A DNA stretch of 64,000 nt. It comes from Bathymodiolus thermophilus thioautotrophic gill symbiont. GTDB taxonomy: Bacteria; Pseudomonadota; Gammaproteobacteria; PS1; Pseudothioglobaceae. Below are positions 1-64,000 of the stretch, in pieces. Position 1 is the stretch's first letter, and every line of letters begins with the position of its first letter. The position numbers were made by a program, and so were the translations under genes. The stretch covers positions 992,001 through 1,056,000 of the forward strand of contig NZ_CP024634.1 of assembly GCF_003711265.1 (NCBI RefSeq), in the 5' to 3' direction. The notes beneath the pieces were generated by a model. The model searched no databases. It saw only the letters and a list, made by a program, of their open reading frames with translations, and was not told the origin of the DNA.

Positions 1-3
1 TTT

Positions 4-79
4 GGGCGCTTAGCTCAGTTGGTAGAGCATCGCCCTTACAAGGCGAGGGTCACAAGTTCAAGTCTTGTAGCGCCCACCA
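4..79 (+). tRNA. tRNA-Val (anticodon TAC)
   Basis: The acceptor arms (4-10 and 69-75) pair perfectly. The anticodon stem-loop has the loop CTTACAA, giving anticodon TAC for valine. The T-loop TTCAAGT is present, and the 3' CCA is encoded at 77-79. The gene lies 6 nt before tRNA-Asp, so the two are probably co-transcribed from a promoter left of the window. Confidence 0.96.
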
Positions 80-85
80 AAAAAT

Positions 86-162
86 GGAGCGGTAGCTCAG
101 TTGGTTAGAGTGCCTGCCTGTCACGCAGGACGTCGCGGGTTCGAATCCCGTCCGCTCCGCCA
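86..162 (+). tRNA. tRNA-Asp (anticodon GTC)
   Basis: The acceptor stem GGAGCGG/CCGCTCC is perfect. The anticodon stem CCTGC/GCAGG encloses the loop CTGTCAC, giving anticodon GTC for aspartate. The T arm GCGGG-TTCGAAT-CCCGT is canonical and CCA is encoded at 160-162. The gene is followed within 6 nt by a strong terminator hairpin. Confidence 0.97.
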
Positions 163-167
163 TTTTT

Positions 168-198
168 AAATAGCACTCTTTTTGAGTGCTATTTTTTT
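168..198 (+). terminator. Rho-independent terminator of the tRNA pair
   Basis: An 11-bp perfect stem (168-178 with 184-194) encloses a 5-nt all-T loop and runs into a T tract ending at 198. It sits directly after tRNA-Asp. Confidence 0.85.
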
Positions 199-230
199 GT
201 CCGTTAAAAAGTAGCAGATGTAAATTAATA

Positions 231-272
231 GAGACCCTTTTGTTGGGCGTTTATGTCTAATACAAGGCTTCT
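231..272. repeat. Remnant of second short-repeat family (GAGACCCCTGCATTAGACATAAATG type)
   Basis: Begins GAGACCC and contains TTTATGTCTAATAC. These match the ends of the elements at 2997-3102 and 40980-41072. The centre is short and diverged, so this is a decayed copy. Confidence 0.4.
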
Positions 273-295
273 AGTAGAGTAAGACCCTTGTATAA

Positions 296-441
296 GAGGC
301 CTTTGCATAAATATGAATAATCATCAAGAATCCACTTCTCCCCCACTTGGCATTTTTTTAACTTTGCTAGGGCAGAGTTTAAGGAAATGGCTAGGTTGGC
401 AACCGTTGAATTTTGTCAATCACTTTTATGCAAATGGCCTT
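296..441. mobile_element. MITE-like palindromic element, copy 1 (diverged)
   Basis: The left end GAGGCCTTTGCATAAATATG and the right end (TTTATGCAAATGGCCTT) match the terminal inverted repeats of the intact copies at 31295 and 43279. The inner arms around CCCACTTGG are recognisable but have lost pairing. A 68-codon open frame over this copy is a chance reading of the repeat. Confidence 0.75.
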
Positions 442-521
442 ATAATATTTAATCGCCAAACTGGTTGTTTTTATTTATACAAGGACCCTTATTCCCTTTA
501 TAATAATACAAAACTTTAAAA

Positions 522-681
522 GAGACATTAATACATCAATATGAACCATCAAAAATCCACTTTCCATTCGTTTGGTCATTTTTTAAATACAGTTTTAGCC
601 TTGTTGGAGCAAGGTTTAAGGAATTTATTAAGTTGGCAGAAAATGAATTTTGCTAATTATCCATATTTACACAAAAGTCTT
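522..681. mobile_element. MITE-like palindromic element, copy 2 (diverged)
   Basis: The interior keeps the family order: ATCAAAAATCCACTTT, the central GTTTTAGCC...GGTTTAAGGAA, then AATGAATTTTGCTAATTATCCATATTTA. The outer ends have degenerated (GAGACATTA and ACAAAAGTCTT). It ends 15 nt before the gspL start, so the gspL leader is made largely of repeat sequence. Confidence 0.7.
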
Positions 682-696
682 TAAAATAGCGTCTTA

Positions 697-1560
697 ATGA
701 ATATTATTTACTACAATGAATCTAGTGTGTTTGACGAATTATCGTCTAATGAACGCTATCTGATTGCGATTGATTCGGATTTGGTGTCGACACATCAAGT
801 GGAATTGCCTAAGATGAACCTTGCTAAGGCAAAAAAAGCCATTCCTTTTTTGTTGGAAGATACCTTATTGGATGACATTGAAAACTTAGATTTCTTTGTG
901 CGAAAAACAGCAAACACCCATTATTACGAAGTGATTGTAATGGGCAAGCAGGTTATGAGCGAACTTCAAGAAAAAATTGAGCACGCACAATTGGGCGTTG
1001 AGCGTTGTGTCATTGATTTTATGTTGTTACCTAATGACAAAGAAAAAATGCATTACCAAGAAGACGAAAGAGGCATATTGTTTCGTTTTGGCGAGTTCTT
1101 AGGTGGCAGAATGGACAAAGTCATATTTGACGAGTCGCCAATAGATCAATATCAACTAATTAATGCAACGCTGGATATTAAGAACAGTCAAATTAATTTA
1201 CTAGAAGTGGATTGGCTGAAGAATTGGGAAAAATCGCTACGACAATGGCGTGTTGGTATTGTGATTATTTTACTCTTGGCTGTGTTGTTGCCAGTCCATC
1301 TGATTATGGACAATTATTATTTGTCTGAGAAGGTTCAAATGCAACGCAGCGCTAACCAAAGTACCTTTAAAAAACTGTTTCCTGAAGTTAAGCGTATTGT
1401 TGACTTGCCTGTGCAAATTAAACAAAAAGTAAATCAGGCGAATAGCAGTAAGACCCGATCAAGTCGTGATTTATTAACTGAACTTAAGTTAAAAAATAAG
1501 CCTGACGCAGTCATTAAGCACCTTAAATTTAACCAACAAACTCTCACATTAAAACCATGA
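697..1560 (+). CDS. gspL: T2SS inner-membrane platform protein GspL
   Basis: GspL binds the ATPase GspE on the cytoplasmic side and GspM in the membrane, linking ATP hydrolysis to pseudopilus growth. The 287-residue protein has the family layout: a cytoplasmic actin-like domain (about 1-180), one membrane segment (about 186-204, VGIVIILLLAVLLPVHLIM) and a periplasmic tail with a short ferredoxin-like part. It is shorter than the roughly 400-residue enterobacterial proteins. The stop overlaps the gspM start (ATGA), which indicates translational coupling. The family call rests on architecture, the neighbouring gspM and gspN, and the other gsp genes at 31517-40961. Confidence 0.8.
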   Translation: MNIIYYNESSVFDELSSNERYLIAIDSDLVSTHQVELPKMNLAKAKKAIPFLLEDTLLDDIENLDFFVRKTANTHYYEVIVMGKQVMSELQEKIEHAQLGVERCVIDFMLLPNDKEKMHYQEDERGILFRFGEFLGGRMDKVIFDESPIDQYQLINATLDIKNSQINLLEVDWLKNWEKSLRQWRVGIVIILLLAVLLPVHLIMDNYYLSEKVQMQRSANQSTFKKLFPEVKRIVDLPVQIKQKVNQANSSKTRSSRDLLTELKLKNKPDAVIKHLKFNQQTLTLKP

Positions 1561-1994
1561 ACTGGCATAACTTATCTAATAAAAAGAAGGCAAATTTTTT
1601 GGTTTTGGGCGTTGTTGCATTGTTGTTTGTATTATTTATACTAAGCATTGTTTTTCTTAATAGTAAAAACAGTACGCTGAATCAAGAACTCACCAGAGAG
1701 CGTGCCTTGTCGCATTCGTTGACAACCTTACAAAGTTCCGTGATTTTCCCTGCCTTATCTACGGCAAAGGCTAAAAAGATTATTCGCAAAACTTATCGTA
1801 CATTCAAGGGCAAAAAGATGCACATTGATAAAAATAAGCACATTGTGTTGAGTGGGTCAAAAATACAGTTTTTTAAAATATTGAATGGATTGAGTGCACT
1901 CAAAAATAAGCACGGCATTATCGTCATTGGTGCAGATATTAAGTATGTCGATAACGGCATAGTTGATGCAAAATTGATTTTTTCATATCCATGA
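1557..1994 (+). CDS. gspM: T2SS inner-membrane platform protein GspM
   Basis: GspM is the small bitopic partner of GspL in the T2SS platform. The 145-residue product has a short basic cytoplasmic N-terminus, one membrane helix (about 14-34, rich in V, L and F) and a periplasmic domain that could form the usual ferredoxin-like fold. The start overlaps gspL by 4 nt. The stop lies at the left edge of a MITE-like element that separates it from gspN. Sequence conservation in this family is weak, so position and topology carry the assignment. Confidence 0.75.
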   Translation: MNWHNLSNKKKANFLVLGVVALLFVLFILSIVFLNSKNSTLNQELTRERALSHSLTTLQSSVIFPALSTAKAKKIIRKTYRTFKGKKMHIDKNKHIVLSGSKIQFFKILNGLSALKNKHGIIVIGADIKYVDNGIVDAKLIFSYP

Positions 1995-2162
1995 AGACCT
2001 TTTGTATAACTATGAATAGTCATCAAAAATCCACTTTTCAGTTGCTTGGCAATTTTTCAAACTCAGTCTTGGTTTCATCAAGACAGGGCTGGCGAAAATT
2101 GTTAATTTGGCAAAAATTAAATTTTGCTCATTGTCCATATCTACATTTACACCAAGGTTTCT
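1993..2162. mobile_element. MITE-like palindromic element, copy 3, between gspM and gspN
   Basis: The left end GAAGACCTTTTGTATAACTATG and right end CCATATCTACATTTACACCAAGGTTTC are diverged forms of the family ends. The interior CATCAAAAATCCACTTTTCA and CAAAAATTAAATTTTGC match intact copies. It starts at the gspM stop codon and ends one base before the gspN ATG. Confidence 0.75.
2154..2157 (+). promoter_or_regulatory. Ribosome-binding site of gspN, supplied by the MITE end
   Basis: AAGG lies 6 nt before the ATG at 2164. It is the part of the element's right terminal repeat that reads GCAAAGGTCTC in intact copies. This spacing favours the start at 2164 over the in-frame upstream ATG at 2107, which lies inside the repeat. 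Confidence 0.55.
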
Positions 2163-2163
2163 T

Positions 2164-2880
2164 ATGAAAAAATATATTTTATTGTTCTTAATGTCTTTGG
2201 CTTTTTTTCTGATTAGCAGTTTACCTGCAAGTTTATTTGTCTCGTCTATCCAGTCACAATCTCCTTATTTAAACTTTACTACTGTAGAAGGTAGCATTTG
2301 GCAAGGACACGCAAACAGCCCTAAATTGGGCAAGATTGATTGGGATTTTTCCCCATTGGCGTTGTTGCAAGCAAAATTAGGTTGGCAAATACAGATTGAG
2401 CAAGAGGCGCAGTATGCGCTTGTTTTTAACCTTAGCGTTGATGTATTCAAACAATTGCAACTTAGTGAAGTTGCCGGCACTTTATCCAGTATAGCGCTGA
2501 AAAATTTTAAATTATTGCCTGATAATGTTTTTAATGTTTCCTCGTTTGAAGTGCAAATTGATGAGCTTAATATTGACTGGGATGCAGGCAATTTGGCTGC
2601 TCGTCCAGACTTATTACAAGGGCTTTTGCAAGTGAAAAATCTTAATGTATTGGGTGAACAACTGGGGGATTACCAACTGCGTATTGACAGCAAAGATCAG
2701 CAATTAAACGGTGTCTTTACTGAGAAAAAAGCTCAAATTAAAGCCAATCTAAATGTAACGCTAAGTCTCAGCAATCAACTTAAGATTGAAGGTGACATTA
2801 AAGCCAACAATAAAGAGATGCAATCCTTGTTAAATAGTGCCAATGTTAAAGATAAAGTCTTATTCAATTATCAATTATAA
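2164..2880 (+). CDS. gspN: T2SS protein GspN
   Basis: GspN is an accessory inner-membrane T2SS component with one N-terminal anchor and a periplasmic domain; its exact role is poorly defined. The 238-residue product begins MKKYILLFLMSLAFFLISSL, a membrane anchor. It has the family features GSIWQGHA near residue 45 and a following W-rich strand (DWDFSPLALLQAKLGW). An upstream in-frame ATG at 2107 would add 19 residues encoded by the repeat element and would spoil the N-terminal anchor, so 2164 is preferred. It closes the gspLMN group; gspC is 28 kb downstream. Confidence 0.78.
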   Translation: MKKYILLFLMSLAFFLISSLPASLFVSSIQSQSPYLNFTTVEGSIWQGHANSPKLGKIDWDFSPLALLQAKLGWQIQIEQEAQYALVFNLSVDVFKQLQLSEVAGTLSSIALKNFKLLPDNVFNVSSFEVQIDELNIDWDAGNLAARPDLLQGLLQVKNLNVLGEQLGDYQLRIDSKDQQLNGVFTEKKAQIKANLNVTLSLSNQLKIEGDIKANNKEMQSLLNSANVKDKVLFNYQL

Positions 2881-2967
2881 GCAAGGCTGATAACATTTGA
2901 GACCTTTGCAACAAGTATAAATAATCCTTACTTGACAGTAGTCCCTTAGAAAAGCAAGCCCAACCGT

Positions 2968-2992
2968 AAGGAACGGTTTGTAACCGTTCCTT
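2968..2992. other. Perfect 11-bp inverted repeat downstream of gspN
   Basis: AAGGAACGGTT (2968-2978), a TGT loop, then AACCGTTCCTT (2982-2992). No T-tract of terminator length follows on either side, though it may still stop transcription of gspN or of the convergent protease gene. It lies between a GAGACCTTTGCA end (2899-2910) and another repeat, so it may belong to a mobile element. Confidence 0.5.
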
Positions 2993-2996
2993 CTCT

Positions 2997-3102
2997 GAGC
3001 CCCTGCATTAGGCACAAATATCAACCAAAGGCCCATTTCCACTCATTGGTCAATGAATAAAATTTGCTTTTTATTAACACCCATGTCTAATACAGAGGCC
3101 TC
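2997..3102. repeat. Second short-repeat family, copy with inverted ends
   Basis: The left end GAGCCCCTGCATTAGGCACA and right end CCATGTCTAATACAGAGGCCTC are imperfect inverted repeats. The same ends occur at 40980-41072, giving a consensus close to GAGACCCCTGCATTAGACAT. No open frame is present. Confidence 0.55.
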
Positions 3103-3141
3103 AAGTTGATGAACAGCAGATTGCTTATATCCACTAAGGAC

Positions 3142-5799
3142 TTAATTACCAGACTTGTTTGAATCAAGTACATTAATTGCTTCCCATGCCAATTTAACTT
3201 GTTCTGCAACATTAATGCCATTGATCACATCATTTCCAGCACTGGTAATCATGCCTGCTTTGGCATCATGAAATGTGGTAACTCTAGTCCATTGATTCTT
3301 ATTGGCATCTAGGGCGACTTTCATTGCATTATTAATGCCTATACCCGTAACAGTAATGCCGTTATGAGTACCGCCGACTGACAATAGGTAAAACATTTTA
3401 TTGGCAACAGAACTGTTGTAATGCACACCACAATAATCATTTCCACATGACGATGGCTGAACGCATATATTCTCGTCTACTATGTGCCAGTTTTCGCCTT
3501 TATAAGTATCTGGATAAGGTATGATTTCGGCTAAGGTTGGCTGGTAAACCTTACCTGCTTTTAGAATTTTATATGTTTGATGGGACGAATAACCTCTGCT
3601 TATAGAAGACGGGTTTTTTATTGAACGAAGAGGGGGGTGGTTATTCAAACCTATCGTCCAACTTTTTACACCAGTTGAATAATGTTGCTTGATAGCAATG
3701 CCAAGCCAGTCTGAAAATGCTTCGTTGAGCGCTCCCGATTCACGAGAATAGGCTAATTTGGAGAAACTATTGGTAACTGAATGTCCCCATTCGTGTGCGG
3801 CAACATTAATAACGGAAGCAAAACTTGCCTCATAGCCGTACTCTGGTTTGGCAGGCGTGTAAAAAATCCTATTGCCACCAGAAAAAGCATTAAACCACGA
3901 TCCAGCATCGCTTCTTTTGCCACAAGAGAGCATGTCAAATCGAGGATATAAATAGTTAGTGGTTGCTGATAAAGTTCCCCCTTTATCGTTATAACTGTTC
4001 ATGTTTAAAACATTCTTTAAATAATCGTAAACTTTGATTGAATTGGCATGGGCATCAACCCCGTCTTTATCAAAGTATTTTACCTTTGTGGCAGTGTGTT
4101 TAATATGCCTTGCGGGGGCAAGCCCAATTGACTTGATTGTTTTGATTTTTATATCAGGACTTCCTGGATTGGAAATAACCTCTTCTAAGTAATAATGTTG
4201 GTTTGATTTTAAAACTTTTAATGCAGGGTAACTGTTGTTGCCTTGTCCTTGCGCATTTATTGTTTTATGCGTTTGATCAAGTGCTTGAATAGAGCCAGCA
4301 ATGGGGGGTTTATAGTAGCAAGCTTGTGTACCTATTGCTTGGATTTTAATGGTTACTGCGTGCTGGAATTGCTGTTGTACGCTAAAACGAATGACTCTAT
4401 TTTGATCTGCAATGGCTTCGTCTTCAGTTGCTCCATCCTTTAATACACTGACCTGACAGCAGTTAATTTGAGCGCAAGCAAGTGTTGGTATTTCAAAGGT
4501 TCGCCTCCCTGTTGCGTCGTAAGTAAAGTAATGAGTGTCCTTTTCAAGAGAAGTGCTTTTTGTATAGCCATTTGTATCTCTATCATTTTCTATTTGAGCG
4601 GTTAAAAACTGTTTGGCATTTTCTTTACTCACCAATGTTTTACTTGCATCAAATTCATTAATATGTATTTGGAGTAAAGTGCCATAAGGCAGGTATTCTT
4701 TTGTATTTTTGGTTAAGAATCTAGAGACATCAATGCCATTATCTGGGTTGCTATCAACATCTAAGGTTTGCAATAATTGCACTATATTCCCCATCTCTAG
4801 GTTGCTAGCAGCAATATCACTTGGATATAATATATCGGCGGCTAACGATTGACCCAAATATAAATCACCCAAATAGAATTTAATGCGTTCCCCTGCTTGG
4901 TATTTAAAAGCGCCAGATTCATCAGTTGTGCCAGTAAAGGTTTCAGTGGCGTACTTTAACCCTTTAACGGCACTACCTTTGAAATAACCAGTTATTTCGT
5001 TAGCAACTGGATTGGTTGGCGTGCTAAACCTGTTTTCTGATACACCCATTAAATCTTTAAAGATGACCCTTACTTTAATTCTTTTGTCAATATGATTTTG
5101 AGTTAGGAGGAATGTTTTATTGTTTGCCCCATCAACAAGATTGTCATCAGCATACCACTGATAACTGATGCCGTTATGCGGCACACCACCGGGGTCTTGA
5201 ATCTCAGCTGTTAAAGTCGTGTTTTTTACGGCATGACCGTTAATATAAACAGTTGCTGGGGCATTGGCAACACCATATTTATTGAGTGTTTGAACTAAAT
5301 GCTCTTGAGCCTTATTTTTCGTTACTAAAGTTTTACTTGAAAAAGTATGGCTATCAATATAATCTTGCGTTAAATCATCATTAGGCAATGTAGTATCAGC
5401 ACCTTTAAATTGTTTACTCACATCGATGCCATCGTCTAAATTGTTGTTGCTATCCAAGGTTTGTAACAATTGTGCAATCTTAATACTATGTTCATAATCT
5501 GTTGCGATATTATGAGGGTAAAGTGCTTCACTTGCTATGGCACTACCCAACACCATATTACCCAAAGAAAAAGTAATCCTCTCTCCTGCTACATATTGGT
5601 AACTGCCGAGTTTATCAGTTGTGCCACTTTGTGTTATGGTCGTGTAGTTTAGTCCTTCAACTGCACTGTCTCTAAAATAGCCAGTTTCAACGGGTGCATT
5701 ATCACCACCACCACTGCCACCACCACAAGCAGATAGCAATAACACACTAAGTAGAGTAAAACACCGAATGCCTTTAAGCTGTAATGGTAAAGTTATCAT
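3142..5799 (-). CDS. M4 (thermolysin-like) zinc metalloprotease, lipoprotein
   Basis: Secreted zinc endopeptidase of the thermolysin family. The 885-residue protein has a lipobox (LLSAC, Cys25) followed by a glycine-rich linker. Two copies of a domain beginning TGYF-SAV-GL-Y occur at about 40-150 and 267-390, separated by an Ig-like stretch. The C-terminal M4 domain has all the key residues: H669-E-W-G-H673, third zinc ligand E693 in GALNEAFSD (20 residues after the second His, as in thermolysin), and H793 in CGVHYNSS, matching the thermolysin proton-donor histidine. It contains no FTP/PepSY propeptide of its own; an FTP-like protein is encoded immediately upstream with a 1-nt overlap. As a lipoprotein beside T2SS genes it is a candidate T2SS substrate (inference). 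Confidence 0.9.
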   Translation of the reverse strand: MITLPLQLKGIRCFTLLSVLLLSACGGGSGGGDNAPVETGYFRDSAVEGLNYTTITQSGTTDKLGSYQYVAGERITFSLGNMVLGSAIASEALYPHNIATDYEHSIKIAQLLQTLDSNNNLDDGIDVSKQFKGADTTLPNDDLTQDYIDSHTFSSKTLVTKNKAQEHLVQTLNKYGVANAPATVYINGHAVKNTTLTAEIQDPGGVPHNGISYQWYADDNLVDGANNKTFLLTQNHIDKRIKVRVIFKDLMGVSENRFSTPTNPVANEITGYFKGSAVKGLKYATETFTGTTDESGAFKYQAGERIKFYLGDLYLGQSLAADILYPSDIAASNLEMGNIVQLLQTLDVDSNPDNGIDVSRFLTKNTKEYLPYGTLLQIHINEFDASKTLVSKENAKQFLTAQIENDRDTNGYTKSTSLEKDTHYFTYDATGRRTFEIPTLACAQINCCQVSVLKDGATEDEAIADQNRVIRFSVQQQFQHAVTIKIQAIGTQACYYKPPIAGSIQALDQTHKTINAQGQGNNSYPALKVLKSNQHYYLEEVISNPGSPDIKIKTIKSIGLAPARHIKHTATKVKYFDKDGVDAHANSIKVYDYLKNVLNMNSYNDKGGTLSATTNYLYPRFDMLSCGKRSDAGSWFNAFSGGNRIFYTPAKPEYGYEASFASVINVAAHEWGHSVTNSFSKLAYSRESGALNEAFSDWLGIAIKQHYSTGVKSWTIGLNNHPPLRSIKNPSSISRGYSSHQTYKILKAGKVYQPTLAEIIPYPDTYKGENWHIVDENICVQPSSCGNDYCGVHYNSSVANKMFYLLSVGGTHNGITVTGIGINNAMKVALDANKNQWTRVTTFHDAKAGMITSAGNDVINGINVAEQVKLAWEAINVLDSNKSGN

Positions 5800-6398
5800 T
5801 AGTATTTAATGTCCTCTATTTTTGATAGAATATTGGGTGGATTGCTATCACTAACACGATAAATAGTTTCTATGCCGTTAACCGATAATCGCACTTGCCA
5901 AATAACATAAGGTTGTGTTTGTATAATCATGGGCTTGATGGACAATACTTTGTGTTGTTTTTGGTCAATAAATGCCAATACTTTGTCAGCAGTTAATTGG
6001 GTTTTTTCTTGATTAAGGTGTGCGTCAATTTTACTTTTAAACGAAGGTGATAATAATTGCTGATAACCACTAATGCTACTAACAGCCTCTTGGTCAAAGT
6101 GGACAATAATCTGCATTTTCTCCACCTCAATGCCACGGTATGTGGTCTTGAAACGCAAATGCTGATTGCCGAACCTGTCGGTATTGGTTTGTTGAAAAAG
6201 TAACGCCCCATCACTGCTAAGATTTAATTGAGCCCTGTGTTCTAGAATGCTTGAACGGGCTTGCTCAAGTGTTGTTGCAGATCCGCCCATGCTATCCGCA
6301 CTTAGAATATTGTCAACATCAAGATGAAAAAATCCACCCCAAGCATAGGTACTGCCTAGGTAGCCACATAAAATTAAGGTACGAATCATTGTTGCCAT
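5799..6398 (-). CDS. Stand-alone FTP-type (thermolysin/fungalysin) propeptide protein
   Basis: A 199-residue protein resembling the propeptide of M4 proteases, which normally sits in the same chain as the enzyme and acts as folding chaperone and inhibitor. An N-terminal hydrophobic segment ending in AWG looks like a signal peptide. The FTP-like core includes GNQHLRFKTTYRGIEVEKMQIIVHFD, a typical strand-turn-strand region. The second half (about 110-190) resembles PepSY, ending PYVIWQVRLSVNGIETIYRVS. The stop codon overlaps the start of the protease gene (TAATG), so the two are translationally coupled and made in equal order. Action in trans on the downstream enzyme is an inference from this arrangement. 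Confidence 0.8.
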   Translation of the reverse strand: MATMIRTLILCGYLGSTYAWGGFFHLDVDNILSADSMGGSATTLEQARSSILEHRAQLNLSSDGALLFQQTNTDRFGNQHLRFKTTYRGIEVEKMQIIVHFDQEAVSSISGYQQLLSPSFKSKIDAHLNQEKTQLTADKVLAFIDQKQHKVLSIKPMIIQTQPYVIWQVRLSVNGIETIYRVSDSNPPNILSKIEDIKY

Positions 6399-6960
6399 AG
6401 TTTAAGATTTGATAGAGTAATTACAAATGTAAGATTATACTTTTGTTAAGCCTTGAAAAGCGTGTAAATGACTGGAGCAGGTTGTCAATCTAACTACAAT
6501 TCTGACAATATTTTAAAAAAAGTGGTGGTATAATAAATATACCAAAATTTTTACAAAAGTCTTGAATGTGGCAATCAAGTTTCAATCGCCTCACTTAAAG
6601 ACAGTAATATCGTCGTTGGCATGGCAAGCCATGAGACAAATATTTACGATTCAAAAACACCAGATGTAGACATTACTCACGCTAATGCTAATCTTGTTAA
6701 GCCCGTTCAGAAGACAGTATGTGAGTGCAAAAGAAGTGCTAGGGGTAGAAAATATCTTATCTAAAAACCCCTTGAAATGAGATAACCGTTATCAGTGAGA
6801 TAAAAGTGCAAGTTGTGCAAAAGACAAGTGGTAATTGAGCCTTGTCATTGGACATTTTAAGGTAGATTTTAGAAAAAAGTGGAGATTTATATTATTACAA
6901 AGATTTGGGCGTAAAGTAAAGAAACCATTAAAAAAATTAAACAAAAGAGGCGGAAAAAAA
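6399..6960. other. Divergent intergenic region with possible decayed coding fragment
   Basis: This 562-bp region separates the minus-strand propeptide/protease pair from the plus-strand chitinase and should hold both promoters. A TATAAT occurs at 6529-6534, but no well-spaced -35 box is seen. From about 6546 to 6761 one plus frame is open (including ASLKDSNIVVGMASHETNIY) but lacks a start, so it could be a gene remnant. A short palindrome GATAACCGTTATC is at 6781-6793. None of these is secure. Confidence 0.35.
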
Positions 6961-9900
6961 ATGAACAAATTTCTTATAGTAATCACATTAATTGTTACAT
7001 TAATATCTTGTGGTGGTAGCGATAATGGCGACAAGGCTGTTGGACTTAAAGGTGTTGCCCATGCAAATTATGTTAAAAATGGCGTGATAAAACTATATGG
7101 CGTTAAGGACGATAATAGCAAACAGTATATAGCCTCTGTAGTCACGAACGACACAGGGCATTATTCTTTTTTAGAAAGCCATATTACTTATGGTTATAAA
7201 GCCTATATTATTGAAGCAGTTAGTGGAACTTATATTGACGAAGCAAAAATAAGAGCCGCCAAAGCTAACGGTAAAACAGATGCTGAGGCTGAAATTGAAG
7301 CCACCATGGTTTTAAACTCTCAAGAACCAATACAAAGTATTACTTACCTAAAGGAAGGTGGGATTGAAGAGGTTGCCATCACACCAGCAACAGATATTGT
7401 TGTTAAAATATTAGAGAGAGAAGGTAATTTCTCAGAGGCAACCAGAAGGGTAGCGGCTCAAAATACAGTAAGAGGGTTATTGGGTGCGGTAGCGCCTGAT
7501 GATCTAAATTTGTTTACGACGCAGCCGGTTGATTTAAATGAGTCATTGCAAGTTGAAAATTCTCAGAGTAATCAAAAAGTGTATTCGTCATTGATGTCGG
7601 GTTTGTCTCAATTGCAACAAGACACCAAAAAAAGCATAGCAGAGATTTCTACAGAACTCTCGCAAAATATTAATGTTCAGAATCAAGGTGAAGCGGTTCA
7701 AGATTCTGCACTATTATCGCAGTTCAGAGAAAGTTTCGAGATGTCAACAAAGCAAGACAACCAAGCAGGTAAAGATACTGGCATTGAGATGTTTGCAGAT
7801 GGGGCGACTAATGTTGTTACTACCAATGCGTATCTAGCGAATGTGGCTTACAAGCCGAATGACAAAGTGGTTAAAGATGGCGTTGAATACACATGTAAAG
7901 CATGGCCAGATGGGGCTTGGTGTGCCTCCCCCGTTTATCAACCGGGTTCGGCCTTGTCATCCAGGGCATGGAATACTGATGGTGGCACTGCTAATATCGT
8001 TGAAAGTGACACAGATATTAACAACATAAATTACTGGTCAAACCAAGCTTATGTGGCTGGCAACAAAATATATTACAAGGGTGATGCTTATGAATGTAAA
8101 GGCTGGCCTTATACAGGATGGTGTCAATTAAGGGAACCGGGTACCAATGGCTGGCAAGATGCTTGGAGAGAATATACAGGTCATTACGATGTGGCAGACA
8201 ATGTTAAACAAGACAATGATAAGAAGAACAGTGACGATGATGCTGTCCAAGAAGAGCAAGAGAATCAAGCTGAATTAGCTTTAGAAAGGCCTTTGTTGCA
8301 ATTAGACCAAAGTGATGGACAATATACTTTGTTGATATACGCCACTTATACCAATAATTCAAACAGACCTGATGGCTATATATTGTATAAAGATGGGCAA
8401 CAAGTAAAAGAAGTTGCGTGGTCTAATACGCAAGATACAATAGCCAATGAGCATGGCTTGAAAGATGACGATGTTCATCGATATTTCGTTAAAACTTATC
8501 GTATTCTTGCTCGTTCTGCCAATGAAAGGGATTATTCCAATGCCAGTATTATTCAAATTATTAAGGCAAAGAAAGTAACTGGGACAGCACTCAATCAACC
8601 ACAATCTTTATTAACAACGAGTACCTTGTCCTTTGCAGGGGCAGTTGGTCAAAATAGTGGAAAAATTTATATCAATGGCGGTGATGGCGACGGCAATTTG
8701 ATTGTCAGCAGTACAAATACAAGCATCGCCCGAATAACTGCAATCCCCAATTATGCCAATCAATTTATCATTGAAGCAATAGCAGTAGGTAACACTTCTA
8801 TTGCCATTCAAAAAGCAGCAAGTAGTGATCACGCCTTTGTAGCGAGTAATGTTATTAGCATTCCCGTTGTCATTAAGGACACCACACCGGTTGTTACCTC
8901 TGACAAAACCCCAGGCAAGCCCATTATTGCTTGGTTGGCTGCCTCTGTAGTTTATGGCGATTTTGGATTAAAATGGAATATGTGGTGGGGAGACAGAGCC
9001 ACCACTGCAAAACTATATGTTGATGATGTGGTAGTAGCAACAGCAACATTGGATGATTTTAGCGCAAGTAAAGGCGCACAAAGAGGTGGGTTCGGATACG
9101 CAAATGCGGTTACTGCTGATACAGACCATATATTTAAGGTAGCCTTATGTAATCATGATATTTGTACTGTTAGTAATGAAAAAACGGTTACATTTTTAGC
9201 ACAAAATAGCACGCCACCAACAACGCCTACAAATCCCACAAACCCTACCAATCCCACAATTCCCACAATTCCTACTGAGCCACCACCTGCACATTTTAGT
9301 AGTGATCATTTTGCAGTAGGTTATTTACCTTCTTGGGGTATTAATTGGTTTAGCAAAGCAAATGCATCAAGTTCACAGATGGTTAACATAGATCCGCTTT
9401 ATACCCATGTGGTTATTTCGTTTGCGCAGCCAAATATTACTTATGTTAAGAATAGCAACAGTTTTCAAGGCACGGGTATTGGGTTTAGCGCTACATTTGA
9501 TGCGGTTAAAGAGGCTGTTAAACTATTAAAAGCCAAAAATGTTAAAGTATTGTTGGCAGTTGGCGGTGCTACTTATAATAATTGGAGTGCTTTGGCGAAC
9601 AATGCAGGCGCACACAGACAGGCTTTGGTTGATCTGATAACCGATTTAGACTTAGATGGACTTGATGTGGATTACGAAATTAGCGGTACAGATGATGGAA
9701 ATATCGTACAGTATTACAAGTCCATTGAAGTTTTGTATTCTATTACTCAACAAACCAATACCTTATTAAGTATTGCAGGCTGGTCAACAGGGGCTGATTG
9801 CACAGCACAAACCCAAAGCGACACCAGTTGCAAAGATAAAACCTCTTTTTGGCAGGGCAATGCTGGGCGTGAACGCCTTGTTTTTAACAAGATGAGAGCA

Positions 9901-12900
9901 GATAATTTAGAGCCGAATGATGTTTTTGATTACACTGCTATTATGTCTTATGATGGTAGTTTCAAGCGATTTGATCCTATTTTATTATATAAAAATTATC
10001 AAGAAATATACAGTGGAAAACTTGCTATTGGTTTTGAACTGGCAACCGAAGCTTGGGGTGGTGCCGAGTTGGTTTCCACAGATGTTGAAGCCAGAAGTTG
10101 TGATGGGGTTAGTAAATCATCCATGTTGGCAGGAGATTCTTATCGTGTTTTTGATACAAAAAAACCTTATTCGGTTGAACGCCTTGTTAACTTTATAAAA
10201 ACTCAACCCAATAGTGGCATTATGTTGTGGTCTATGTATAAGGCAGCAGGGGCGTCTCCATCCTGTAATAAGGCTTTAAGTTATCAGGCTTTCAATGCAT
10301 CCGCTAGACATTTTTTAGGTGGCAAGGCTTTAACTGAAGATGAGCAATTGGCCAAAGATATTGACGAGGTTAATGCGCAAATATCTACCTTTAAAAGCAT
10401 TCCAAAATACATTAAATTGGTAAATGATGCAAATACATTAGATGGGTTTACTCTTGATATGACGGCGATTACTACTGCGATTTCAGATGCTGCAAGTGCT
10501 TATTCTGGTGCAAAAAATGCTGCATTAAAAACCTCTTTAGAAAACTATTTAAAGGTGATAAACGATACTTTTTTACAGCAAAAATCAAACTATGAAATCG
10601 CTTTATTAAGGCACAATGCAGAAATTGAAGCAGCAAGAGAGCAAGCACGAACTGTAGAAGTGTATCAAAATCTTAGGATTAAAGTTAATGCTGGCATATT
10701 AGATATTGAAGCAAGTTTTGAAGCCAGCATTACCACGGCTTTAGCAAGAGAAATTTTTAATAACGATGCAAGGACTGAGGTTCAGGCTGAAATTGACAAA
10801 CAAAAAATACTTGTTGACCAATTTAAAACCAAGGTTACTGCAAAAACAAATATTTTAGCAATACTATTTGGGCAGATAGGCAGCACCTATTCAGAGGAAA
10901 ATTCACAAACTCTGATGGCATTAGAGCAAACTTATATTGTTAAAAAACAAGCGCTGAAAGTTGAATTTGCCTCATTAATAAATACAGCAATAGTCACCAT
11001 TAATGCATTAAAACCTGATGATGATAAAGTAAATGAAGATGACGAAGGGACAGGCACAACCCCGCCCCCTTCAAATGGTGGTGATAACGCTGTTAGAGAA
11101 CTCAATATATTAAGTTATTTTGATCAACAAACTGTGGCAAATGGTTCAGGTGTTTCCATTATTTTGACATATAAAAAAGAAGCGGATATCTATTTTAGAG
11201 ATGCCAAAATTGTGATCAGTGGCGATGCCCAGTACACACCAGATATTGTTGCACCAACTCTGAGTTGGGTCAACCCAAGAGAAGAGTATGATTATGACAA
11301 TACCACTCAAAGAGTTTTAACCACACTGGTATTTGATACTTTTGCCAAAAAGTATGTTGATACTTTGTTTGGCGGTATTGGGTCAACAATAACAATAAAT
11401 TTTTGGCCAGCAGCACCAATCAATTTAGATCACATTAGTGTTGTACAGGTAACCCCAGGAAAAGTAACCATAGCACAAGAGGATGCCACAAAAGCCAAGC
11501 CAAACAGAGCAGATTCGGTCGCCTTAAAAGTCAAAGGCTGGCCAAGCACATTGGCCATGGGAACGGTAACTGACAATGATTTTGGGCTTAATCAAAGATT
11601 TTTTGACAGTAAAGTAGATGCGATTTTCAAATACGAAGGTGATGGTTTTGGCGATAGAGGCGATGTCATTGAGCCTATTGTTACAACACAAACCATCAGA
11701 CAGGCGCGAGAAATAGAAGCGTTATACGGTGCAGATAAAACCAGAGTAATGCCAACCTTGGTTGTTTATACCGCCAATGGCAGTGGTGGCGGTTTGGCAC
11801 AAAATGATATTAAGACCAATTACAAAACAGTGAACGCCATAGACAGTTCTAATAACACAGTGATTGAAGACAGTAATTTGGTTAAACATTTTAGGAACAC
11901 CATTAGAATGGTTGCCAATATGCAAGCCAATAAAGATGATGAACATCCTAATCCAGCGACCATTGTATTAAATGCTGATTTATTTGGCGAGTGGCAAAAG
12001 AACAAGTTGAATGGCTCTTTCCAAAATGAGTATTGTGGGGGTAGTGATGATATTGACTGCGAGAATTATCAGACCATATTAGTTAGAGAAGCAATGGTTG
12101 CCGCTATTGAGGCGGAAAAAAACTATATGGTTAAAAAATATTCATCTGCTGCGACTAATGCCACCAAAACTGTGGAAGTGGATCGATTGGAAATAGCCTA
12201 TCAACTTGATGATATTAAGGCAAAAATTACCGAAACCAATATTAAAAACAACATTAAAGGCTGGGTTCAAGCGCAAAACTTTATGATTAAAGAATTTGCT
12301 CCCGATGTTGCTTTTGGTTGGGTGATTAATTTATGGAATCCTGGTAGTGCGCATTGGGTGCATAAAAAATATACGGGTGAGCGTGATGTTTGGAATAATG
12401 CCTCAAAAGGCGTGGCAGTATTTTCCAAGTGGATTGGTGCTTACGATGATAATGATTATCGCCCCGATTTTTTAACTTTTGACAAATACGAACGAGATGG
12501 TTTTGGGGCAGCAGGCAAGCCCAGTTATGCTTTTGCCTCTAGGGAATGGGACAATTATTTAATGTATGTTAAACAAATTACCGATTTCATTGGAACGCCA
12601 GCAATGTTGTGGCAAATTCCAGGTGGACACATGGTTACTAAAACAGAAAACTTGAGTGGCGAGTCGAAATTGTGTGCCAACAATGAATCAAGTGAGTGCT
12701 TTAGACATTTAGATACGGATACCCATGGCGGTCATTCTGCTTCGGGTGGGTCGTATTTTATGGGAGACAAAAAAATTGGTACAGATACGAACAACATTAG
12801 GCAGGATGTTTTAGATATTTCTCTTAGCGGTTCTCATTACAATGGCGCCACTAAGGTTGGCGACTTGTTGGCTCAAGATTCAAGCCACGACTGGGGCGTT

Positions 12901-14391
12901 AGTGAATTGAGACATGCTGTGTTTTCCAATGCCTTTGCTGTCTTATGGGGGGGTGGTGAAACAACAGGTTCTGTGCCTATTTCTACCAATAAAACGGGTG
13001 GTTATAATTGGCTAAAAAATAAGATAGTTGACTACAGAGCGAAAGGAGGCATACCTTTATATCATCAAAAGAAAGCGGGTGACAATGATATTAACGCCTT
13101 AACTTCTGCTCTTGGTTTGAATACAATATTAGCCAGTGCAAGTGTTGCAAATGAAATGAATAGCAATGTATTTCTATTCAATGATGCACCCGGAAGTTGG
13201 ATACCTTCTTCCATTTATAAGTGGGAAGATTTTTTAAATGCTTTAAAGGCGATGCACAATACAGGTATTTCGGGTGACAAATACTGGCTGTTTGATGACA
13301 GTGATAGTGATGAGAAAAAGCAAAAATATGGCGCAGTTGCTATCGCTTCTTTCTTGGCACAAAGTATGCAAGAAACCATTCAATATAATGCGTGCGATGA
13401 AAATTCTTGGCAATTTTTCAAAGATGCCAACACCAGCAAGGCAGTTGCCGATTCTATTGCCAGAGGTGATTTTACGGTCGATCAGCCAATGGATGCCTCC
13501 TGTGGGCAATTAGGTCAAGTTTATGCAGATTATGGCGTTGACAGTTACGGCGTTGACAATCCTTATTCATGCCCAAGAGCGCCAAAAATGGAAGTAACGG
13601 CAATAACCAATGCTAAATATTATGCTGCTGCAGCACCTATATTTGCAGCGCCAGATGCCGTGTTGAGCGATTTAGGATTGTTACTTGATGGCAAACCCGG
13701 TCGCTGGGAAGATTCAGGTGATTGTGCTGGTAAGCCAGCAACTGCTGATGACTTTGAAGACCCTAAAATTGAAGGTTGGGCAAGAGACGAGTGTAAAATT
13801 TACAAAGGTCAAAAAGCCGGTAGTTTTGTTTGGGACGGTTCTAGCAAGCGCTCACTTGAAGGTTGTGGTTGGTGGGGTCGTGGCGTTATCCAAACAACTG
13901 GTAGGGAAAACTTTGGCAAACTTAATCATTTTGTTGGCAGAAGCCATGTTGATAAAGATTTGATTGGCAGTCATGTTGATTGGCAAGGTGGCGTTGTTGA
14001 AGTTAAAGCACCCCCTGAAAATCCACTGTATGCAGACATGGATTTATGCGCCAATCCAGAATTAATTTGTAGTTCCACAGAACACAAAGAAATTAAATGG
14101 GTTGCAGGATTGTTTTACTGGATGAATTCAGTTCAAGCATACACAGGCGGTGGCAAATACCAAGATTGGCATTATCAAACAGAATTGAAAAAATATGTTG
14201 ACAGTGATTTTGGTCAAAACAATTACCAGCCCTTAAATGGCATTCCTTTTGTTGATGCTATTTCTGGCATTGTTAATCGTGGCTGCCCTGATAGCACATG
14301 CCCCAATACTGGTGATGTGCATGCCAAAAAAGAAAGGGCTGATAACTTTAAAAAAGTAATGCAAGGGTTTGGTATTGCGCTTGATAATTAG
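6961..14391 (+). CDS. Multidomain chitinase lipoprotein: CBM5/12 x2, GH18, unknown barrel-like domain, GH19
   Basis: Predicted extracellular chitin-degrading enzyme of 2476 residues. The ATG at 6961 follows AGAGGCGG and gives a lipoprotein signal (LISC, Cys17); an upstream TTG reading would bury it. Domains in order: a region of carboxypeptidase-regulatory type (about 25-75); two chitin-binding CBM5/12-like modules with paired Trp/Cys (about 289-335 and 352-400); Ig/FnIII-like domains and a TPTNPTNP linker; a GH18 domain from about 783, with catalytic D899-G-L-D-V-D-Y-E906; helical segments (about 1125-1360); an unrecognised domain (about 1375-2035); and a GH19-like domain (about 2110-2476) with GRGVIQTTGREN (2306 on), DLCANPELICSS and candidate acid Glu2138. 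Two unrelated chitinase folds in one chain are unusual. It is a candidate T2SS substrate by location and lipoprotein signal. Confidence 0.88.
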   Translation: MNKFLIVITLIVTLISCGGSDNGDKAVGLKGVAHANYVKNGVIKLYGVKDDNSKQYIASVVTNDTGHYSFLESHITYGYKAYIIEAVSGTYIDEAKIRAAKANGKTDAEAEIEATMVLNSQEPIQSITYLKEGGIEEVAITPATDIVVKILEREGNFSEATRRVAAQNTVRGLLGAVAPDDLNLFTTQPVDLNESLQVENSQSNQKVYSSLMSGLSQLQQDTKKSIAEISTELSQNINVQNQGEAVQDSALLSQFRESFEMSTKQDNQAGKDTGIEMFADGATNVVTTNAYLANVAYKPNDKVVKDGVEYTCKAWPDGAWCASPVYQPGSALSSRAWNTDGGTANIVESDTDINNINYWSNQAYVAGNKIYYKGDAYECKGWPYTGWCQLREPGTNGWQDAWREYTGHYDVADNVKQDNDKKNSDDDAVQEEQENQAELALERPLLQLDQSDGQYTLLIYATYTNNSNRPDGYILYKDGQQVKEVAWSNTQDTIANEHGLKDDDVHRYFVKTYRILARSANERDYSNASIIQIIKAKKVTGTALNQPQSLLTTSTLSFAGAVGQNSGKIYINGGDGDGNLIVSSTNTSIARITAIPNYANQFIIEAIAVGNTSIAIQKAASSDHAFVASNVISIPVVIKDTTPVVTSDKTPGKPIIAWLAASVVYGDFGLKWNMWWGDRATTAKLYVDDVVVATATLDDFSASKGAQRGGFGYANAVTADTDHIFKVALCNHDICTVSNEKTVTFLAQNSTPPTTPTNPTNPTNPTIPTIPTEPPPAHFSSDHFAVGYLPSWGINWFSKANASSSQMVNIDPLYTHVVISFAQPNITYVKNSNSFQGTGIGFSATFDAVKEAVKLLKAKNVKVLLAVGGATYNNWSALANNAGAHRQALVDLITDLDLDGLDVDYEISGTDDGNIVQYYKSIEVLYSITQQTNTLLSIAGWSTGADCTAQTQSDTSCKDKTSFWQGNAGRERLVFNKMRADNLEPNDVFDYTAIMSYDGSFKRFDPILLYKNYQEIYSGKLAIGFELATEAWGGAELVSTDVEARSCDGVSKSSMLAGDSYRVFDTKKPYSVERLVNFIKTQPNSGIMLWSMYKAAGASPSCNKALSYQAFNASARHFLGGKALTEDEQLAKDIDEVNAQISTFKSIPKYIKLVNDANTLDGFTLDMTAITTAISDAASAYSGAKNAALKTSLENYLKVINDTFLQQKSNYEIALLRHNAEIEAAREQARTVEVYQNLRIKVNAGILDIEASFEASITTALAREIFNNDARTEVQAEIDKQKILVDQFKTKVTAKTNILAILFGQIGSTYSEENSQTLMALEQTYIVKKQALKVEFASLINTAIVTINALKPDDDKVNEDDEGTGTTPPPSNGGDNAVRELNILSYFDQQTVANGSGVSIILTYKKEADIYFRDAKIVISGDAQYTPDIVAPTLSWVNPREEYDYDNTTQRVLTTLVFDTFAKKYVDTLFGGIGSTITINFWPAAPINLDHISVVQVTPGKVTIAQEDATKAKPNRADSVALKVKGWPSTLAMGTVTDNDFGLNQRFFDSKVDAIFKYEGDGFGDRGDVIEPIVTTQTIRQAREIEALYGADKTRVMPTLVVYTANGSGGGLAQNDIKTNYKTVNAIDSSNNTVIEDSNLVKHFRNTIRMVANMQANKDDEHPNPATIVLNADLFGEWQKNKLNGSFQNEYCGGSDDIDCENYQTILVREAMVAAIEAEKNYMVKKYSSAATNATKTVEVDRLEIAYQLDDIKAKITETNIKNNIKGWVQAQNFMIKEFAPDVAFGWVINLWNPGSAHWVHKKYTGERDVWNNASKGVAVFSKWIGAYDDNDYRPDFLTFDKYERDGFGAAGKPSYAFASREWDNYLMYVKQITDFIGTPAMLWQIPGGHMVTKTENLSGESKLCANNESSECFRHLDTDTHGGHSASGGSYFMGDKKIGTDTNNIRQDVLDISLSGSHYNGATKVGDLLAQDSSHDWGVSELRHAVFSNAFAVLWGGGETTGSVPISTNKTGGYNWLKNKIVDYRAKGGIPLYHQKKAGDNDINALTSALGLNTILASASVANEMNSNVFLFNDAPGSWIPSSIYKWEDFLNALKAMHNTGISGDKYWLFDDSDSDEKKQKYGAVAIASFLAQSMQETIQYNACDENSWQFFKDANTSKAVADSIARGDFTVDQPMDASCGQLGQVYADYGVDSYGVDNPYSCPRAPKMEVTAITNAKYYAAAAPIFAAPDAVLSDLGLLLDGKPGRWEDSGDCAGKPATADDFEDPKIEGWARDECKIYKGQKAGSFVWDGSSKRSLEGCGWWGRGVIQTTGRENFGKLNHFVGRSHVDKDLIGSHVDWQGGVVEVKAPPENPLYADMDLCANPELICSSTEHKEIKWVAGLFYWMNSVQAYTGGGKYQDWHYQTELKKYVDSDFGQNNYQPLNGIPFVDAISGIVNRGCPDSTCPNTGDVHAKKERADNFKKVMQGFGIALDN

Positions 14392-14408
14392 TCACTTTTT
14401 AGCCGATA

Positions 14409-14435
14409 TTTACTAAAAATTGTATTTTTGGTAAA
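14409..14435. other. Hairpin downstream of the chitinase gene
   Basis: TTTACTAAAAAT (14409-14420) and ATTTTTGGTAAA (14424-14435) pair over 12 positions with one G-T pair around a TGT loop, 18 nt after the chitinase stop. It lacks a T-tract, so terminator function is uncertain. Confidence 0.35.
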
Positions 14436-14622
14436 CACGAACCACAATGAAGTTAAAATAGCAACAAATAAATTTAATTCTAAAACGAGAGAATATTTGG
14501 AATTTAAAATGCCTTAATTAGGTGTTTTTAGAGAGATGATCGTTAATTGGAAATGGTGTGGTATTTATCCAAGAATAACAAAAGAAGAGTAGCGACAAAA
14601 TCAAAATCTAGGAGAAGTAAGT

Positions 14623-17600
14623 ATGCAAGTAAAGACACAAAAACAAGTTATGGCATTACAAGATAAAATGCAAAAATTTTCTGATAAACTTAACAAAGAA
14701 GTCGTTGCTATTAGCAAAAGCGTTCAACACATTCAAGTTAAAGCAGGTACGGTTTATCAATTAAACACCAAAGATTTTGACACTAAAAAGGTAAATCTAA
14801 TTGCCAAAAAAATCGGTGATGACTTGGAAGTAACACTAGAAGAAGGTGTTATTATTTTTGACAACTATTTTGATATTTGTGCAACTGATTTGTCCTGCTT
14901 AGTTTCTCTCCCCGCCGAAAACGGCGGACTTTATCACATTGTTGCTGATATATTCTTCACTTTAGAAGACGGTACCCAAGTTGTGTATTTTTATAACGAG
15001 CAATCTATTGTTTCTACAGAATCTAGTGTAATTAATACAGAGGGCAGCCAAAGTTTTGAAGACATTATCTATTCAAATATAGAAATCGTAGCCGCAGCTT
15101 CAGTGGCAGTTATTGTTATTGCTAGCAGTGGCGGTGGCGGCGGTGGTGGCAGTAGTAGCAATAATGACTTTTTTGTTACACTTATGGCAGGTCCAGTATT
15201 GGACAACACAGGCATCAAAATTGCTGCTTATGACAAAGATGGAAAGTTGATAGCCGAAGGCGAAAAACAAGCAGACGGTCGTTATAAGTTCGATAAGAGC
15301 AAAATAACTGGCATTGTTATTTTTAAAGCATACGACACCAATAATGCTGTTGACTATCAAGATGAAAAAGGCAATAAAATGGATTTAGACATTGCCTTGT
15401 TAGCAGTGACTAACACAGAAGGTAAAAGTGTAGCGGCAATCACCGTGTTAACCACAATAGCCGCAAAACAAGCAGGTATTACAGACGATGGCAAGGCTGA
15501 GGCTGGTGGCGTTACAGTTTCTTCAACTCCATTAACTGAAACAATAGTCAATGCAAAAAACGAAGGTGTTGGCAACGCATTTGGGGTTAATGACATTAGC
15601 AGTATCCCCAAAGCCATGATTGACAAAGACGGCAAAGCCACCCATAGTGCCGATAATTACGGTCAAGTTTTGGCGGCAGTTTCTGGTGTAAGTATGGTTA
15701 AAGATGTTGTTGAAAAATACGATACCATGAGTGAATGGGATACTGCAACACAAAACGACGGCACCTTTAAGGATGTGGTAAAACAAGAATTTGTTAATGG
15801 CGCTGCCAAAGTAGCGGCAAGCAACGATGAAATTGATGAGGTTCCTTTAAACGCAGTATTAACGGGCAATGGCAGTATTACAGCGCAAGTGCTTGTTACT
15901 ATTACTAGCAATAAAACAGGCATCGCAACCGATGACATTATCTTTACTTTTACATTTGATCAGGCGCTAACACATCTATCAGATTTTGCCATTAGCGACA
16001 TTCGTGTTACTGGTGGCATTGCAGCCAATTCATTTAAATCAGGCTCAACGACTACCATTTATCAATTAATCGTTACCCCAGATGCCAATACTGAAGGCGA
16101 CATAATAATAAGTGTTGATGCCAAACTGAGCAAATACGCTTCAGCAATAAACTTCATCCAAGCCTACGATGTTAAGGCCCCATCCGCTCCAGAAAATTTG
16201 GTATTAGCAACTAATGACGACACAGGTCTTAGCGATAGCGATAATATAACCAACAAAACCGCCGTAACTATTGTTGGTGAAGCAGAAGCAGGCTCAACAG
16301 TAGAATTGTTTAATGGCGATATTTCATTGGGCGAAAAAATCACTGTTGATAATAACGGAAATTTTAGCAAAACAATTATTTTAGCAGCAAATGTAACCAC
16401 AAATATTACCGCCAAAGCAACCGATGCCGTTGGCAATACAAGTCCAGTCTCTGACGCTTTGTCAGTTAGCGTAGACACTATAGTTCCCACTTTCACCAGT
16501 GGCAGTACAGGGGTAGGTGTTATTAATCAAATTAACCCTGTTTATAACGCAGAAGTTGACGGCGGCGATGCCAGTGTTAAATACACACTTAGAGCGGCTG
16601 ATTTACTTAAATTTAACATTGATGCAGATAGCGGTATCGTTACTTACAAAACTGCTCTAACTGCAGCTACCCTCACAGCAGATAACATCGTCATCACTGC
16701 TACCGATATTGCAGGCAATACCAGTATCCGCAATGTAGCAATCACAGTAGTGGATCAGCCTTTGGTTGTTATTGCCAGTAATAAGCCCAATGGTACCAAT
16801 GGTGCATTTGAACTAACTTTTACCTTTACTGAAAAAGTAAACGGTTTTGAACTGAGCGACATTGTCTTTACAGGTGCAGGCACGAATGATGTAAACATTA
16901 GCAAAGGCACTTTAACAACCGCCTCTTCAGGGGCTAATCAAAACAAAGTTTTCACCTTAATGGTCACCCCAGAAACTACACTCACAGATGGCGACATTAC
17001 CGTTGATGTCGCTGCCAATGCAGCAACAAGTGCAACTTCTAATAAAACCAATATTGCCGCCACACAATTTATCCAAAAGTTTGACGAGACCAAACCAGCG
17101 ACACCAAATGCTATATTAACAGACAGCGGTAGTAATGCAACAGACAATACTACCAATGATGCCACCATCAGTGCGCCTACTAATACAGAAACCAATGCAA
17201 CGGTAGAATACAAAATTAACGAGGGTGCTTGGCGTGAAACCTATACCAAGCCCACAACGGATGGCGCTTACGCAGTAAAAGTAAGACAAACAGATGGAGC
17301 GGGCAATATCTCCGACGAACAAACCTTTTTTTTCACACTAGACACAAGTGTTGCAATCCTCACAGCAGCACTGGAAACCGACACAGGTGGCTCTAACTCT
17401 GACAACCTTACCAAAGACGCAACCGTCAATATTACAAATCTTGAAACAGGTGCCACTTGGGAATACAGCAAAGACAACGGCACAAACTGGACAACAGGCA
17501 CAGGCACCAGTTTTGAACTTGCAGAAAACACCGTTTATGCTGAAAACGCTATTCAAGTCAGACAAACTGACAAAGCAGGTAATGTTAGTGACATTACCCA

Positions 17601-20600
17601 AATGGCTGCCATTACCATAGACAATATTGCCCCAATTATCAACACTGCCAGCATTAATTCTGGCACTACTTTGTTGGTATTAACCTTAAGCAAAGGGGTA
17701 ATTGGTACACCAGATAAGGGCGACTTTGTCGTTAAGAATGGCGCTACTGATTCATTGACTGATAACATTGTAACCGCTGTTACTGTGAGCGGTAACACCA
17801 TAACCTTGACCTTGACCACTGCTGTGGATCAAAGAGACGGTGTTACAATTGCCTATACTCAAAACACAGACGCTAACAAACAACTTAAAGGCAGTGCGGG
17901 TAATTCGGTTGTCAGCGATCTGCTAACGACAACAACAGTGGTGGACATTTCCGCCCCAATTGTTACTGGTGCTGTCAACCCAAGTGCCACCGAAGTGATT
18001 AAAGCAGGTGATACACTGTCAATTGAATTGACTTTAAGTGAAGAAGCAACACTGGCCAATGGAGAAATAGCAACCATTGTCTTATTGATTGATAAAATCG
18101 ACAGTTCAGGCGTTATGGAAGTAATAGCCACTGCTACTGGCAATGGCTCAAGTAGCAATAAACTTACCTTTACCACTCTAGCCTTACCAAATGGCTTGGC
18201 GGACAGCGATGGTGTTGAGATTAAAGCCAGTTCACTCGTCTTTTTAGCAACAGTTTTTAAAGACGCTAGTGGCAACGATGTTAGCAAGATTTTCAGCAAG
18301 GTGAATGCCGTTAGTAATGAGCAAGTGGATAGCGTGGCTCCAACTTTCAATAGTGCTGTAGTGGTTGATGTTGTCGTTAATACAGCTATTGCAGTAGTCA
18401 TTTATGATGCTCAAGCCACTGATAATGGTGGTGTTAATGACGCTGGTATTACTTATAGCATAAAAGATGCGGCTAACAATAAATTTGATATTAACGCAAC
18501 AACAGGTTGGTTAACTTATCAGGAAATACAAACAACAGAGCATAGCGACACAGTTACTATTGTTGCCATTGATACTGCAGGTAACAGCAATGAGCTTGTT
18601 GTTACAGTTCGTGTTAAAAATTTCTTTACCAGTATTGATTGGGTTGGTGCAACTGCTGATAACTATATCAATAGCATTGAAAAAGCTGGTGCCACTTTGT
18701 CAGGAACTATTGTTACGGTAGGGGATCCAGTAACAATCGACAGTATTCAAATTGTTAAAAATGACAACACCACAATTGATATTGAAAAAGCCAACATAAT
18801 TTCAACAGGCGAAAATTGGAAATTAAATAGTATTGCAAAAGCCCAGATTGCTAATTTAGCCGATGGCATCTACACCGCTAAAGTAAGTTTAAAAGACAGC
18901 AACAATCAAGTAGTCGTTTTAGACAGCAAACAAGTTACCTACGACACCATAATAAACCTTGATATTAATACAGTTGCAACTAACGACATTATTAATTTTG
19001 ATAAAAAAAATGTAGGATTTGATGTTACAGGTAGTTCTGATGCCATTGGTCAAACCGTTACCGTCAGCTGGGTTGGTACAGAGAAAACTGCAATTGTTCA
19101 AGCTAATGGTGTATGGTCTGTTGCTTATGTAGCAGCCGACATTACTTACAATGCCGATAGTAGCGTTATCAGTGCTACAGTAAATGATGCTGCTGGCAAC
19201 GAGAAAACAGTCGAACATACGGTGCATATTGACATTACTTCAGCGACACTTAGTATCAACACAGTTGCCACGAATGACGAAATTGATGCCGTCGAGAAAA
19301 ATGCAGGTATTGTTATTAATGGCAAATCTGACGCTCTTGGTCAAACTGTTACCGTTAGTTGGGGTGGCAATGATAAAACAGCCATCGTTGATGACATTAC
19401 AGGGGTTTGGTATGTTACTTATGCAGCCGCCGATGTTCCCGCTGATGCTATTAGTAGCATTATCAGCGCCAAAGTCAGTGATGCTATTGGCAATCCAGAG
19501 ACCATTAGCACACGCACAGTGCTTATTGATACCATGGCCACTGAGCAACCAATCATTACTATTAAAGATGGCGAAGATGCGTATGTTAACAGTATTGAAA
19601 CAGGGGTAAATCTGCAAATATCTGCCGTGGGTATGGCGGTAGGAGATGAAATTCAACTTAAAAAAAGCAGTGATGTCAGTTTGGGCGATGCATATATCGT
19701 TACTGCTGACGACATTAGCAACGGCAAGGCAACCATTAGGATTGCTAAAGCAGATTTAGGTTCAACTGGCGATGTAACAGAAATTACTGCCACCATTACC
19801 GATATCATGGGTTATACCAGCGTGCCAAGCAGTGCAATAAGTATCACTCTTAATACCCTCATTCCATCAACTCTAACCATAACCCTCACAACCGATACTG
19901 GCTCATCCGATGGCATTACCCAGAATGGCGATATGACGATTAGCGGCGTAGAAGAAGGTAATAGTTGGCACTATAGTACTGATAGTGGTAGCAATTGGCA
20001 TATAGGCGGAGGTAGTAGTTTTGTGCTAAATGTAGGTACTTATGCCGTAGATAGTATTTGGGTAAAACAAACCGATGTGGCTGGCAATGCTTCAAGCATT
20101 AGTAAAAACAGTCAAGCCATTACTGTGGATACCATTGCACCCACTCTCACCATTAATATAGATGATACTAATTTAACAACAGGAGAGAGTACCACGCTAA
20201 AATTTAATTTTAGTGAAATACCGGCAGTAGACAGTTTTGATATTAGTGATATTACTGCCTCTAATGGCAGTATCAGTCAATTAGTTGTTGATAGCGAAGA
20301 TGCTTCGCGCTACACAGCCTTATTTACCCCAACTGAAAATATTGATGAAAGCACTAATGTCATTAGTGTTGGCACCGATTGGACAGATATAGCGGGCAAT
20401 GCACCAACAGCCATCACAAATTCTGTTAATTATCAAATTAATACGAATGTGGATGCCGACACCATGGTACCAAACTTACAAAGCCCACCAGTCTTAACTG
20501 TTACTGGCGGTGGCAATAGTATCGGCGATACAATTGTACTTACATTCGTCTTTAATGAAATGGTTAAAGGACTTGAAACAGGTACTACCAACAATATTTT

Positions 20601-23600
20601 TACAGTGCAAAGTACTCCTGTTGAGGCCACTTGGTCGGGAAGTAATAACACCGCAACAAGAAGCCTCACTTACACTATTGCAGCAGGTCAAAATGGCACA
20701 GTCATTATTGACAAAGCCGCCCTAAAAACGGCTCTGATTGCTGGTATTACTGATACCTCAAACAATGCTTTTGATAGCACTGCCACGATTGCCGGTATTG
20801 ACATTAGCGCATTGGTTAGTATTGATGGCACTGTTCCAGAGATAAGTATCACTCATGATGTTACTGAAACACTTAAAGCGGGCAATGTCATTACCTATAC
20901 TTTTACCTTTGATAATGCAGTTACAGGCTTTGATAAGGATGATATTGTTGTAGACAATGGCACAAAAGGGGCATTTGTCAAAACTGGCGACACAACTTAC
21001 ACCTTAGTTGTTACGCCAACGGCAAACTTTACTGGCAACCTAAATATTGAAATAGCCGCCAATGCAGCAACAGATAGTGCTGGTAACAGTAGTGCTGCAA
21101 TAACCTCAACACCTGTAATAGTCAACACAATACGACCCAGTGTAAGCATTAGCATAGGTAATACTAATTTAACATCTGCTGAAAACACTACTTTAAGCTT
21201 TAACTTCAGCGAAGCACCAGCAGTAAACAGTTTTACTTCTGACGATATTATCGCACCCAATGGTACTATCACCAATTTAACCGTTGATAGTGCTGATGCT
21301 AAACATTACACAGCAACCTTTACTGCGGCACAAGGCGTAGCAGACGATAGCAATTATATTAGTGTTGGCACCAATTGGACCAACATAGCAGGTAATGCGC
21401 CAGAAGCGCTTACCCAATCAATCAACTACAAAATAACCGATACGCATGCACCAACGATTGTTATTACAGACGATGTGGCTGGAGATATTGGTATTGGTGC
21501 CAATATCACTTACACTTTTACCTTTAGTGAAGCCGTTACTGGTTTTGACCAGGCCGATATCAGCGTCAGTAATGGCACAAAAGGGCAATTTACCAAAGTC
21601 AGTAATGCAGTTTACAGTTTAGTTGTTACGCAAACAGGTGTTGACAATATAACCGTTAATGTCGCCACTGGTGCAGCCAAAGACGGTGCCAACATTGACA
21701 GTATTGCCGCACAATCCGTGCAAACAGCAGACTTACAAAGACCAACTGTGGCCATCAGTATGAATAACACTGATTTTCTGCGAACTGGCAATACTGCAAC
21801 CATCAGTTTTAACTTTAGTGAAATAGTTAAGGATTTTGACCTAAGCGATATCACCACCGACAAAGGCACCATCACTAATTTGGTTGTTGATAGTACCGAC
21901 GCTAGCCTTTATACTGCCACCTATACGGCAACACAAAATATAGAGTCTAAGTATATTGACTTTACCATTACCGCTACAGGTTGGACAGATATGGCTGGCA
22001 ATACACCTGAGGCCGTCGTGCAAGTATCGGTAACCTCCAGTTTTCAAAGCCCACCAATCTTGGCGATTCAACAAGGCGAAGACCGCTATCTTAATGCTAC
22101 AGAAGCCACTATTGGAATAGAAGTTACCTTGCAACAAGATGCCCAGGTAGGCGATAGCGTTCAGTTTAAAACAAAGTCAGGTGCAGTGGGAGAACTGTAT
22201 GTTATTCAACAAAGTGATATAGATAATAAGAAGTTTTCACAACTTATCAATAGAGTAGATTTAGGTGAAAACGGCACGGAAGCAGAAATTACTGCCGTGA
22301 TAAAAGACCAATTGGGTAACACCAGTCACGACAGTAACGCACTATTGATCATCATAGACGAAGCATCGCCATTACTATTAAGCAGCAGTTGGCATATTAA
22401 CACACCGCCAATAGGACAAAACTCCTTCATAGTGGATGACATTATTGAACTCAGTGTTACCACTAGTGAGCCATTAAAATTTGGCGACACCACTGGTTCT
22501 CAGCTTATTATGGGCGGCAAAATATTCGTTCTTGATGTTGCTAAATCCAGTGAGAACAGCAATAAAAAGTTGGTTTTTACCCATCAAGTTAGTGTCGATG
22601 AAACAATGGCACAACAAGAAGCCATTATCAAAACCGACCAAATCACGCTCAACGGTGTTACCGATATGGTGGGCAATGCGCTGGCCTTACCTTCCTTGGT
22701 TATTGCCACAAGCCTTTATCAGAATGCAATTTTTCATCAATCAACCACCAACCCTTTCACCAATATCGACACCAGTACCAACACCAACGCCAACGCCACC
22801 CCAACCTTCGCCGACATTGACCAAGACGGTGATTTAGACCTTATTATCGGCTCAGCAGCAGGCACACTGAGTTATTACACCAATGTTAACAACAATTTTG
22901 TCAAAGCAACCGACAGCCCTTTCCAACATATCCGCCATACTAGTGCCGCCCCTACTTTTGTTGACCTTGACCAAGATGGCAATTTAGATTTAATTGTTGG
23001 TGATTTAGAAGGCAAACTCCATTTTTATAAAAACATTCAATACGGCAACACAGCCACCTTTAATTTGGTAGCAGCACAATTTAATCCGTTGAGTGATATC
23101 GATATTGGTAGCAACGCCACCCCAACCTTTGCTGACATTGACCAAGATGGCGATTTAGACCTTATTGTTGGCAGTGCCACAGGCACTTTGACCTATTATC
23201 AAAGCAACAATAACAACTTTACTGAAACAAGCAACAATCCGTTCCAAAATATTAGCCACGCTTATTCAACCCCAACTTTTGTGGATGTTGACCAAGATGG
23301 CGATCTAGATTTGGTTGTTGGCTATGTTAATGGTGCACTGCATTATTACCAAAACAACGACACTGTATTTAGTGTCAAAACTACCAGTAACGCACTGTTT
23401 TCCAGTATTAAAGTCGGCAACAACGCCGCCCCTACTTTTGCTGATATAGACAACAACGGCACCTTGGATTTAATCCTTGGCGCTCAAGATGGCTCATTAC
23501 AATACCAGCAACGCCAACAGTCTGAAGTGATTGATGCTCAAGCACCGAGTTTAAGCATCGTGGTTACCCAAACCACATTGCTTAAAGGTCAGAGTAGCCA

Positions 23601-26600
23601 GATAATACTGAACTTTAGTGAAGCGGTAAAAGGCTTTACACTTGATAACCTAAGTGCCGAGAATGCCACCCTGAGTAACCTAAAACTCAATCCCAATCGT
23701 CACAGCACCCAGCCATTTTCTTACCTTGCCACGCTCACTCCAAACGACAACATCAACCAAGCCAGCAACCGCATTAGCGTTAACAGCAACTGGCAAGATT
23801 TGAATGGCAATACACCGGCTAGTAATTTTAGTTCAAACATTTATCAAGTGTTTACCGACACCAATTCTACACAAATCCAAGGCTGGACAAGTAACACCCC
23901 ATCTAGTACACAAATAGCCTTTACTCAGGGTGATACCATTACCATTAGTTTAAGCCTTAGCGCCAATGCTAAGGTCAATAACAGCCAAGCTTATATCGTT
24001 ATTGATGAAAAACGCTTTGACATTGACAAAGACGATTTTAACGCTGCAAGCGACAAAACCGTCCTCAATTTTAACTACACCGTACAAGCCAACGATACTT
24101 TGAACTTACCCGACTTTGTGGTTAAGAGAGATCAAGTATTTTTAAACGGCGTAACCGACACTTATGACTATAACCTTGATTTGTCATCAATGCCAGAACA
24201 AGTACTATTAGGAGAGCGAGCGTTGTTCAAGTTAGAAAGTTCGTTGGACATTACACAACCTAAAGATGATAGAATAAACAATGCATTTTATGCTGATGTC
24301 AATGCTGATGGTTATATGGATGTTATTTCAACAGACGCTTACAATCATGATGGTGGTGGCAATTACGCCAGTTTGAGTTTTTATTTTTTCCAAGGTTCTG
24401 CCACAGGTTTGACTTTTAGAGAAGGGGCAGGCACGCCTTTTTATCAGTGGGATAAGGGAGGTCAAATTGATGCGGAGGCTGGTGGCTCTCTACGCACAGC
24501 CGCTTTTGCCGATGTTGATAATGATGGCGATTTAGATATGCTTGTTACTCAACGCAAACTTTCTTACAATATAATAAAATTTTTCGACAACCAAGACGGT
24601 ATTTATATCATGCAAGGGTCGCATTCACTCGCTAACATTAGCGCCACCAGTCTAATTATCCCCACTTTTGCTGATATTGATGGCGATGGCGATGCTGATT
24701 TGGTGGTAGGCGATAGCGAAGGTACCTTAAAATATTATACTAACCAGCAAAGCGTGTTTACCCAACAAACAGGTGTTAATAATCCTTTTACCATGGATGT
24801 GGGTACACACGCCGCACCGACCTTTGCTGATATTGATAACGATGGTGATCTAGATCTACTGATTGGCAGTAGCTCAGGCTGGCATTATTATCAAAATATC
24901 AACGGTGTATGGATAGCGCAAACAGGTGTTAATAACCCTTTTAGTGGCGTAGCAGGTGGTATTCCTAACTTTGTGGATGTTGATTTTGATGGCAATAAGG
25001 ATTTGGCCATTACCGCACTAAAACACACTTATTATTATCGCAATACTCACCGCACGGTTATCGACACCCAAGCCCCAGAAACCCCAAGTATTAATATCCA
25101 TGACATCTCGCTTTCCGCTGGCGACAGCACTAAAGTTGAATTCCATTTTGCAGAAAAAGTTTTAAACTTCACATTGGATGACATTACTGCTGAAAACGCC
25201 ACCCTGAGTAACTTTAGACAAGACACCAGCCTAGGTACTTTTGTATGGACGGCAACCCTAGCACCAGACTCAGGCGTTAACGATAGCACTAACACCCTGA
25301 GCATAGGCAGAGATTGGCATGATAGCGCTGGCAACAAACCCAGTCAAATTACCACCTCAAGCAATTATATGGTCAGCAGCCAAGTCGCAGCAAACATCAG
25401 CAGTAATGTTAGCGACTGGGTTTTCAGCAGTCCACCAACAGGACAAGATTATTTTTCTATTGGCGACACTATGACGCTAACCATTAGCATGAGCAAAGCT
25501 GTGCAGGTAACTGATGGTAGTGCTTATCTTATGTTAGCCAACAGGCGTTTCAACATTGACAAAGCCGCTTTTGACCTTGCAAGTGACAAAACCAAGCTCA
25601 ACTTTACTTATACCGTGGTTGAGGGTGATTATTTAATCAGCAGTGATTTTGTTGTTAACAGTACCCATCTAACAGGGGTCAGCGATGTTGCAGGAGTAGC
25701 GGCTAATGACTTGAGCGCAGAGTTGGTTTTGTTGAGAAACAGCGATACTTTTGAGCGATCTCATGCTAGCATACCAGGCATTGAAAAAGGCACTTTCAGT
25801 ACAGTAAATTTTATAGATTTGAATAATGACGGCGCTGAAGAATTGGTTATTGGCCTAGACTTGGATAGTGGTTCTGATAGAAGTCTCTATTATAAGATCA
25901 CTCCAGATGGAGGAAGTAACAGTTTTGTAAAAATTACCGGGAACGCCGATCCATTTCGTGAGATTGACTTTGCTGGCGATGCTATTCTTGCATGGGCTTT
26001 TGCTGATATAAACAGGGATGGTTACTTAGACTTTTTGACAAGCAAAGGTTATTACATATATTCGGGAGACAAATTCTTATTGCAAACAGGCGTCAACGAT
26101 CCTTTTTCTCATCTTGATTTAAGCAAGAATCAAATGCATAATTTGGTGGATTTAGACAATGATGGTGATTTTGATCTTGTCGCTGCTGAAGATAATGGTA
26201 CTCTTTCTTATTATGAAAATAATAATGGTGTTTATGCACTAAAAACAGACCATGTGCTATCAGGAATAGATTTAGGGTCAGGTATTGAAATGAACTTTAG
26301 GGATTTAGATGGTGATGGCGATTTAGATTTAACATCAGGTAGCTTTTATGGAACAAATAACCGTGAAGCCATTAGTTATCGTGAAAATGTTGGCACGATT
26401 AACAACCCAATTTTTAGCCATCAACGCGGTGATAGTAATTTCTTTGATCATCTTGATAATAAAGGGCTTTATATCGGATCGCCTGGCTTTAGTGATATTA
26501 ATGGTGACGGCATATTAGATTTTGTAACCGCACAATACAGTAACTATGTGCAATACTACAAGGGTGTTACCAACCCCCTTAAAGTCAAAACCGTCCATTA

Positions 26601-29600
26601 TCAAGATATGGACGGTATTACTTCAATCGCCGCCAGTGATAAACTCATTGAGCATTTTCACTGGAACAGACTCAGTGCTGACAAAAAATATGTCAGCCTT
26701 AAGGATGCCACTATTACTAATTTTGATTTAAGCCATGACACCCTTGATGTTTCTGCTTTACTCTTACACTTGGAAAATGATAACGCCAAACAGGGTCATA
26801 TTAATATTCAAATCAATGGTGAAGACAGTGTTTTAAGTATTGATAATTTTGATATTACTTTGATAGGTGTTAATGCTAGCGTTGAAACACTTATTGAAAA
26901 TAAAGTGCTTCGCATCTCTAGTGACAAAACAGACACAATTAACACCAACCCTTTCGCCAATATCGACACCAACACCAACGCCAACGCCACCCCAACCTTC
27001 GCCGACATTGACCAAGACGGTGATTTAGACCTTATTATCGGCTCAGCAGCAGGCACACTGAGTTATTACACCAATGTTAACAACAATTTTGTCAAAGCAA
27101 CCGACAGCCCTTTCCAACATATCCGCCATACTAGTGCCGCCCCTACTTTTGTTGACCTTGACCAAGATGGCAATTTAGATTTAATTGTTGGTGATTTAGA
27201 AGGCAAACTCCATTTTTATAAAAACATTCAATACGGCAACACAGCCACCTTTAATTTGGTAGCAGCACAATTTAATCCGTTGAGTGATATCGATATTGGT
27301 AGCAACGCCACCCCAACCTTTGCTGACATTGACCAAGATGGCGATTTAGACCTTATTGTTGGCAGTGCCACAGGCACTTTGACCTATTATCAAAGCAACA
27401 ATAACAACTTTACTGAAACAAGCAACAATCCGTTCCAAAATATTAGCCACGCTTATTCAACCCCAACTTTTGTGGATGTTGACCAAGATGGCGATCTAGA
27501 TTTGGTTGTTGGCTATGTTAATGGTGCACTGCATTATTACCAAAACAACGACACTGTATTTAGTGTCAAAACTACCAGTAACGCACTGTTTTCCAGTATT
27601 AAAGTCGGCAACAACGCCGCCCCTACTTTTGCTGATATAGACAACAACGGCACCTTGGATTTAATCCTTGGCGCTCAAGATGGCTCATTACAATACCAGC
27701 AACGCCAACAGTCTGAAGTGATTGATGCTCAAGCACCGAGTTTAAGCATCGTGGTTACCCAAACCACATTGCTTAAAGGTCAGAGTAGCCAGATAATACT
27801 GAACTTTAGTGAAGCGGTAAAAGGCTTTACACTTGATAACCTAAGTGCCGAGAATGCCACCCTGAGTAACCTAAAACTCAATCCCAATCGTCACAGCACC
27901 CAGCCATTTTCTTACCTTGCCACGCTCACTCCAAACGACAACATCAACCAAGCCAGCAACCGCATTAGCGTTAACAGCAACTGGCAAGATTTGAATGGCA
28001 ATACACCGGCTAGTAATTTTAGTTCAAACATTTATCAAGTGTTTACCGACACCAATTCTACACAAATCCAAGGCTGGACAAGTAACACCCCATCTAGTAC
28101 ACAAATAGCCTTTACTCAGGGTGATACCATTACCATTAGTTTAAGCCTTAGCGCCAATGCTAAGGTCAATAACAGCCAAGCTTATATCGTTATTGATGAA
28201 AAACGCTTTGACATTGACAAAGACGATTTTAACGCTGCAAGCGACAAAACCGTCCTCAATTTTAACTACACCGTACAAGCCAACGATACTTTGAACTTAC
28301 CCGACTTTGTGGTTAAGAGAGATCAAGTATTTTTAAACGGCGTAACCGACACTTATGACTATAACCTTGATTTGTCATCAATGCCAGAACAAGTACTATT
28401 AGGAGAGCGAGCGTTGTTCAAGTTAGAAAGTTCGTTGGACATTACACAACCTAAAGATGATAGAATAAACAATGCATTTTATGCTGATGTCAATGCTGAT
28501 GGTTATATGGATGTTATTTCAACAGACGCTTACAATCATGATGGTGGTGGCAATTACGCCAGTTTGAGTTTTTATTTTTTCCAAGGTTCTGCCACAGGTT
28601 TGACTTTTAGAGAAGGGGCAGGCACGCCTTTTTATCAGTGGGATAAGGGAGGTCAAATTGATGCGGAGGCTGGTGGCTCTCTACGCACAGCCGCTTTTGC
28701 CGATGTTGATAATGATGGCGATTTAGATATGCTTGTTACTCAACGCAAACTTTCTTACAATATAATAAAATTTTTCGACAACCAAGACGGTATTTATATC
28801 ATGCAAGGGTCGCATTCACTCGCTAACATTAGCGCCACCAGTCTAATTATCCCCACTTTTGCTGATATTGATGGCGATGGCGATGCTGATTTGGTGGTAG
28901 GCGATAGCGAAGGTACCTTAAAATATTATACTAACCAGCAAAGCGTGTTTACCCAACAAACAGGTGTTAATAATCCTTTTACCATGGATGTGGGTACACA
29001 CGCCGCACCGACCTTTGCTGATATTGATAACGATGGTGATCTAGATCTACTGATTGGCAGTAGCTCAGGCTGGCATTATTATCAAAATATCAACGGTGTA
29101 TGGATAGCGCAAACAGGTGTTAATAACCCTTTTAGTGGCGTAGCAGGTGGTATTCCTAACTTTGTGGATGTTGATTTTGATGGCAATAAGGATTTGGCCA
29201 TTACCGCACTAAAACACACTTATTATTATCGCAATACTCACCGCACGGTTATCGACACCCAAGCCCCAGAAACCCCAAGTATTAATATCCATGACATCTC
29301 GCTTTCCGCTGGCGACAGCACTAAAGTTGAATTCCATTTTGCAGAAAAAGTTTTAAACTTCACATTGGATGACATTACTGCTGAAAACGCCACCCTGAGT
29401 AACTTTAGACAAGACACCAGCCTAGGTACTTTTGTATGGACGGCAACCCTAGCACCAGACTCAGGCGTTAACGATAGCACTAACACCCTGAGCATAGGCA
29501 GAGATTGGCATGATAGCGCTGGCAACAAACCCAGTCAAATTACCACCTCAAGCAATTATATGGTCAGCAGCCAAGTCGCAGCAAACATCAGCAGTAATGT

Positions 29601-31113
29601 TAGCGACTGGGTTTTCAGCAGTCCACCAACAGGACAAGATTATTTTTCTATTGGCGACACTATGACGCTAACCATTAGCATGAGCAAAGCTGTGCAGGTA
29701 ACTGATGGTAGTGCTTATCTTATGTTAGCCAACAGGCGTTTCAACATTGACAAAGCCGCTTTTGACCTTGCAAGTGACAAAACCAAGCTCAACTTTACTT
29801 ATACCGTGGTTGAGGGTGATTATTTAATCAGCAGTGATTTTGTTGTTAACAGTACCCATCTAACAGGGGTCAGCGATGTTGCAGGAGTAGCGGCTAATGA
29901 CTTGAGCGCAGAGTTGGTTTTGTTGAGAAACAGCGATACTTTTGAGCGATCTCATGCTAGCATACCAGGCATTGAAAAAGGCACTTTCAGTACAGTAAAT
30001 TTTATAGATTTGAATAATGACGGCGCTGAAGAATTGGTTATTGGCCTAGACTTGGATAGTGGTTCTGATAGAAGTCTCTATTATAAGATCACTCCAGATG
30101 GAGGAAGTAACAGTTTTGTAAAAATTACCGGGAACGCCGATCCATTTCGTGAGATTGACTTTGCTGGCGATGCTATTCTTGCATGGGCTTTTGCTGATAT
30201 AAACAGGGATGGTTACTTAGACTTTTTGACAAGCAAAGGTTATTACATATATTCGGGAGACAAATTCTTATTGCAAACAGGAGTCAACGATCCTTTTTCT
30301 CATCTTGATTTAAGCAAGAATCAAATGCATAATTTGGTGGATTTAGACAATGATGGTGATTTTGATCTTGTCGCTGCTGAAGATAATGGTACTCTTTCTT
30401 ATTATGAAAATAATAATGGTGTTTATGCACTAAAAACAGACCATGTGCTATCAGGAATAGATTTAGGGTCAGGTATTGAAATGAACTTTAGGGATTTAGA
30501 TGGTGATGGCGATTTAGATTTAACATCAGGTAGCTTTTATGGAACAAATAACCGTGAAGCCATTAGTTATCGTGAAAATGTTGGCACGATTAACAACCCA
30601 ATTTTTAGCCATCAACGCGGTGATAGTAATTTCTTTGATCATCTTGATAATAAAGGGCTTTATATCGGATCGCCTGGCTTTAGTGATATTAATGGTGACG
30701 GCATATTAGATTTTGTAACCGCACAATATAGTAACTATGTGCAATACTACAAGGGTGTTACCAACCCCCTTAAAGTCAAAACCGTCCATTATCAAGATAT
30801 GGACGGTATTACTTCAATCGCCGCCAGTGATAAACTCATTGAGCATTTTCACTGGAACAGACTCAGTGCTGACAAAAAATATGTCAGCCTTAAGGATGCC
30901 ACTATTACTAATTTTGATTTAAGCCATGACACCCTTGATGTTTCTGCTTTACTCTTACACTTGGAAAATGATAACGCCAAACAGGGTCATATTAATATTC
31001 AAATCAATGGCGAAGACAGTGTTTTAAGTATTGATAATTTTGATATTACTTTGATAGGTGTTAATGATATTAATTACAACATGCTGATTGATAATGGCAT
31101 AGTTATTATTTAA
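14623..31113 (+). CDS. Giant Bap/LapA-like adhesin, predicted type I secretion substrate
   Basis: A 5496-residue surface protein. The start follows a strong AGGAG. No signal peptide is present. The N-terminus (about 35-110) resembles the retention 'prefix' of BapA/LapA adhesins. A hydrophobic alanine/valine/isoleucine stretch (about 153-166) and a hinge of seven glycines (from about 169) follow. Residues about 180-2700 are many Ig/cadherin-like repeats, with recurrent forms such as TFTFSEAVTGFD and SVGTNWTDIAGN. The rest is two near-identical blocks (2709-4084 and 4107-5481). Each holds 15 FG-GAP/VCBS-type motifs (F-DIDQDGDLDLI-G) likely to bind calcium, Ig-like domains and a T1SS target-like end (ITNFDLSHDTLDVSALL). 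The protein ends with the usual short hydrophobic tail, DNGIVII. No T1SS transporter genes are in the window. Confidence 0.85.
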   Translation: MQVKTQKQVMALQDKMQKFSDKLNKEVVAISKSVQHIQVKAGTVYQLNTKDFDTKKVNLIAKKIGDDLEVTLEEGVIIFDNYFDICATDLSCLVSLPAENGGLYHIVADIFFTLEDGTQVVYFYNEQSIVSTESSVINTEGSQSFEDIIYSNIEIVAAASVAVIVIASSGGGGGGGSSSNNDFFVTLMAGPVLDNTGIKIAAYDKDGKLIAEGEKQADGRYKFDKSKITGIVIFKAYDTNNAVDYQDEKGNKMDLDIALLAVTNTEGKSVAAITVLTTIAAKQAGITDDGKAEAGGVTVSSTPLTETIVNAKNEGVGNAFGVNDISSIPKAMIDKDGKATHSADNYGQVLAAVSGVSMVKDVVEKYDTMSEWDTATQNDGTFKDVVKQEFVNGAAKVAASNDEIDEVPLNAVLTGNGSITAQVLVTITSNKTGIATDDIIFTFTFDQALTHLSDFAISDIRVTGGIAANSFKSGSTTTIYQLIVTPDANTEGDIIISVDAKLSKYASAINFIQAYDVKAPSAPENLVLATNDDTGLSDSDNITNKTAVTIVGEAEAGSTVELFNGDISLGEKITVDNNGNFSKTIILAANVTTNITAKATDAVGNTSPVSDALSVSVDTIVPTFTSGSTGVGVINQINPVYNAEVDGGDASVKYTLRAADLLKFNIDADSGIVTYKTALTAATLTADNIVITATDIAGNTSIRNVAITVVDQPLVVIASNKPNGTNGAFELTFTFTEKVNGFELSDIVFTGAGTNDVNISKGTLTTASSGANQNKVFTLMVTPETTLTDGDITVDVAANAATSATSNKTNIAATQFIQKFDETKPATPNAILTDSGSNATDNTTNDATISAPTNTETNATVEYKINEGAWRETYTKPTTDGAYAVKVRQTDGAGNISDEQTFFFTLDTSVAILTAALETDTGGSNSDNLTKDATVNITNLETGATWEYSKDNGTNWTTGTGTSFELAENTVYAENAIQVRQTDKAGNVSDITQMAAITIDNIAPIINTASINSGTTLLVLTLSKGVIGTPDKGDFVVKNGATDSLTDNIVTAVTVSGNTITLTLTTAVDQRDGVTIAYTQNTDANKQLKGSAGNSVVSDLLTTTTVVDISAPIVTGAVNPSATEVIKAGDTLSIELTLSEEATLANGEIATIVLLIDKIDSSGVMEVIATATGNGSSSNKLTFTTLALPNGLADSDGVEIKASSLVFLATVFKDASGNDVSKIFSKVNAVSNEQVDSVAPTFNSAVVVDVVVNTAIAVVIYDAQATDNGGVNDAGITYSIKDAANNKFDINATTGWLTYQEIQTTEHSDTVTIVAIDTAGNSNELVVTVRVKNFFTSIDWVGATADNYINSIEKAGATLSGTIVTVGDPVTIDSIQIVKNDNTTIDIEKANIISTGENWKLNSIAKAQIANLADGIYTAKVSLKDSNNQVVVLDSKQVTYDTIINLDINTVATNDIINFDKKNVGFDVTGSSDAIGQTVTVSWVGTEKTAIVQANGVWSVAYVAADITYNADSSVISATVNDAAGNEKTVEHTVHIDITSATLSINTVATNDEIDAVEKNAGIVINGKSDALGQTVTVSWGGNDKTAIVDDITGVWYVTYAAADVPADAISSIISAKVSDAIGNPETISTRTVLIDTMATEQPIITIKDGEDAYVNSIETGVNLQISAVGMAVGDEIQLKKSSDVSLGDAYIVTADDISNGKATIRIAKADLGSTGDVTEITATITDIMGYTSVPSSAISITLNTLIPSTLTITLTTDTGSSDGITQNGDMTISGVEEGNSWHYSTDSGSNWHIGGGSSFVLNVGTYAVDSIWVKQTDVAGNASSISKNSQAITVDTIAPTLTINIDDTNLTTGESTTLKFNFSEIPAVDSFDISDITASNGSISQLVVDSEDASRYTALFTPTENIDESTNVISVGTDWTDIAGNAPTAITNSVNYQINTNVDADTMVPNLQSPPVLTVTGGGNSIGDTIVLTFVFNEMVKGLETGTTNNIFTVQSTPVEATWSGSNNTATRSLTYTIAAGQNGTVIIDKAALKTALIAGITDTSNNAFDSTATIAGIDISALVSIDGTVPEISITHDVTETLKAGNVITYTFTFDNAVTGFDKDDIVVDNGTKGAFVKTGDTTYTLVVTPTANFTGNLNIEIAANAATDSAGNSSAAITSTPVIVNTIRPSVSISIGNTNLTSAENTTLSFNFSEAPAVNSFTSDDIIAPNGTITNLTVDSADAKHYTATFTAAQGVADDSNYISVGTNWTNIAGNAPEALTQSINYKITDTHAPTIVITDDVAGDIGIGANITYTFTFSEAVTGFDQADISVSNGTKGQFTKVSNAVYSLVVTQTGVDNITVNVATGAAKDGANIDSIAAQSVQTADLQRPTVAISMNNTDFLRTGNTATISFNFSEIVKDFDLSDITTDKGTITNLVVDSTDASLYTATYTATQNIESKYIDFTITATGWTDMAGNTPEAVVQVSVTSSFQSPPILAIQQGEDRYLNATEATIGIEVTLQQDAQVGDSVQFKTKSGAVGELYVIQQSDIDNKKFSQLINRVDLGENGTEAEITAVIKDQLGNTSHDSNALLIIIDEASPLLLSSSWHINTPPIGQNSFIVDDIIELSVTTSEPLKFGDTTGSQLIMGGKIFVLDVAKSSENSNKKLVFTHQVSVDETMAQQEAIIKTDQITLNGVTDMVGNALALPSLVIATSLYQNAIFHQSTTNPFTNIDTSTNTNANATPTFADIDQDGDLDLIIGSAAGTLSYYTNVNNNFVKATDSPFQHIRHTSAAPTFVDLDQDGNLDLIVGDLEGKLHFYKNIQYGNTATFNLVAAQFNPLSDIDIGSNATPTFADIDQDGDLDLIVGSATGTLTYYQSNNNNFTETSNNPFQNISHAYSTPTFVDVDQDGDLDLVVGYVNGALHYYQNNDTVFSVKTTSNALFSSIKVGNNAAPTFADIDNNGTLDLILGAQDGSLQYQQRQQSEVIDAQAPSLSIVVTQTTLLKGQSSQIILNFSEAVKGFTLDNLSAENATLSNLKLNPNRHSTQPFSYLATLTPNDNINQASNRISVNSNWQDLNGNTPASNFSSNIYQVFTDTNSTQIQGWTSNTPSSTQIAFTQGDTITISLSLSANAKVNNSQAYIVIDEKRFDIDKDDFNAASDKTVLNFNYTVQANDTLNLPDFVVKRDQVFLNGVTDTYDYNLDLSSMPEQVLLGERALFKLESSLDITQPKDDRINNAFYADVNADGYMDVISTDAYNHDGGGNYASLSFYFFQGSATGLTFREGAGTPFYQWDKGGQIDAEAGGSLRTAAFADVDNDGDLDMLVTQRKLSYNIIKFFDNQDGIYIMQGSHSLANISATSLIIPTFADIDGDGDADLVVGDSEGTLKYYTNQQSVFTQQTGVNNPFTMDVGTHAAPTFADIDNDGDLDLLIGSSSGWHYYQNINGVWIAQTGVNNPFSGVAGGIPNFVDVDFDGNKDLAITALKHTYYYRNTHRTVIDTQAPETPSINIHDISLSAGDSTKVEFHFAEKVLNFTLDDITAENATLSNFRQDTSLGTFVWTATLAPDSGVNDSTNTLSIGRDWHDSAGNKPSQITTSSNYMVSSQVAANISSNVSDWVFSSPPTGQDYFSIGDTMTLTISMSKAVQVTDGSAYLMLANRRFNIDKAAFDLASDKTKLNFTYTVVEGDYLISSDFVVNSTHLTGVSDVAGVAANDLSAELVLLRNSDTFERSHASIPGIEKGTFSTVNFIDLNNDGAEELVIGLDLDSGSDRSLYYKITPDGGSNSFVKITGNADPFREIDFAGDAILAWAFADINRDGYLDFLTSKGYYIYSGDKFLLQTGVNDPFSHLDLSKNQMHNLVDLDNDGDFDLVAAEDNGTLSYYENNNGVYALKTDHVLSGIDLGSGIEMNFRDLDGDGDLDLTSGSFYGTNNREAISYRENVGTINNPIFSHQRGDSNFFDHLDNKGLYIGSPGFSDINGDGILDFVTAQYSNYVQYYKGVTNPLKVKTVHYQDMDGITSIAASDKLIEHFHWNRLSADKKYVSLKDATITNFDLSHDTLDVSALLLHLENDNAKQGHINIQINGEDSVLSIDNFDITLIGVNASVETLIENKVLRISSDKTDTINTNPFANIDTNTNANATPTFADIDQDGDLDLIIGSAAGTLSYYTNVNNNFVKATDSPFQHIRHTSAAPTFVDLDQDGNLDLIVGDLEGKLHFYKNIQYGNTATFNLVAAQFNPLSDIDIGSNATPTFADIDQDGDLDLIVGSATGTLTYYQSNNNNFTETSNNPFQNISHAYSTPTFVDVDQDGDLDLVVGYVNGALHYYQNNDTVFSVKTTSNALFSSIKVGNNAAPTFADIDNNGTLDLILGAQDGSLQYQQRQQSEVIDAQAPSLSIVVTQTTLLKGQSSQIILNFSEAVKGFTLDNLSAENATLSNLKLNPNRHSTQPFSYLATLTPNDNINQASNRISVNSNWQDLNGNTPASNFSSNIYQVFTDTNSTQIQGWTSNTPSSTQIAFTQGDTITISLSLSANAKVNNSQAYIVIDEKRFDIDKDDFNAASDKTVLNFNYTVQANDTLNLPDFVVKRDQVFLNGVTDTYDYNLDLSSMPEQVLLGERALFKLESSLDITQPKDDRINNAFYADVNADGYMDVISTDAYNHDGGGNYASLSFYFFQGSATGLTFREGAGTPFYQWDKGGQIDAEAGGSLRTAAFADVDNDGDLDMLVTQRKLSYNIIKFFDNQDGIYIMQGSHSLANISATSLIIPTFADIDGDGDADLVVGDSEGTLKYYTNQQSVFTQQTGVNNPFTMDVGTHAAPTFADIDNDGDLDLLIGSSSGWHYYQNINGVWIAQTGVNNPFSGVAGGIPNFVDVDFDGNKDLAITALKHTYYYRNTHRTVIDTQAPETPSINIHDISLSAGDSTKVEFHFAEKVLNFTLDDITAENATLSNFRQDTSLGTFVWTATLAPDSGVNDSTNTLSIGRDWHDSAGNKPSQITTSSNYMVSSQVAANISSNVSDWVFSSPPTGQDYFSIGDTMTLTISMSKAVQVTDGSAYLMLANRRFNIDKAAFDLASDKTKLNFTYTVVEGDYLISSDFVVNSTHLTGVSDVAGVAANDLSAELVLLRNSDTFERSHASIPGIEKGTFSTVNFIDLNNDGAEELVIGLDLDSGSDRSLYYKITPDGGSNSFVKITGNADPFREIDFAGDAILAWAFADINRDGYLDFLTSKGYYIYSGDKFLLQTGVNDPFSHLDLSKNQMHNLVDLDNDGDFDLVAAEDNGTLSYYENNNGVYALKTDHVLSGIDLGSGIEMNFRDLDGDGDLDLTSGSFYGTNNREAISYRENVGTINNPIFSHQRGDSNFFDHLDNKGLYIGSPGFSDINGDGILDFVTAQYSNYVQYYKGVTNPLKVKTVHYQDMDGITSIAASDKLIEHFHWNRLSADKKYVSLKDATITNFDLSHDTLDVSALLLHLENDNAKQGHINIQINGEDSVLSIDNFDITLIGVNDINYNMLIDNGIVII
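22747..26875 (+). repeat. Long tandem repeat within adhesin gene, copy 1
   Basis: Nearly identical to 26944-31066 at an offset of 4191 bp (4197 bp at the extreme left, where copy 1 has 6 extra bases). Three substitutions were found by eye in the right part: 26091 C versus 30282 A, 26538 C versus 30729 T, and 26820 T versus 31011 C. The unit is a whole number of codons. Confidence 0.95.
26944..31066 (+). repeat. Long tandem repeat within adhesin gene, copy 2
   Basis: Second copy of the unit starting at 22747. It ends where the reading changes from a shared GVN to the unique C-terminal DINYNMLIDNGIVII; copy 1 continues with ASVETLIENKVLRIS at the same point. A unique spacer of about 68 bp separates the copies. 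Confidence 0.95.
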
Positions 31114-31233
31114 ATCTAACTTTGTTGGCGCCTTGGATAAGGCTATTTATAAGAATATCTGCGCTTATCAATAGGCGGTATAGGTGTTTTTTACTGTTAA
31201 TACTTGGGTGATTGTAAGTGCCATATCGTTCAT

Positions 31234-31253
31234 TTTATTTTTGAAAATGGTAT
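31234..31253. repeat. Single end of a third repeat family (TTTATTTTTGAAAATGGTAT)
   Basis: The 20-bp word TTTATTTTTGAAAATGGTAT occurs here, at 43488-43507, and inverted at 43253-43272. No partner end was found nearby, so this is a solo end. The rest of the 403-bp gap between the adhesin gene and gspC holds only the MITE at 31295. Confidence 0.5.
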
Positions 31254-31294
31254 TAGAAGCTACACGAAAGGATTTTTTTTTGCTTTTTATATAA

Positions 31295-31455
31295 GAGACC
31301 TTTGCATAAATATGAATAATCATCAAAAATCCACTTTTTACCCACTTGGTAATTTTTTAAATCCAGCCTTAGCCCTGCCAGGACAAGGTTTAAGAAAATT
31401 ACCAAGTGGGCAAAAATTGAATTTTGCTAACCATCCATATTTATGCAAAGGTCTC
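31295..31455. mobile_element. MITE-like palindromic element, copy 4 (intact)
   Basis: 161 bp with perfect 20-bp terminal inverted repeats (GAGACCTTTGCATAAATATG and its complement). A second inner inverted repeat, CCCACTTGGTAATTTT / AAAATTACCAAGTGGG, lets the element fold as one long hairpin. Flanks TATAA and AATAA agree at 4 of 5 bases, suggesting a target duplication. It carries no transposase. The 100-codon open frame across it is not considered real. Confidence 0.88.
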
Positions 31456-31516
31456 AATAAAATTTTTAGAAAAAGTGGCAGAACCAACAGTGTAAATTCA
31501 TTGTAAAATAGCGCTC

Positions 31517-32413
31517 ATGGATTTAAAGACTGTATTACCTGCCAATTGGATACGCATTAAGAGATTAAGCGTATCTTACCAAGATAAAATTAGAGTTGGC
31601 ATTACGCTATGCTTGGTGGTTTATTTGGCTTATGTTTGTGCACAGTTGGCATTGGGTTTGTTTATTAATGCACAAAGCCAAGTTGTAGCAGCGATTGATA
31701 TAAAAACACCTCGGTCAAATACTAACAATATGAGAGCGTACAATAATTTGTTTGGCCAGTTTCAGCGTGTTAAAATTCGTCAGGATTATAAGAAAGTTAA
31801 ACTCACTCCCCTTAATTTAACTTTGGTAGGGACGGTTTTTAAGAGGCGAAATGCTTTGGCTATTATTAAAAATGGTAGAAAAAAAGCCAAAATTTACCGA
31901 CAAGGTGACAAGATTATTGCTGGTGTATTGCTGAAAGATATTGCTAAAGATTATGTGGTGATTGAAAGAGGTGAGAAGTTAGAAAAAATATTAATTAAGT
32001 TTAAGTATGTTGATCCTAACGCTAATTCTCGAAGCAAGGTAGTTGAATTAGATGAATTTAAACAAAATAAATTTTCTTCAACCGCATTGTCGGTAAAACA
32101 AAAAAACAAGTTAGGTGGCTATTTAAAAGAAATTTCCAAAAATCCAAGAGGGCTATTGTCTTTAATTAGGATTGAACCAAACTTTAGTGATGGTAAACTT
32201 ATCGGCTTTAGAATAAATTCTAGCAAAGAAAAGCACCTATTTAAAGAACTAGGCTTTAGAGAGCATGATGTGATAACTCGTATTAATGACACGATGCTTG
32301 ACAGTTTATCTGCTTCTTTTAAAATAGTCGGACTCTTGAAAAAAACAAAAAACTTTGATATTTATCTTGACCGAGAAGGCGAGCAACATATTATTACTAT
32401 TGACTTAAACTAA
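31517..32413 (+). CDS. gspC: T2SS inner-membrane protein GspC
   Basis: GspC links the inner-membrane platform to the secretin GspD and takes part in substrate recognition. The 298-residue protein has a cytoplasmic N-terminus, one membrane segment (about 28-50), a linker, the homology region (about 95-160, LNLTLVGTVFKRRNALAII...GDKI) that binds GspD N0, and a C-terminal PDZ domain (about 205-298, with ELGFREHDVITRINDTMLD). It starts the second T2SS gene group, about 60 nt after a MITE copy, and is followed after 12 nt by gspD. Confidence 0.9.
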   Translation: MDLKTVLPANWIRIKRLSVSYQDKIRVGITLCLVVYLAYVCAQLALGLFINAQSQVVAAIDIKTPRSNTNNMRAYNNLFGQFQRVKIRQDYKKVKLTPLNLTLVGTVFKRRNALAIIKNGRKKAKIYRQGDKIIAGVLLKDIAKDYVVIERGEKLEKILIKFKYVDPNANSRSKVVELDEFKQNKFSSTALSVKQKNKLGGYLKEISKNPRGLLSLIRIEPNFSDGKLIGFRINSSKEKHLFKELGFREHDVITRINDTMLDSLSASFKIVGLLKKTKNFDIYLDREGEQHIITIDLN

Positions 32414-32425
32414 CATTTCTTATTT

Positions 32426-34378
32426 ATGAAACAACACATTAAAATTATTCTATTGTCGACATTGTTATTCACTTCATCTGCCCAAGCTTTAGTGCTTAAT
32501 TTGAAAAACACCGATATTCGCACGCTTATCAATACTGTTTCTCAAGCGACAGGCAAAAATTTCATTATTGACCCTAGAGTTAAAGCCAAGGTGAATGTGG
32601 TGAGCAATCAAAATGTTGACGATGCTAAACTTTATCAATTTTTTGCTTCTATTTTGCAAGTGCATGGATATGTGATTATTCCTGGTGATGATTTTGACAA
32701 AATATTACCTAAAAATGCCACTAAAAACACTTCACCTACCCTACTTGCTGATGACTTAATTGTTAGTGCTGTACTTGCAGTCAAAAATGTGCCAGCAAAA
32801 GAGTTGATTTCTATTTTGCGCCCGTTGGTGTCTCAATATGGCTATTTAACTGCCTATCATCCTTCTAATAGCATTGTAATGACAGACACCAATGCCAGCA
32901 TTAAGCGTATTAAAGATATGATTGAGACACTGGACAGGCAAGTGGATGAGGACTATGAAATTATCACCTTAAAACACACAAGCGCACAAGAAGTGGCAAA
33001 TATTATCAAGTCATTATTAGCAAAAAAATCTGGTAACACGCTGGTTATTAGCGTCAACACACAGACCAACCAAATTATTATTGGCGGTAGCAAAAGTAAG
33101 CGCCTTAAGGCACGCTTTTTAATTGCTGAACTTGATAAAGACAACGGAGAAGAGGGCGGCACTTCTGTGATTTACTTAAAACATGCAAATGCAAAAGATA
33201 TTTTGCCGATATTGCAAAGTGTCGTCAATAGTAAATCTAGTGGCAAGAATAAAACTACTGCCACTAATATTCAGGCGGATGAAGCGACCAATGCTATTAT
33301 CGCCACTGCACCACCAGCGATAATTTTAAAGCTTAAAAAAATTATTGGCAAACTTGATATTGAGCGTGCACAAGTGCTGATTGAAGTGGTAATTGCTGAA
33401 ATTCATTCTTCTGAATCAAATGAACTGGGTATTGGTTTACTAGGTTTTGGTTCAAAAATTGGTGTTATGGCAACCGATTTTAATCAACAAGTAACAGCAC
33501 TTTTAGGTAGCATTAGTAGTGGCACACCTTCTTTGAAGGCAGGTGCGAACTATGTTCTTGGTAATTTTAATAAAGAGGGGGGTAATTATACCAGTGGACT
33601 GGGTGCAATTATTAGCGCACTGGACAGCATGGGTAATGCCGATATTCTTTCCACTCCTTCTATTGTTACCTTGGACAACGAGGAAGCTGAAATTGTCGTG
33701 GGTAATGAAGTGCCGTTTATCACCAACACACAATTGAGTAGTAGCAACTCTAATCCTTTTCAAAATTATGAGCGTAAAAATGTTGGCTTAACACTCAAGG
33801 TTAAACCCCAAATTAATGAAGGTGGTGGTATTAAACTCGTTATAGAGCAAGAAGTGTCGAATGTTTTGCCTTCAGCCAGTGCCGTTGATGTTATTACTTC
33901 TAAGCGTAAAATTAAAACCACAGTTATGGTTAAGAATAATAGATTATTGGTATTGGGTGGTATGATTGACAATACCATTAGAAACACACAGCAAAAAGTG
34001 CCTTTATTGGGTGACATTCCAATTTTAGGGCGTTTGTTTCGCTTTAACAGAAGTTCCAGAGAGAAGCGCCATCTAATATTATTTATCAGACCTACCATCT
34101 TGTCCGAGGACAATGTGGGTAACATTAGTAAGCAAAAATACAACTATATTACAGCCAAAAGCCTCTTGGATGATACCGAAGGATTGTTCCCTGATTACAG
34201 TAAAACTGGCAACCCCCAAGCGAAGCCTAAAGCAACAGAAACGCTTATTAAAATACCAGTATCAAAGGCACCTGTAAAAACAAACACATCAACTACATTT
34301 TTCGGATCGGTAGCATCCAAATCAAATGAAGATGATTTTTATGAAGATGATTTTTATGCGAGTGATGATGAGGATTAA
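32426..34378 (+). CDS. gspD: T2SS outer-membrane secretin GspD
   Basis: Forms the multimeric outer-membrane channel. The 650-residue protein has a signal peptide ending SSAQA (about residue 22), an N0 domain (LNLKNTDIRTLINTVSQATGKNFIIDP), three KH-like N domains (about 110-310) and a secretin domain (about 320-570) with the signature VPLLGDIPILGRLFR. The C-terminal tail (about 580-650) is acidic and could contact a pilotin, but no gspS-like gene is visible. Length and domain order fit the family. Confidence 0.96.
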   Translation: MKQHIKIILLSTLLFTSSAQALVLNLKNTDIRTLINTVSQATGKNFIIDPRVKAKVNVVSNQNVDDAKLYQFFASILQVHGYVIIPGDDFDKILPKNATKNTSPTLLADDLIVSAVLAVKNVPAKELISILRPLVSQYGYLTAYHPSNSIVMTDTNASIKRIKDMIETLDRQVDEDYEIITLKHTSAQEVANIIKSLLAKKSGNTLVISVNTQTNQIIIGGSKSKRLKARFLIAELDKDNGEEGGTSVIYLKHANAKDILPILQSVVNSKSSGKNKTTATNIQADEATNAIIATAPPAIILKLKKIIGKLDIERAQVLIEVVIAEIHSSESNELGIGLLGFGSKIGVMATDFNQQVTALLGSISSGTPSLKAGANYVLGNFNKEGGNYTSGLGAIISALDSMGNADILSTPSIVTLDNEEAEIVVGNEVPFITNTQLSSSNSNPFQNYERKNVGLTLKVKPQINEGGGIKLVIEQEVSNVLPSASAVDVITSKRKIKTTVMVKNNRLLVLGGMIDNTIRNTQQKVPLLGDIPILGRLFRFNRSSREKRHLILFIRPTILSEDNVGNISKQKYNYITAKSLLDDTEGLFPDYSKTGNPQAKPKATETLIKIPVSKAPVKTNTSTTFFGSVASKSNEDDFYEDDFYASDDED

Positions 34379-34452
34379 TGAAAAATTGCCATTAAGGCAA
34401 CTTGACAAGCATGGCAATATTATTAACATACCCTTAAAGACTCGTTATTAAA

Positions 34453-35904
34453 ATGACAAACAAACTTTCATTGCCCTATTTATTTGCCAAAAAATTCGGT
34501 TTGTTATTGGAAGGTAACAAGCTCAGTTACGAAACGCTACCTGATATTTCTACTTTGCTAGAAATTTCTCGCAAACATGGTGCGTGTCAACTGGAAAAGA
34601 CCAGTAAAGTATCTTTAATGCAAAGAATACAGACGCATTACGAAAGCGGAGCGCTGAGTAATTTACAAGATTTTAGCGACAATGCTGAGCAAGATAAAAC
34701 ACTTGATGACATTGCCATGGAGTTGTTTGAGCCAATAGAATTGTTAGATTCCGATGATCAGGCTCCCATTATTAGTTTGATTAATGCGTTGTGTGCGCAG
34801 GCAATTTTACAGGGTGCTTCGGATATTCATATTGAGCCTTATGAATCTCGTATTCGTATTCGCTTTCGCCTCAATGGCATCTTAAGCGAAGTGCTTGAAC
34901 CGCAACAAAAAATTGCTCCTCTGTTGGTGTCACGCATTAAAGTAATGGCCAATCTTGATATTTCCGAACGACGCTTACCTCAAGACGGCAGAATTGCTTT
35001 ACAATTAGGCGGGCGAGCAGTGGATATACGCGTCTCCATTATTCCTTCTGGTAAAGGTGAAAAGGTGGTAATGCGTTTATTGGATAAACAAGTAGGGCGA
35101 TTGCAACTTAAGCAATTGGGCATGGACGATGCCACCTATGAGCAAATCAGTCAATTGATTCACAAGCCGAATGGCATTGTCTTGGTTACCGGTCCGACTG
35201 GTTCCGGAAAAACCACCACACTTTATGCCGCACTTAGCGTGCTGAACAATCAATCCAGAAACATTACCACCATTGAAGACCCGATTGAATATCACATTGA
35301 TGGTATTAATCAAACGCAAATTAACGACAATATCAAGATGTCATTTGCCAAAGGTTTGCGTGCCATTCTACGCCAAGATCCCGATATTGTAATGATAGGT
35401 GAAATCCGTGACCAAGAAACGGCTGAAATTGCCGTCCAAGCCAGTTTGACTGGGCATTTGGTTTTTTCTACCTTACATACAAACAGTGCAAAAGATGCCA
35501 TAATACGCCTTAAAGATATGGGTGTGGAGCCGTTTTTATTGGCGTCCAGTCTTTCAGGTGTTTTGGCACAAAGATTGATTCGAACTTTATGCCCCAAGTG
35601 CAAAAAAACGCACACAACAGACGAAAAAGAACAACAAAGATTGGGATTAGATCAGCCCCAAGTTATTTACAGTCCTTCCTCTTGTGAGCACTGTAATCAC
35701 AGCGGATTTTCAGGGAGAATTGGCCTGTATGAATTGCTGGTTGTTGACGATGAACTTAGGGCAATGATTCACAATGGTGCCAATGAAAATCAAATCTCAG
35801 CCCATCTTGATGGAAAAATGCTTACCTTAAAAGACCAAGTTAGAACATTGGTTTCGCAAGGACTTTGTAGTTTAGACGAAGCCATTAGAGTTATCTCTAT
35901 ATAA
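34453..35904 (+). CDS. gspE: T2SS assembly ATPase GspE
   Basis: Cytoplasmic hexameric ATPase that powers pseudopilus assembly and binds GspL. The 483-residue protein has Walker A GPTGSGKT (247-254), an aspartate box with IEDPIEY, Walker B DIVMIGEIRD and the histidine box LVFSTLHTNSA. The zinc-binding tetra-cysteine insert is intact (C380-P-K-C383 and C411-E-H-C414), which separates GspE/PilB types from PilT. It follows gspD after 74 nt and precedes gspF by 2 nt. Confidence 0.96.
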   Translation: MTNKLSLPYLFAKKFGLLLEGNKLSYETLPDISTLLEISRKHGACQLEKTSKVSLMQRIQTHYESGALSNLQDFSDNAEQDKTLDDIAMELFEPIELLDSDDQAPIISLINALCAQAILQGASDIHIEPYESRIRIRFRLNGILSEVLEPQQKIAPLLVSRIKVMANLDISERRLPQDGRIALQLGGRAVDIRVSIIPSGKGEKVVMRLLDKQVGRLQLKQLGMDDATYEQISQLIHKPNGIVLVTGPTGSGKTTTLYAALSVLNNQSRNITTIEDPIEYHIDGINQTQINDNIKMSFAKGLRAILRQDPDIVMIGEIRDQETAEIAVQASLTGHLVFSTLHTNSAKDAIIRLKDMGVEPFLLASSLSGVLAQRLIRTLCPKCKKTHTTDEKEQQRLGLDQPQVIYSPSSCEHCNHSGFSGRIGLYELLVVDDELRAMIHNGANENQISAHLDGKMLTLKDQVRTLVSQGLCSLDEAIRVISI

Positions 35905-35906
35905 AT

Positions 35907-37112
35907 ATGAGTGTTTTTGAATATAAAGCCATCAATCAAAAGCAGCAAAAAGTTAGCGGCTTAATTGAGAGTGACCATGTTAAGAATGCACGCATTCAAC
36001 TTAAGGAACAGCAGCTTATTGTTTTAAGCATTGAGTCCACAAAACAACACGCAGCTAAGACAGAATTTTTTCAAAAACACCTTAGCACGACTGATATTGC
36101 CATGCTTACACGCCAATTGGGTTCTTTAATTCAGGCTGCTATCCCCATTGACCAAGCCCTAAATACGATTTTGCAAAATCACCATAAGAAACACCTTGTT
36201 AAAATCATCAAACAAACCCATTCGCAGATTTTGCAAGGGCAGACCTTGGCAAAATCGCTCGCTTCAAATCATGGACAATTTCCCGATTATTACATCGCTA
36301 CTATTGAACTTGGTGAAGCCAGCGCTAAATTAGGCACCATCTTAGAGGCGTTAGCAATTGATATTGAAAAGCAACAACAATTCAGAAGAAAAGTCTCTGC
36401 TGCCATGATTTATCCGATGGTTGTTTCTATTATTGCCCTCGTTGTGGTTTACTCATTATTGGTTTTTATTGTGCCACAAATTGCAGCAGTTTTTCAAGAA
36501 TCTGGTCAAGAATTACCTGGTATTACTGTCTTTGTCATCGGTCTAAATAAATTTTTAACCGAACACTCTCTGACTATTTTTAGCGTTTTATTTACGCTTA
36601 TTTTGGGTGTGAAATTACTCCTTAAAAAGCCCAATATCAAGGAAAAAATGCAAAGATTGCTCGTTAAAGTCCCTGCCATTGGCAAAGTATTGGTAACCAC
36701 TAATGCCATTCGTTTTGCCCGTACTTTTGCCTTGTTATATGAAAGTGGCGCCCCTATTATCGGCGCCTTAAATAATTCAGCCATGGCGCTTAACTACTTG
36801 CCCATGCGTCAGGCAATACTTAAAGCCAGAGAAAAAGTCCGTGAAGGCTCGTCACTTTTCTCAGCTTTCAAACAATATGAAGCCCTACCACCTGTTACTC
36901 TTTATATGCTTGCCAGTGGTGAAACCAGTGGACAACTTGCTAAAATGCTTAACAAAGCTGCCCAAAATCAAGAAAGCGAAATCGACCATTACACCACAAA
37001 ATTGGTCAATGTCTTTGAGCCAGTGATGATACTCGTTATGGGGGGTGTTGTACTTTTTATCGTTTTAGCAATGCTTTTACCCATTTTTGAACTTAATCAA
37101 ATCCCTTTATAG
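35907..37112 (+). CDS. gspF: T2SS inner-membrane platform protein GspF
   Basis: Polytopic platform protein that transmits ATPase motion to the pseudopilus. The 401-residue protein has the two tandem T2SSF domains of the family (about 70-190 and 270-390) and three membrane regions (about 168-195, 215-240 and 370-395). It starts FEYKAINQKQQKVSGLIES, typical for GspF. It lies 2 nt after gspE and 4 nt before the retropepsin-like gene. Confidence 0.95.
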   Translation: MSVFEYKAINQKQQKVSGLIESDHVKNARIQLKEQQLIVLSIESTKQHAAKTEFFQKHLSTTDIAMLTRQLGSLIQAAIPIDQALNTILQNHHKKHLVKIIKQTHSQILQGQTLAKSLASNHGQFPDYYIATIELGEASAKLGTILEALAIDIEKQQQFRRKVSAAMIYPMVVSIIALVVVYSLLVFIVPQIAAVFQESGQELPGITVFVIGLNKFLTEHSLTIFSVLFTLILGVKLLLKKPNIKEKMQRLLVKVPAIGKVLVTTNAIRFARTFALLYESGAPIIGALNNSAMALNYLPMRQAILKAREKVREGSSLFSAFKQYEALPPVTLYMLASGETSGQLAKMLNKAAQNQESEIDHYTTKLVNVFEPVMILVMGGVVLFIVLAMLLPIFELNQIPL

Positions 37113-37116
37113 GTTA

Positions 37117-38130
37117 ATGATTATACGGTTTGTTTTTACGCTTAGCCTAGGCATCTTAATCGGTTGGTTTGTAAATGGATATTGGTACAACGCTACCACA
37201 GTTATAGTCGCAAAAATCCAAAAACCAACCATTACACCCAAACAATCAACAGTTGCACTTAAGCAACCAGCGGTTGTGGTTAAAAAAGTATTGGCTGAAG
37301 CGTCCCAAGTCTCAGCACCCATGCCACACCCTCAATCTATTAATGTGAGTGATGCTTATGCACCTAAAGTTTTGATAGAACGCAGTAAAGTGGCAATTGA
37401 CAAAGGTGATTATATTACTGCACTAACACATCTTGAGGATCTTCTTGTTCAAGTGCAAGACCTTTATCCCAGGGCATTCGTAGAAACTTTATATGTTAAT
37501 ACCAGTAAGCAATATATTCAAAAATTAGGCGACAATCAACCGCAACAAACGATAGACTTTTTAAACAGTGCCATCAATGTTTTGCCCAATTATTTAGAAT
37601 TCCATTACTTACTGGCGCAATTATTTCTAACCCTTGAGCAGTATTCACAAGTGCAATACCAGCTCAGTTTTCTAGCAAATAACATTAAATGGAAAGTGCA
37701 ATTTGACCGTTTACAAGCCCAACTTGATTACATTAAAACCTTCCAACAAGGCGATATTGAAATCCCACTCATTGCCTTACCTAATGCATGGCATATTAAT
37801 GTTATGATTGACAACACCCCCGCCCAACTAGTCCTAGACACAGGTGCAAGTATTACCACACTAAGCGCTCATTTGGTTGCAGACAGTTATCAATCTTTAG
37901 GTGATATTATTCTCAGCACTGCGAATGGCACATTGTCTGCTTTTAAAGTTAATATTGACACTTTCTCAGTAGGTGCTATTACCAAGCAAAATTTCCCTGT
38001 CGTTGTGCTACCCAAAGAAAAATTACCTCAAGATGTTGATGGATTGTTAGGGCTAGATTGGCTACAAGATTTTAACTTTATTATTGATAAGAAAAATGCC
38101 TTGTTGCGCCTTACCCCTATTTCTTATTAA
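37117..38130 (+). CDS. Membrane-anchored TPR-like, retropepsin-like aspartic protease in the T2SS operon
   Basis: A 337-residue protein of the clan AA single-domain aspartic protease type. It has an N-terminal membrane anchor (about 2-24), a proline/threonine/valine-rich linker, a helical TPR-like middle (about 85-205) and a C-terminal protease domain with the hallmark LVLDTGAS (Asp241). The second family hallmark, a hydrophobic-hydrophobic-Gly near the end, is matched by GLLGLDWLQDF. The ATG at 37117 is 4 nt after gspF; an earlier in-frame ATG at 37087 lies inside gspF. It occupies the place before gspG. It is not a prepilin peptidase: it has a single membrane helix, and its catalytic domain would face the periplasm. 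Its substrate is unknown. Confidence 0.75.
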   Translation: MIIRFVFTLSLGILIGWFVNGYWYNATTVIVAKIQKPTITPKQSTVALKQPAVVVKKVLAEASQVSAPMPHPQSINVSDAYAPKVLIERSKVAIDKGDYITALTHLEDLLVQVQDLYPRAFVETLYVNTSKQYIQKLGDNQPQQTIDFLNSAINVLPNYLEFHYLLAQLFLTLEQYSQVQYQLSFLANNIKWKVQFDRLQAQLDYIKTFQQGDIEIPLIALPNAWHINVMIDNTPAQLVLDTGASITTLSAHLVADSYQSLGDIILSTANGTLSAFKVNIDTFSVGAITKQNFPVVVLPKEKLPQDVDGLLGLDWLQDFNFIIDKKNALLRLTPISY

Positions 38131-38158
38131 GCCTGTCATTTTTTAGATTAAAAAAAAC

Positions 38159-38198
38159 TATGCCAGTTATAAAAAAACATCAGCCTCATTCTGGCATA
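38159..38198. other. Inverted repeat in the gspG leader
   Basis: TATGCCAG (38159-38166) and CTGGCATA (38191-38198) form an 8-bp stem with a 24-nt loop, upstream of the predicted gspG promoter. It could end the gspC-protease transcript or bind a regulator. Confidence 0.3.
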
Positions 38199-38253
38199 CG
38201 ATTGCTTGGGTTAGTTACTGCTAGGTAAGGGCAAATTTAGTTTAAAGGTTATC

Positions 38254-38282
38254 TTGTTTGCTTGCCTATATTTATCTATAAT
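38254..38282 (+). promoter_or_regulatory. Predicted sigma-70 promoter of gspGHIJK
   Basis: TTGTTT (38254-38259), a 17-nt spacer and a perfect TATAAT (38277-38282) lie 35 nt before the gspG start, inside a 187-nt gap in an otherwise tightly packed operon. This suggests the pseudopilin genes have their own promoter. Confidence 0.55.
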
Positions 38283-38317
38283 ATGACCTGATATTAATTA
38301 ATTGTAAAAAGGAGCAA

Positions 38318-38728
38318 ATGAAAACAAAACAAAGCAACAGAGGTGGTGGCAAGCAACAGGGTTTCACTTTGATTGAAATCTTAGTGGTGGTTGCTATTAT
38401 TGGTATTTTGGCAAGTATTATTGTGCCTAAATTAACCAGCAAGGTAGGTCAAGCACGGGTGCAGAAGGCACACCATGATATTAAAACCCTTTCTTCAACA
38501 CTTAGTTTGTATAAGTTGGATAAGTTTTCTTATCCAAGTTCTAATCAAGGTTTGAGTGTACTGGTTGGTGATTATTTAGACAAATTGCCCAAAGATCCTT
38601 GGAACAGAGAGTATCTTTATTTAAGCCCTGGAACACATGGTGTTAAATCTTTTGATTTATACAGTTATGGTGCCGATGGTGTTGCTGGCGGAAGCGATGA
38701 AGACAAAGACATTAACAACTGGGACTAG
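38318..38728 (+). CDS. gspG: T2SS major pseudopilin GspG
   Basis: Main subunit of the pseudopilus. The 136-residue precursor has a prepilin leader cleaved at QQG/FTLIE (Gly15), Glu5 of the mature protein, and a hydrophobic helix. The globular part has the family features NQGLSVLVGDYLDKLPKDPW and the calcium-site loop near YGADGVAGGSDED. GGAG lies 5 nt before the ATG. The last 32 nt overlap gspH. No prepilin peptidase gene (gspO/pilD) is in the window to process it. Confidence 0.96.
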   Translation: MKTKQSNRGGGKQQGFTLIEILVVVAIIGILASIIVPKLTSKVGQARVQKAHHDIKTLSSTLSLYKLDKFSYPSSNQGLSVLVGDYLDKLPKDPWNREYLYLSPGTHGVKSFDLYSYGADGVAGGSDEDKDINNWD

Positions 38729-39233
38729 TCTAAAAACCAACGCAGGCTTTACTTTAATTGAATTATTGGTAGTAGTGGCTATTGTGGCTATTTTGGCGGG
38801 TTTTGTTACTTTGAGTGTTAAACTTGCTAAACCTTCTGCGGTCAATGTTTTAAAAGCGAAAATACAACAACATATCACATTGGTGAAGAATCATGTGCAA
38901 TTGTATAATCAGCCTATTCGCCTACAGATAAATCAAGATAATATGCAAGCATTTAGTTTTCAGCCAGAACCCAGTAAGAACACTGAGGACAAAGAGGGGG
39001 TGCCATTAGAAAGATCATTAGAGAAATCACTTTGGCAACCTAATTCAGAACTCCAGCCGCTGGCATTTAAGCCTGTTGAAGTAAGTATTAGCAGGGCAAA
39101 TGCTGGGAAGGGAAGTGTTAGCATCGATAGGATTGAAATACTGCCCAATGGGTTTATTACTGATGCTATTATTACGCTATCTCAAGGTGATGAGTCCATT
39201 TCATTAAAGACAATTGCAAATGAAAAAAAGTAG
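38697..39233 (+). CDS. gspH: T2SS minor pseudopilin GspH
   Basis: A 178-residue minor pseudopilin with leader ending TNAG/FTLIELLVV. The ATG at 38697 gives a leader of 16 residues; the longer open frame from 38637 would add 20 residues and lies deep inside gspG. The globular part (about 60-178) is poorly conserved, as usual for GspH. It overlaps gspG by 32 nt and gspI by 14 nt, which implies coupled translation. Confidence 0.88.
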   Translation: MKTKTLTTGTSLKTNAGFTLIELLVVVAIVAILAGFVTLSVKLAKPSAVNVLKAKIQQHITLVKNHVQLYNQPIRLQINQDNMQAFSFQPEPSKNTEDKEGVPLERSLEKSLWQPNSELQPLAFKPVEVSISRANAGKGSVSIDRIEILPNGFITDAIITLSQGDESISLKTIANEKK

Positions 39234-39588
39234 AGGCTTTACATTGGTTGAAGTTTTAATCGCGCTGGTGATTGTCGCTGTGTCTCTTAGTGCCTTGGTT
39301 ACTGCTGATCAGCAGAATACTGACAGCATTGGGTATTTTCAGCGTAAAACATTGGCAAATCTAGTTATTGGCAATTTAAGTGTGGACAAGCGTGTTGGGC
39401 TAAAGCCAAATATGGGTTATCAATCTGGCGAATATAAAATGGGTAAAAGAGTTTGGTACTGGAAAACAAATACACAAAAAACTGCCAATCAAAATGTTAT
39501 TAAAACAGATTTATCTCTTTATTCGAATATTAGTAAGCGTGATTCTAAGCAATCAGTTGCCACTTTGGTGCTATATTTAGAACGATGA
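39220..39588 (+). CDS. gspI: T2SS minor pseudopilin GspI
   Basis: A 122-residue minor pseudopilin that forms the pseudopilus tip with GspJ and GspK. The leader MKKSRG is followed by FTLVEVLIALVIVAVSLSA, the characteristic GspI start. The ATG at 39220 is preferred to the TTG at 39214. The stop overlaps the gspJ start (ATGA). Confidence 0.92.
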   Translation: MKKSRGFTLVEVLIALVIVAVSLSALVTADQQNTDSIGYFQRKTLANLVIGNLSVDKRVGLKPNMGYQSGEYKMGKRVWYWKTNTQKTANQNVIKTDLSLYSNISKRDSKQSVATLVLYLER

Positions 39589-40082
39589 AACAATACGGCT
39601 TCACTTTGGTAGAATTATTGATAGCAATTACGATATTGTCGGTTATTGGGGTGATTTCTTATGGGGCATTAGATGGCACATTAAAACACCAAACTGCCCA
39701 AAAACACCACAGTCAAAATTTGACACAATTACAAAGAATATCACTTTATTTGGATCGGGATTTTTCCCAAGTTTTTCAGGGAGAGGTTACATTAAGTAAA
39801 GATAAAATTCAGCTTAAAAGCGTGCAAAATGATACTTTACTTACCATTGATTATCAGTTTGGTGACAATACAATTACCCGCCACGCCACTTCTAGTATAG
39901 GAAAATCTGCAAAATTGATTTTCTTGAAAGAAGTTAAAGAATTTAAAATTCGGTTACTTGATAACAAAAACAAGTGGCACACCACCTGGAAATTTAAAAA
40001 CAACAAAAATCGCTTAAAAGCCATAGAGGTTAAATTCACTCACCCTTATTGGGGCGATATCAAAAAAGTGGTGGCAATATAG
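39585..40082 (+). CDS. gspJ: T2SS minor pseudopilin GspJ
   Basis: A 165-residue minor pseudopilin of the tip complex. Leader MKQYG, then FTLVELLIAITILSVIGVISYGAL. The following helix contains LQRISLYLDRDFSQ, matching the GspJ pattern of an aromatic/aspartate pair after the membrane helix. It lies between gspI (4-nt overlap) and gspK (adjacent). Confidence 0.92.
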   Translation: MKQYGFTLVELLIAITILSVIGVISYGALDGTLKHQTAQKHHSQNLTQLQRISLYLDRDFSQVFQGEVTLSKDKIQLKSVQNDTLLTIDYQFGDNTITRHATSSIGKSAKLIFLKEVKEFKIRLLDNKNKWHTTWKFKNNKNRLKAIEVKFTHPYWGDIKKVVAI

Positions 40083-40961
40083 ATGCAAAAATCACATGAA
40101 AAAGGCGTTGTGTTGATCAGTGTGCTAATTATAGTAGCAATGATTAGTCTTGTTGTAAATATGATGTGGCAACAACAGGCGTTGAGTTTGAAGAATACTG
40201 AAAATAGTATTTACACCCAGCAGGCTGTTAATTATCTTTATAGCATGGAATCTTGGGTGAAAAGCATTTTAAAAAAAGATGATCATAAAATTGATGAGTT
40301 GGGCGAAGATTGGGCCACTACCATCCCCCCAATTCCAGTGCCTAATGGCACTATTGAAGGAAAAATATTCGATTTGCAAGCGCGTTTTAATATTAATAAG
40401 TTGCTTCAGACCAAGAAAGATGAAAGTCGAGTTTATATTGATCCAGATTATCGTGGCTTTTTAGATATGCTTAACACAATGTTAGAGCAAGACTATATGA
40501 GCGACCCTATTCTTGAGCATATCAACGCGCAACAATCATTGCCAAAATTTGAACACATTTCACAACTTAAATTGGTTGAAGGCATATCACTGAAAAATTA
40601 TCTAAAAATAAGACCCTATCTTTATGCTTATGAAAACATTGAAGCCAAAGTAAATATTAATACTGCCAGTGAAGAGGTGATAACCGCCTTATACCCAGAT
40701 TCAGTTGAGGAAATCATTAGTGGCAGACCCTTTAAGTCAACTGATGATGTATATAAAATAATACGCAAGCCCCTCACTGGCACTGCCTTGAGACAAGCCA
40801 AGAAAAAATTCGAAACATTGATTGATATTAAGAGCGACTATTTCTTACTTGAAGCAAATGTTAATATTAACGATATTCACTTAAAGGCTCAAACTCTATT
40901 TCATCGGCAGGAAAAATCAATCAACATTGTTGAGCGTACTTATCGTCAAATTTTACAATAA
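40083..40961 (+). CDS. gspK: T2SS minor pseudopilin GspK
   Basis: Large minor pseudopilin that caps the pseudopilus tip. The 292-residue precursor has leader ending EKG followed by VVLISVLIIVAMISLVV. It lacks Glu at mature position 5, as is normal for GspK. The domain (about 95-270) contains the FDLQARFNINKLL region and the helix-hairpin-like VNINTASEEVITALYPD. It begins directly after the gspJ stop and ends the operon; repeats follow. Confidence 0.94.
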   Translation: MQKSHEKGVVLISVLIIVAMISLVVNMMWQQQALSLKNTENSIYTQQAVNYLYSMESWVKSILKKDDHKIDELGEDWATTIPPIPVPNGTIEGKIFDLQARFNINKLLQTKKDESRVYIDPDYRGFLDMLNTMLEQDYMSDPILEHINAQQSLPKFEHISQLKLVEGISLKNYLKIRPYLYAYENIEAKVNINTASEEVITALYPDSVEEIISGRPFKSTDDVYKIIRKPLTGTALRQAKKKFETLIDIKSDYFLLEANVNINDIHLKAQTLFHRQEKSINIVERTYRQILQ

Positions 40962-40979
40962 AAAATACAAAATCCTTAT

Positions 40980-41072
40980 GAGACCCCTGCGTTAAACATA
41001 AATGTTAAAGCGCAACTTCTGCTTATTTGTAATTTGTTTTTTATCCAACATTTATGTCTAATGCAGGATTTC
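40980..41072. repeat. Second short-repeat family, clearest copy
   Basis: Starts GAGACCCCTGCGTTAAACATAAATGTT and ends AACATTTATGTCTAATGCAGG, imperfect inverted repeats around an AT-rich core. It has the same ends as 2997-3102. Confidence 0.6.
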
Positions 41073-41074
41073 CC

Positions 41075-41111
41075 TTGTGTAGATACGGATTCTTGATGAT
41101 TATTTGGTCTC
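41075..41111. mobile_element. MITE-like element fragment (one end)
   Basis: GATTCTTGATGATTATTTGGTCTC resembles the right end of the family fused to the complement of its ATCATCAAGAATC segment. It abuts the intact copy at 41117, so it is probably debris of an older copy. Confidence 0.4.
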
Positions 41112-41116
41112 TTAAA

Positions 41117-41277
41117 GAGACTTTTGTATAAATATGGATGATTAGCAAAATTCAATTTTTTCCCACTTGGTGATTTTCTTAAACCTTGTCCTAGCAGGGC
41201 TAAGGCTGGGTTTAAAAAATTACCAAGTGGGTGAAAAGTGGATTCTTGATGATTATTTATATTTATGCAAAGGTCTC
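41117..41277. mobile_element. MITE-like palindromic element, copy 5
   Basis: 161 bp. The left end GAGACTTTTGTATAAATATG and right end CATATTTATGCAAAGGTCTC type are both present. The interior is in the opposite orientation to the copy at 31295 (GATTAGCAAAATTC on the left). Flanked on both sides by TTAAA (41112-41116 and 41278-41282), a 5-bp target duplication. Confidence 0.88.
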
Positions 41278-41365
41278 TTAAAGTGTTATTTTTTTTGTTC
41301 ACTCGAAATTTTTAGCTTTTTTCGTTTATAATCTACCCCTTTTTGAGTTATTAATAAAATAAATT

Positions 41366-43204
41366 ATGTTAAGTGCTATTAGAAATAAAATTAAAGGTTG
41401 GGTTGCTTATGTGATTATTGCCCTAATTATCGTTCCATTTGCTTTGTTTGGTGTTAGCGAATACTTTACAGGAACTTCGAATATTGTGGTCGCATCAGTG
41501 AATGGTGATGATATTTCCAAAGGAGAATTTTTACCAAGATTTGAGGGCGCTCAAAGGCGCTTACAAAAAAAATTAGGCGACAAATACCCTGCTGAGTTAA
41601 ACCGTGATCTAAAACTTTCGGTCATTCGATCAATGATAGACGGGCGTGTATTGGCACAATTGGCAAGTAAGTTGGGCTATGTGGTAACCAAACAAGAGTT
41701 ACAGGAATTCATTCAATCAAGCGATATATTTAAAGAGGAAGGCAAGTTTTCAATAGAAAAATACAAGCGCCTGTTAAGGCTTAATGGTTATTCGGATATT
41801 GGATATGAGCAACTTCAAATCAAGGAATTACTGAAAAATCAAATTAAGTACAACTTTCTAAATTCTGCATTTTTAACCCCATTGATGCTTAATCGTATGC
41901 AATCGTTAAACGACCAACAGCGAAAGTTTAGTTATATTCAACTTAATACAAAAGATTATCTTGACAAGGCAGAGATTAGTGTGGATAGCATAAAGAAAGT
42001 TTATGAGTCAGAAAAGGAAACATTCTTAGAGCCACAAAAAGTTAAAGTTGATTTTGTCACATTATCGCTTGAAAAAGTGGCTAAAGATACTGTTGTAAGT
42101 GAGGCTGATTTGTTGAGTTTTTATGAAGAAGAAAAGCAGCGTTTTAGCACTGAAGAAGAGCGTAAAGTACAGCATATTCTAGTGGAATCCGAAGTGCTTG
42201 CGAACAAACTTGTTGAGCAAATTAAGCAAGGCGAAGATTTTGCCAAGTTAGCCATTAAACATTCAAAAGACGCAGGCTCGAAAGACAGTGGCGGAGATTT
42301 GGGATTTTTCACCATAGGTGCTATGGTGCCAGAGTTTGAAGCCAAGGCATTTTCGATGAAAGAAGGGGAAGTGAGTGCGCCAGTTAAGTCAGATTTTGGT
42401 TATCATATTATTAAATTAAACAAGATTAAAGCAGCAACAGCAAAGCCTTTTGAAGAGGTGCGTGATGAATTGAGTAAAACTTATACCGAGCAAATGGCGC
42501 AAAAAACCATTTATAATTTAACCGAACAGTTGGGTAATTTGGCGTATGAGGCAAGTTTGGAAGAGGTTGCCGAGCAAATGAATTTAAAACTCGAAACTTC
42601 TGATTTCTTTGCGCAAGATTCCATGATGCAAAATCGTATCTTTATGACAGCGGCTTATAGTGATGTGGTGCTGAACAAGGGCGAAAATTCTGAGTTGCTT
42701 GAGATTTCTAAAGGCAGTTTTGTGGTACTTAGGCTAAATGAAAAAGTGGCAGAAAGACAGCAAACATTTGACGAAGTGGAGTCATATATTAAAAAGCGTT
42801 TGGTTGATACATGGGCAAAGGAATTTGTTAAAGAAATTGCTGATAAGATTGCAGATTCGTTTATCAAGGGTGATATTGATGCCGCCAAAGCACTCATGAG
42901 TAAAAATAAATTGACTTGGAAGGATGTCGATTGGGCTACAAGGAGTTCAAGATTGGCAAGTGCTAGCATTATCAAGCATATATTTTCTTTACCCAAGCCG
43001 AATGACGGCGCTATTTATAGTACTGAAAGTTTAGATCAACAGGCAGTTGTATTAAAGTTATCAGAAGTCAAAACACCTAAAAATGAACCTAATAGAAGTC
43101 TTCCAGGTCGTATGCTTAATATTGAATCTGATGAAGTATTTAGAAGTATCTTAGAGACATTGAAGGAAGATTCTAGTATAGAGATTTTTGAAAGCAGATT
43201 GTAA
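41366..43204 (+). CDS. ppiD: PpiD-like periplasmic chaperone/peptidyl-prolyl isomerase
   Basis: Inner-membrane-anchored chaperone that works beside the Sec translocon on emerging outer-membrane and periplasmic proteins. The 612-residue protein starts MLSAIRNKIKGWVAYVIIALIIVPFALFG, the typical PpiD N-terminus with one membrane helix (about 13-35). SurA-like N-terminal helices follow (about 45-180), then a parvulin domain (about 262-357; VQHILVESE, SKDSGGDLGFF, FGYHIIKL) and a second degenerate parvulin-like region. A TATAAT lies at 41327-41332, without a clear -35. It stands alone between MITE copies. Confidence 0.93.
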   Translation: MLSAIRNKIKGWVAYVIIALIIVPFALFGVSEYFTGTSNIVVASVNGDDISKGEFLPRFEGAQRRLQKKLGDKYPAELNRDLKLSVIRSMIDGRVLAQLASKLGYVVTKQELQEFIQSSDIFKEEGKFSIEKYKRLLRLNGYSDIGYEQLQIKELLKNQIKYNFLNSAFLTPLMLNRMQSLNDQQRKFSYIQLNTKDYLDKAEISVDSIKKVYESEKETFLEPQKVKVDFVTLSLEKVAKDTVVSEADLLSFYEEEKQRFSTEEERKVQHILVESEVLANKLVEQIKQGEDFAKLAIKHSKDAGSKDSGGDLGFFTIGAMVPEFEAKAFSMKEGEVSAPVKSDFGYHIIKLNKIKAATAKPFEEVRDELSKTYTEQMAQKTIYNLTEQLGNLAYEASLEEVAEQMNLKLETSDFFAQDSMMQNRIFMTAAYSDVVLNKGENSELLEISKGSFVVLRLNEKVAERQQTFDEVESYIKKRLVDTWAKEFVKEIADKIADSFIKGDIDAAKALMSKNKLTWKDVDWATRSSRLASASIIKHIFSLPKPNDGAIYSTESLDQQAVVLKLSEVKTPKNEPNRSLPGRMLNIESDEVFRSILETLKEDSSIEIFESRL

Positions 43205-43252
43205 TCTGCAGAGAATTTTTCTACCTGCATAGGTTTTTTTTGATGATGTGTA

Positions 43253-43507
43253 ATACCATTTTCAAAAATAAACCAAACGAGACCTTTGCATAAATATGAA
43301 TAATCATCAACAATCCACTTTCCCCCACTTGGTAATTTTTTAAACCCAGCCTTAGCGCTGCCAGGACAAGGTTTAAGAAAATTACCAAGTGGGAAAAAAT
43401 TGAATTTTGCTAATCATCCATATTTATGCAAAGGTCTCATTAAGTGTAAAAATATTTGATTGATTATAAGAACACTGCATTATTCATTTTATTTTTGAAA
43501 ATGGTAT
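43253..43507. mobile_element. Third repeat family element with a MITE nested inside
   Basis: ATACCATTTTCAAAAATAAA (43253-43272) and its exact complement (43488-43507) are perfect 20-bp inverted repeats enclosing the MITE copy at 43279-43438. Without the MITE the element would be about 95 bp. The same end word occurs at 31234-31253. Confidence 0.55.
43279..43438. mobile_element. MITE-like palindromic element, copy 6 (intact)
   Basis: 160 bp, with ends GAGACCTTTGCATAAATATG and the perfect complement, and an inner CCCACTTGGTAATTTT / AAAATTACCAAGTGGG pair. The immediate flanks CAAAC and ATTAA do not match, so no target duplication is visible here. Confidence 0.88.
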
Positions 43508-43564
43508 GGACGCTTAAAAAAATAAGAAATAGCGCCATACCACTTGATGTTTGCGACTCTGTGT

Positions 43565-44350
43565 TTATAAATCTGGCCCTTTGTCGTAGAAGTTGTAACC
43601 TGAATCAATGTAAGTTATCTCGCCTGTAATGCCTGAGGCTAAATCTGAACATAAAAAGGCAGCCGCATTACCCACTTCTTCGGTGGTTACATTGCGCTTG
43701 AGTGCCGACGAATCAGCAGCATATTCCAGTAATCTACCGAAGTCCTTAATACCAGAGGCCGCCAAGGTTTTAATGGGTCCAGCAGAGACGGCATTAACAC
43801 GAATGCCTCTTTCAGGGCCCATTGCTGCTGCCATATAGCGCACATTAGCTTCAAGTGATGCCTTGGCAACACCCATTACATTGTAATTTGGAATGGCACG
43901 AATACTGCCCAAATAACTGACGGTTAACAATGCACCATTGTCGTTAAGCATTGAATTTGCTGCTTTTGCTAATGCGGTAAAACTATAAGAACTAATGTCA
44001 TGTGCTACCGCAAAGTTTTCACGCGTAGTGGCTTCGATATAGTTGCCATCTAACGCCTCACGGGGGGCAAATGCCACCGAATGAATTAAGATGTCAAAAT
44101 TATCCCAATGTTGTTTGAGTTCGTTAAAAGTAGCCTCAATGCCACTATCAGTGCCAACATCACAAGGAATGACAATATTGGAATTACAAACTACTGCACA
44201 TTTGTCCACTCGTTTTTTCAATTTTTCGTTTTGATAGGTTAGTGCAATTTCACAACCTTGCTTTGCCATTGCCTCGGCAATGCCCCATGCAATTGAACGA
44301 TTTGACGCCACACCGACAACCAGTGCTTTTTTTCCGTTTAAAAATCCCAT
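43565..44350 (-). CDS. fabI: Enoyl-[acyl-carrier-protein] reductase (NADH) FabI
   Basis: Catalyses the last reduction of each fatty-acid elongation cycle in the cytoplasm. At 261 residues it is a typical short-chain dehydrogenase of the FabI type: nucleotide-binding [13 protein letters not shown] near the N-terminus, then [21 protein letters not shown]. Tyr146, Tyr156 and Lys163 fall at the same positions as in E. coli FabI. The end [10 protein letters not shown] is typical. The gene is divergent from the MFS transporter gene with a 62-nt AT-rich spacer. Confidence 0.97.
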
Positions 44351-44412
44351 AACATTCTCACTATATTAAAATAAACAAATTATAATAGGATTTTTTTATT
44401 TATTGAGCTGAT

Positions 44413-45873
44413 ATGTTAGATATTTTACTAACCCCCATTAAAGCCATGCGTTTACGCTATATTCCCTTGTTGTTGGTGTATTTTGCTTATGGAAGTAGCG
44501 TTTTTACAGCCATTGCTGAAAATTTCTGGGTAAAAGAGACGCTGGATATGAGTGCCGCAAATTTAGCAGAGTTGGGAATATGGCTTACTGTACCATGGAC
44601 AGTGAAGATGATTTTTGGCTCATTGGTTGACAGTGTGTTGATTTTTGGCTCTAATCGAAAATCTTATGTTTACATAGGTGCATTGCTGATTACCCTTAGT
44701 TCTTTAATGATGATTGCGGTGGTTGGTGATTATTCAATTGTGGCAGAATTTTCTAAAAAAAGCGTGTATATTTTTGCCAGCGTGATTGCAGTCGTGGGTT
44801 TTGTGATGCAAGATGTGGTGGCAGATACGATGAGTACCGAGGTGGTGGATAAAAGCCAGTCTAAAGAAGAAATCCATCGAGAGTTAGCCAGTATTCAAGT
44901 GTTGGCACGCTTGTCATTAGGATTTGCAATTTTTATCACAGGCTGGATTGGGGGTGAATTGGCCAGTGTGTTTAAGGACAATCGTGAAGTGGTCTTTATG
45001 ATGGCGATGTTCGTGCCACTTTTGTCAATCCTTGGAGTAACGCTGGTCAATCTTAATCCTGTGCCAGTGTCTAAGGTTAACCGACAAGTGTTATTTGGTG
45101 GGTTAATTTTTGCTATATTTGTGGTAACGATGGGCTATGCACAAGTGCCTTATTCGCAAGAGATTGTGTTTGTTGTTTCCTTGGGCATTGTGTTGTATTT
45201 GCTGAATGATTTAATTGCAGATTTGAGTGAAGATGCTATTCGTCACATTAAAATGGCAATGATTATTATTTTCGTCTATCGTGCAATGCCATCAGTGGGT
45301 ATCTCCTTGCAATGGTGGCAGATTGATATACTTGGATTTGATGAGTCGTTTTTTGCTAAATTATCAGCAATTGGTGGCGGTATTGCCCTAGCAGGTATGT
45401 GGTTTAGTGCCAAGTTTATTGTTAAACGCAACATTGCCGAAGTGCTGATTTTCCTCACTATTATTGGCACTTTGTTGTCTATGCCAATTATCGCAATGTA
45501 TTATGATATTCATACCATGCTTGGCGTTGAAGCACGGACAGTGGCATTGGTGGACACAGCATTAGCATCGCCTTTTGATTATATTGCCCAAGTGTTAATG
45601 CTAACTTTGGTGGCAATTCACGCGCCTGAAGGCAAAAAAGGCACTTGGTTTGCATTGATGGCATCGCTGATGAATATTGCCTTATCAGCAGGCGGCTTGT
45701 TGACCAAATATTTGAATAAAATCTTTGTTGTTAGTCGTGAGGTTATTACCGATGGTGTGGTAACCACAACACAGGATTACTCGCAACTTGGTGATTTATT
45801 GTGGGTGGTGATTGTCGCAGGATTTGTGATTCCAATTGTTGTTATTGTTAAATTTAACCCGAGTAAAGCATGA
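44413..45873 (+). CDS. MFS transporter (folate/biopterin-transporter-like)
   Basis: A 486-residue polytopic protein with about 12 hydrophobic segments. The start LRYIPLLLVYFAYGSSVFTAIAENFWVKETLDMSAANLAELGIWLTVPWTVKMIFG and VVGFVMQDVVADTMSTEVV recall the BT1/folate-biopterin branch of the major facilitator superfamily, but the substrate cannot be read from sequence. The stop overlaps the lspA start (ATGA), so the two are co-translated; this need not mean a shared function. Confidence 0.65.
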   Translation: MLDILLTPIKAMRLRYIPLLLVYFAYGSSVFTAIAENFWVKETLDMSAANLAELGIWLTVPWTVKMIFGSLVDSVLIFGSNRKSYVYIGALLITLSSLMMIAVVGDYSIVAEFSKKSVYIFASVIAVVGFVMQDVVADTMSTEVVDKSQSKEEIHRELASIQVLARLSLGFAIFITGWIGGELASVFKDNREVVFMMAMFVPLLSILGVTLVNLNPVPVSKVNRQVLFGGLIFAIFVVTMGYAQVPYSQEIVFVVSLGIVLYLLNDLIADLSEDAIRHIKMAMIIIFVYRAMPSVGISLQWWQIDILGFDESFFAKLSAIGGGIALAGMWFSAKFIVKRNIAEVLIFLTIIGTLLSMPIIAMYYDIHTMLGVEARTVALVDTALASPFDYIAQVLMLTLVAIHAPEGKKGTWFALMASLMNIALSAGGLLTKYLNKIFVVSREVITDGVVTTTQDYSQLGDLLWVVIVAGFVIPIVVIVKFNPSKA

Positions 45874-46325
45874 AAATAAAATATTTTTTATTGGCAGCAC
45901 TGTTGGTTGTGCTTGATCAACTAACCAAACTACTGGCTCATGAGTATTTAGGTGTTGGTGCCTCTGTTGATATTACCCCCTTTTTCTCACTTTCGTTTGC
46001 GCACAATTATGGTGCCGCCTTTAGTTTCTTAGCAGACCAAGGGGGCTGGCAACGGTATTTTTTATCTGCTATATCGGTTATTGCCAGTATTACTATTGGC
46101 GTTTGGATGATAAAAATATCGACACAATATCAATTTAAATTAATAAGTTTAACGCTTATTTTGTCAGGTGCCATTGGCAATATGATTGACAGGGTGGTGA
46201 ATGGCTTTGTGGTAGATTTTATTGATTTTCATTATCAAGGTTTTTACTGGCCAATTTTCAACTTTGCCGATATTTTTATCAGTATTGGCGTGGTTATGCT
46301 GATTATTGCCGATTGGAAAAAATGA
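45870..46325 (+). CDS. lspA: Lipoprotein signal peptidase (signal peptidase II)
   Basis: Inner-membrane aspartic protease that removes the signal peptide of diacylglyceryl-prolipoproteins; the M4 protease and chitinase lipoproteins in this window would be its substrates. The 151-residue protein has four membrane helices, the motif GNMIDRVVNGFVVDFIDFH and FNFADIFISIG. Asp116 and Asp134 are the catalytic pair, 18 apart as in E. coli. The length is slightly short but complete. Confidence 0.97.
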   Translation: MKIKYFLLAALLVVLDQLTKLLAHEYLGVGASVDITPFFSLSFAHNYGAAFSFLADQGGWQRYFLSAISVIASITIGVWMIKISTQYQFKLISLTLILSGAIGNMIDRVVNGFVVDFIDFHYQGFYWPIFNFADIFISIGVVMLIIADWKK

Positions 46326-46374
46326 CCATTACCTCAATTTCCTATTACCCCTATAACAATGGAGAATCATTGCT

Positions 46375-47277
46375 ATGCACATTATGAGCGCTAATCAACA
46401 ACAGTTTTTATGGTTAATTTTGGCAATGTTTTTCTGGGGTGCTTCTTGGCCAATTGCCAGTATTATGTCCGCTTATGTGGATGTACATGAGTTTATTACC
46501 TACCGATATTTTTTCGTCACGCTGTCCATGGCGCCTGTGTTGTGGTGGATGCGATTGTCTTTTAAAATTGGGTTTATTGATTTTGTCATTGCCTGTATTG
46601 CCGCTTTGTTTTTAGTGCTTTATTCAAACTATTATTTTTTAAGCGTTACTCATGGCGCACCTGGTTTGGCGGGTGCTGTGGTAACGACATTAATGCCAAT
46701 TTTGGTTTATTTATTGATGTTATTTAGCAAACAAAAAAAACCACGATTTAAAGATTGGTTGGCATTACTTTTGGCAGCCATAGGCGTGCTAATTACCATG
46801 GGTATTTGGCAGTTTCAATTAAGTGAAATATTGGCAACTGGCAATTTGTATATGATAGCCGCCTCTCTATCTTGGGCGCTTGTGTCCATTACCAGCAGTT
46901 ATGCCAAGCCACTTAATCCATTGGTGTTGAGTTTTTATATTTATCTAATTACCACCATATTAGATTGGTTGTTATTTTTTCAACCGACACATGGCTCGGT
47001 GTTTGCCATGGACGGTATTTTTTGGATTAATTTTGTGATTGTTAGTTTGGGCTCTACTACCTTTGCCACGACAATTTATTTTGCCAGTGTTCATAGTTTG
47101 GGTTCCAAGAAGGCCAGTGTTTTTACTTTTTTGGTGCCTTTTTTTGCACTTGGAACAAGCGTCTTATTCTTAAATGAAACATTACAATGGACTACTTTTT
47201 TAGGTGTGCTAATGACTATTATTGCCTTGATAGTTCTTAATGACATTAAATTGAGGCCTTTGAATAAACATAAATAA
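46375..47277 (+). CDS. EamA/DMT-family transporter
   Basis: A 300-residue inner-membrane protein with ten predicted helices in two EamA repeats (about 10-145 and 155-290). It begins LWLILAMFFWGASWPIASIMS, typical of the drug/metabolite transporter superfamily. GGAG lies 10 nt before the ATG at 46375, so this start is preferred to the ATG at 46384. The substrate is unknown. Confidence 0.85.
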   Translation: MHIMSANQQQFLWLILAMFFWGASWPIASIMSAYVDVHEFITYRYFFVTLSMAPVLWWMRLSFKIGFIDFVIACIAALFLVLYSNYYFLSVTHGAPGLAGAVVTTLMPILVYLLMLFSKQKKPRFKDWLALLLAAIGVLITMGIWQFQLSEILATGNLYMIAASLSWALVSITSSYAKPLNPLVLSFYIYLITTILDWLLFFQPTHGSVFAMDGIFWINFVIVSLGSTTFATTIYFASVHSLGSKKASVFTFLVPFFALGTSVLFLNETLQWTTFLGVLMTIIALIVLNDIKLRPLNKHK

Positions 47278-47296
47278 TGCCATTTTTAAACAAATA

Positions 47297-47457
47297 GAGA
47301 CCTTTGCATAAATATGAATAATCATCAAGAATCCACTTTTTACCCACTTGGTAATTTTTTAAATCCAGCCTTAGCCCTGCTAGGACAAGATTTAAGAAAA
47401 TTATTAATTGGATAAAAATTGAATTTTGCTAATCATCCATATTTATGCAAAGGTCTT
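47297..47457. mobile_element. MITE-like palindromic element, copy 7
   Basis: 161 bp. The left end is GAGACCTTTGCATAAATATG; the right end differs from its complement only at the last base. It is flanked by AAATA on both sides (47292-47296 and 47458-47462), a 5-bp target duplication. The inner right arm has drifted (TTATTAATTGGAT). Confidence 0.88.
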
Positions 47458-47587
47458 AAATAATCATCCACAAGTTGACAGTAAGTGGGTTTTGAAAAAT
47501 GGTATTAATGTTGGCATTTTATCGTGTAGATAAAAAAATTGAACAGATAGTAGTATCATATTCAACTAAAGTGGAGGTGTAAGGATA

Positions 47588-47656
47588 ATGAAAAAAAGCA
47601 AGGGCAACAAGGGTCGAATTCTTTTACAGGCTATTAAAAAGTTGTTGAATGAGTGA
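47588..47656 (+). CDS. Possible 22-residue leader peptide overlapping the thiO-like gene
   Basis: ATG after a GGAGG (47572-47576) encodes MKKSKGNKGRILLQAIKKLL plus NE. The stop overlaps the next gene's start by 8 nt. The peptide is basic and has no recognised family. It could be a translated leader coupling ribosomes into the oxidase gene, or chance. The bases between 47458 and 47588 hold nothing identifiable. Confidence 0.35.
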   Translation: MKKSKGNKGRILLQAIKKLLNE

Positions 47657-48626
47657 TTGTTTAATCATTGGTGGCGGTGTAATTGGGATAACGACTGCAA
47701 GAGCGATGGCAATGGCGGGTGCAAAGGTAACTTTGCTAGACCAAAGGGCGTGTGGCAAGGAGTCTTCTTGGGCAGGAGGTGGTATTATTAGTCCGCTTTA
47801 TCCTTGGTTATATAGTGATTTGGTGAATGAGTTGAGCAGGGCATCGCAAGGGGTTTATGCGCACTTATGTGCAGAATTATTTGAAAATACGGGCATTGAT
47901 CCTGAGTATATTCGTTGTGGATTGTTGATGATGGATAAATATAACACGCCTGAGGCACAACAATGGATGGGCAAACACTCACTTAATTTTCAAGTGCATG
48001 ATAAAGGCGCATTGTTTAAAGACATTGCACAAGTGCGTAATCCGAGGTTGTTAAAAGCACTAAAAGCCGATATACTTAAACTCGGGGTTCAAGTTGTTGA
48101 GCAAGCCAAAGTGAATGGACTAATGACTGAGAAGGGTGCCACACTTGGTGCGATAACTGAAAATAAAAAGTATTATGCCGATAACACGATTGTTTGTAGT
48201 GGTGCCTGGAGTTCATCTTTACTTGATATTAAAGACACCATTTATCCGATAAAAGGGCAAATGATTGTAATTAAAGCCAAAGCAGGTGCGGTTAAACATA
48301 TTATTCTTGATCAAGGCAGGTATATTATTCCTAGAAAAGATGGGCGACTTTTGATTGGCTCGACGATGGAAAATGTCGGCTTTGACCGCAGTATTCAGAC
48401 GCAAGTGGGTGCCGATTTGCTGGCATTTGCGGTTAATCGATTTCCACAATTAAAAAACACCAATATCGAACACCACTGGGCAGGGTTTCGCCCCGCCAGT
48501 AGTGCAGATGTCATTGTTGGCAAACATCCACAATTGGCAAATTTGTATATCAATGCTGGGCATTTTCGCAACGGCTTAAACATGGCACCTGAAAGTGCTA
48601 ACAGGATCAAGAAATTACTATGCTAA
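47649..48626 (+). CDS. thiO: FAD-dependent amine oxidase, ThiO (glycine oxidase)-like
   Basis: Likely oxidises glycine to iminoglycine for the thiazole part of thiamine, or deaminates a related amino acid. The 325-residue DAO-family protein has the FAD dinucleotide fold CLIIGGGVIGITTARAMAMAGAKVTLLD at the N-terminus, SSWAGGGIISPLYPW after it, and the C-terminal GHFRNGLNMAPESA that closes the FAD site. No other thiamine gene is nearby, so the substrate is uncertain. It overlaps recJ by 7 nt. Confidence 0.78.
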   Translation: MSDCLIIGGGVIGITTARAMAMAGAKVTLLDQRACGKESSWAGGGIISPLYPWLYSDLVNELSRASQGVYAHLCAELFENTGIDPEYIRCGLLMMDKYNTPEAQQWMGKHSLNFQVHDKGALFKDIAQVRNPRLLKALKADILKLGVQVVEQAKVNGLMTEKGATLGAITENKKYYADNTIVCSGAWSSSLLDIKDTIYPIKGQMIVIKAKAGAVKHIILDQGRYIIPRKDGRLLIGSTMENVGFDRSIQTQVGADLLAFAVNRFPQLKNTNIEHHWAGFRPASSADVIVGKHPQLANLYINAGHFRNGLNMAPESANRIKKLLC

Positions 48627-50320
48627 CCAGAAAAATAGACAACACCTTATTTGCCTCTTATTCAGACGATATCCCTTCATTTTTAAAGAAAATTTACAGT
48701 GCCAGAGGTGTTTCCGAAGCGCAACTTTCTTTAAACCTAACAGGATTGTTAAAGCCCAATTTTGCGCAATTAAACACCGCATTAACCTTGTTAGAACACG
48801 CACTTGTTGAACAAAAAAGAATTTTAATTATCGGTGATTTTGATTGTGATGGGGCAACTGCATCAGTGGTAGCAGTCAAGTCGTTGCGACTAATGGGGGC
48901 AAAATTTGTTGATTTTTTAGTCCCCAATCGCTTTGAACACGGTTACGGACTCAGTCCTGAGATTGTGAAATTGGCAATCAAGGAAAAACAGCCTGATTTG
49001 ATTATTACCGTTGATAACGGCATCTCCAGTTTTGACGGCGTCCAATTGGCAAAAAAGTCCAATATCCAAGTCATTATCACCGATCACCACTTGCCCAGTA
49101 AAAACCTGCCCGAAGCAAATGCAATCATCAATCCCAATCTTAAGAACTGCGAATTTTTAAGCAAAAATCTGGCAGGCGTCGGCGTTTGTTTTTATCTAAT
49201 GTCCGCATTAAAAACCCACCTAAGCGCCAACAATTATTTCCCCAAGCACAACATTCCCCTACCAGATTTACGCACCGTATTAGATTTGGTCGCACTCGGT
49301 ACCGTAGCCGATGTCGTGAAGCTTGACCAAAATAACAGGATTTTAATAGACCAAGGCCTACAACGCATCCGCCTCAAACAATGCTCCCCCGGCATCCTGG
49401 CACTACTAGAAATTGCCAACCGCCCCGCACAAAGCCTGCAAGCCAGCGACTTAGGCTTTGCTATTGGCCCCCGCCTAAATGCCGCTGGCCGTTTAAGCGA
49501 TATTTCCCGTGGCATTAAATGTTTGCTCACCGATGATATAAACGATGCACGCCGTTACGCCGCTGAATTAGAGCAATTTAACCAAACCCGTAAAGAAGAA
49601 CAAGCCCGCATGCAAGCCGAAGCACAAGCCGTTATTGACACACAATCCGTTGCCACAGGCAAATTTGCCCTCAGCCTATTTGACCCCTCATGGCACGAAG
49701 GCATTGTCGGCATTGTCGCTGGCAAACTCAAAGAAGACTACCACTGCCCAGTCGCAGTTTTTGCCCAATCAGGCGCCGATTTAAAGGGCTCAATTCGCTC
49801 CATTCCTAGCGTCCATATCAAAGATTTACTAGATCTAATTGACAGACAAACCCCCGATTTAATCCTAAAATTTGGTGGTCACGCTATGGCAGCAGGCCTC
49901 AGTATCAAAAAAGACAACTTCCCCCAATTCGAAATCGCCTTCTCCAACGCCATCCAAGCCCATCTTAACAATCAAATCCCCAAGGTTGAACTCCTTACCG
50001 ACGGCACCCTTGAAGCCTCCGACATCTCTCTCAGCAACGCCCAATTACTGGTCAAAGCAGGCCCTTGGGGACAAGGTTTTGAAGAGCCCATTTTTTACGG
50101 AAAATTCGAATTGATTGAGCAAAGAGTGGTCGGCGAAAAACACCTAAAATGTCGCCTAAAACTCGTCAACTCCCCCACCATCCACGATGGCATCGCCTTC
50201 TTTCAAGCACCCGTTAAAAACACAACAGTGCAGCTCGCCTATAAGTTATCCATCAACGAATGGCGTGGTAACACTAACTTGCAACTGATGGTTGAACAAA
50301 TCTATGAATGTGATGTATAG
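48620..50320 (+). CDS. recJ: Single-stranded-DNA exonuclease RecJ
   Basis: 5'-3' ssDNA exonuclease of recombination and mismatch repair. The 566-residue protein has the DHH-family motifs: DFDCDG (Asp73, Asp75, Asp77), VDNG, TDHH (Asp155-His156-His157) and a DHHA1 region with KFGGHAMAAGLSI. The C-terminal OB-like domain ends YKLSINEWRGNTNLQLMVE. Length is normal. A degraded copy of this C-terminus lies at 51684-51854. Confidence 0.97.
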   Translation: MLTRKIDNTLFASYSDDIPSFLKKIYSARGVSEAQLSLNLTGLLKPNFAQLNTALTLLEHALVEQKRILIIGDFDCDGATASVVAVKSLRLMGAKFVDFLVPNRFEHGYGLSPEIVKLAIKEKQPDLIITVDNGISSFDGVQLAKKSNIQVIITDHHLPSKNLPEANAIINPNLKNCEFLSKNLAGVGVCFYLMSALKTHLSANNYFPKHNIPLPDLRTVLDLVALGTVADVVKLDQNNRILIDQGLQRIRLKQCSPGILALLEIANRPAQSLQASDLGFAIGPRLNAAGRLSDISRGIKCLLTDDINDARRYAAELEQFNQTRKEEQARMQAEAQAVIDTQSVATGKFALSLFDPSWHEGIVGIVAGKLKEDYHCPVAVFAQSGADLKGSIRSIPSVHIKDLLDLIDRQTPDLILKFGGHAMAAGLSIKKDNFPQFEIAFSNAIQAHLNNQIPKVELLTDGTLEASDISLSNAQLLVKAGPWGQGFEEPIFYGKFELIEQRVVGEKHLKCRLKLVNSPTIHDGIAFFQAPVKNTTVQLAYKLSINEWRGNTNLQLMVEQIYECDV

Positions 50321-50403
50321 TGGGTTATCTAAAATACATAGTCATACATAGCAAGGCTGTTGAATTATAAAAAACCCAAAAAAACTTAATGCTCAAACTC
50401 ATT

Positions 50404-50440
50404 GAATTTTGCTAATCATCCATATTTATGCAAAGGTCTC
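50404..50440. mobile_element. MITE-like element, right-end fragment only
   Basis: GAATTTTGCTAATCATCC followed by the full CATATTTATGCAAAGGTCTC end. No left half precedes it, so this is a truncated copy between recJ and the next small gene. Confidence 0.7.
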
Positions 50441-50489
50441 TCTTAGTAAGAGCATATAATAATAAACATTTTATAATTTAAAAAAAGAT

Positions 50490-50870
50490 ATGTCAGAAAA
50501 AAATAAAATTCCAAGTGAGCAAATAACATTAAAAAATGTCGGAGAATTAACTGGTTTGGGGATTGCCTACAGATCTTCAACAGTTGATAATGAATTTATT
50601 CTTGGTCTAACAATGGATGTTGTGGATCCAGAACCTGGAAAATCTTATGAAGGCTGGTTGGTTAAAAAAGAAGGAAAAAAAATTATTGATTTTTATTCAA
50701 CAGGAATGGCCTACAAGGCCAGCAATAAAGTTTGGGTTGTTTCCTACGCCATTCCTTTGAACGAAAAATCTTATTATAGAAATGTTGTGATTACGGAAGT
50801 AACTGGCGATGAGGGAAAAACTAATGGAGTGCCGGGAAAATATTTATACGAAGGCGTTTTTGTAAAATAA
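50490..50870 (+). CDS. Hypothetical protein (126 aa)
   Basis: I do not recognise this protein with certainty. It is soluble, with no signal peptide. Visible features are LTGLGIAYRSSTVDNEFILGLTMDVVDPEPGKSYEGWLV; the PGK-YEGWLV part recalls the beta-strand core of RskA-type anti-sigma C-terminal domains, a weak likeness only. The end GVPGKYLYEGVFVK looks complete. It is bracketed by MITE pieces (50404-50440 and 51045-51144) and may be a recent arrival. Confidence 0.6.
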   Translation: MSEKNKIPSEQITLKNVGELTGLGIAYRSSTVDNEFILGLTMDVVDPEPGKSYEGWLVKKEGKKIIDFYSTGMAYKASNKVWVVSYAIPLNEKSYYRNVVITEVTGDEGKTNGVPGKYLYEGVFVK

Positions 50871-50907
50871 AAAGAAGAAGGGTGTCCAGAAAAAAATAGT
50901 ATAGATA

Positions 50908-50921
50908 AACGCTAAAGCGTT
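50908..50921. other. Short hairpin after the 126-aa gene
   Basis: AACGC and GCGTT pair around a TAAA loop, 38 nt after the stop. No T-tract follows. Nothing else was identified in the 50871-51044 interval. Confidence 0.25.
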
Positions 50922-51044
50922 ACAAATCGAACAAGATATAGCCATTGAGAAGTGAGTTATTGTTTCGTCGTAAGATAAAAAAAGGCTATTTATTTACCCT
51001 TCAAGAGAAAAAACTAGGTTGATTAAAATATTTAAATGTTATTC

Positions 51045-51144
51045 GAGACCTTTGCATAAATATGAATAATCATCAAGCATCCACTTTTCACCAAATTGGC
51101 AACAATTGAATTTTGTTCACCATCCATATTTATGCAAAGGCCTT
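51045..51144. mobile_element. MITE-like element, internally deleted copy 8
   Basis: About 100 bp. The left end GAGACCTTTGCATAAATATG is intact; the right end reads TTTATGCAAAGGCCTT. The central loop and most of the inner arms are missing, so the copy keeps its ends but not its middle. Confidence 0.8.
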
Positions 51145-51211
51145 ATTTAGATAAAATAACCAACAGGCACCTAACAATATAGATGATTTTAAAAACAATT
51201 TGATTGAAAAA

Positions 51212-51634
51212 ATGAAAAACGAGATTAAACAAAAAACTAAAAGAGATGCACGCCCCCAAACAGAACTTAAGAATGAGGCTAAAAACAGCATAAAAAATTT
51301 GAATATTCCTTTTCAAACAATAGACTGGAAAGGCATCCAAAAAACAGAGCATATAGGAGAAACGGGAGTAGCATATTGGCAAACAATACAATTTGAAGGT
51401 TTGCGAATTAGATATGTAGAATATTCAAAAAACTACAAAGCCAATCACTGGTGTAAAAAAGGCCATATCGTTTATTGCCTCAAAGGCGAGGTAACCAATG
51501 AACTGGAAAATGGAGAGCAGTCTGTTTTACTTGAAGGTATGTCATATATTGTTTCTGATGACTTAAGTTCTCACCGTTCCGTTACAAAAAATGGTGTTCA
51601 TTTATTGATCATTGATGGCGATTTTTTAAAATAG
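51212..51634 (+). CDS. DHCW-motif cupin-fold protein
   Basis: A 140-residue protein. Its C-terminal 95 residues match the small 'DHCW motif cupin' family: IPFQTIDW, KTEHIGETGVAYW, YKANHWCKKGHIVYCLKGE (here N-H-W-C at the motif), and GMSYIVSDDLSSHRS. Function in this family is not established; a metal-binding cupin barrel is likely. The N-terminal 45 residues are lysine-rich, helical and not part of the family. The same frame is open back to 51155 at the edge of the MITE, so the N-terminus may be a remnant of an interrupted gene. The start is uncertain (ATG 51212 or TTG 51200). Confidence 0.75.
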   Translation: MKNEIKQKTKRDARPQTELKNEAKNSIKNLNIPFQTIDWKGIQKTEHIGETGVAYWQTIQFEGLRIRYVEYSKNYKANHWCKKGHIVYCLKGEVTNELENGEQSVLLEGMSYIVSDDLSSHRSVTKNGVHLLIIDGDFLK

Positions 51635-51683
51635 AATACCTGAAAAAATCTCTCATCTAAATGTTGATATGTCCAATAATTAG

Positions 51684-51854
51684 GGGGTTTATGCGTTTTT
51701 GTTTCCACGCTATACATGGGAATACGATGCTATCAACCAACAACACTTTTTATTCAAACTTAAAATATACAACAAAGACAAACTGTCTATCAATGAATGG
51801 TGTGGCAGTATTAATTTACAACTTAGGCTATTTTTTGAAATTGTGAACGAATAA
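51684..51854 (+). pseudogene. Fragment resembling the RecJ C-terminus
   Basis: One frame reads YNKDKLSINEWCGSINLQL and stops soon after, against YKLSINEWRGNTNLQL at the RecJ end (around 50240-50300). It has no start codon and is preceded by TAG at 51681. It looks like the tail of a second recJ-like gene that was lost or rearranged. The DNA is diverged from recJ, so it is not a fresh duplication. A 61-codon ATG frame over it is in a different frame and not credible. Confidence 0.45.
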
Positions 51855-51926
51855 AGTTACACACAGAAGACAGGCGTATTAATAATAAGGTAAAATTCAT
51901 CTTTTTTATTTTCCTATGATTCATTC

Positions 51927-53819
51927 ATGCCAATAATTACTCTGCCCGATGGAACTGAAAGATCTTTTGATCAAGCGGTTAGTGTGTTTGAAGTTGCCAA
52001 GTCGATTGGCTCGGGATTGGCTAAGGCGACGCTTGCTGGTAAGGTGAATGGCGAATTGGTGGATGCTGCGTTTGTGATTGAAGCTAACAGCACTTTGTCT
52101 ATTGTTACCGATAAGGATGCAGAAGGGCTTGAGGTAATTCGTCATTCTACGGCGCATCTATTGGCACAGGCGACGCAAATGCTTTATCCTGATGCACAGG
52201 TTACGATTGGACCGGTGATCAAAGAGGGTTTTTATTATGATTTTGCGTATAAAGATGGGTTTTCAGAAGACGATTTAGCCAAGATTGAAAAAAATATGAA
52301 CAAGCTGGTTAAGCAAAATCTCAAGATTGAACGAAGTGAGATGTCGCGTGACGAAGCAGTGCAATTTTTTAAGGACAAAGGCGAGCATTATAAAGCGGAA
52401 ATTATTGAATCTATTCCTGCGGAACAAACCTTGTCTTTATATAAGCAAGGTGATTTTATTGACCTTTGCCGTGGGCCACATGTGCCTTCAACTGCCAAAC
52501 TTAAAGCCTTTAAATTAATGAAATTAGCAGGCGCTTATTGGCGTGGCGATTCTAATAATGAGATGTTGCAGCGGGTGTACGGTACGGCTTGGGCAAGCAA
52601 ACAAGATTTGGAAACGCATTTGCACCGATTGGAAGAAGCGGAAAAGCGTGACCATCGAAAAATTGGCAAAACGCAAGATTTGTTTCATATGCAGGAAGAG
52701 GCACCCGGTATGGTGTTTTGGCATGAAAAAGGGTGGGCGTTATATCAAATTGTTGAACAATATATGCGTGGTATTTTTAAAGACAATGATTATAAAGAAG
52801 TGCATACGCCACAGTTAATTGACAAGAGTCTTTGGGAAAAATCAGGGCATTGGGACAAGTTTGGTGATGCCATGTTTACTACCAGCAGTGAAAATCGTGA
52901 TTATGCGGTTAAACCGATGAATTGCCCAGCACACATTCAAATTTACAATCAAGGACTTAAGTCTTATCGTGATTTACCGTTGCGTTTGGCAGAGTTTGGC
53001 TCTTGTCATCGTAATGAGCCATCAGGCACGCTACATGGCATTATGCGGGTGCGTAATTTTGTGCAAGATGATGGGCATATTTTTTGTAGCGAGGCGCAAA
53101 TTCAGAGTGAAGTATCTACTTTTATTGACTTGACTTTTAGTGTTTATCAGCATTTTGGTTTTGAAAATATTGACATTAAGCTCTCTACTCGACCAGAAAA
53201 ACGAGTGGGCTCCGATGAAGTATGGGATAAGGCAGAAGCAGCACTTGCGCAAGCCTTGAATGACAAAGGCATTGAATGGGAGTTACAAGAGGGCGAAGGC
53301 GCTTTTTACGGACCAAAAATTGAATTTGTGCTTAAAGATTGTCTAGATAGAGAATGGCAGTGTGGCACTTTGCAGGTAGATTTTTCCATGCCAGAGCGTT
53401 TAGATGCACAATTTATTGCTGAAGATGGGTCAAAACAAACGCCTGTGATGTTACACCGTGCAATCGTTGGTTCGTTAGAGCGATTTGTGGGGATTTTGAT
53501 TGAGCATTATGAGGGTGCGTTTCCATCTTGGTTGGCGCCAATTCAAGCGGTTATTTTAAATATTTCTGAAAAACAAGCGGATTTTTCTATCGATGTTGAG
53601 AAAAAATTAAAAAAACAAGGAATTAGAGTGATTTCGGACTTGCGGAATGAGAAGATAGGCTTTAAAATACGAGAACATTCTATGCAACGCTTTCCTTATT
53701 TATTGGTTGTGGGTGATAGAGAAATGGAGAACGGTGAAATTTCAGTACGAAAACGCGGCGGTGAAGACCTCGGGTCTATGTCAATTGAGGCGTTCATTAA
53801 GTTAGTAAAAGAGGATTAA
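51927..53819 (+). CDS. thrS: Threonyl-tRNA synthetase
   Basis: Class II synthetase that charges tRNA-Thr and edits Ser-tRNA-Thr. The 630-residue protein has an N-terminal TGS domain (1-62), the editing domain with [10 protein letters not shown] (about 73-82), the catalytic core with the zinc ligand Cys333 in MNCPAHI and motif 3 [19 protein letters not shown], and an anticodon-binding C-terminus. It heads the conserved thrS-infC-rpmI-rplT-pheST-ihfA cluster. Confidence 0.98.
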
Positions 53820-53821
53820 TC

Positions 53822-54346
53822 ATTAAAAAACCAAATAGAATACGCATCAATCAACATATTAAAGCATCTCAGGTGCGTTTGATTGATAGTGAAGGTGAGC
53901 AGGCCGGTGTGTTAAGTACAACTCAGGCATTAGAGATGGCAAAAAAATCTGGACTGGATTTAGTGGAAGTATCGCCAAATGCAGAACCACCTGTTTGCAA
54001 GGTGATGAATTTTGGCAAGTATCGTTATGAGCAAAAGAAACAGCTCAGCGACCAAAAGAAGAGGCAAAGGAAAACCACTGTTAAAACCATTAAATATCGC
54101 CCCGGTACAGAAGAAGGTGACTATCAAATTAAATTTAGAAATTTGGTTAAATTTTTAGACAATGGTGACAAGGTTAAGGTCAGCATTTGGTTCCGTGGTC
54201 GTGAAATGCAACATCGTGAGTTAGGCATGGATATGCTAGACAGAATTGAGAAAGACACAGAAGAATTTGCCAATGTAGAGCAAAAAGCAAAGATGGAGGG
54301 TCGTCAGCTAGGCATGATGCTGGCACCCAAATCGAAGAAAAAATAA
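53822..54346 (+). CDS. infC: Translation initiation factor IF-3, AUU start
   Basis: IF-3 checks the start codon and keeps 30S subunits free. The frame opens at ATT (53822-53824), 2 nt after the thrS stop and 7 nt after an AGAGG. From there it reads (M)KKPNRIRINQHIKASQVRLID, giving the usual 174 residues; the first ATG/GTG choice (GTG 53873) would remove the conserved N-terminal strand. Rare AUU starts in infC are known to mediate autoregulation by IF-3 itself. The linker and C-terminal domain (IKYRPGTEEGDYQIKFRNLVKFL, KVSIWFRGREMQHRELG) are intact. Confidence 0.95.
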   Translation: MKKPNRIRINQHIKASQVRLIDSEGEQAGVLSTTQALEMAKKSGLDLVEVSPNAEPPVCKVMNFGKYRYEQKKQLSDQKKRQRKTTVKTIKYRPGTEEGDYQIKFRNLVKFLDNGDKVKVSIWFRGREMQHRELGMDMLDRIEKDTEEFANVEQKAKMEGRQLGMMLAPKSKKK

Positions 54347-54372
54347 GCACCGCTTATTTTATGTTTAATAAA

Positions 54373-54408
54373 ATCATTCTTAAGAATGATAAATATGTCC
54401 AAAGGACA
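54373..54408 (+). promoter_or_regulatory. Leader structures before rpmI
   Basis: A perfect 18-bp palindrome (ATCATTCTTAAGAATGAT, 54373-54390) is followed by TGTCC-AAA-GGACA (54396-54408), next to the GGAG of rpmI. In other bacteria L20 represses rpmI-rplT through leader RNA, so these may be part of such control; this is an inference. Confidence 0.4.
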
Positions 54409-54419
54409 AGGAGAAAATT

Positions 54420-54617
54420 ATGCCAAAGTTAAAAACCAATAGAGGGGCTGCAAAGCGCTTCAAAAAAACTGCCAGTGGCGGTTATAAATGTAAACACTCT
54501 CACTTGCGTCATATCTTGACCAAAAAGAGCACTTCTAGAAAACGCAGTTTGCGCGCACCAGACACAGTTGAAAAAGCTGATGTACCAATGGTTCGTAAAA
54601 TGTTACCGTATAGTTAA
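54420..54617 (+). CDS. rpmI: 50S ribosomal protein L35
   Basis: 65 residues, the normal size. [20 protein letters not shown], the [20 protein letters not shown] basic stretch and the terminal MVRKMLPYS are characteristic. AAGGAG lies 6 nt before the ATG. It is co-transcribed with rplT 17 nt downstream. Confidence 0.98.
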
Positions 54618-54634
54618 TTTAGGAGTATAAGAAA

Positions 54635-54994
54635 ATGGCAAGAGTATCAAGAGGTGTGCAGGCGCACGCAAAACATAAGAAAATTTTAAAGAAAGCGAAA
54701 GGCTATTATGGCGCAAGGTCAAAAGTCTATCGTGTTGCTAAACAAGCAGTTATTAAAGCAGGTCAATATGCCTACAGAGACCGTCGTCAAAGACGCCGTC
54801 AGTTTCGCAGACTTTGGATTGTGCGTATTAACGCAGAAGCGCGTAACAATGGTTTGAGTTATTCAAGAATGATTGACGGTATGAACAAAGCAGGCATTGA
54901 AATTGATCGCAAAGTTTTATCAGACATTGCAATCTTTGACAAAGCGGCATTTGCTAAAATTGCTGAGCAGGCGAAAGCGGCTTTAAGCAAATAA
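54635..54994 (+). CDS. rplT: 50S ribosomal protein L20
   Basis: 119 residues. [52 protein letters not shown] and [26 protein letters not shown] are diagnostic. L20 is essential for early 50S assembly and usually represses its own operon. AGGAG lies upstream. Confidence 0.98.
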
Positions 54995-56019
<1,025 letters not shown>

Positions 56020-56020
<1 letters not shown>

Positions 56021-58383
56021 TGAATATTTCAACAACATGGTTGCGTGAATGGATTGACCCAAAGGTTAGCGATGAAGTGTTAGCCGAGCAGTTAACCATG
56101 GCAGGTTTAGAAGTTGACGGCATGGCACCTGTTGCTCCTTATTTTGAAAATATTGTGGTAGGACATGTGCTGTCTTGTGAAAAACACCCCGATGCTGATA
56201 AGTTAAATTTGTGCCAAGTGGATGTTGGCAAGGGTGATGCCCTGCAAATTATTTGTGGTGCCAATAATATTCGTGCTGATTTAAAAGTGATTGTTGCCAC
56301 AGTTGGTGCTGTGTTGCCGAATGGATTGAAGATTAAAAAAGCCAAACTTCGTGGTGTTGAATCATTGGGTATGATTTGTTCTGACAGTGAATTAGGTATG
56401 GCAGATTCATCTGAAGGCATTGCTGAATTAGACGCTAATGCCCCTATTGGTGAAAATATTAGAAAATATTTAAATTTAGATGACAATATTATTGAATTAG
56501 ACATTACACCTAATCGTGGCGATTGTTTTTCAATATTAGGAGTGGTGCGTGAGGTAAGTGCAAATTACGAATTGCCTTTTGAATTGCCCAGCTTTCCCGT
56601 TCAAACACAAGTCAAATCAAGTATTAATACCAGTGTTAGCAACACCACAGCTTGCCCTAAATACTTAAGTAGAAGTGTTTTGGGTATTGATAATACGGTT
56701 AAAACACCGCAGTGGATGATTGACAAACTTGTTCGCTCTGGTCAAGCACTCCATTCGCCTGTGGTTGATATTACTAATTTCGTTTTAATGGAGTTGGGGC
56801 AACCAATGCACGCTTTTGATGCGACCAAAATTAACGGTGCAATTGAAGTTAGAAACGCAAAAGCAGGTGAGAAAATTGCATTGCTAAATGAAACAACGGT
56901 AACGCTAAACGAGGATACTTTGGTCGTTGCCGATAGCGGTTCAGTGCTTGCAATCGCAGGTGTGATGGGTGGATTAGACAGTGCCACACAGAGTAACAGC
57001 ACAGATATTTTATTGGAAAGCGCTTTTTTTGAGCCCGTATCGATTGCAGGCAAGGCCAGAAATTATGGCTTACATACTGAATCCTCATTGCGCTTCGAAC
57101 GAGGCGTGGATTTTGCCATTACCGAGTTGGCACTGGATAGAGCCACGCAATTGATTATTGAAATTTGCGGCGGACAAGCGAGCGATGTTAATGCTTGCAT
57201 TGATAAAGCCTCTTTGCCAAAATTGCTGCCTATTACCATTACCCAAGATAAAATTCATAAAATTTTAGGGTTTGAGTTAGAAGCCAAGTGGATTGAAAAG
57301 AAATTTATTGGATTGGATTTTGAAATCAGCAGCAAAACGGACAACACTTGGACTATTGTTCCGCCAAGTTTCAGATTTGACATCCGCCTTCCTGCTGACT
57401 TGATTGAAGAATTGGCAAGGCTATACGGTTATGACAAAATACCCGTGCAAAAACTCTCACTTGATGCCAATATTAACGCTGTTGAAGAGGCGCAAATTGA
57501 CAAATATGATATTGCACAATCTCTGGTAACACGAGGCTATCAAGAAGTTATTACCTATAGTTTTATTTCAGAAAAATATCACAATTTGATTAATGCTAAC
57601 GCCAATAAAATTGCACTGTCCAATCCTATTTCAGCCGAACTGTCGGTGATGCGTTCATCGCTTTGGGCAGGGTTGTTGCAAAGCGTTGAATCCAATCAAA
57701 GGCGCGGGCATAATAACGCTAGATTTTTTGAAATTGGTTTGTGTTTTTCGGGTGTTAAAGCCAATGAACAATCGAATAAATTGGCAGGTATTATTTCGGG
57801 AAATCGCTTTGATGCGCAGTGGTCGGGTGATTTAATGCCAGTAGATTTTTTCGATGCCAAGGCTGACCTAGAATCGTTGCTTAAATTAACAGGTGTCACA
57901 TTTGAATTTAGTGCAAGCGAACACCCCGCCTTGCAAAAAGGTCAAACTGCCAAGATAACATTAAACGACAAACAAGTCGGCTGGATTGGTGCCTTAGCAC
58001 CAAATGTTGCTAAGGAATTGTCATTGCCAAAATGTTATTTATTTGAAATTGATTTACCGGTGTTGCTCGCAGGTAAAATTGCCAAATACGAAGCCTTTTC
58101 TCAATACCAGCAATCTCAACGGGATATTGCACTGGTATTAGATGAGGCAACACCTGTGGCTGTATTGATAGACAGTATTGAAGCAATGCAACAACAAAAT
58201 TTTGTTGGTGTAAGTTTATTCGATGTCTATGCAGGTGAAAATATTGAAATTGGACAAAAAAGTATTGCGCTTAATCTGGTTTACCAATCGCTTGAGGCGA
58301 CAATGGATGATGCGCAAGTAAATAACAAAGTGGATAAGGTGTTAGATTTGCTGCAAAGCAAATTTGGTGCCGTACAAAGATAA
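56020..58383 (+). CDS. pheT: Phenylalanyl-tRNA synthetase beta subunit
   Basis: 787 residues, the standard length. It has an N-terminal tRNA-binding OB domain (about 39-148, VVGHVLSCEKHPDADKLNLCQVDVG), B3/B4 editing domain (about 210-385), B5 domain (about 400-470), the inactive class II core, and a C-terminal FDX-ACB anticodon domain (about 693-785, QSQRDIALVLDEATP). It overlaps pheS and ihfA by single bases. Confidence 0.98.
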
Positions 58384-58670
58384 TGTCATTAACCAAGAAA
58401 AATATTGCCGATTTATTGGCAGAACAAGTAGGTATTAGTCAAACCCAAGCATTGTCATTAACCAATGATTTTTTTGACACCATCAGAGATTCTCTTGCCA
58501 AGGGTGAGGATGTTAAATTATCTGGTTTTGGCAATTTTGTCATCAAAGAAAAAGTCGCTCGCCCAGGCAGAAATCCAAAAACAGGCAAGCCTGTAATGAT
58601 TTCAGCCAGAAAGGTAACAACTTTTAAAGCAGGGTTAAAACTCAAGGAAATCACAAAGTCAAGTGGCTAA
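58383..58670 (+). CDS. ihfA: Integration host factor alpha subunit
   Basis: DNA-bending nucleoid protein, partner of IhfB. 95 residues. SLTKKNIADLLAEQVGISQTQA, the dimer core and the DNA-wedging arm GRNPKTGKPVMISARKVTTFKAG with the conserved proline are intact. Its place after pheT is the proteobacterial standard, and the start overlaps the pheT stop. Confidence 0.96.
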   Translation: MSLTKKNIADLLAEQVGISQTQALSLTNDFFDTIRDSLAKGEDVKLSGFGNFVIKEKVARPGRNPKTGKPVMISARKVTTFKAGLKLKEITKSSG

Positions 58671-58679
58671 AAGCCATTT
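58661..58679 (+). terminator. Weak hairpin at the end of ihfA
   Basis: AAGTGGCT (58661-58668) and AGCCATTT (58672-58679) pair over 8 positions with one G-T pair, around the ihfA stop codon. The following run is only moderately T-rich, so termination would be weak. Confidence 0.35.
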
Positions 58680-58720
58680 AAAGACTTTGTATAAGATTGA
58701 AGTTTGTTAAGCGCCCATAT

Positions 58721-59191
58721 TTATTTTGATATAGCACTCATAAAGCCTTTTAAGACAGGCATTGTTTTGTCAATCAGTGCCTGGTCTTGTTCAATATTTC
58801 TAATTTGATCTTCCAGTGACTTGTCGGTTGTTTTGAGTGTTGCCTGATAATCGTCATCAAATTCAAATGCAATAAAATAAAAGCCCTTGCCTTTATTTCT
58901 GGTTGAATGCACTGCTAAAAAATCCGTTTCCCAAGCAAGTTCTGCCTGATAAGTAGCCGATGAATCTGTCAGATCTTTTTGCACCAAAATAAGCGTATTG
59001 CCAAAGTGAAAAATAAACCTTTCGGCACTACAATCGGACGCTGATTTGATTTGTAACTCATTGTTGTTTAGTGCATCAGCAATTTGTTTCAATTGCGGGC
59101 CACTTAGTTGAATATACTTGGCATCTAAATAATTGCCAATATTACTATCGGGATAATTGTTTTCTAGGAATTTAATCAGTTTTTTTAACAT
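58721..59191 (-). CDS. Hypothetical protein (156 aa)
   Basis: Not recognised. The preferred start at 59191 (MLKKLIKFLENNYPDS) follows AAGAG; the longer frame from 59254 would run into the promoter of the divergent gene. The protein is soluble, with a helical N-terminus, a beta-rich middle (FIFHFGNTLILVQKDL, GKGFYFIAFEFDDDYQ) and an acidic helical end. No signal peptide or metal motif is visible. Confidence 0.65.
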   Translation of the reverse strand: MLKKLIKFLENNYPDSNIGNYLDAKYIQLSGPQLKQIADALNNNELQIKSASDCSAERFIFHFGNTLILVQKDLTDSSATYQAELAWETDFLAVHSTRNKGKGFYFIAFEFDDDYQATLKTTDKSLEDQIRNIEQDQALIDKTMPVLKGFMSAISK

Positions 59192-59220
59192 ATTTGCTCT
59201 TGTTGGAGAAAAAAACCTAT

Positions 59221-59226
59221 TATAAT
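59221..59226 (+). promoter_or_regulatory. Probable -10 box of the EamA gene
   Basis: A perfect TATAAT lies 11 nt before the ATG at 59237. The -35 region (around TCTTGT, 59198-59203) is weak. This position implies a very short leader. Confidence 0.3.
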
Positions 59227-59236
59227 CGCAAAATCT

Positions 59237-60142
59237 ATGAATAACACTCAACAAAACACCTTATTAGGTTTGCTATTAGCATTTTTAGGTACTTTTTTGT
59301 TTGCTTTAAAATCTATTTTTATTAAATTGGCTTATCTTGAGGGGCTGAATAGTGATATCGTACTTATGTTACGCATGGCAATTGCATTGCCTATTTATCT
59401 TGGTATATTGGGTTATCTTTTTTGGAAAAAAGACAAATGTAAAGTGCTTACTCGAGCAACATTTTTCAGTATTGTTGGATTGGGTTTTATCGGATATTTT
59501 TTAGCATCTTTGCTTGATTTAAAAGGGCTTGAATATATTTCTGCCGGCTTAGAGAGATTAACTTTATTCACCTACCCTATCTTTACTGCCATTTTGGGTG
59601 CACTATTTTTTGCCACCCCATTATCTAAGCGCATTATTATTGTCCTCCTCACCACTTATCTAGGTTTGTGGATTATGTTCAGCCAAGAAAGCCTATTAAG
59701 TGGTAACAACAACAATACCCAAACTGGCGTTATATTGGTATTTTTTTCGGCATTGAGTTATGCATTTTATGTATTGCTCAGTAAAAATATCATTGGTAAA
59801 ATTGGCTCCGTTTTATTTACTGCGGTTGCTATGAGCATCTCCAGTGTATTTGTTTTGTTCTTTTATTTCTTATTGTTTGATTTTTCTCAAATATCTATTA
59901 GCCATAATGCTTGGTTGTGGATATTTTTATTGGCAATAGTTAGCACAGTCATCCCCAGTTTTTTAATCAGCGAAGCAATTCACAGAATTTCTCCCTTGCA
60001 AACAAGTATTGTAGGTATGTTGGGACCCGTTGTTACCATTATATTGGCTGTATTTATTCTTTCTGAGCCGTTTGGTATTTATCAATTTTTGGGCGTTAGT
60101 TTGGTTGCATTGGGTGTGGGATTACTAACTTTTAGGCGCTAA
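59237..60142 (+). CDS. EamA/DMT-family transporter
   Basis: A 301-residue inner-membrane protein with ten hydrophobic helices in two EamA repeats (about 8-142 and 155-298). LLLAFLGTFLFALKSIFIKLAYLEG begins the first repeat, and FLISEAIHRISPLQTSIVGMLGPVVTIILA lies in the second. It is not closely similar to the EamA protein at 46375, so the two are not a recent duplicate. The substrate is unknown. Confidence 0.85.
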   Translation: MNNTQQNTLLGLLLAFLGTFLFALKSIFIKLAYLEGLNSDIVLMLRMAIALPIYLGILGYLFWKKDKCKVLTRATFFSIVGLGFIGYFLASLLDLKGLEYISAGLERLTLFTYPIFTAILGALFFATPLSKRIIIVLLTTYLGLWIMFSQESLLSGNNNNTQTGVILVFFSALSYAFYVLLSKNIIGKIGSVLFTAVAMSISSVFVLFFYFLLFDFSQISISHNAWLWIFLLAIVSTVIPSFLISEAIHRISPLQTSIVGMLGPVVTIILAVFILSEPFGIYQFLGVSLVALGVGLLTFRR

Positions 60143-60402
60143 ATTGAAGTTTATTGTATTGAAAAAATGGGGTAAATTTTATGAATGCCATATTTTTATA
60201 CGAATCTTTTCTCCATTATACCAAAATATCATTATAATCTTTGTTAGAATTTTCTGCATAAGACACAAAAAATTAATTTTTTTTTAATTATTTATGTTTA
60301 TGCTAAAGGTTTTTATTGACACCGTTATCAGATTGTTTTTGTTACTAATATTATTTTTATGAACAGTAATCAATTGATGTATTAAATTAAAGGGGAATGT
60401 AA
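60143..60402. other. AT-rich leader before the Tc toxin gene
   Basis: 260 bp, very AT-rich. A TTGACA occurs at 60316-60321 but no -10 box is well spaced from it. TTCTGCATAAGACACAAA and TTATGTTTATGCTAAAGGTT (60252-60311) could be remnants of a repeat element's ends. AGGGG (60391-60395) lies 7 nt before the ATG at 60403. Confidence 0.3.
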
Positions 60403-63400
60403 ATGGATGTTAAAACGATAGATTTATTTGACAGTGTAATTTTAAGAAAGCACAATATAATTCAAAATAGCGAGGAATGGAAGGAGCTTGCTAGGCGACA
60501 AAGATTGATGCGATTAAATATTGCTGATGATACAACAACATACTTGATGGACAAAGGGCTTCATTCTGCCAATCATATTGCAGCAATGCCATTGAGTCAG
60601 TTTTTAGAATTGTGTCAAGATTTTCCCGATAACAAACAGTTAGAAGATGCTCACAAAGCAGCACAAGCCATTCGGTCTACTACCATGCATATGATGGCCA
60701 ATATGAAGAATTTACATCCCTCTGGTCATTTTGCTAGCACCAAAGCATTTACAGCAGATCCCGAGCTTTCTGCTTCCTTTAAAGGCTCGCCAAGTTATGA
60801 GAGTTTGTTTGGCAGTTTGGATTATTATGAATGTTCCGAGTTTTCTTCTATTTTTGGCCCTGCAGCTTATTTGTTAGATCTAATGCGCATTACCCAAATC
60901 TATATTAGTGATACCAATGCGAAAACCATCCCTTCAGGATTGCATTTTTTTGACAGAAGACCCGATATAAAGGAGTTGGTATTAACAGAAAATAATGTTA
61001 CCACCGAAGTCTTAAAATTGAAAATTGTCAACGAAAGAATTGATGCATTATTGAAAAAACTTATTCCTGAGGCAAAAAAAGATTATGTTGCTTGGTTAGA
61101 TCAAGCGGTTTATCCATTCAGCTTGCCTTTTTGCTTGCCATTAACACAAATCCGCTCTGGGCTTGATCAGGTTGAACTTGATTTATTGGCCATTTATAAA
61201 ACATTGCAAGCAGATGAAAAATATTGTTTTCGTGAATTATTAACTTTGTCTCCAGAGCAATATAAATTAATAACAACAGAAGATGTAAAAAGACAAACGA
61301 CGCTTTGGGATGAGGATTCGTTAGCAAAAATGCAACTGTGCGCTTTGTTTTCTAAAAAAGCTGATTTTGACGCCAAAGATTTAATAGATTTATTTCAACA
61401 GAATTTAGATCTTGACAAAGAAAAAGAAAGTGCCAAAAACTTTTACATTGGCAAGCACCTTGCTAAGCATAAAGCAGTTACCGAGCATTATCTTTATATT
61501 AAAAAAGATTCTAAAGGGGATTTCATTCAAAACCTAAATGTGGACAGTGACAAAACTGTCGTTGCTGACAATCTTGATATGATTGGGCGCTTTATTCGTT
61601 TCTCTCAATATATTGGGTTTTCGTTTCAAGAGGCAGATTGGTTATTGAATGTGGCAGAATTTTTACTTACTGGCATAGCACCCTATGATAGCGGTGCCAA
61701 CAGTAATCGTATTGATGCCTTGTGCGGGGATCATCTAACTGCGGTTAGCAAAATCTATCAATTGGCAGACTTATTAGAGCAACCTGTTGTCAATATATTA
61801 GATGGTTTGGGTATTGTAAAAACTTATGGTGTTGGTATTGGCGTTGCTTCTGAGGCACCTTTTGATATTATCTTTAACGGCGCTAATGAAGTCCCTTATC
61901 ATCCCTCCTATGCGGGAAACCCCACTTATAAAGATACAGTGCAAACTTGGGATTTGTCTAATAAAGAAATACCTTTGTCGGTAATTAACATATTAAGTCA
62001 ATTGGGATTGGGGAAAACAGAGTTACTGGCATTGGGTAAGTATGCATTAAAAGTTCTTAGTATTTCTAATAAATCGTTGCCATTGAGTGTTGAAAATTTG
62101 TCATTACTCTATTCTTATAGTTCAATTGCAAATTGGTTGCATATTAATATTGTTGAATTTGTTTTAATCAATGAAAATTTAAACAAAATTCAAATACAAG
62201 CACAGGGCTGGTCCAATCCGATTGATGATTTGATATCACTGGTTAATACTGCAATGTGGATGAAAAAACACAATACCAATGTTTTTAAAGTGGACTATAT
62301 TATCAATGGCAATATGAGTCGTTATGTTGACCTGGGTTTTTCTATCAAAGATTTCCCACAATGGTTGAAATCTACTAGGGCATTGACCCCATTGGAGGTA
62401 GGTAAGGTAACCGATGAAACCGTGTCAAAACTTATTGATATTATTGCCAATTACCTCAATGTATCGCAAGAGATAATGCAGGCATTGTTTCGTATGAATT
62501 CTACAGATTGGGTGCTTGATTTTTTAACAACTGATAGTCTCAAAGATGCTCAATTGCCTATTATCAGATTTTCACGACTTTTGGCACTTAATAATTTTTT
62601 ACAAATTAACACCCCTGTTTTATTATCTAGTGTTAATCAACATCCAGAGTCATATGGCTTTAAGAAATTTCCGGCTAGCAGTATAAAAGTTGGTATTAAT
62701 TTAACGCAATTACAAAATTTGACTGCTTTTAGAGGTTTACAAGAGCAATTTAATGACACGCAGAATGATTTTATTCGTTATATAGACAAACAAAGCTTTA
62801 TGCCGAATTTCAATCAAGGCAAGGGCTATACAATTACAAATGTTAACACTATAACAAATACCTCTAAAGTTGAAAGCTGGTCTCAAAGTATTGCTTTTTC
62901 ATCAGATATCGTTAAGAATGGAAAGGTTTCTTTTAAAATGGGGCAAGGAAATACACAAGTTATGTTTGGTCTTGCTGTTACTTTTGCAAGTACATTTTAT
63001 AGTACTATTAATTATGCTATATTTGCAAACCAAGGGTTGATATTTGTTGTAGAAAAAGGAAAGAATAAAATGCCTGCATTTGGCTCATATACGACTGATG
63101 ATGTCTTATCTGTTGAAAGGTATGGAAATACTGTTGGTTATTATAAAAATGGCGTTCTTTTTTATACATCAACTATAAAAGAAACTAAGGATATGTATCT
63201 ATGTGTTACTTTTGCAGATGTGGGTGGCTTTATTACTAATGTGTCACAGAGCGACTATTGTCTTTCCGAAAGAGACGGTATATTGCATCATCTTACTAAT
63301 TGGGATATAGATCAAGTTCAGGCAATATCGTCTCGTTATACAAAATATAACAAAGATATTGTCGCTCTAATTGTTTTGGTTAACGATATTTTCTCTTTAA

Positions 63401-64000
63401 CTAAGCATCTTGGCGATGATGTTAATATGTTGTTTTCTTTGGCTGATAAAACAACAACGGATAAGCATGCTAATATGCAAGCAGCATCAGAGTTACTTTT
63501 TGCACAATTAAAATCTTGTTATACGACTGATAACTTTCAAGTAACGGCGCAAATTATATCAGGGAAGGTTTTGGAGAAAAAGCGTGATGTTATCGTGGGG
63601 GCTGCAACTTGGGCTTTAAGGAAAACTTATACCGATATACAGTCGACAAATAACTTGTCCGAGTATTTGCTGACAGATGTTAGTGTGTCAGCAAAAATTA
63701 AAACTTCTTATATTAAAGAGGCCATCAGTGCAGCACAACTTTACTTGCAACGAGTAAAACTTGATGTTGAGCAATTTATTGTACATATGGAAATAAAAGA
63801 TATATGGTGGCAATGGATTAGTAATTATCGTATTTGGGAGGCCAATAGAGAAGTTTATTTATACCCAGAAAACTATTTAGAGCCGAGTTTGCGAAAAAAT
63901 CAATCTACACTATTTCAAGATTTTTCTCAAACTATATTAAAGAATAATATTACCCCAGAAGCCACACAAAAAGCGTTTGAGAAATACTTTCAAGGTTTTG
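60403..64000 (+). CDS. Tc toxin subunit A (TcA/TcdA-like), 3' end outside the window
   Basis: N-terminal 1199 residues of a Tc-type ABC-toxin A subunit, the pore-forming, receptor-binding part that injects the TcB-TcC cargo into animal cells. The start MDVKTIDLFDSVILR has no signal peptide, as usual. The VRP1-like region shows YYECSEFSSIFGPAAYLLDLMR (from about 141). A long alpha-helical shell follows. Near residue 1152, YLYPENYLEPSLRKNQSTLFQDF is the family's strongest signature, leading into the neuraminidase-like region. Residues about 808-925 are a beta-rich insert with DVLSVERYGNTVGYYKNGV, resembling a lectin/SPRY-like sandwich and probably a receptor-binding domain. Downstream TcB/TcC genes, if any, lie beyond the window. 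Confidence 0.88.
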   Translation, partial: MDVKTIDLFDSVILRKHNIIQNSEEWKELARRQRLMRLNIADDTTTYLMDKGLHSANHIAAMPLSQFLELCQDFPDNKQLEDAHKAAQAIRSTTMHMMANMKNLHPSGHFASTKAFTADPELSASFKGSPSYESLFGSLDYYECSEFSSIFGPAAYLLDLMRITQIYISDTNAKTIPSGLHFFDRRPDIKELVLTENNVTTEVLKLKIVNERIDALLKKLIPEAKKDYVAWLDQAVYPFSLPFCLPLTQIRSGLDQVELDLLAIYKTLQADEKYCFRELLTLSPEQYKLITTEDVKRQTTLWDEDSLAKMQLCALFSKKADFDAKDLIDLFQQNLDLDKEKESAKNFYIGKHLAKHKAVTEHYLYIKKDSKGDFIQNLNVDSDKTVVADNLDMIGRFIRFSQYIGFSFQEADWLLNVAEFLLTGIAPYDSGANSNRIDALCGDHLTAVSKIYQLADLLEQPVVNILDGLGIVKTYGVGIGVASEAPFDIIFNGANEVPYHPSYAGNPTYKDTVQTWDLSNKEIPLSVINILSQLGLGKTELLALGKYALKVLSISNKSLPLSVENLSLLYSYSSIANWLHINIVEFVLINENLNKIQIQAQGWSNPIDDLISLVNTAMWMKKHNTNVFKVDYIINGNMSRYVDLGFSIKDFPQWLKSTRALTPLEVGKVTDETVSKLIDIIANYLNVSQEIMQALFRMNSTDWVLDFLTTDSLKDAQLPIIRFSRLLALNNFLQINTPVLLSSVNQHPESYGFKKFPASSIKVGINLTQLQNLTAFRGLQEQFNDTQNDFIRYIDKQSFMPNFNQGKGYTITNVNTITNTSKVESWSQSIAFSSDIVKNGKVSFKMGQGNTQVMFGLAVTFASTFYSTINYAIFANQGLIFVVEKGKNKMPAFGSYTTDDVLSVERYGNTVGYYKNGVLFYTSTIKETKDMYLCVTFADVGGFITNVSQSDYCLSERDGILHHLTNWDIDQVQAISSRYTKYNKDIVALIVLVNDIFSLTKHLGDDVNMLFSLADKTTTDKHANMQAASELLFAQLKSCYTTDNFQVTAQIISGKVLEKKRDVIVGAATWALRKTYTDIQSTNNLSEYLLTDVSVSAKIKTSYIKEAISAAQLYLQRVKLDVEQFIVHMEIKDIWWQWISNYRIWEANREVYLYPENYLEPSLRKNQSTLFQDFSQTILKNNITPEATQKAFEKYFQGF

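Follow-up and report, generated by a model that had tools for sequence, protein, structure and literature searches.

A near-identical 4.1-kb tandem duplication that includes the terminal domain of a giant adhesin-like protein in a Bathymodiolus thermophilus symbiont

The closest described precedent for a giant bacterial adhesin with repeats that are uniform in DNA is MpAFP, the ice-binding adhesin of Marinomonas primoryensis, whose Region II is described as about 120 repeats of a 104-residue Ig-like domain that are identical at the DNA level (PMC4083281). For the symbiont of Bathymodiolus thermophilus itself, a published account reports 129 attachment-related proteins detected, amounting to 23.9% of the proteome in gill tissue and presented there as an exceptionally large set (PMC6976577); the gene described here would fit the attachment-related class as that account outlines it. 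Our literature search found no paper on FG-GAP in Bathymodiolus symbionts.

We analysed a stretch of 64,000 nucleotides, referred to as the window, from a symbiont genome that consists of one contig of 2,832,685 bp. A single large gene in the window carries two copies of a long unit, and its parts are as follows.

14623..31113, + strand: giant adhesin-like gene, 5,496 aa, with a single terminal stop
14623..15084, + strand: N-terminal leader of 154 aa, 77% identical over 154 aa to that of another large protein encoded elsewhere in the genome
15085..22745, + strand: 5' part outside the duplication, with Ig-like Big_12 and Big_13 domains and Ca_tandemer repeats
22746..26875, + strand: copy 1 of the unit, 4,130 bp, with its ungapped core at 22777-26875
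22746..22776, + strand: left edge of copy 1, with 6 extra bases and a substitution at 22759 when compared with copy 2
26569..26916, + strand: internal copy of the terminal domain, its last 14 residues unlike the native end
26876..26942, + strand: junction piece of 67 bp, in frame, encoding an alternative domain end and a short linker
26943..31066, + strand: copy 2 of the unit, 4,124 bp, with its ungapped core at 26968-31066
30760..31113, + strand: terminal domain with native end and stop codon; the related genomes G003 and G005 (locus C9) end alike

Alignment of positions 22777-26875 with positions 26968-31066, at an offset of 4191, extended without gaps over 4,099 bp and contained 3 mismatches (0.07%), a match that lies far beyond chance. 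The mismatches are located at 26091/30282, 26538/30729 and 26820/31011, and all of them fall at the third codon position and are synonymous. These data confirmed the near-identical tandem duplication that the initial annotation had reported within a giant adhesin gene, and the base-by-base alignment returned, for the ungapped core, exactly the three differences that it had named. Across a 6-base gap the match continues leftward to 22746/26943 with one additional substitution, at 22759/26956 (Thr/Ala). The left edge is marked by an indel and a substitution, and after 26875/31066 at the right edge the two sequences are unrelated. The units had also been described as two in-frame units of 4191 bp. 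Their reading frame was borne out, but 4,191 bp proved to be the spacing of the copies, a period of 1,397 codons, and not the length of the unit. The copies do not abut: 67 bp (26876-26942) that belong to neither copy lie between them. The initial annotation was silent on this gap, on the presence of the terminal domain within the unit and on the position of the differences near the edges. A search of the 2.83-Mb genome with the unit gave five matches, namely the two copies and three short ones of 29-51 bp.

Repeats that exceed many reads are classic trouble spots for assembly, and the assembler might have written one unit twice or joined variants from two strains. We consider such an artefact unlikely, because the copies show base differences and are separated by a junction piece that occurs in neither of them, and because the subread N50 exceeds the length of the array (~8.3 kb). 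The report on EPR9N, a complete circular genome, 2,832,685 bp long, of the sulfur-oxidising B. thermophilus gill symbiont, gives PacBio coverage of 126x with a subread N50 of 12,539 bp, an assembly made as the consensus of three assemblers, and a library judged to be monoclonal (of the 263 subreads mapped to the CRISPR array, the 40 that spanned it agreed) (PMC9789115). Reads that span the entire ~8.3-kb array should exist, and the array may be a useful benchmark for assembly from long reads.

The propellers formed by FG-GAP blocks bind calcium. In the region 22744-26941, which comprises the unit, its edges and the junction, Pfam models identified FG-GAP_3 in 11 stretches, FG-GAP in 5 and Big_12 in 2. 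With a regular expression we counted 15 FG-GAP-type motifs per unit, in three groups of five, and 30 per protein, so that the proposed doubling of the FG-GAP/VCBS block from 15 to 30 motifs was reproduced. The 5' part contains seven further stretches of Big_12, and Pfam also detected three stretches of Big_13 and three of Ca_tandemer; many tandem Ig-like extender domains are thus present. RTX nonapeptide repeats (PF00353) were absent from both the unit and the 5' part in the Pfam scan, and PF00353 was likewise missing from the precomputed domains of P0001, a database entry with 9 member sequences.

The unit closes with a terminal domain of ~100 residues, for which a search of the genome yielded 2 matches, the two copies within this gene. 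Because the same type of domain is followed by a stop codon in G003 and in G005 (locus C9), we regard the unit's ending as a natural C-terminus; as copy 1 contains the domain as well, one terminal domain lies in the middle of the protein. The domain gave no relevant match to Pfam or NCBIfam models, only weak scores (e.g. acyl-carrier-like). TIGR03661, a model of the type I secretion C-terminal target, did not match the terminal domains of copy 1, copy 2, G003 or G005; of two other giant proteins to which it was applied, P0013 scored above the cut-off and P0024 did not. Profile-profile comparison of the terminal domain with P0002-type ends gave an E of 0.55, a poorer value than that of the best of 46 other protein windows, one of these comparison windows covering the internal terminal-domain copy. 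A fold model of the domain was poor (pLDDT 45), a region search among giant-size proteins recovered only P0001 from 170 candidates, and a PDB sequence search returned 0 matches for the first FG-GAP block and 0 for the last 452 aa. An hmmsearch with the terminal-domain alignment was discarded, as it produced many weak repeated matches that we ascribed to FG-GAP residues at the start of the alignment. We infer that the unit is built of stacked calcium-binding FG-GAP propeller blocks, Ig-like spacers and a terminal, probably secretion-related, domain.

The 14 divergent residues at the end of the internal domain are encoded, bar one base, by the 67-bp junction. The 67 bp had no close match elsewhere in their own genome or in the window. 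When they were compared as DNA with the native 3' end no similarity was observed, as 800 of 2,000 and 478 of 2,000 shuffles scored as well under two scorings. At the protein level, the copy-1 tail scored 9 and 7 against two reference ends and 0 against a third, the G005 end. Its agreement with terminal-domain ends was equalled by 41 of 3,953 windows from the same protein, by 34 of 5,000 shuffles and by 10 of 1,717 open DNA shuffles. The tail thus appears to bear a modest resemblance to terminal-domain ends at the protein level (P ~0.01). A search with the junction across 20 genomes, its own included, gave some match in 16 (E up to 1), and the best besides itself was 26 bp in G012 (E 1.9e-4); in a wider contig collection, from which the records of its own genome were possibly excluded, 0 stretches were recovered.

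We then compared the array with related genomes and proteins. Unit DNA matched in 5 of 58 genomes and unit protein in 4 of 12 genomes of the genus, the own genome being counted in both cases. Matches along most of the unit were found only in G005, at two loci (C1 and C9). Each of these has upstream sequence that resembles the 5' flank of copy 1 (62% identical across 233 and 232 aligned positions that span the left boundary) and then, among the matches listed, one collinear pass through the unit. At C9 the terminal domain and the subsequent stop are readable, while frameshifts make the end at C1 unreadable. Both loci are frameshifted and diverged, with about 37-69% protein identity depending on the stretch, and the frameshifts may be sequencing errors or decay. 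G003 shows the end part only, near a contig edge, with a native-type end before the stop, and G004 has short or weak matches only. At the three loci examined in the relatives, the DNA that follows the end of the adhesin resembles pieces of a transposase gene, which we take to be IS30-like. G005 gave 157 unit matches versus 9 in the symbiont's own genome, which suggests that it harbours a large family of FG-GAP-rich genes.

In the protein searches the best 120 matches were considered for each query. One unit used as query had no near-identical protein among these 120, and the best other protein was P0121, a partial gammaproteobacterial sequence 57% identical over 64%. Ends were inspected for P0001-P0033, with P0013 and P0024 examined further. 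Peptide patterns of the unit selected 30 stretches in the wider contig collection, none of which was confirmed. A single unit is accordingly the state seen outside EPR9N, and would be ancestral only if the G005 assembly is right. Since a single unit is present at each of the relative's loci, a second unit was likely gained in the lineage studied here, a moderate inference that draws on one such relative.

How the two copies came to be so alike was then considered. The published comparison of B. thermophilus symbiont genomes puts EPR9N at 98% ANI with the others, a difference of ~2% (PMC9789115). The copies are closer to each other than strains are (0.07% against ~2%), and therefore are either young or homogenised; the initial suggestion that the duplication is recent or kept uniform by gene conversion holds in this form, with the copies differing by 0.07% in the core. 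We think it rather probable that the complete 4.1-kb C-terminal module was duplicated in tandem within the symbiont lineage and that recombination between the two modules, in the form of gene conversion, has kept them alike since then. On this proposal the first module's original end would survive as the junction piece, having diverged before homogenisation or beyond its reach. Unequal recombination between the copies would give rise to proteins with one, two or three units, all of them native-ended.

Homogenisation is favoured by three signs, each of limited strength: the core differences are synonymous, they lie near an edge of the unit, and the edges break off sharply. That all three core differences should be synonymous has a probability of about 0.009 under uniform substitution to 0.02 under transition-weighted substitution. 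All three lie within the last 785 of 4,099 bp (19%), with a P of 0.007 for that end and of 0.014 for either end; their mutual closeness was not unusual (P 0.08), and clustering at the edge cannot be established from three substitutions. The edges themselves lean towards conversion, because a duplication that arose in one step should abut, and here an indel is found on the left and an alternative in-frame end on the right. The confinement of differences to the edges would thus weakly favour gene conversion rather than a simple new duplication.

The main rival is one very recent tandem duplication, with a 67-bp filler at the join and four substitutions and a 6-base slippage since then, which would explain the very high identity more simply. 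The 6-base gap lies within a short run of hexamer-like sequence that is prone to slippage, and the 67 bp have no DNA similarity to the native 3' end. However, such a filler would have to be in frame, open and like a terminal-domain end (P about 0.01), and the core differences, all synonymous and towards one end, also speak against it. We hold a fresh duplication to be possible but doubtful. That the second unit came by recombination from the gene of another strain or from a lost paralog seems to us very improbable. The junction piece is indeed sourceless in its own genome, and a related species has two loci of this gene type, but copies that differ by 0.07%, compared with ~2% among strains, would require a donor that was nearly clonal or was later homogenised. 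We retain duplication followed by gene conversion as the preferred reading of the array.

The protein is predicted from its sequence to be a surface or secreted adhesin, with putative export in the absence of a classical signal peptide (judged by eye) and possibly through type I secretion. The type I exporter ABC model TIGR03375 gave 23 matches, 4 of which spanned nearly the whole model, the best reaching 589.5 bits against a cut-off of 693.1; all 14 of 14 control genomes also matched, none over 693.1. LapG protease (PF06035) had 0 matches in the own genome and was found in 1 of 14 control genomes, and LapG-controlled release was rejected since the genome is without a LapG match. The second large protein with the similar leader (G000:C1:925783-931251) has a C-terminal part that matches RTX-type families, so that the leader is common to proteins with different ends.

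The surroundings of the gene in the window include the following.

2107-2880: type II secretion gene, N-like
31517-37112: type II secretion genes C, D, E and F, from 31517
3142-5799 and 5799-6398, - strand: M4 (thermolysin-type) peptidase domains and a fungalysin/thermolysin propeptide motif, in two touching frames
31294-31457, 47296-47459, 43277-43440, 41116-41279, 520-683 and 1994-2157: six in-register copies of a ~164-bp element

The adhesin gene is situated directly before type II secretion genes, and we saw no reason to class the adhesin as a type II substrate. On either side of the protease, the adhesin and a large gene that starts like a lipoprotein (by eye) stand genes of this system, which gives the impression that large genes were set into or next to the secretion cluster. 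The touching M4 frames read as if they were one split protease gene. The 164-bp element has halves that are mutually inverted repeats; five copies are 67-94% identical to the reference copy, more partial copies occur in the window, and the element looks like a miniature transposable element. One copy lies just 3' of the adhesin gene.

The initial annotation had further proposed phase or length variation. Length variation is mechanically possible, since the unit is in frame and the sole stop follows copy 2; on/off phase variation was rejected, because gain or loss of 4,191 bp keeps both the frame and the native end. It is this agreement of unit and frame that points to length variation rather than on/off switching, and the array would permit such variation of a surface protein, a route already known for proteins of this type. 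By arithmetic, one, two and three units give predicted lengths of 4,099, 5,496 and 6,893 aa, and each added FG-GAP block would lengthen the protein and enlarge its binding surface. More speculatively, the adhesin may grow by stacking complete modules that each bear a terminal domain, so that the end signal too is copied inward, with conversion keeping their interiors identical while the tails diverge; the adhesins of symbiont cells within a single mussel gill could then have one to three modules. If the number of units varies, it would be a simple genetic handle on adhesin reach or binding strength between mussels or sites. The locus is also well suited to finding out whether secretion suffers when an end domain is repeated inside the protein.

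Several known systems share part of this architecture. Like MpAFP, the present protein is a giant Gram-negative adhesin in which tandem stretches are identical, or nearly so, in DNA. MpAFP as described repeats one 104-residue extender domain ~120 times, whereas here a composite module with a period of 1,397 codons, terminal domain included, occurs twice. Adhesins of the LapA/BapA/MpAFP-type RTX group differ as well in having RTX repeats near the C-terminus, of which none were found here. The large FG-GAP-like repeat proteins P0002-P0021, mostly labelled as Ca. Thiodubiliella endoseptemdiera, resemble our protein in combining FG-GAP with Big_12, at 29-45% identity over 19-44% of the query region, but they have another N-terminus, PF00353 is listed in 19 of the 20, and their end is of the TIGR03661 type (P0013 being the only one tested). 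The G005 loci are closer than these proteins and have a single unit each. Like length-variable tandem-repeat surface proteins, the gene contains a tandem repeat that keeps the reading frame and has high DNA identity. Giant adhesins with near-identical blocks in tandem are already known, and it is the size of the unit and its inclusion of a terminal domain that look less usual.
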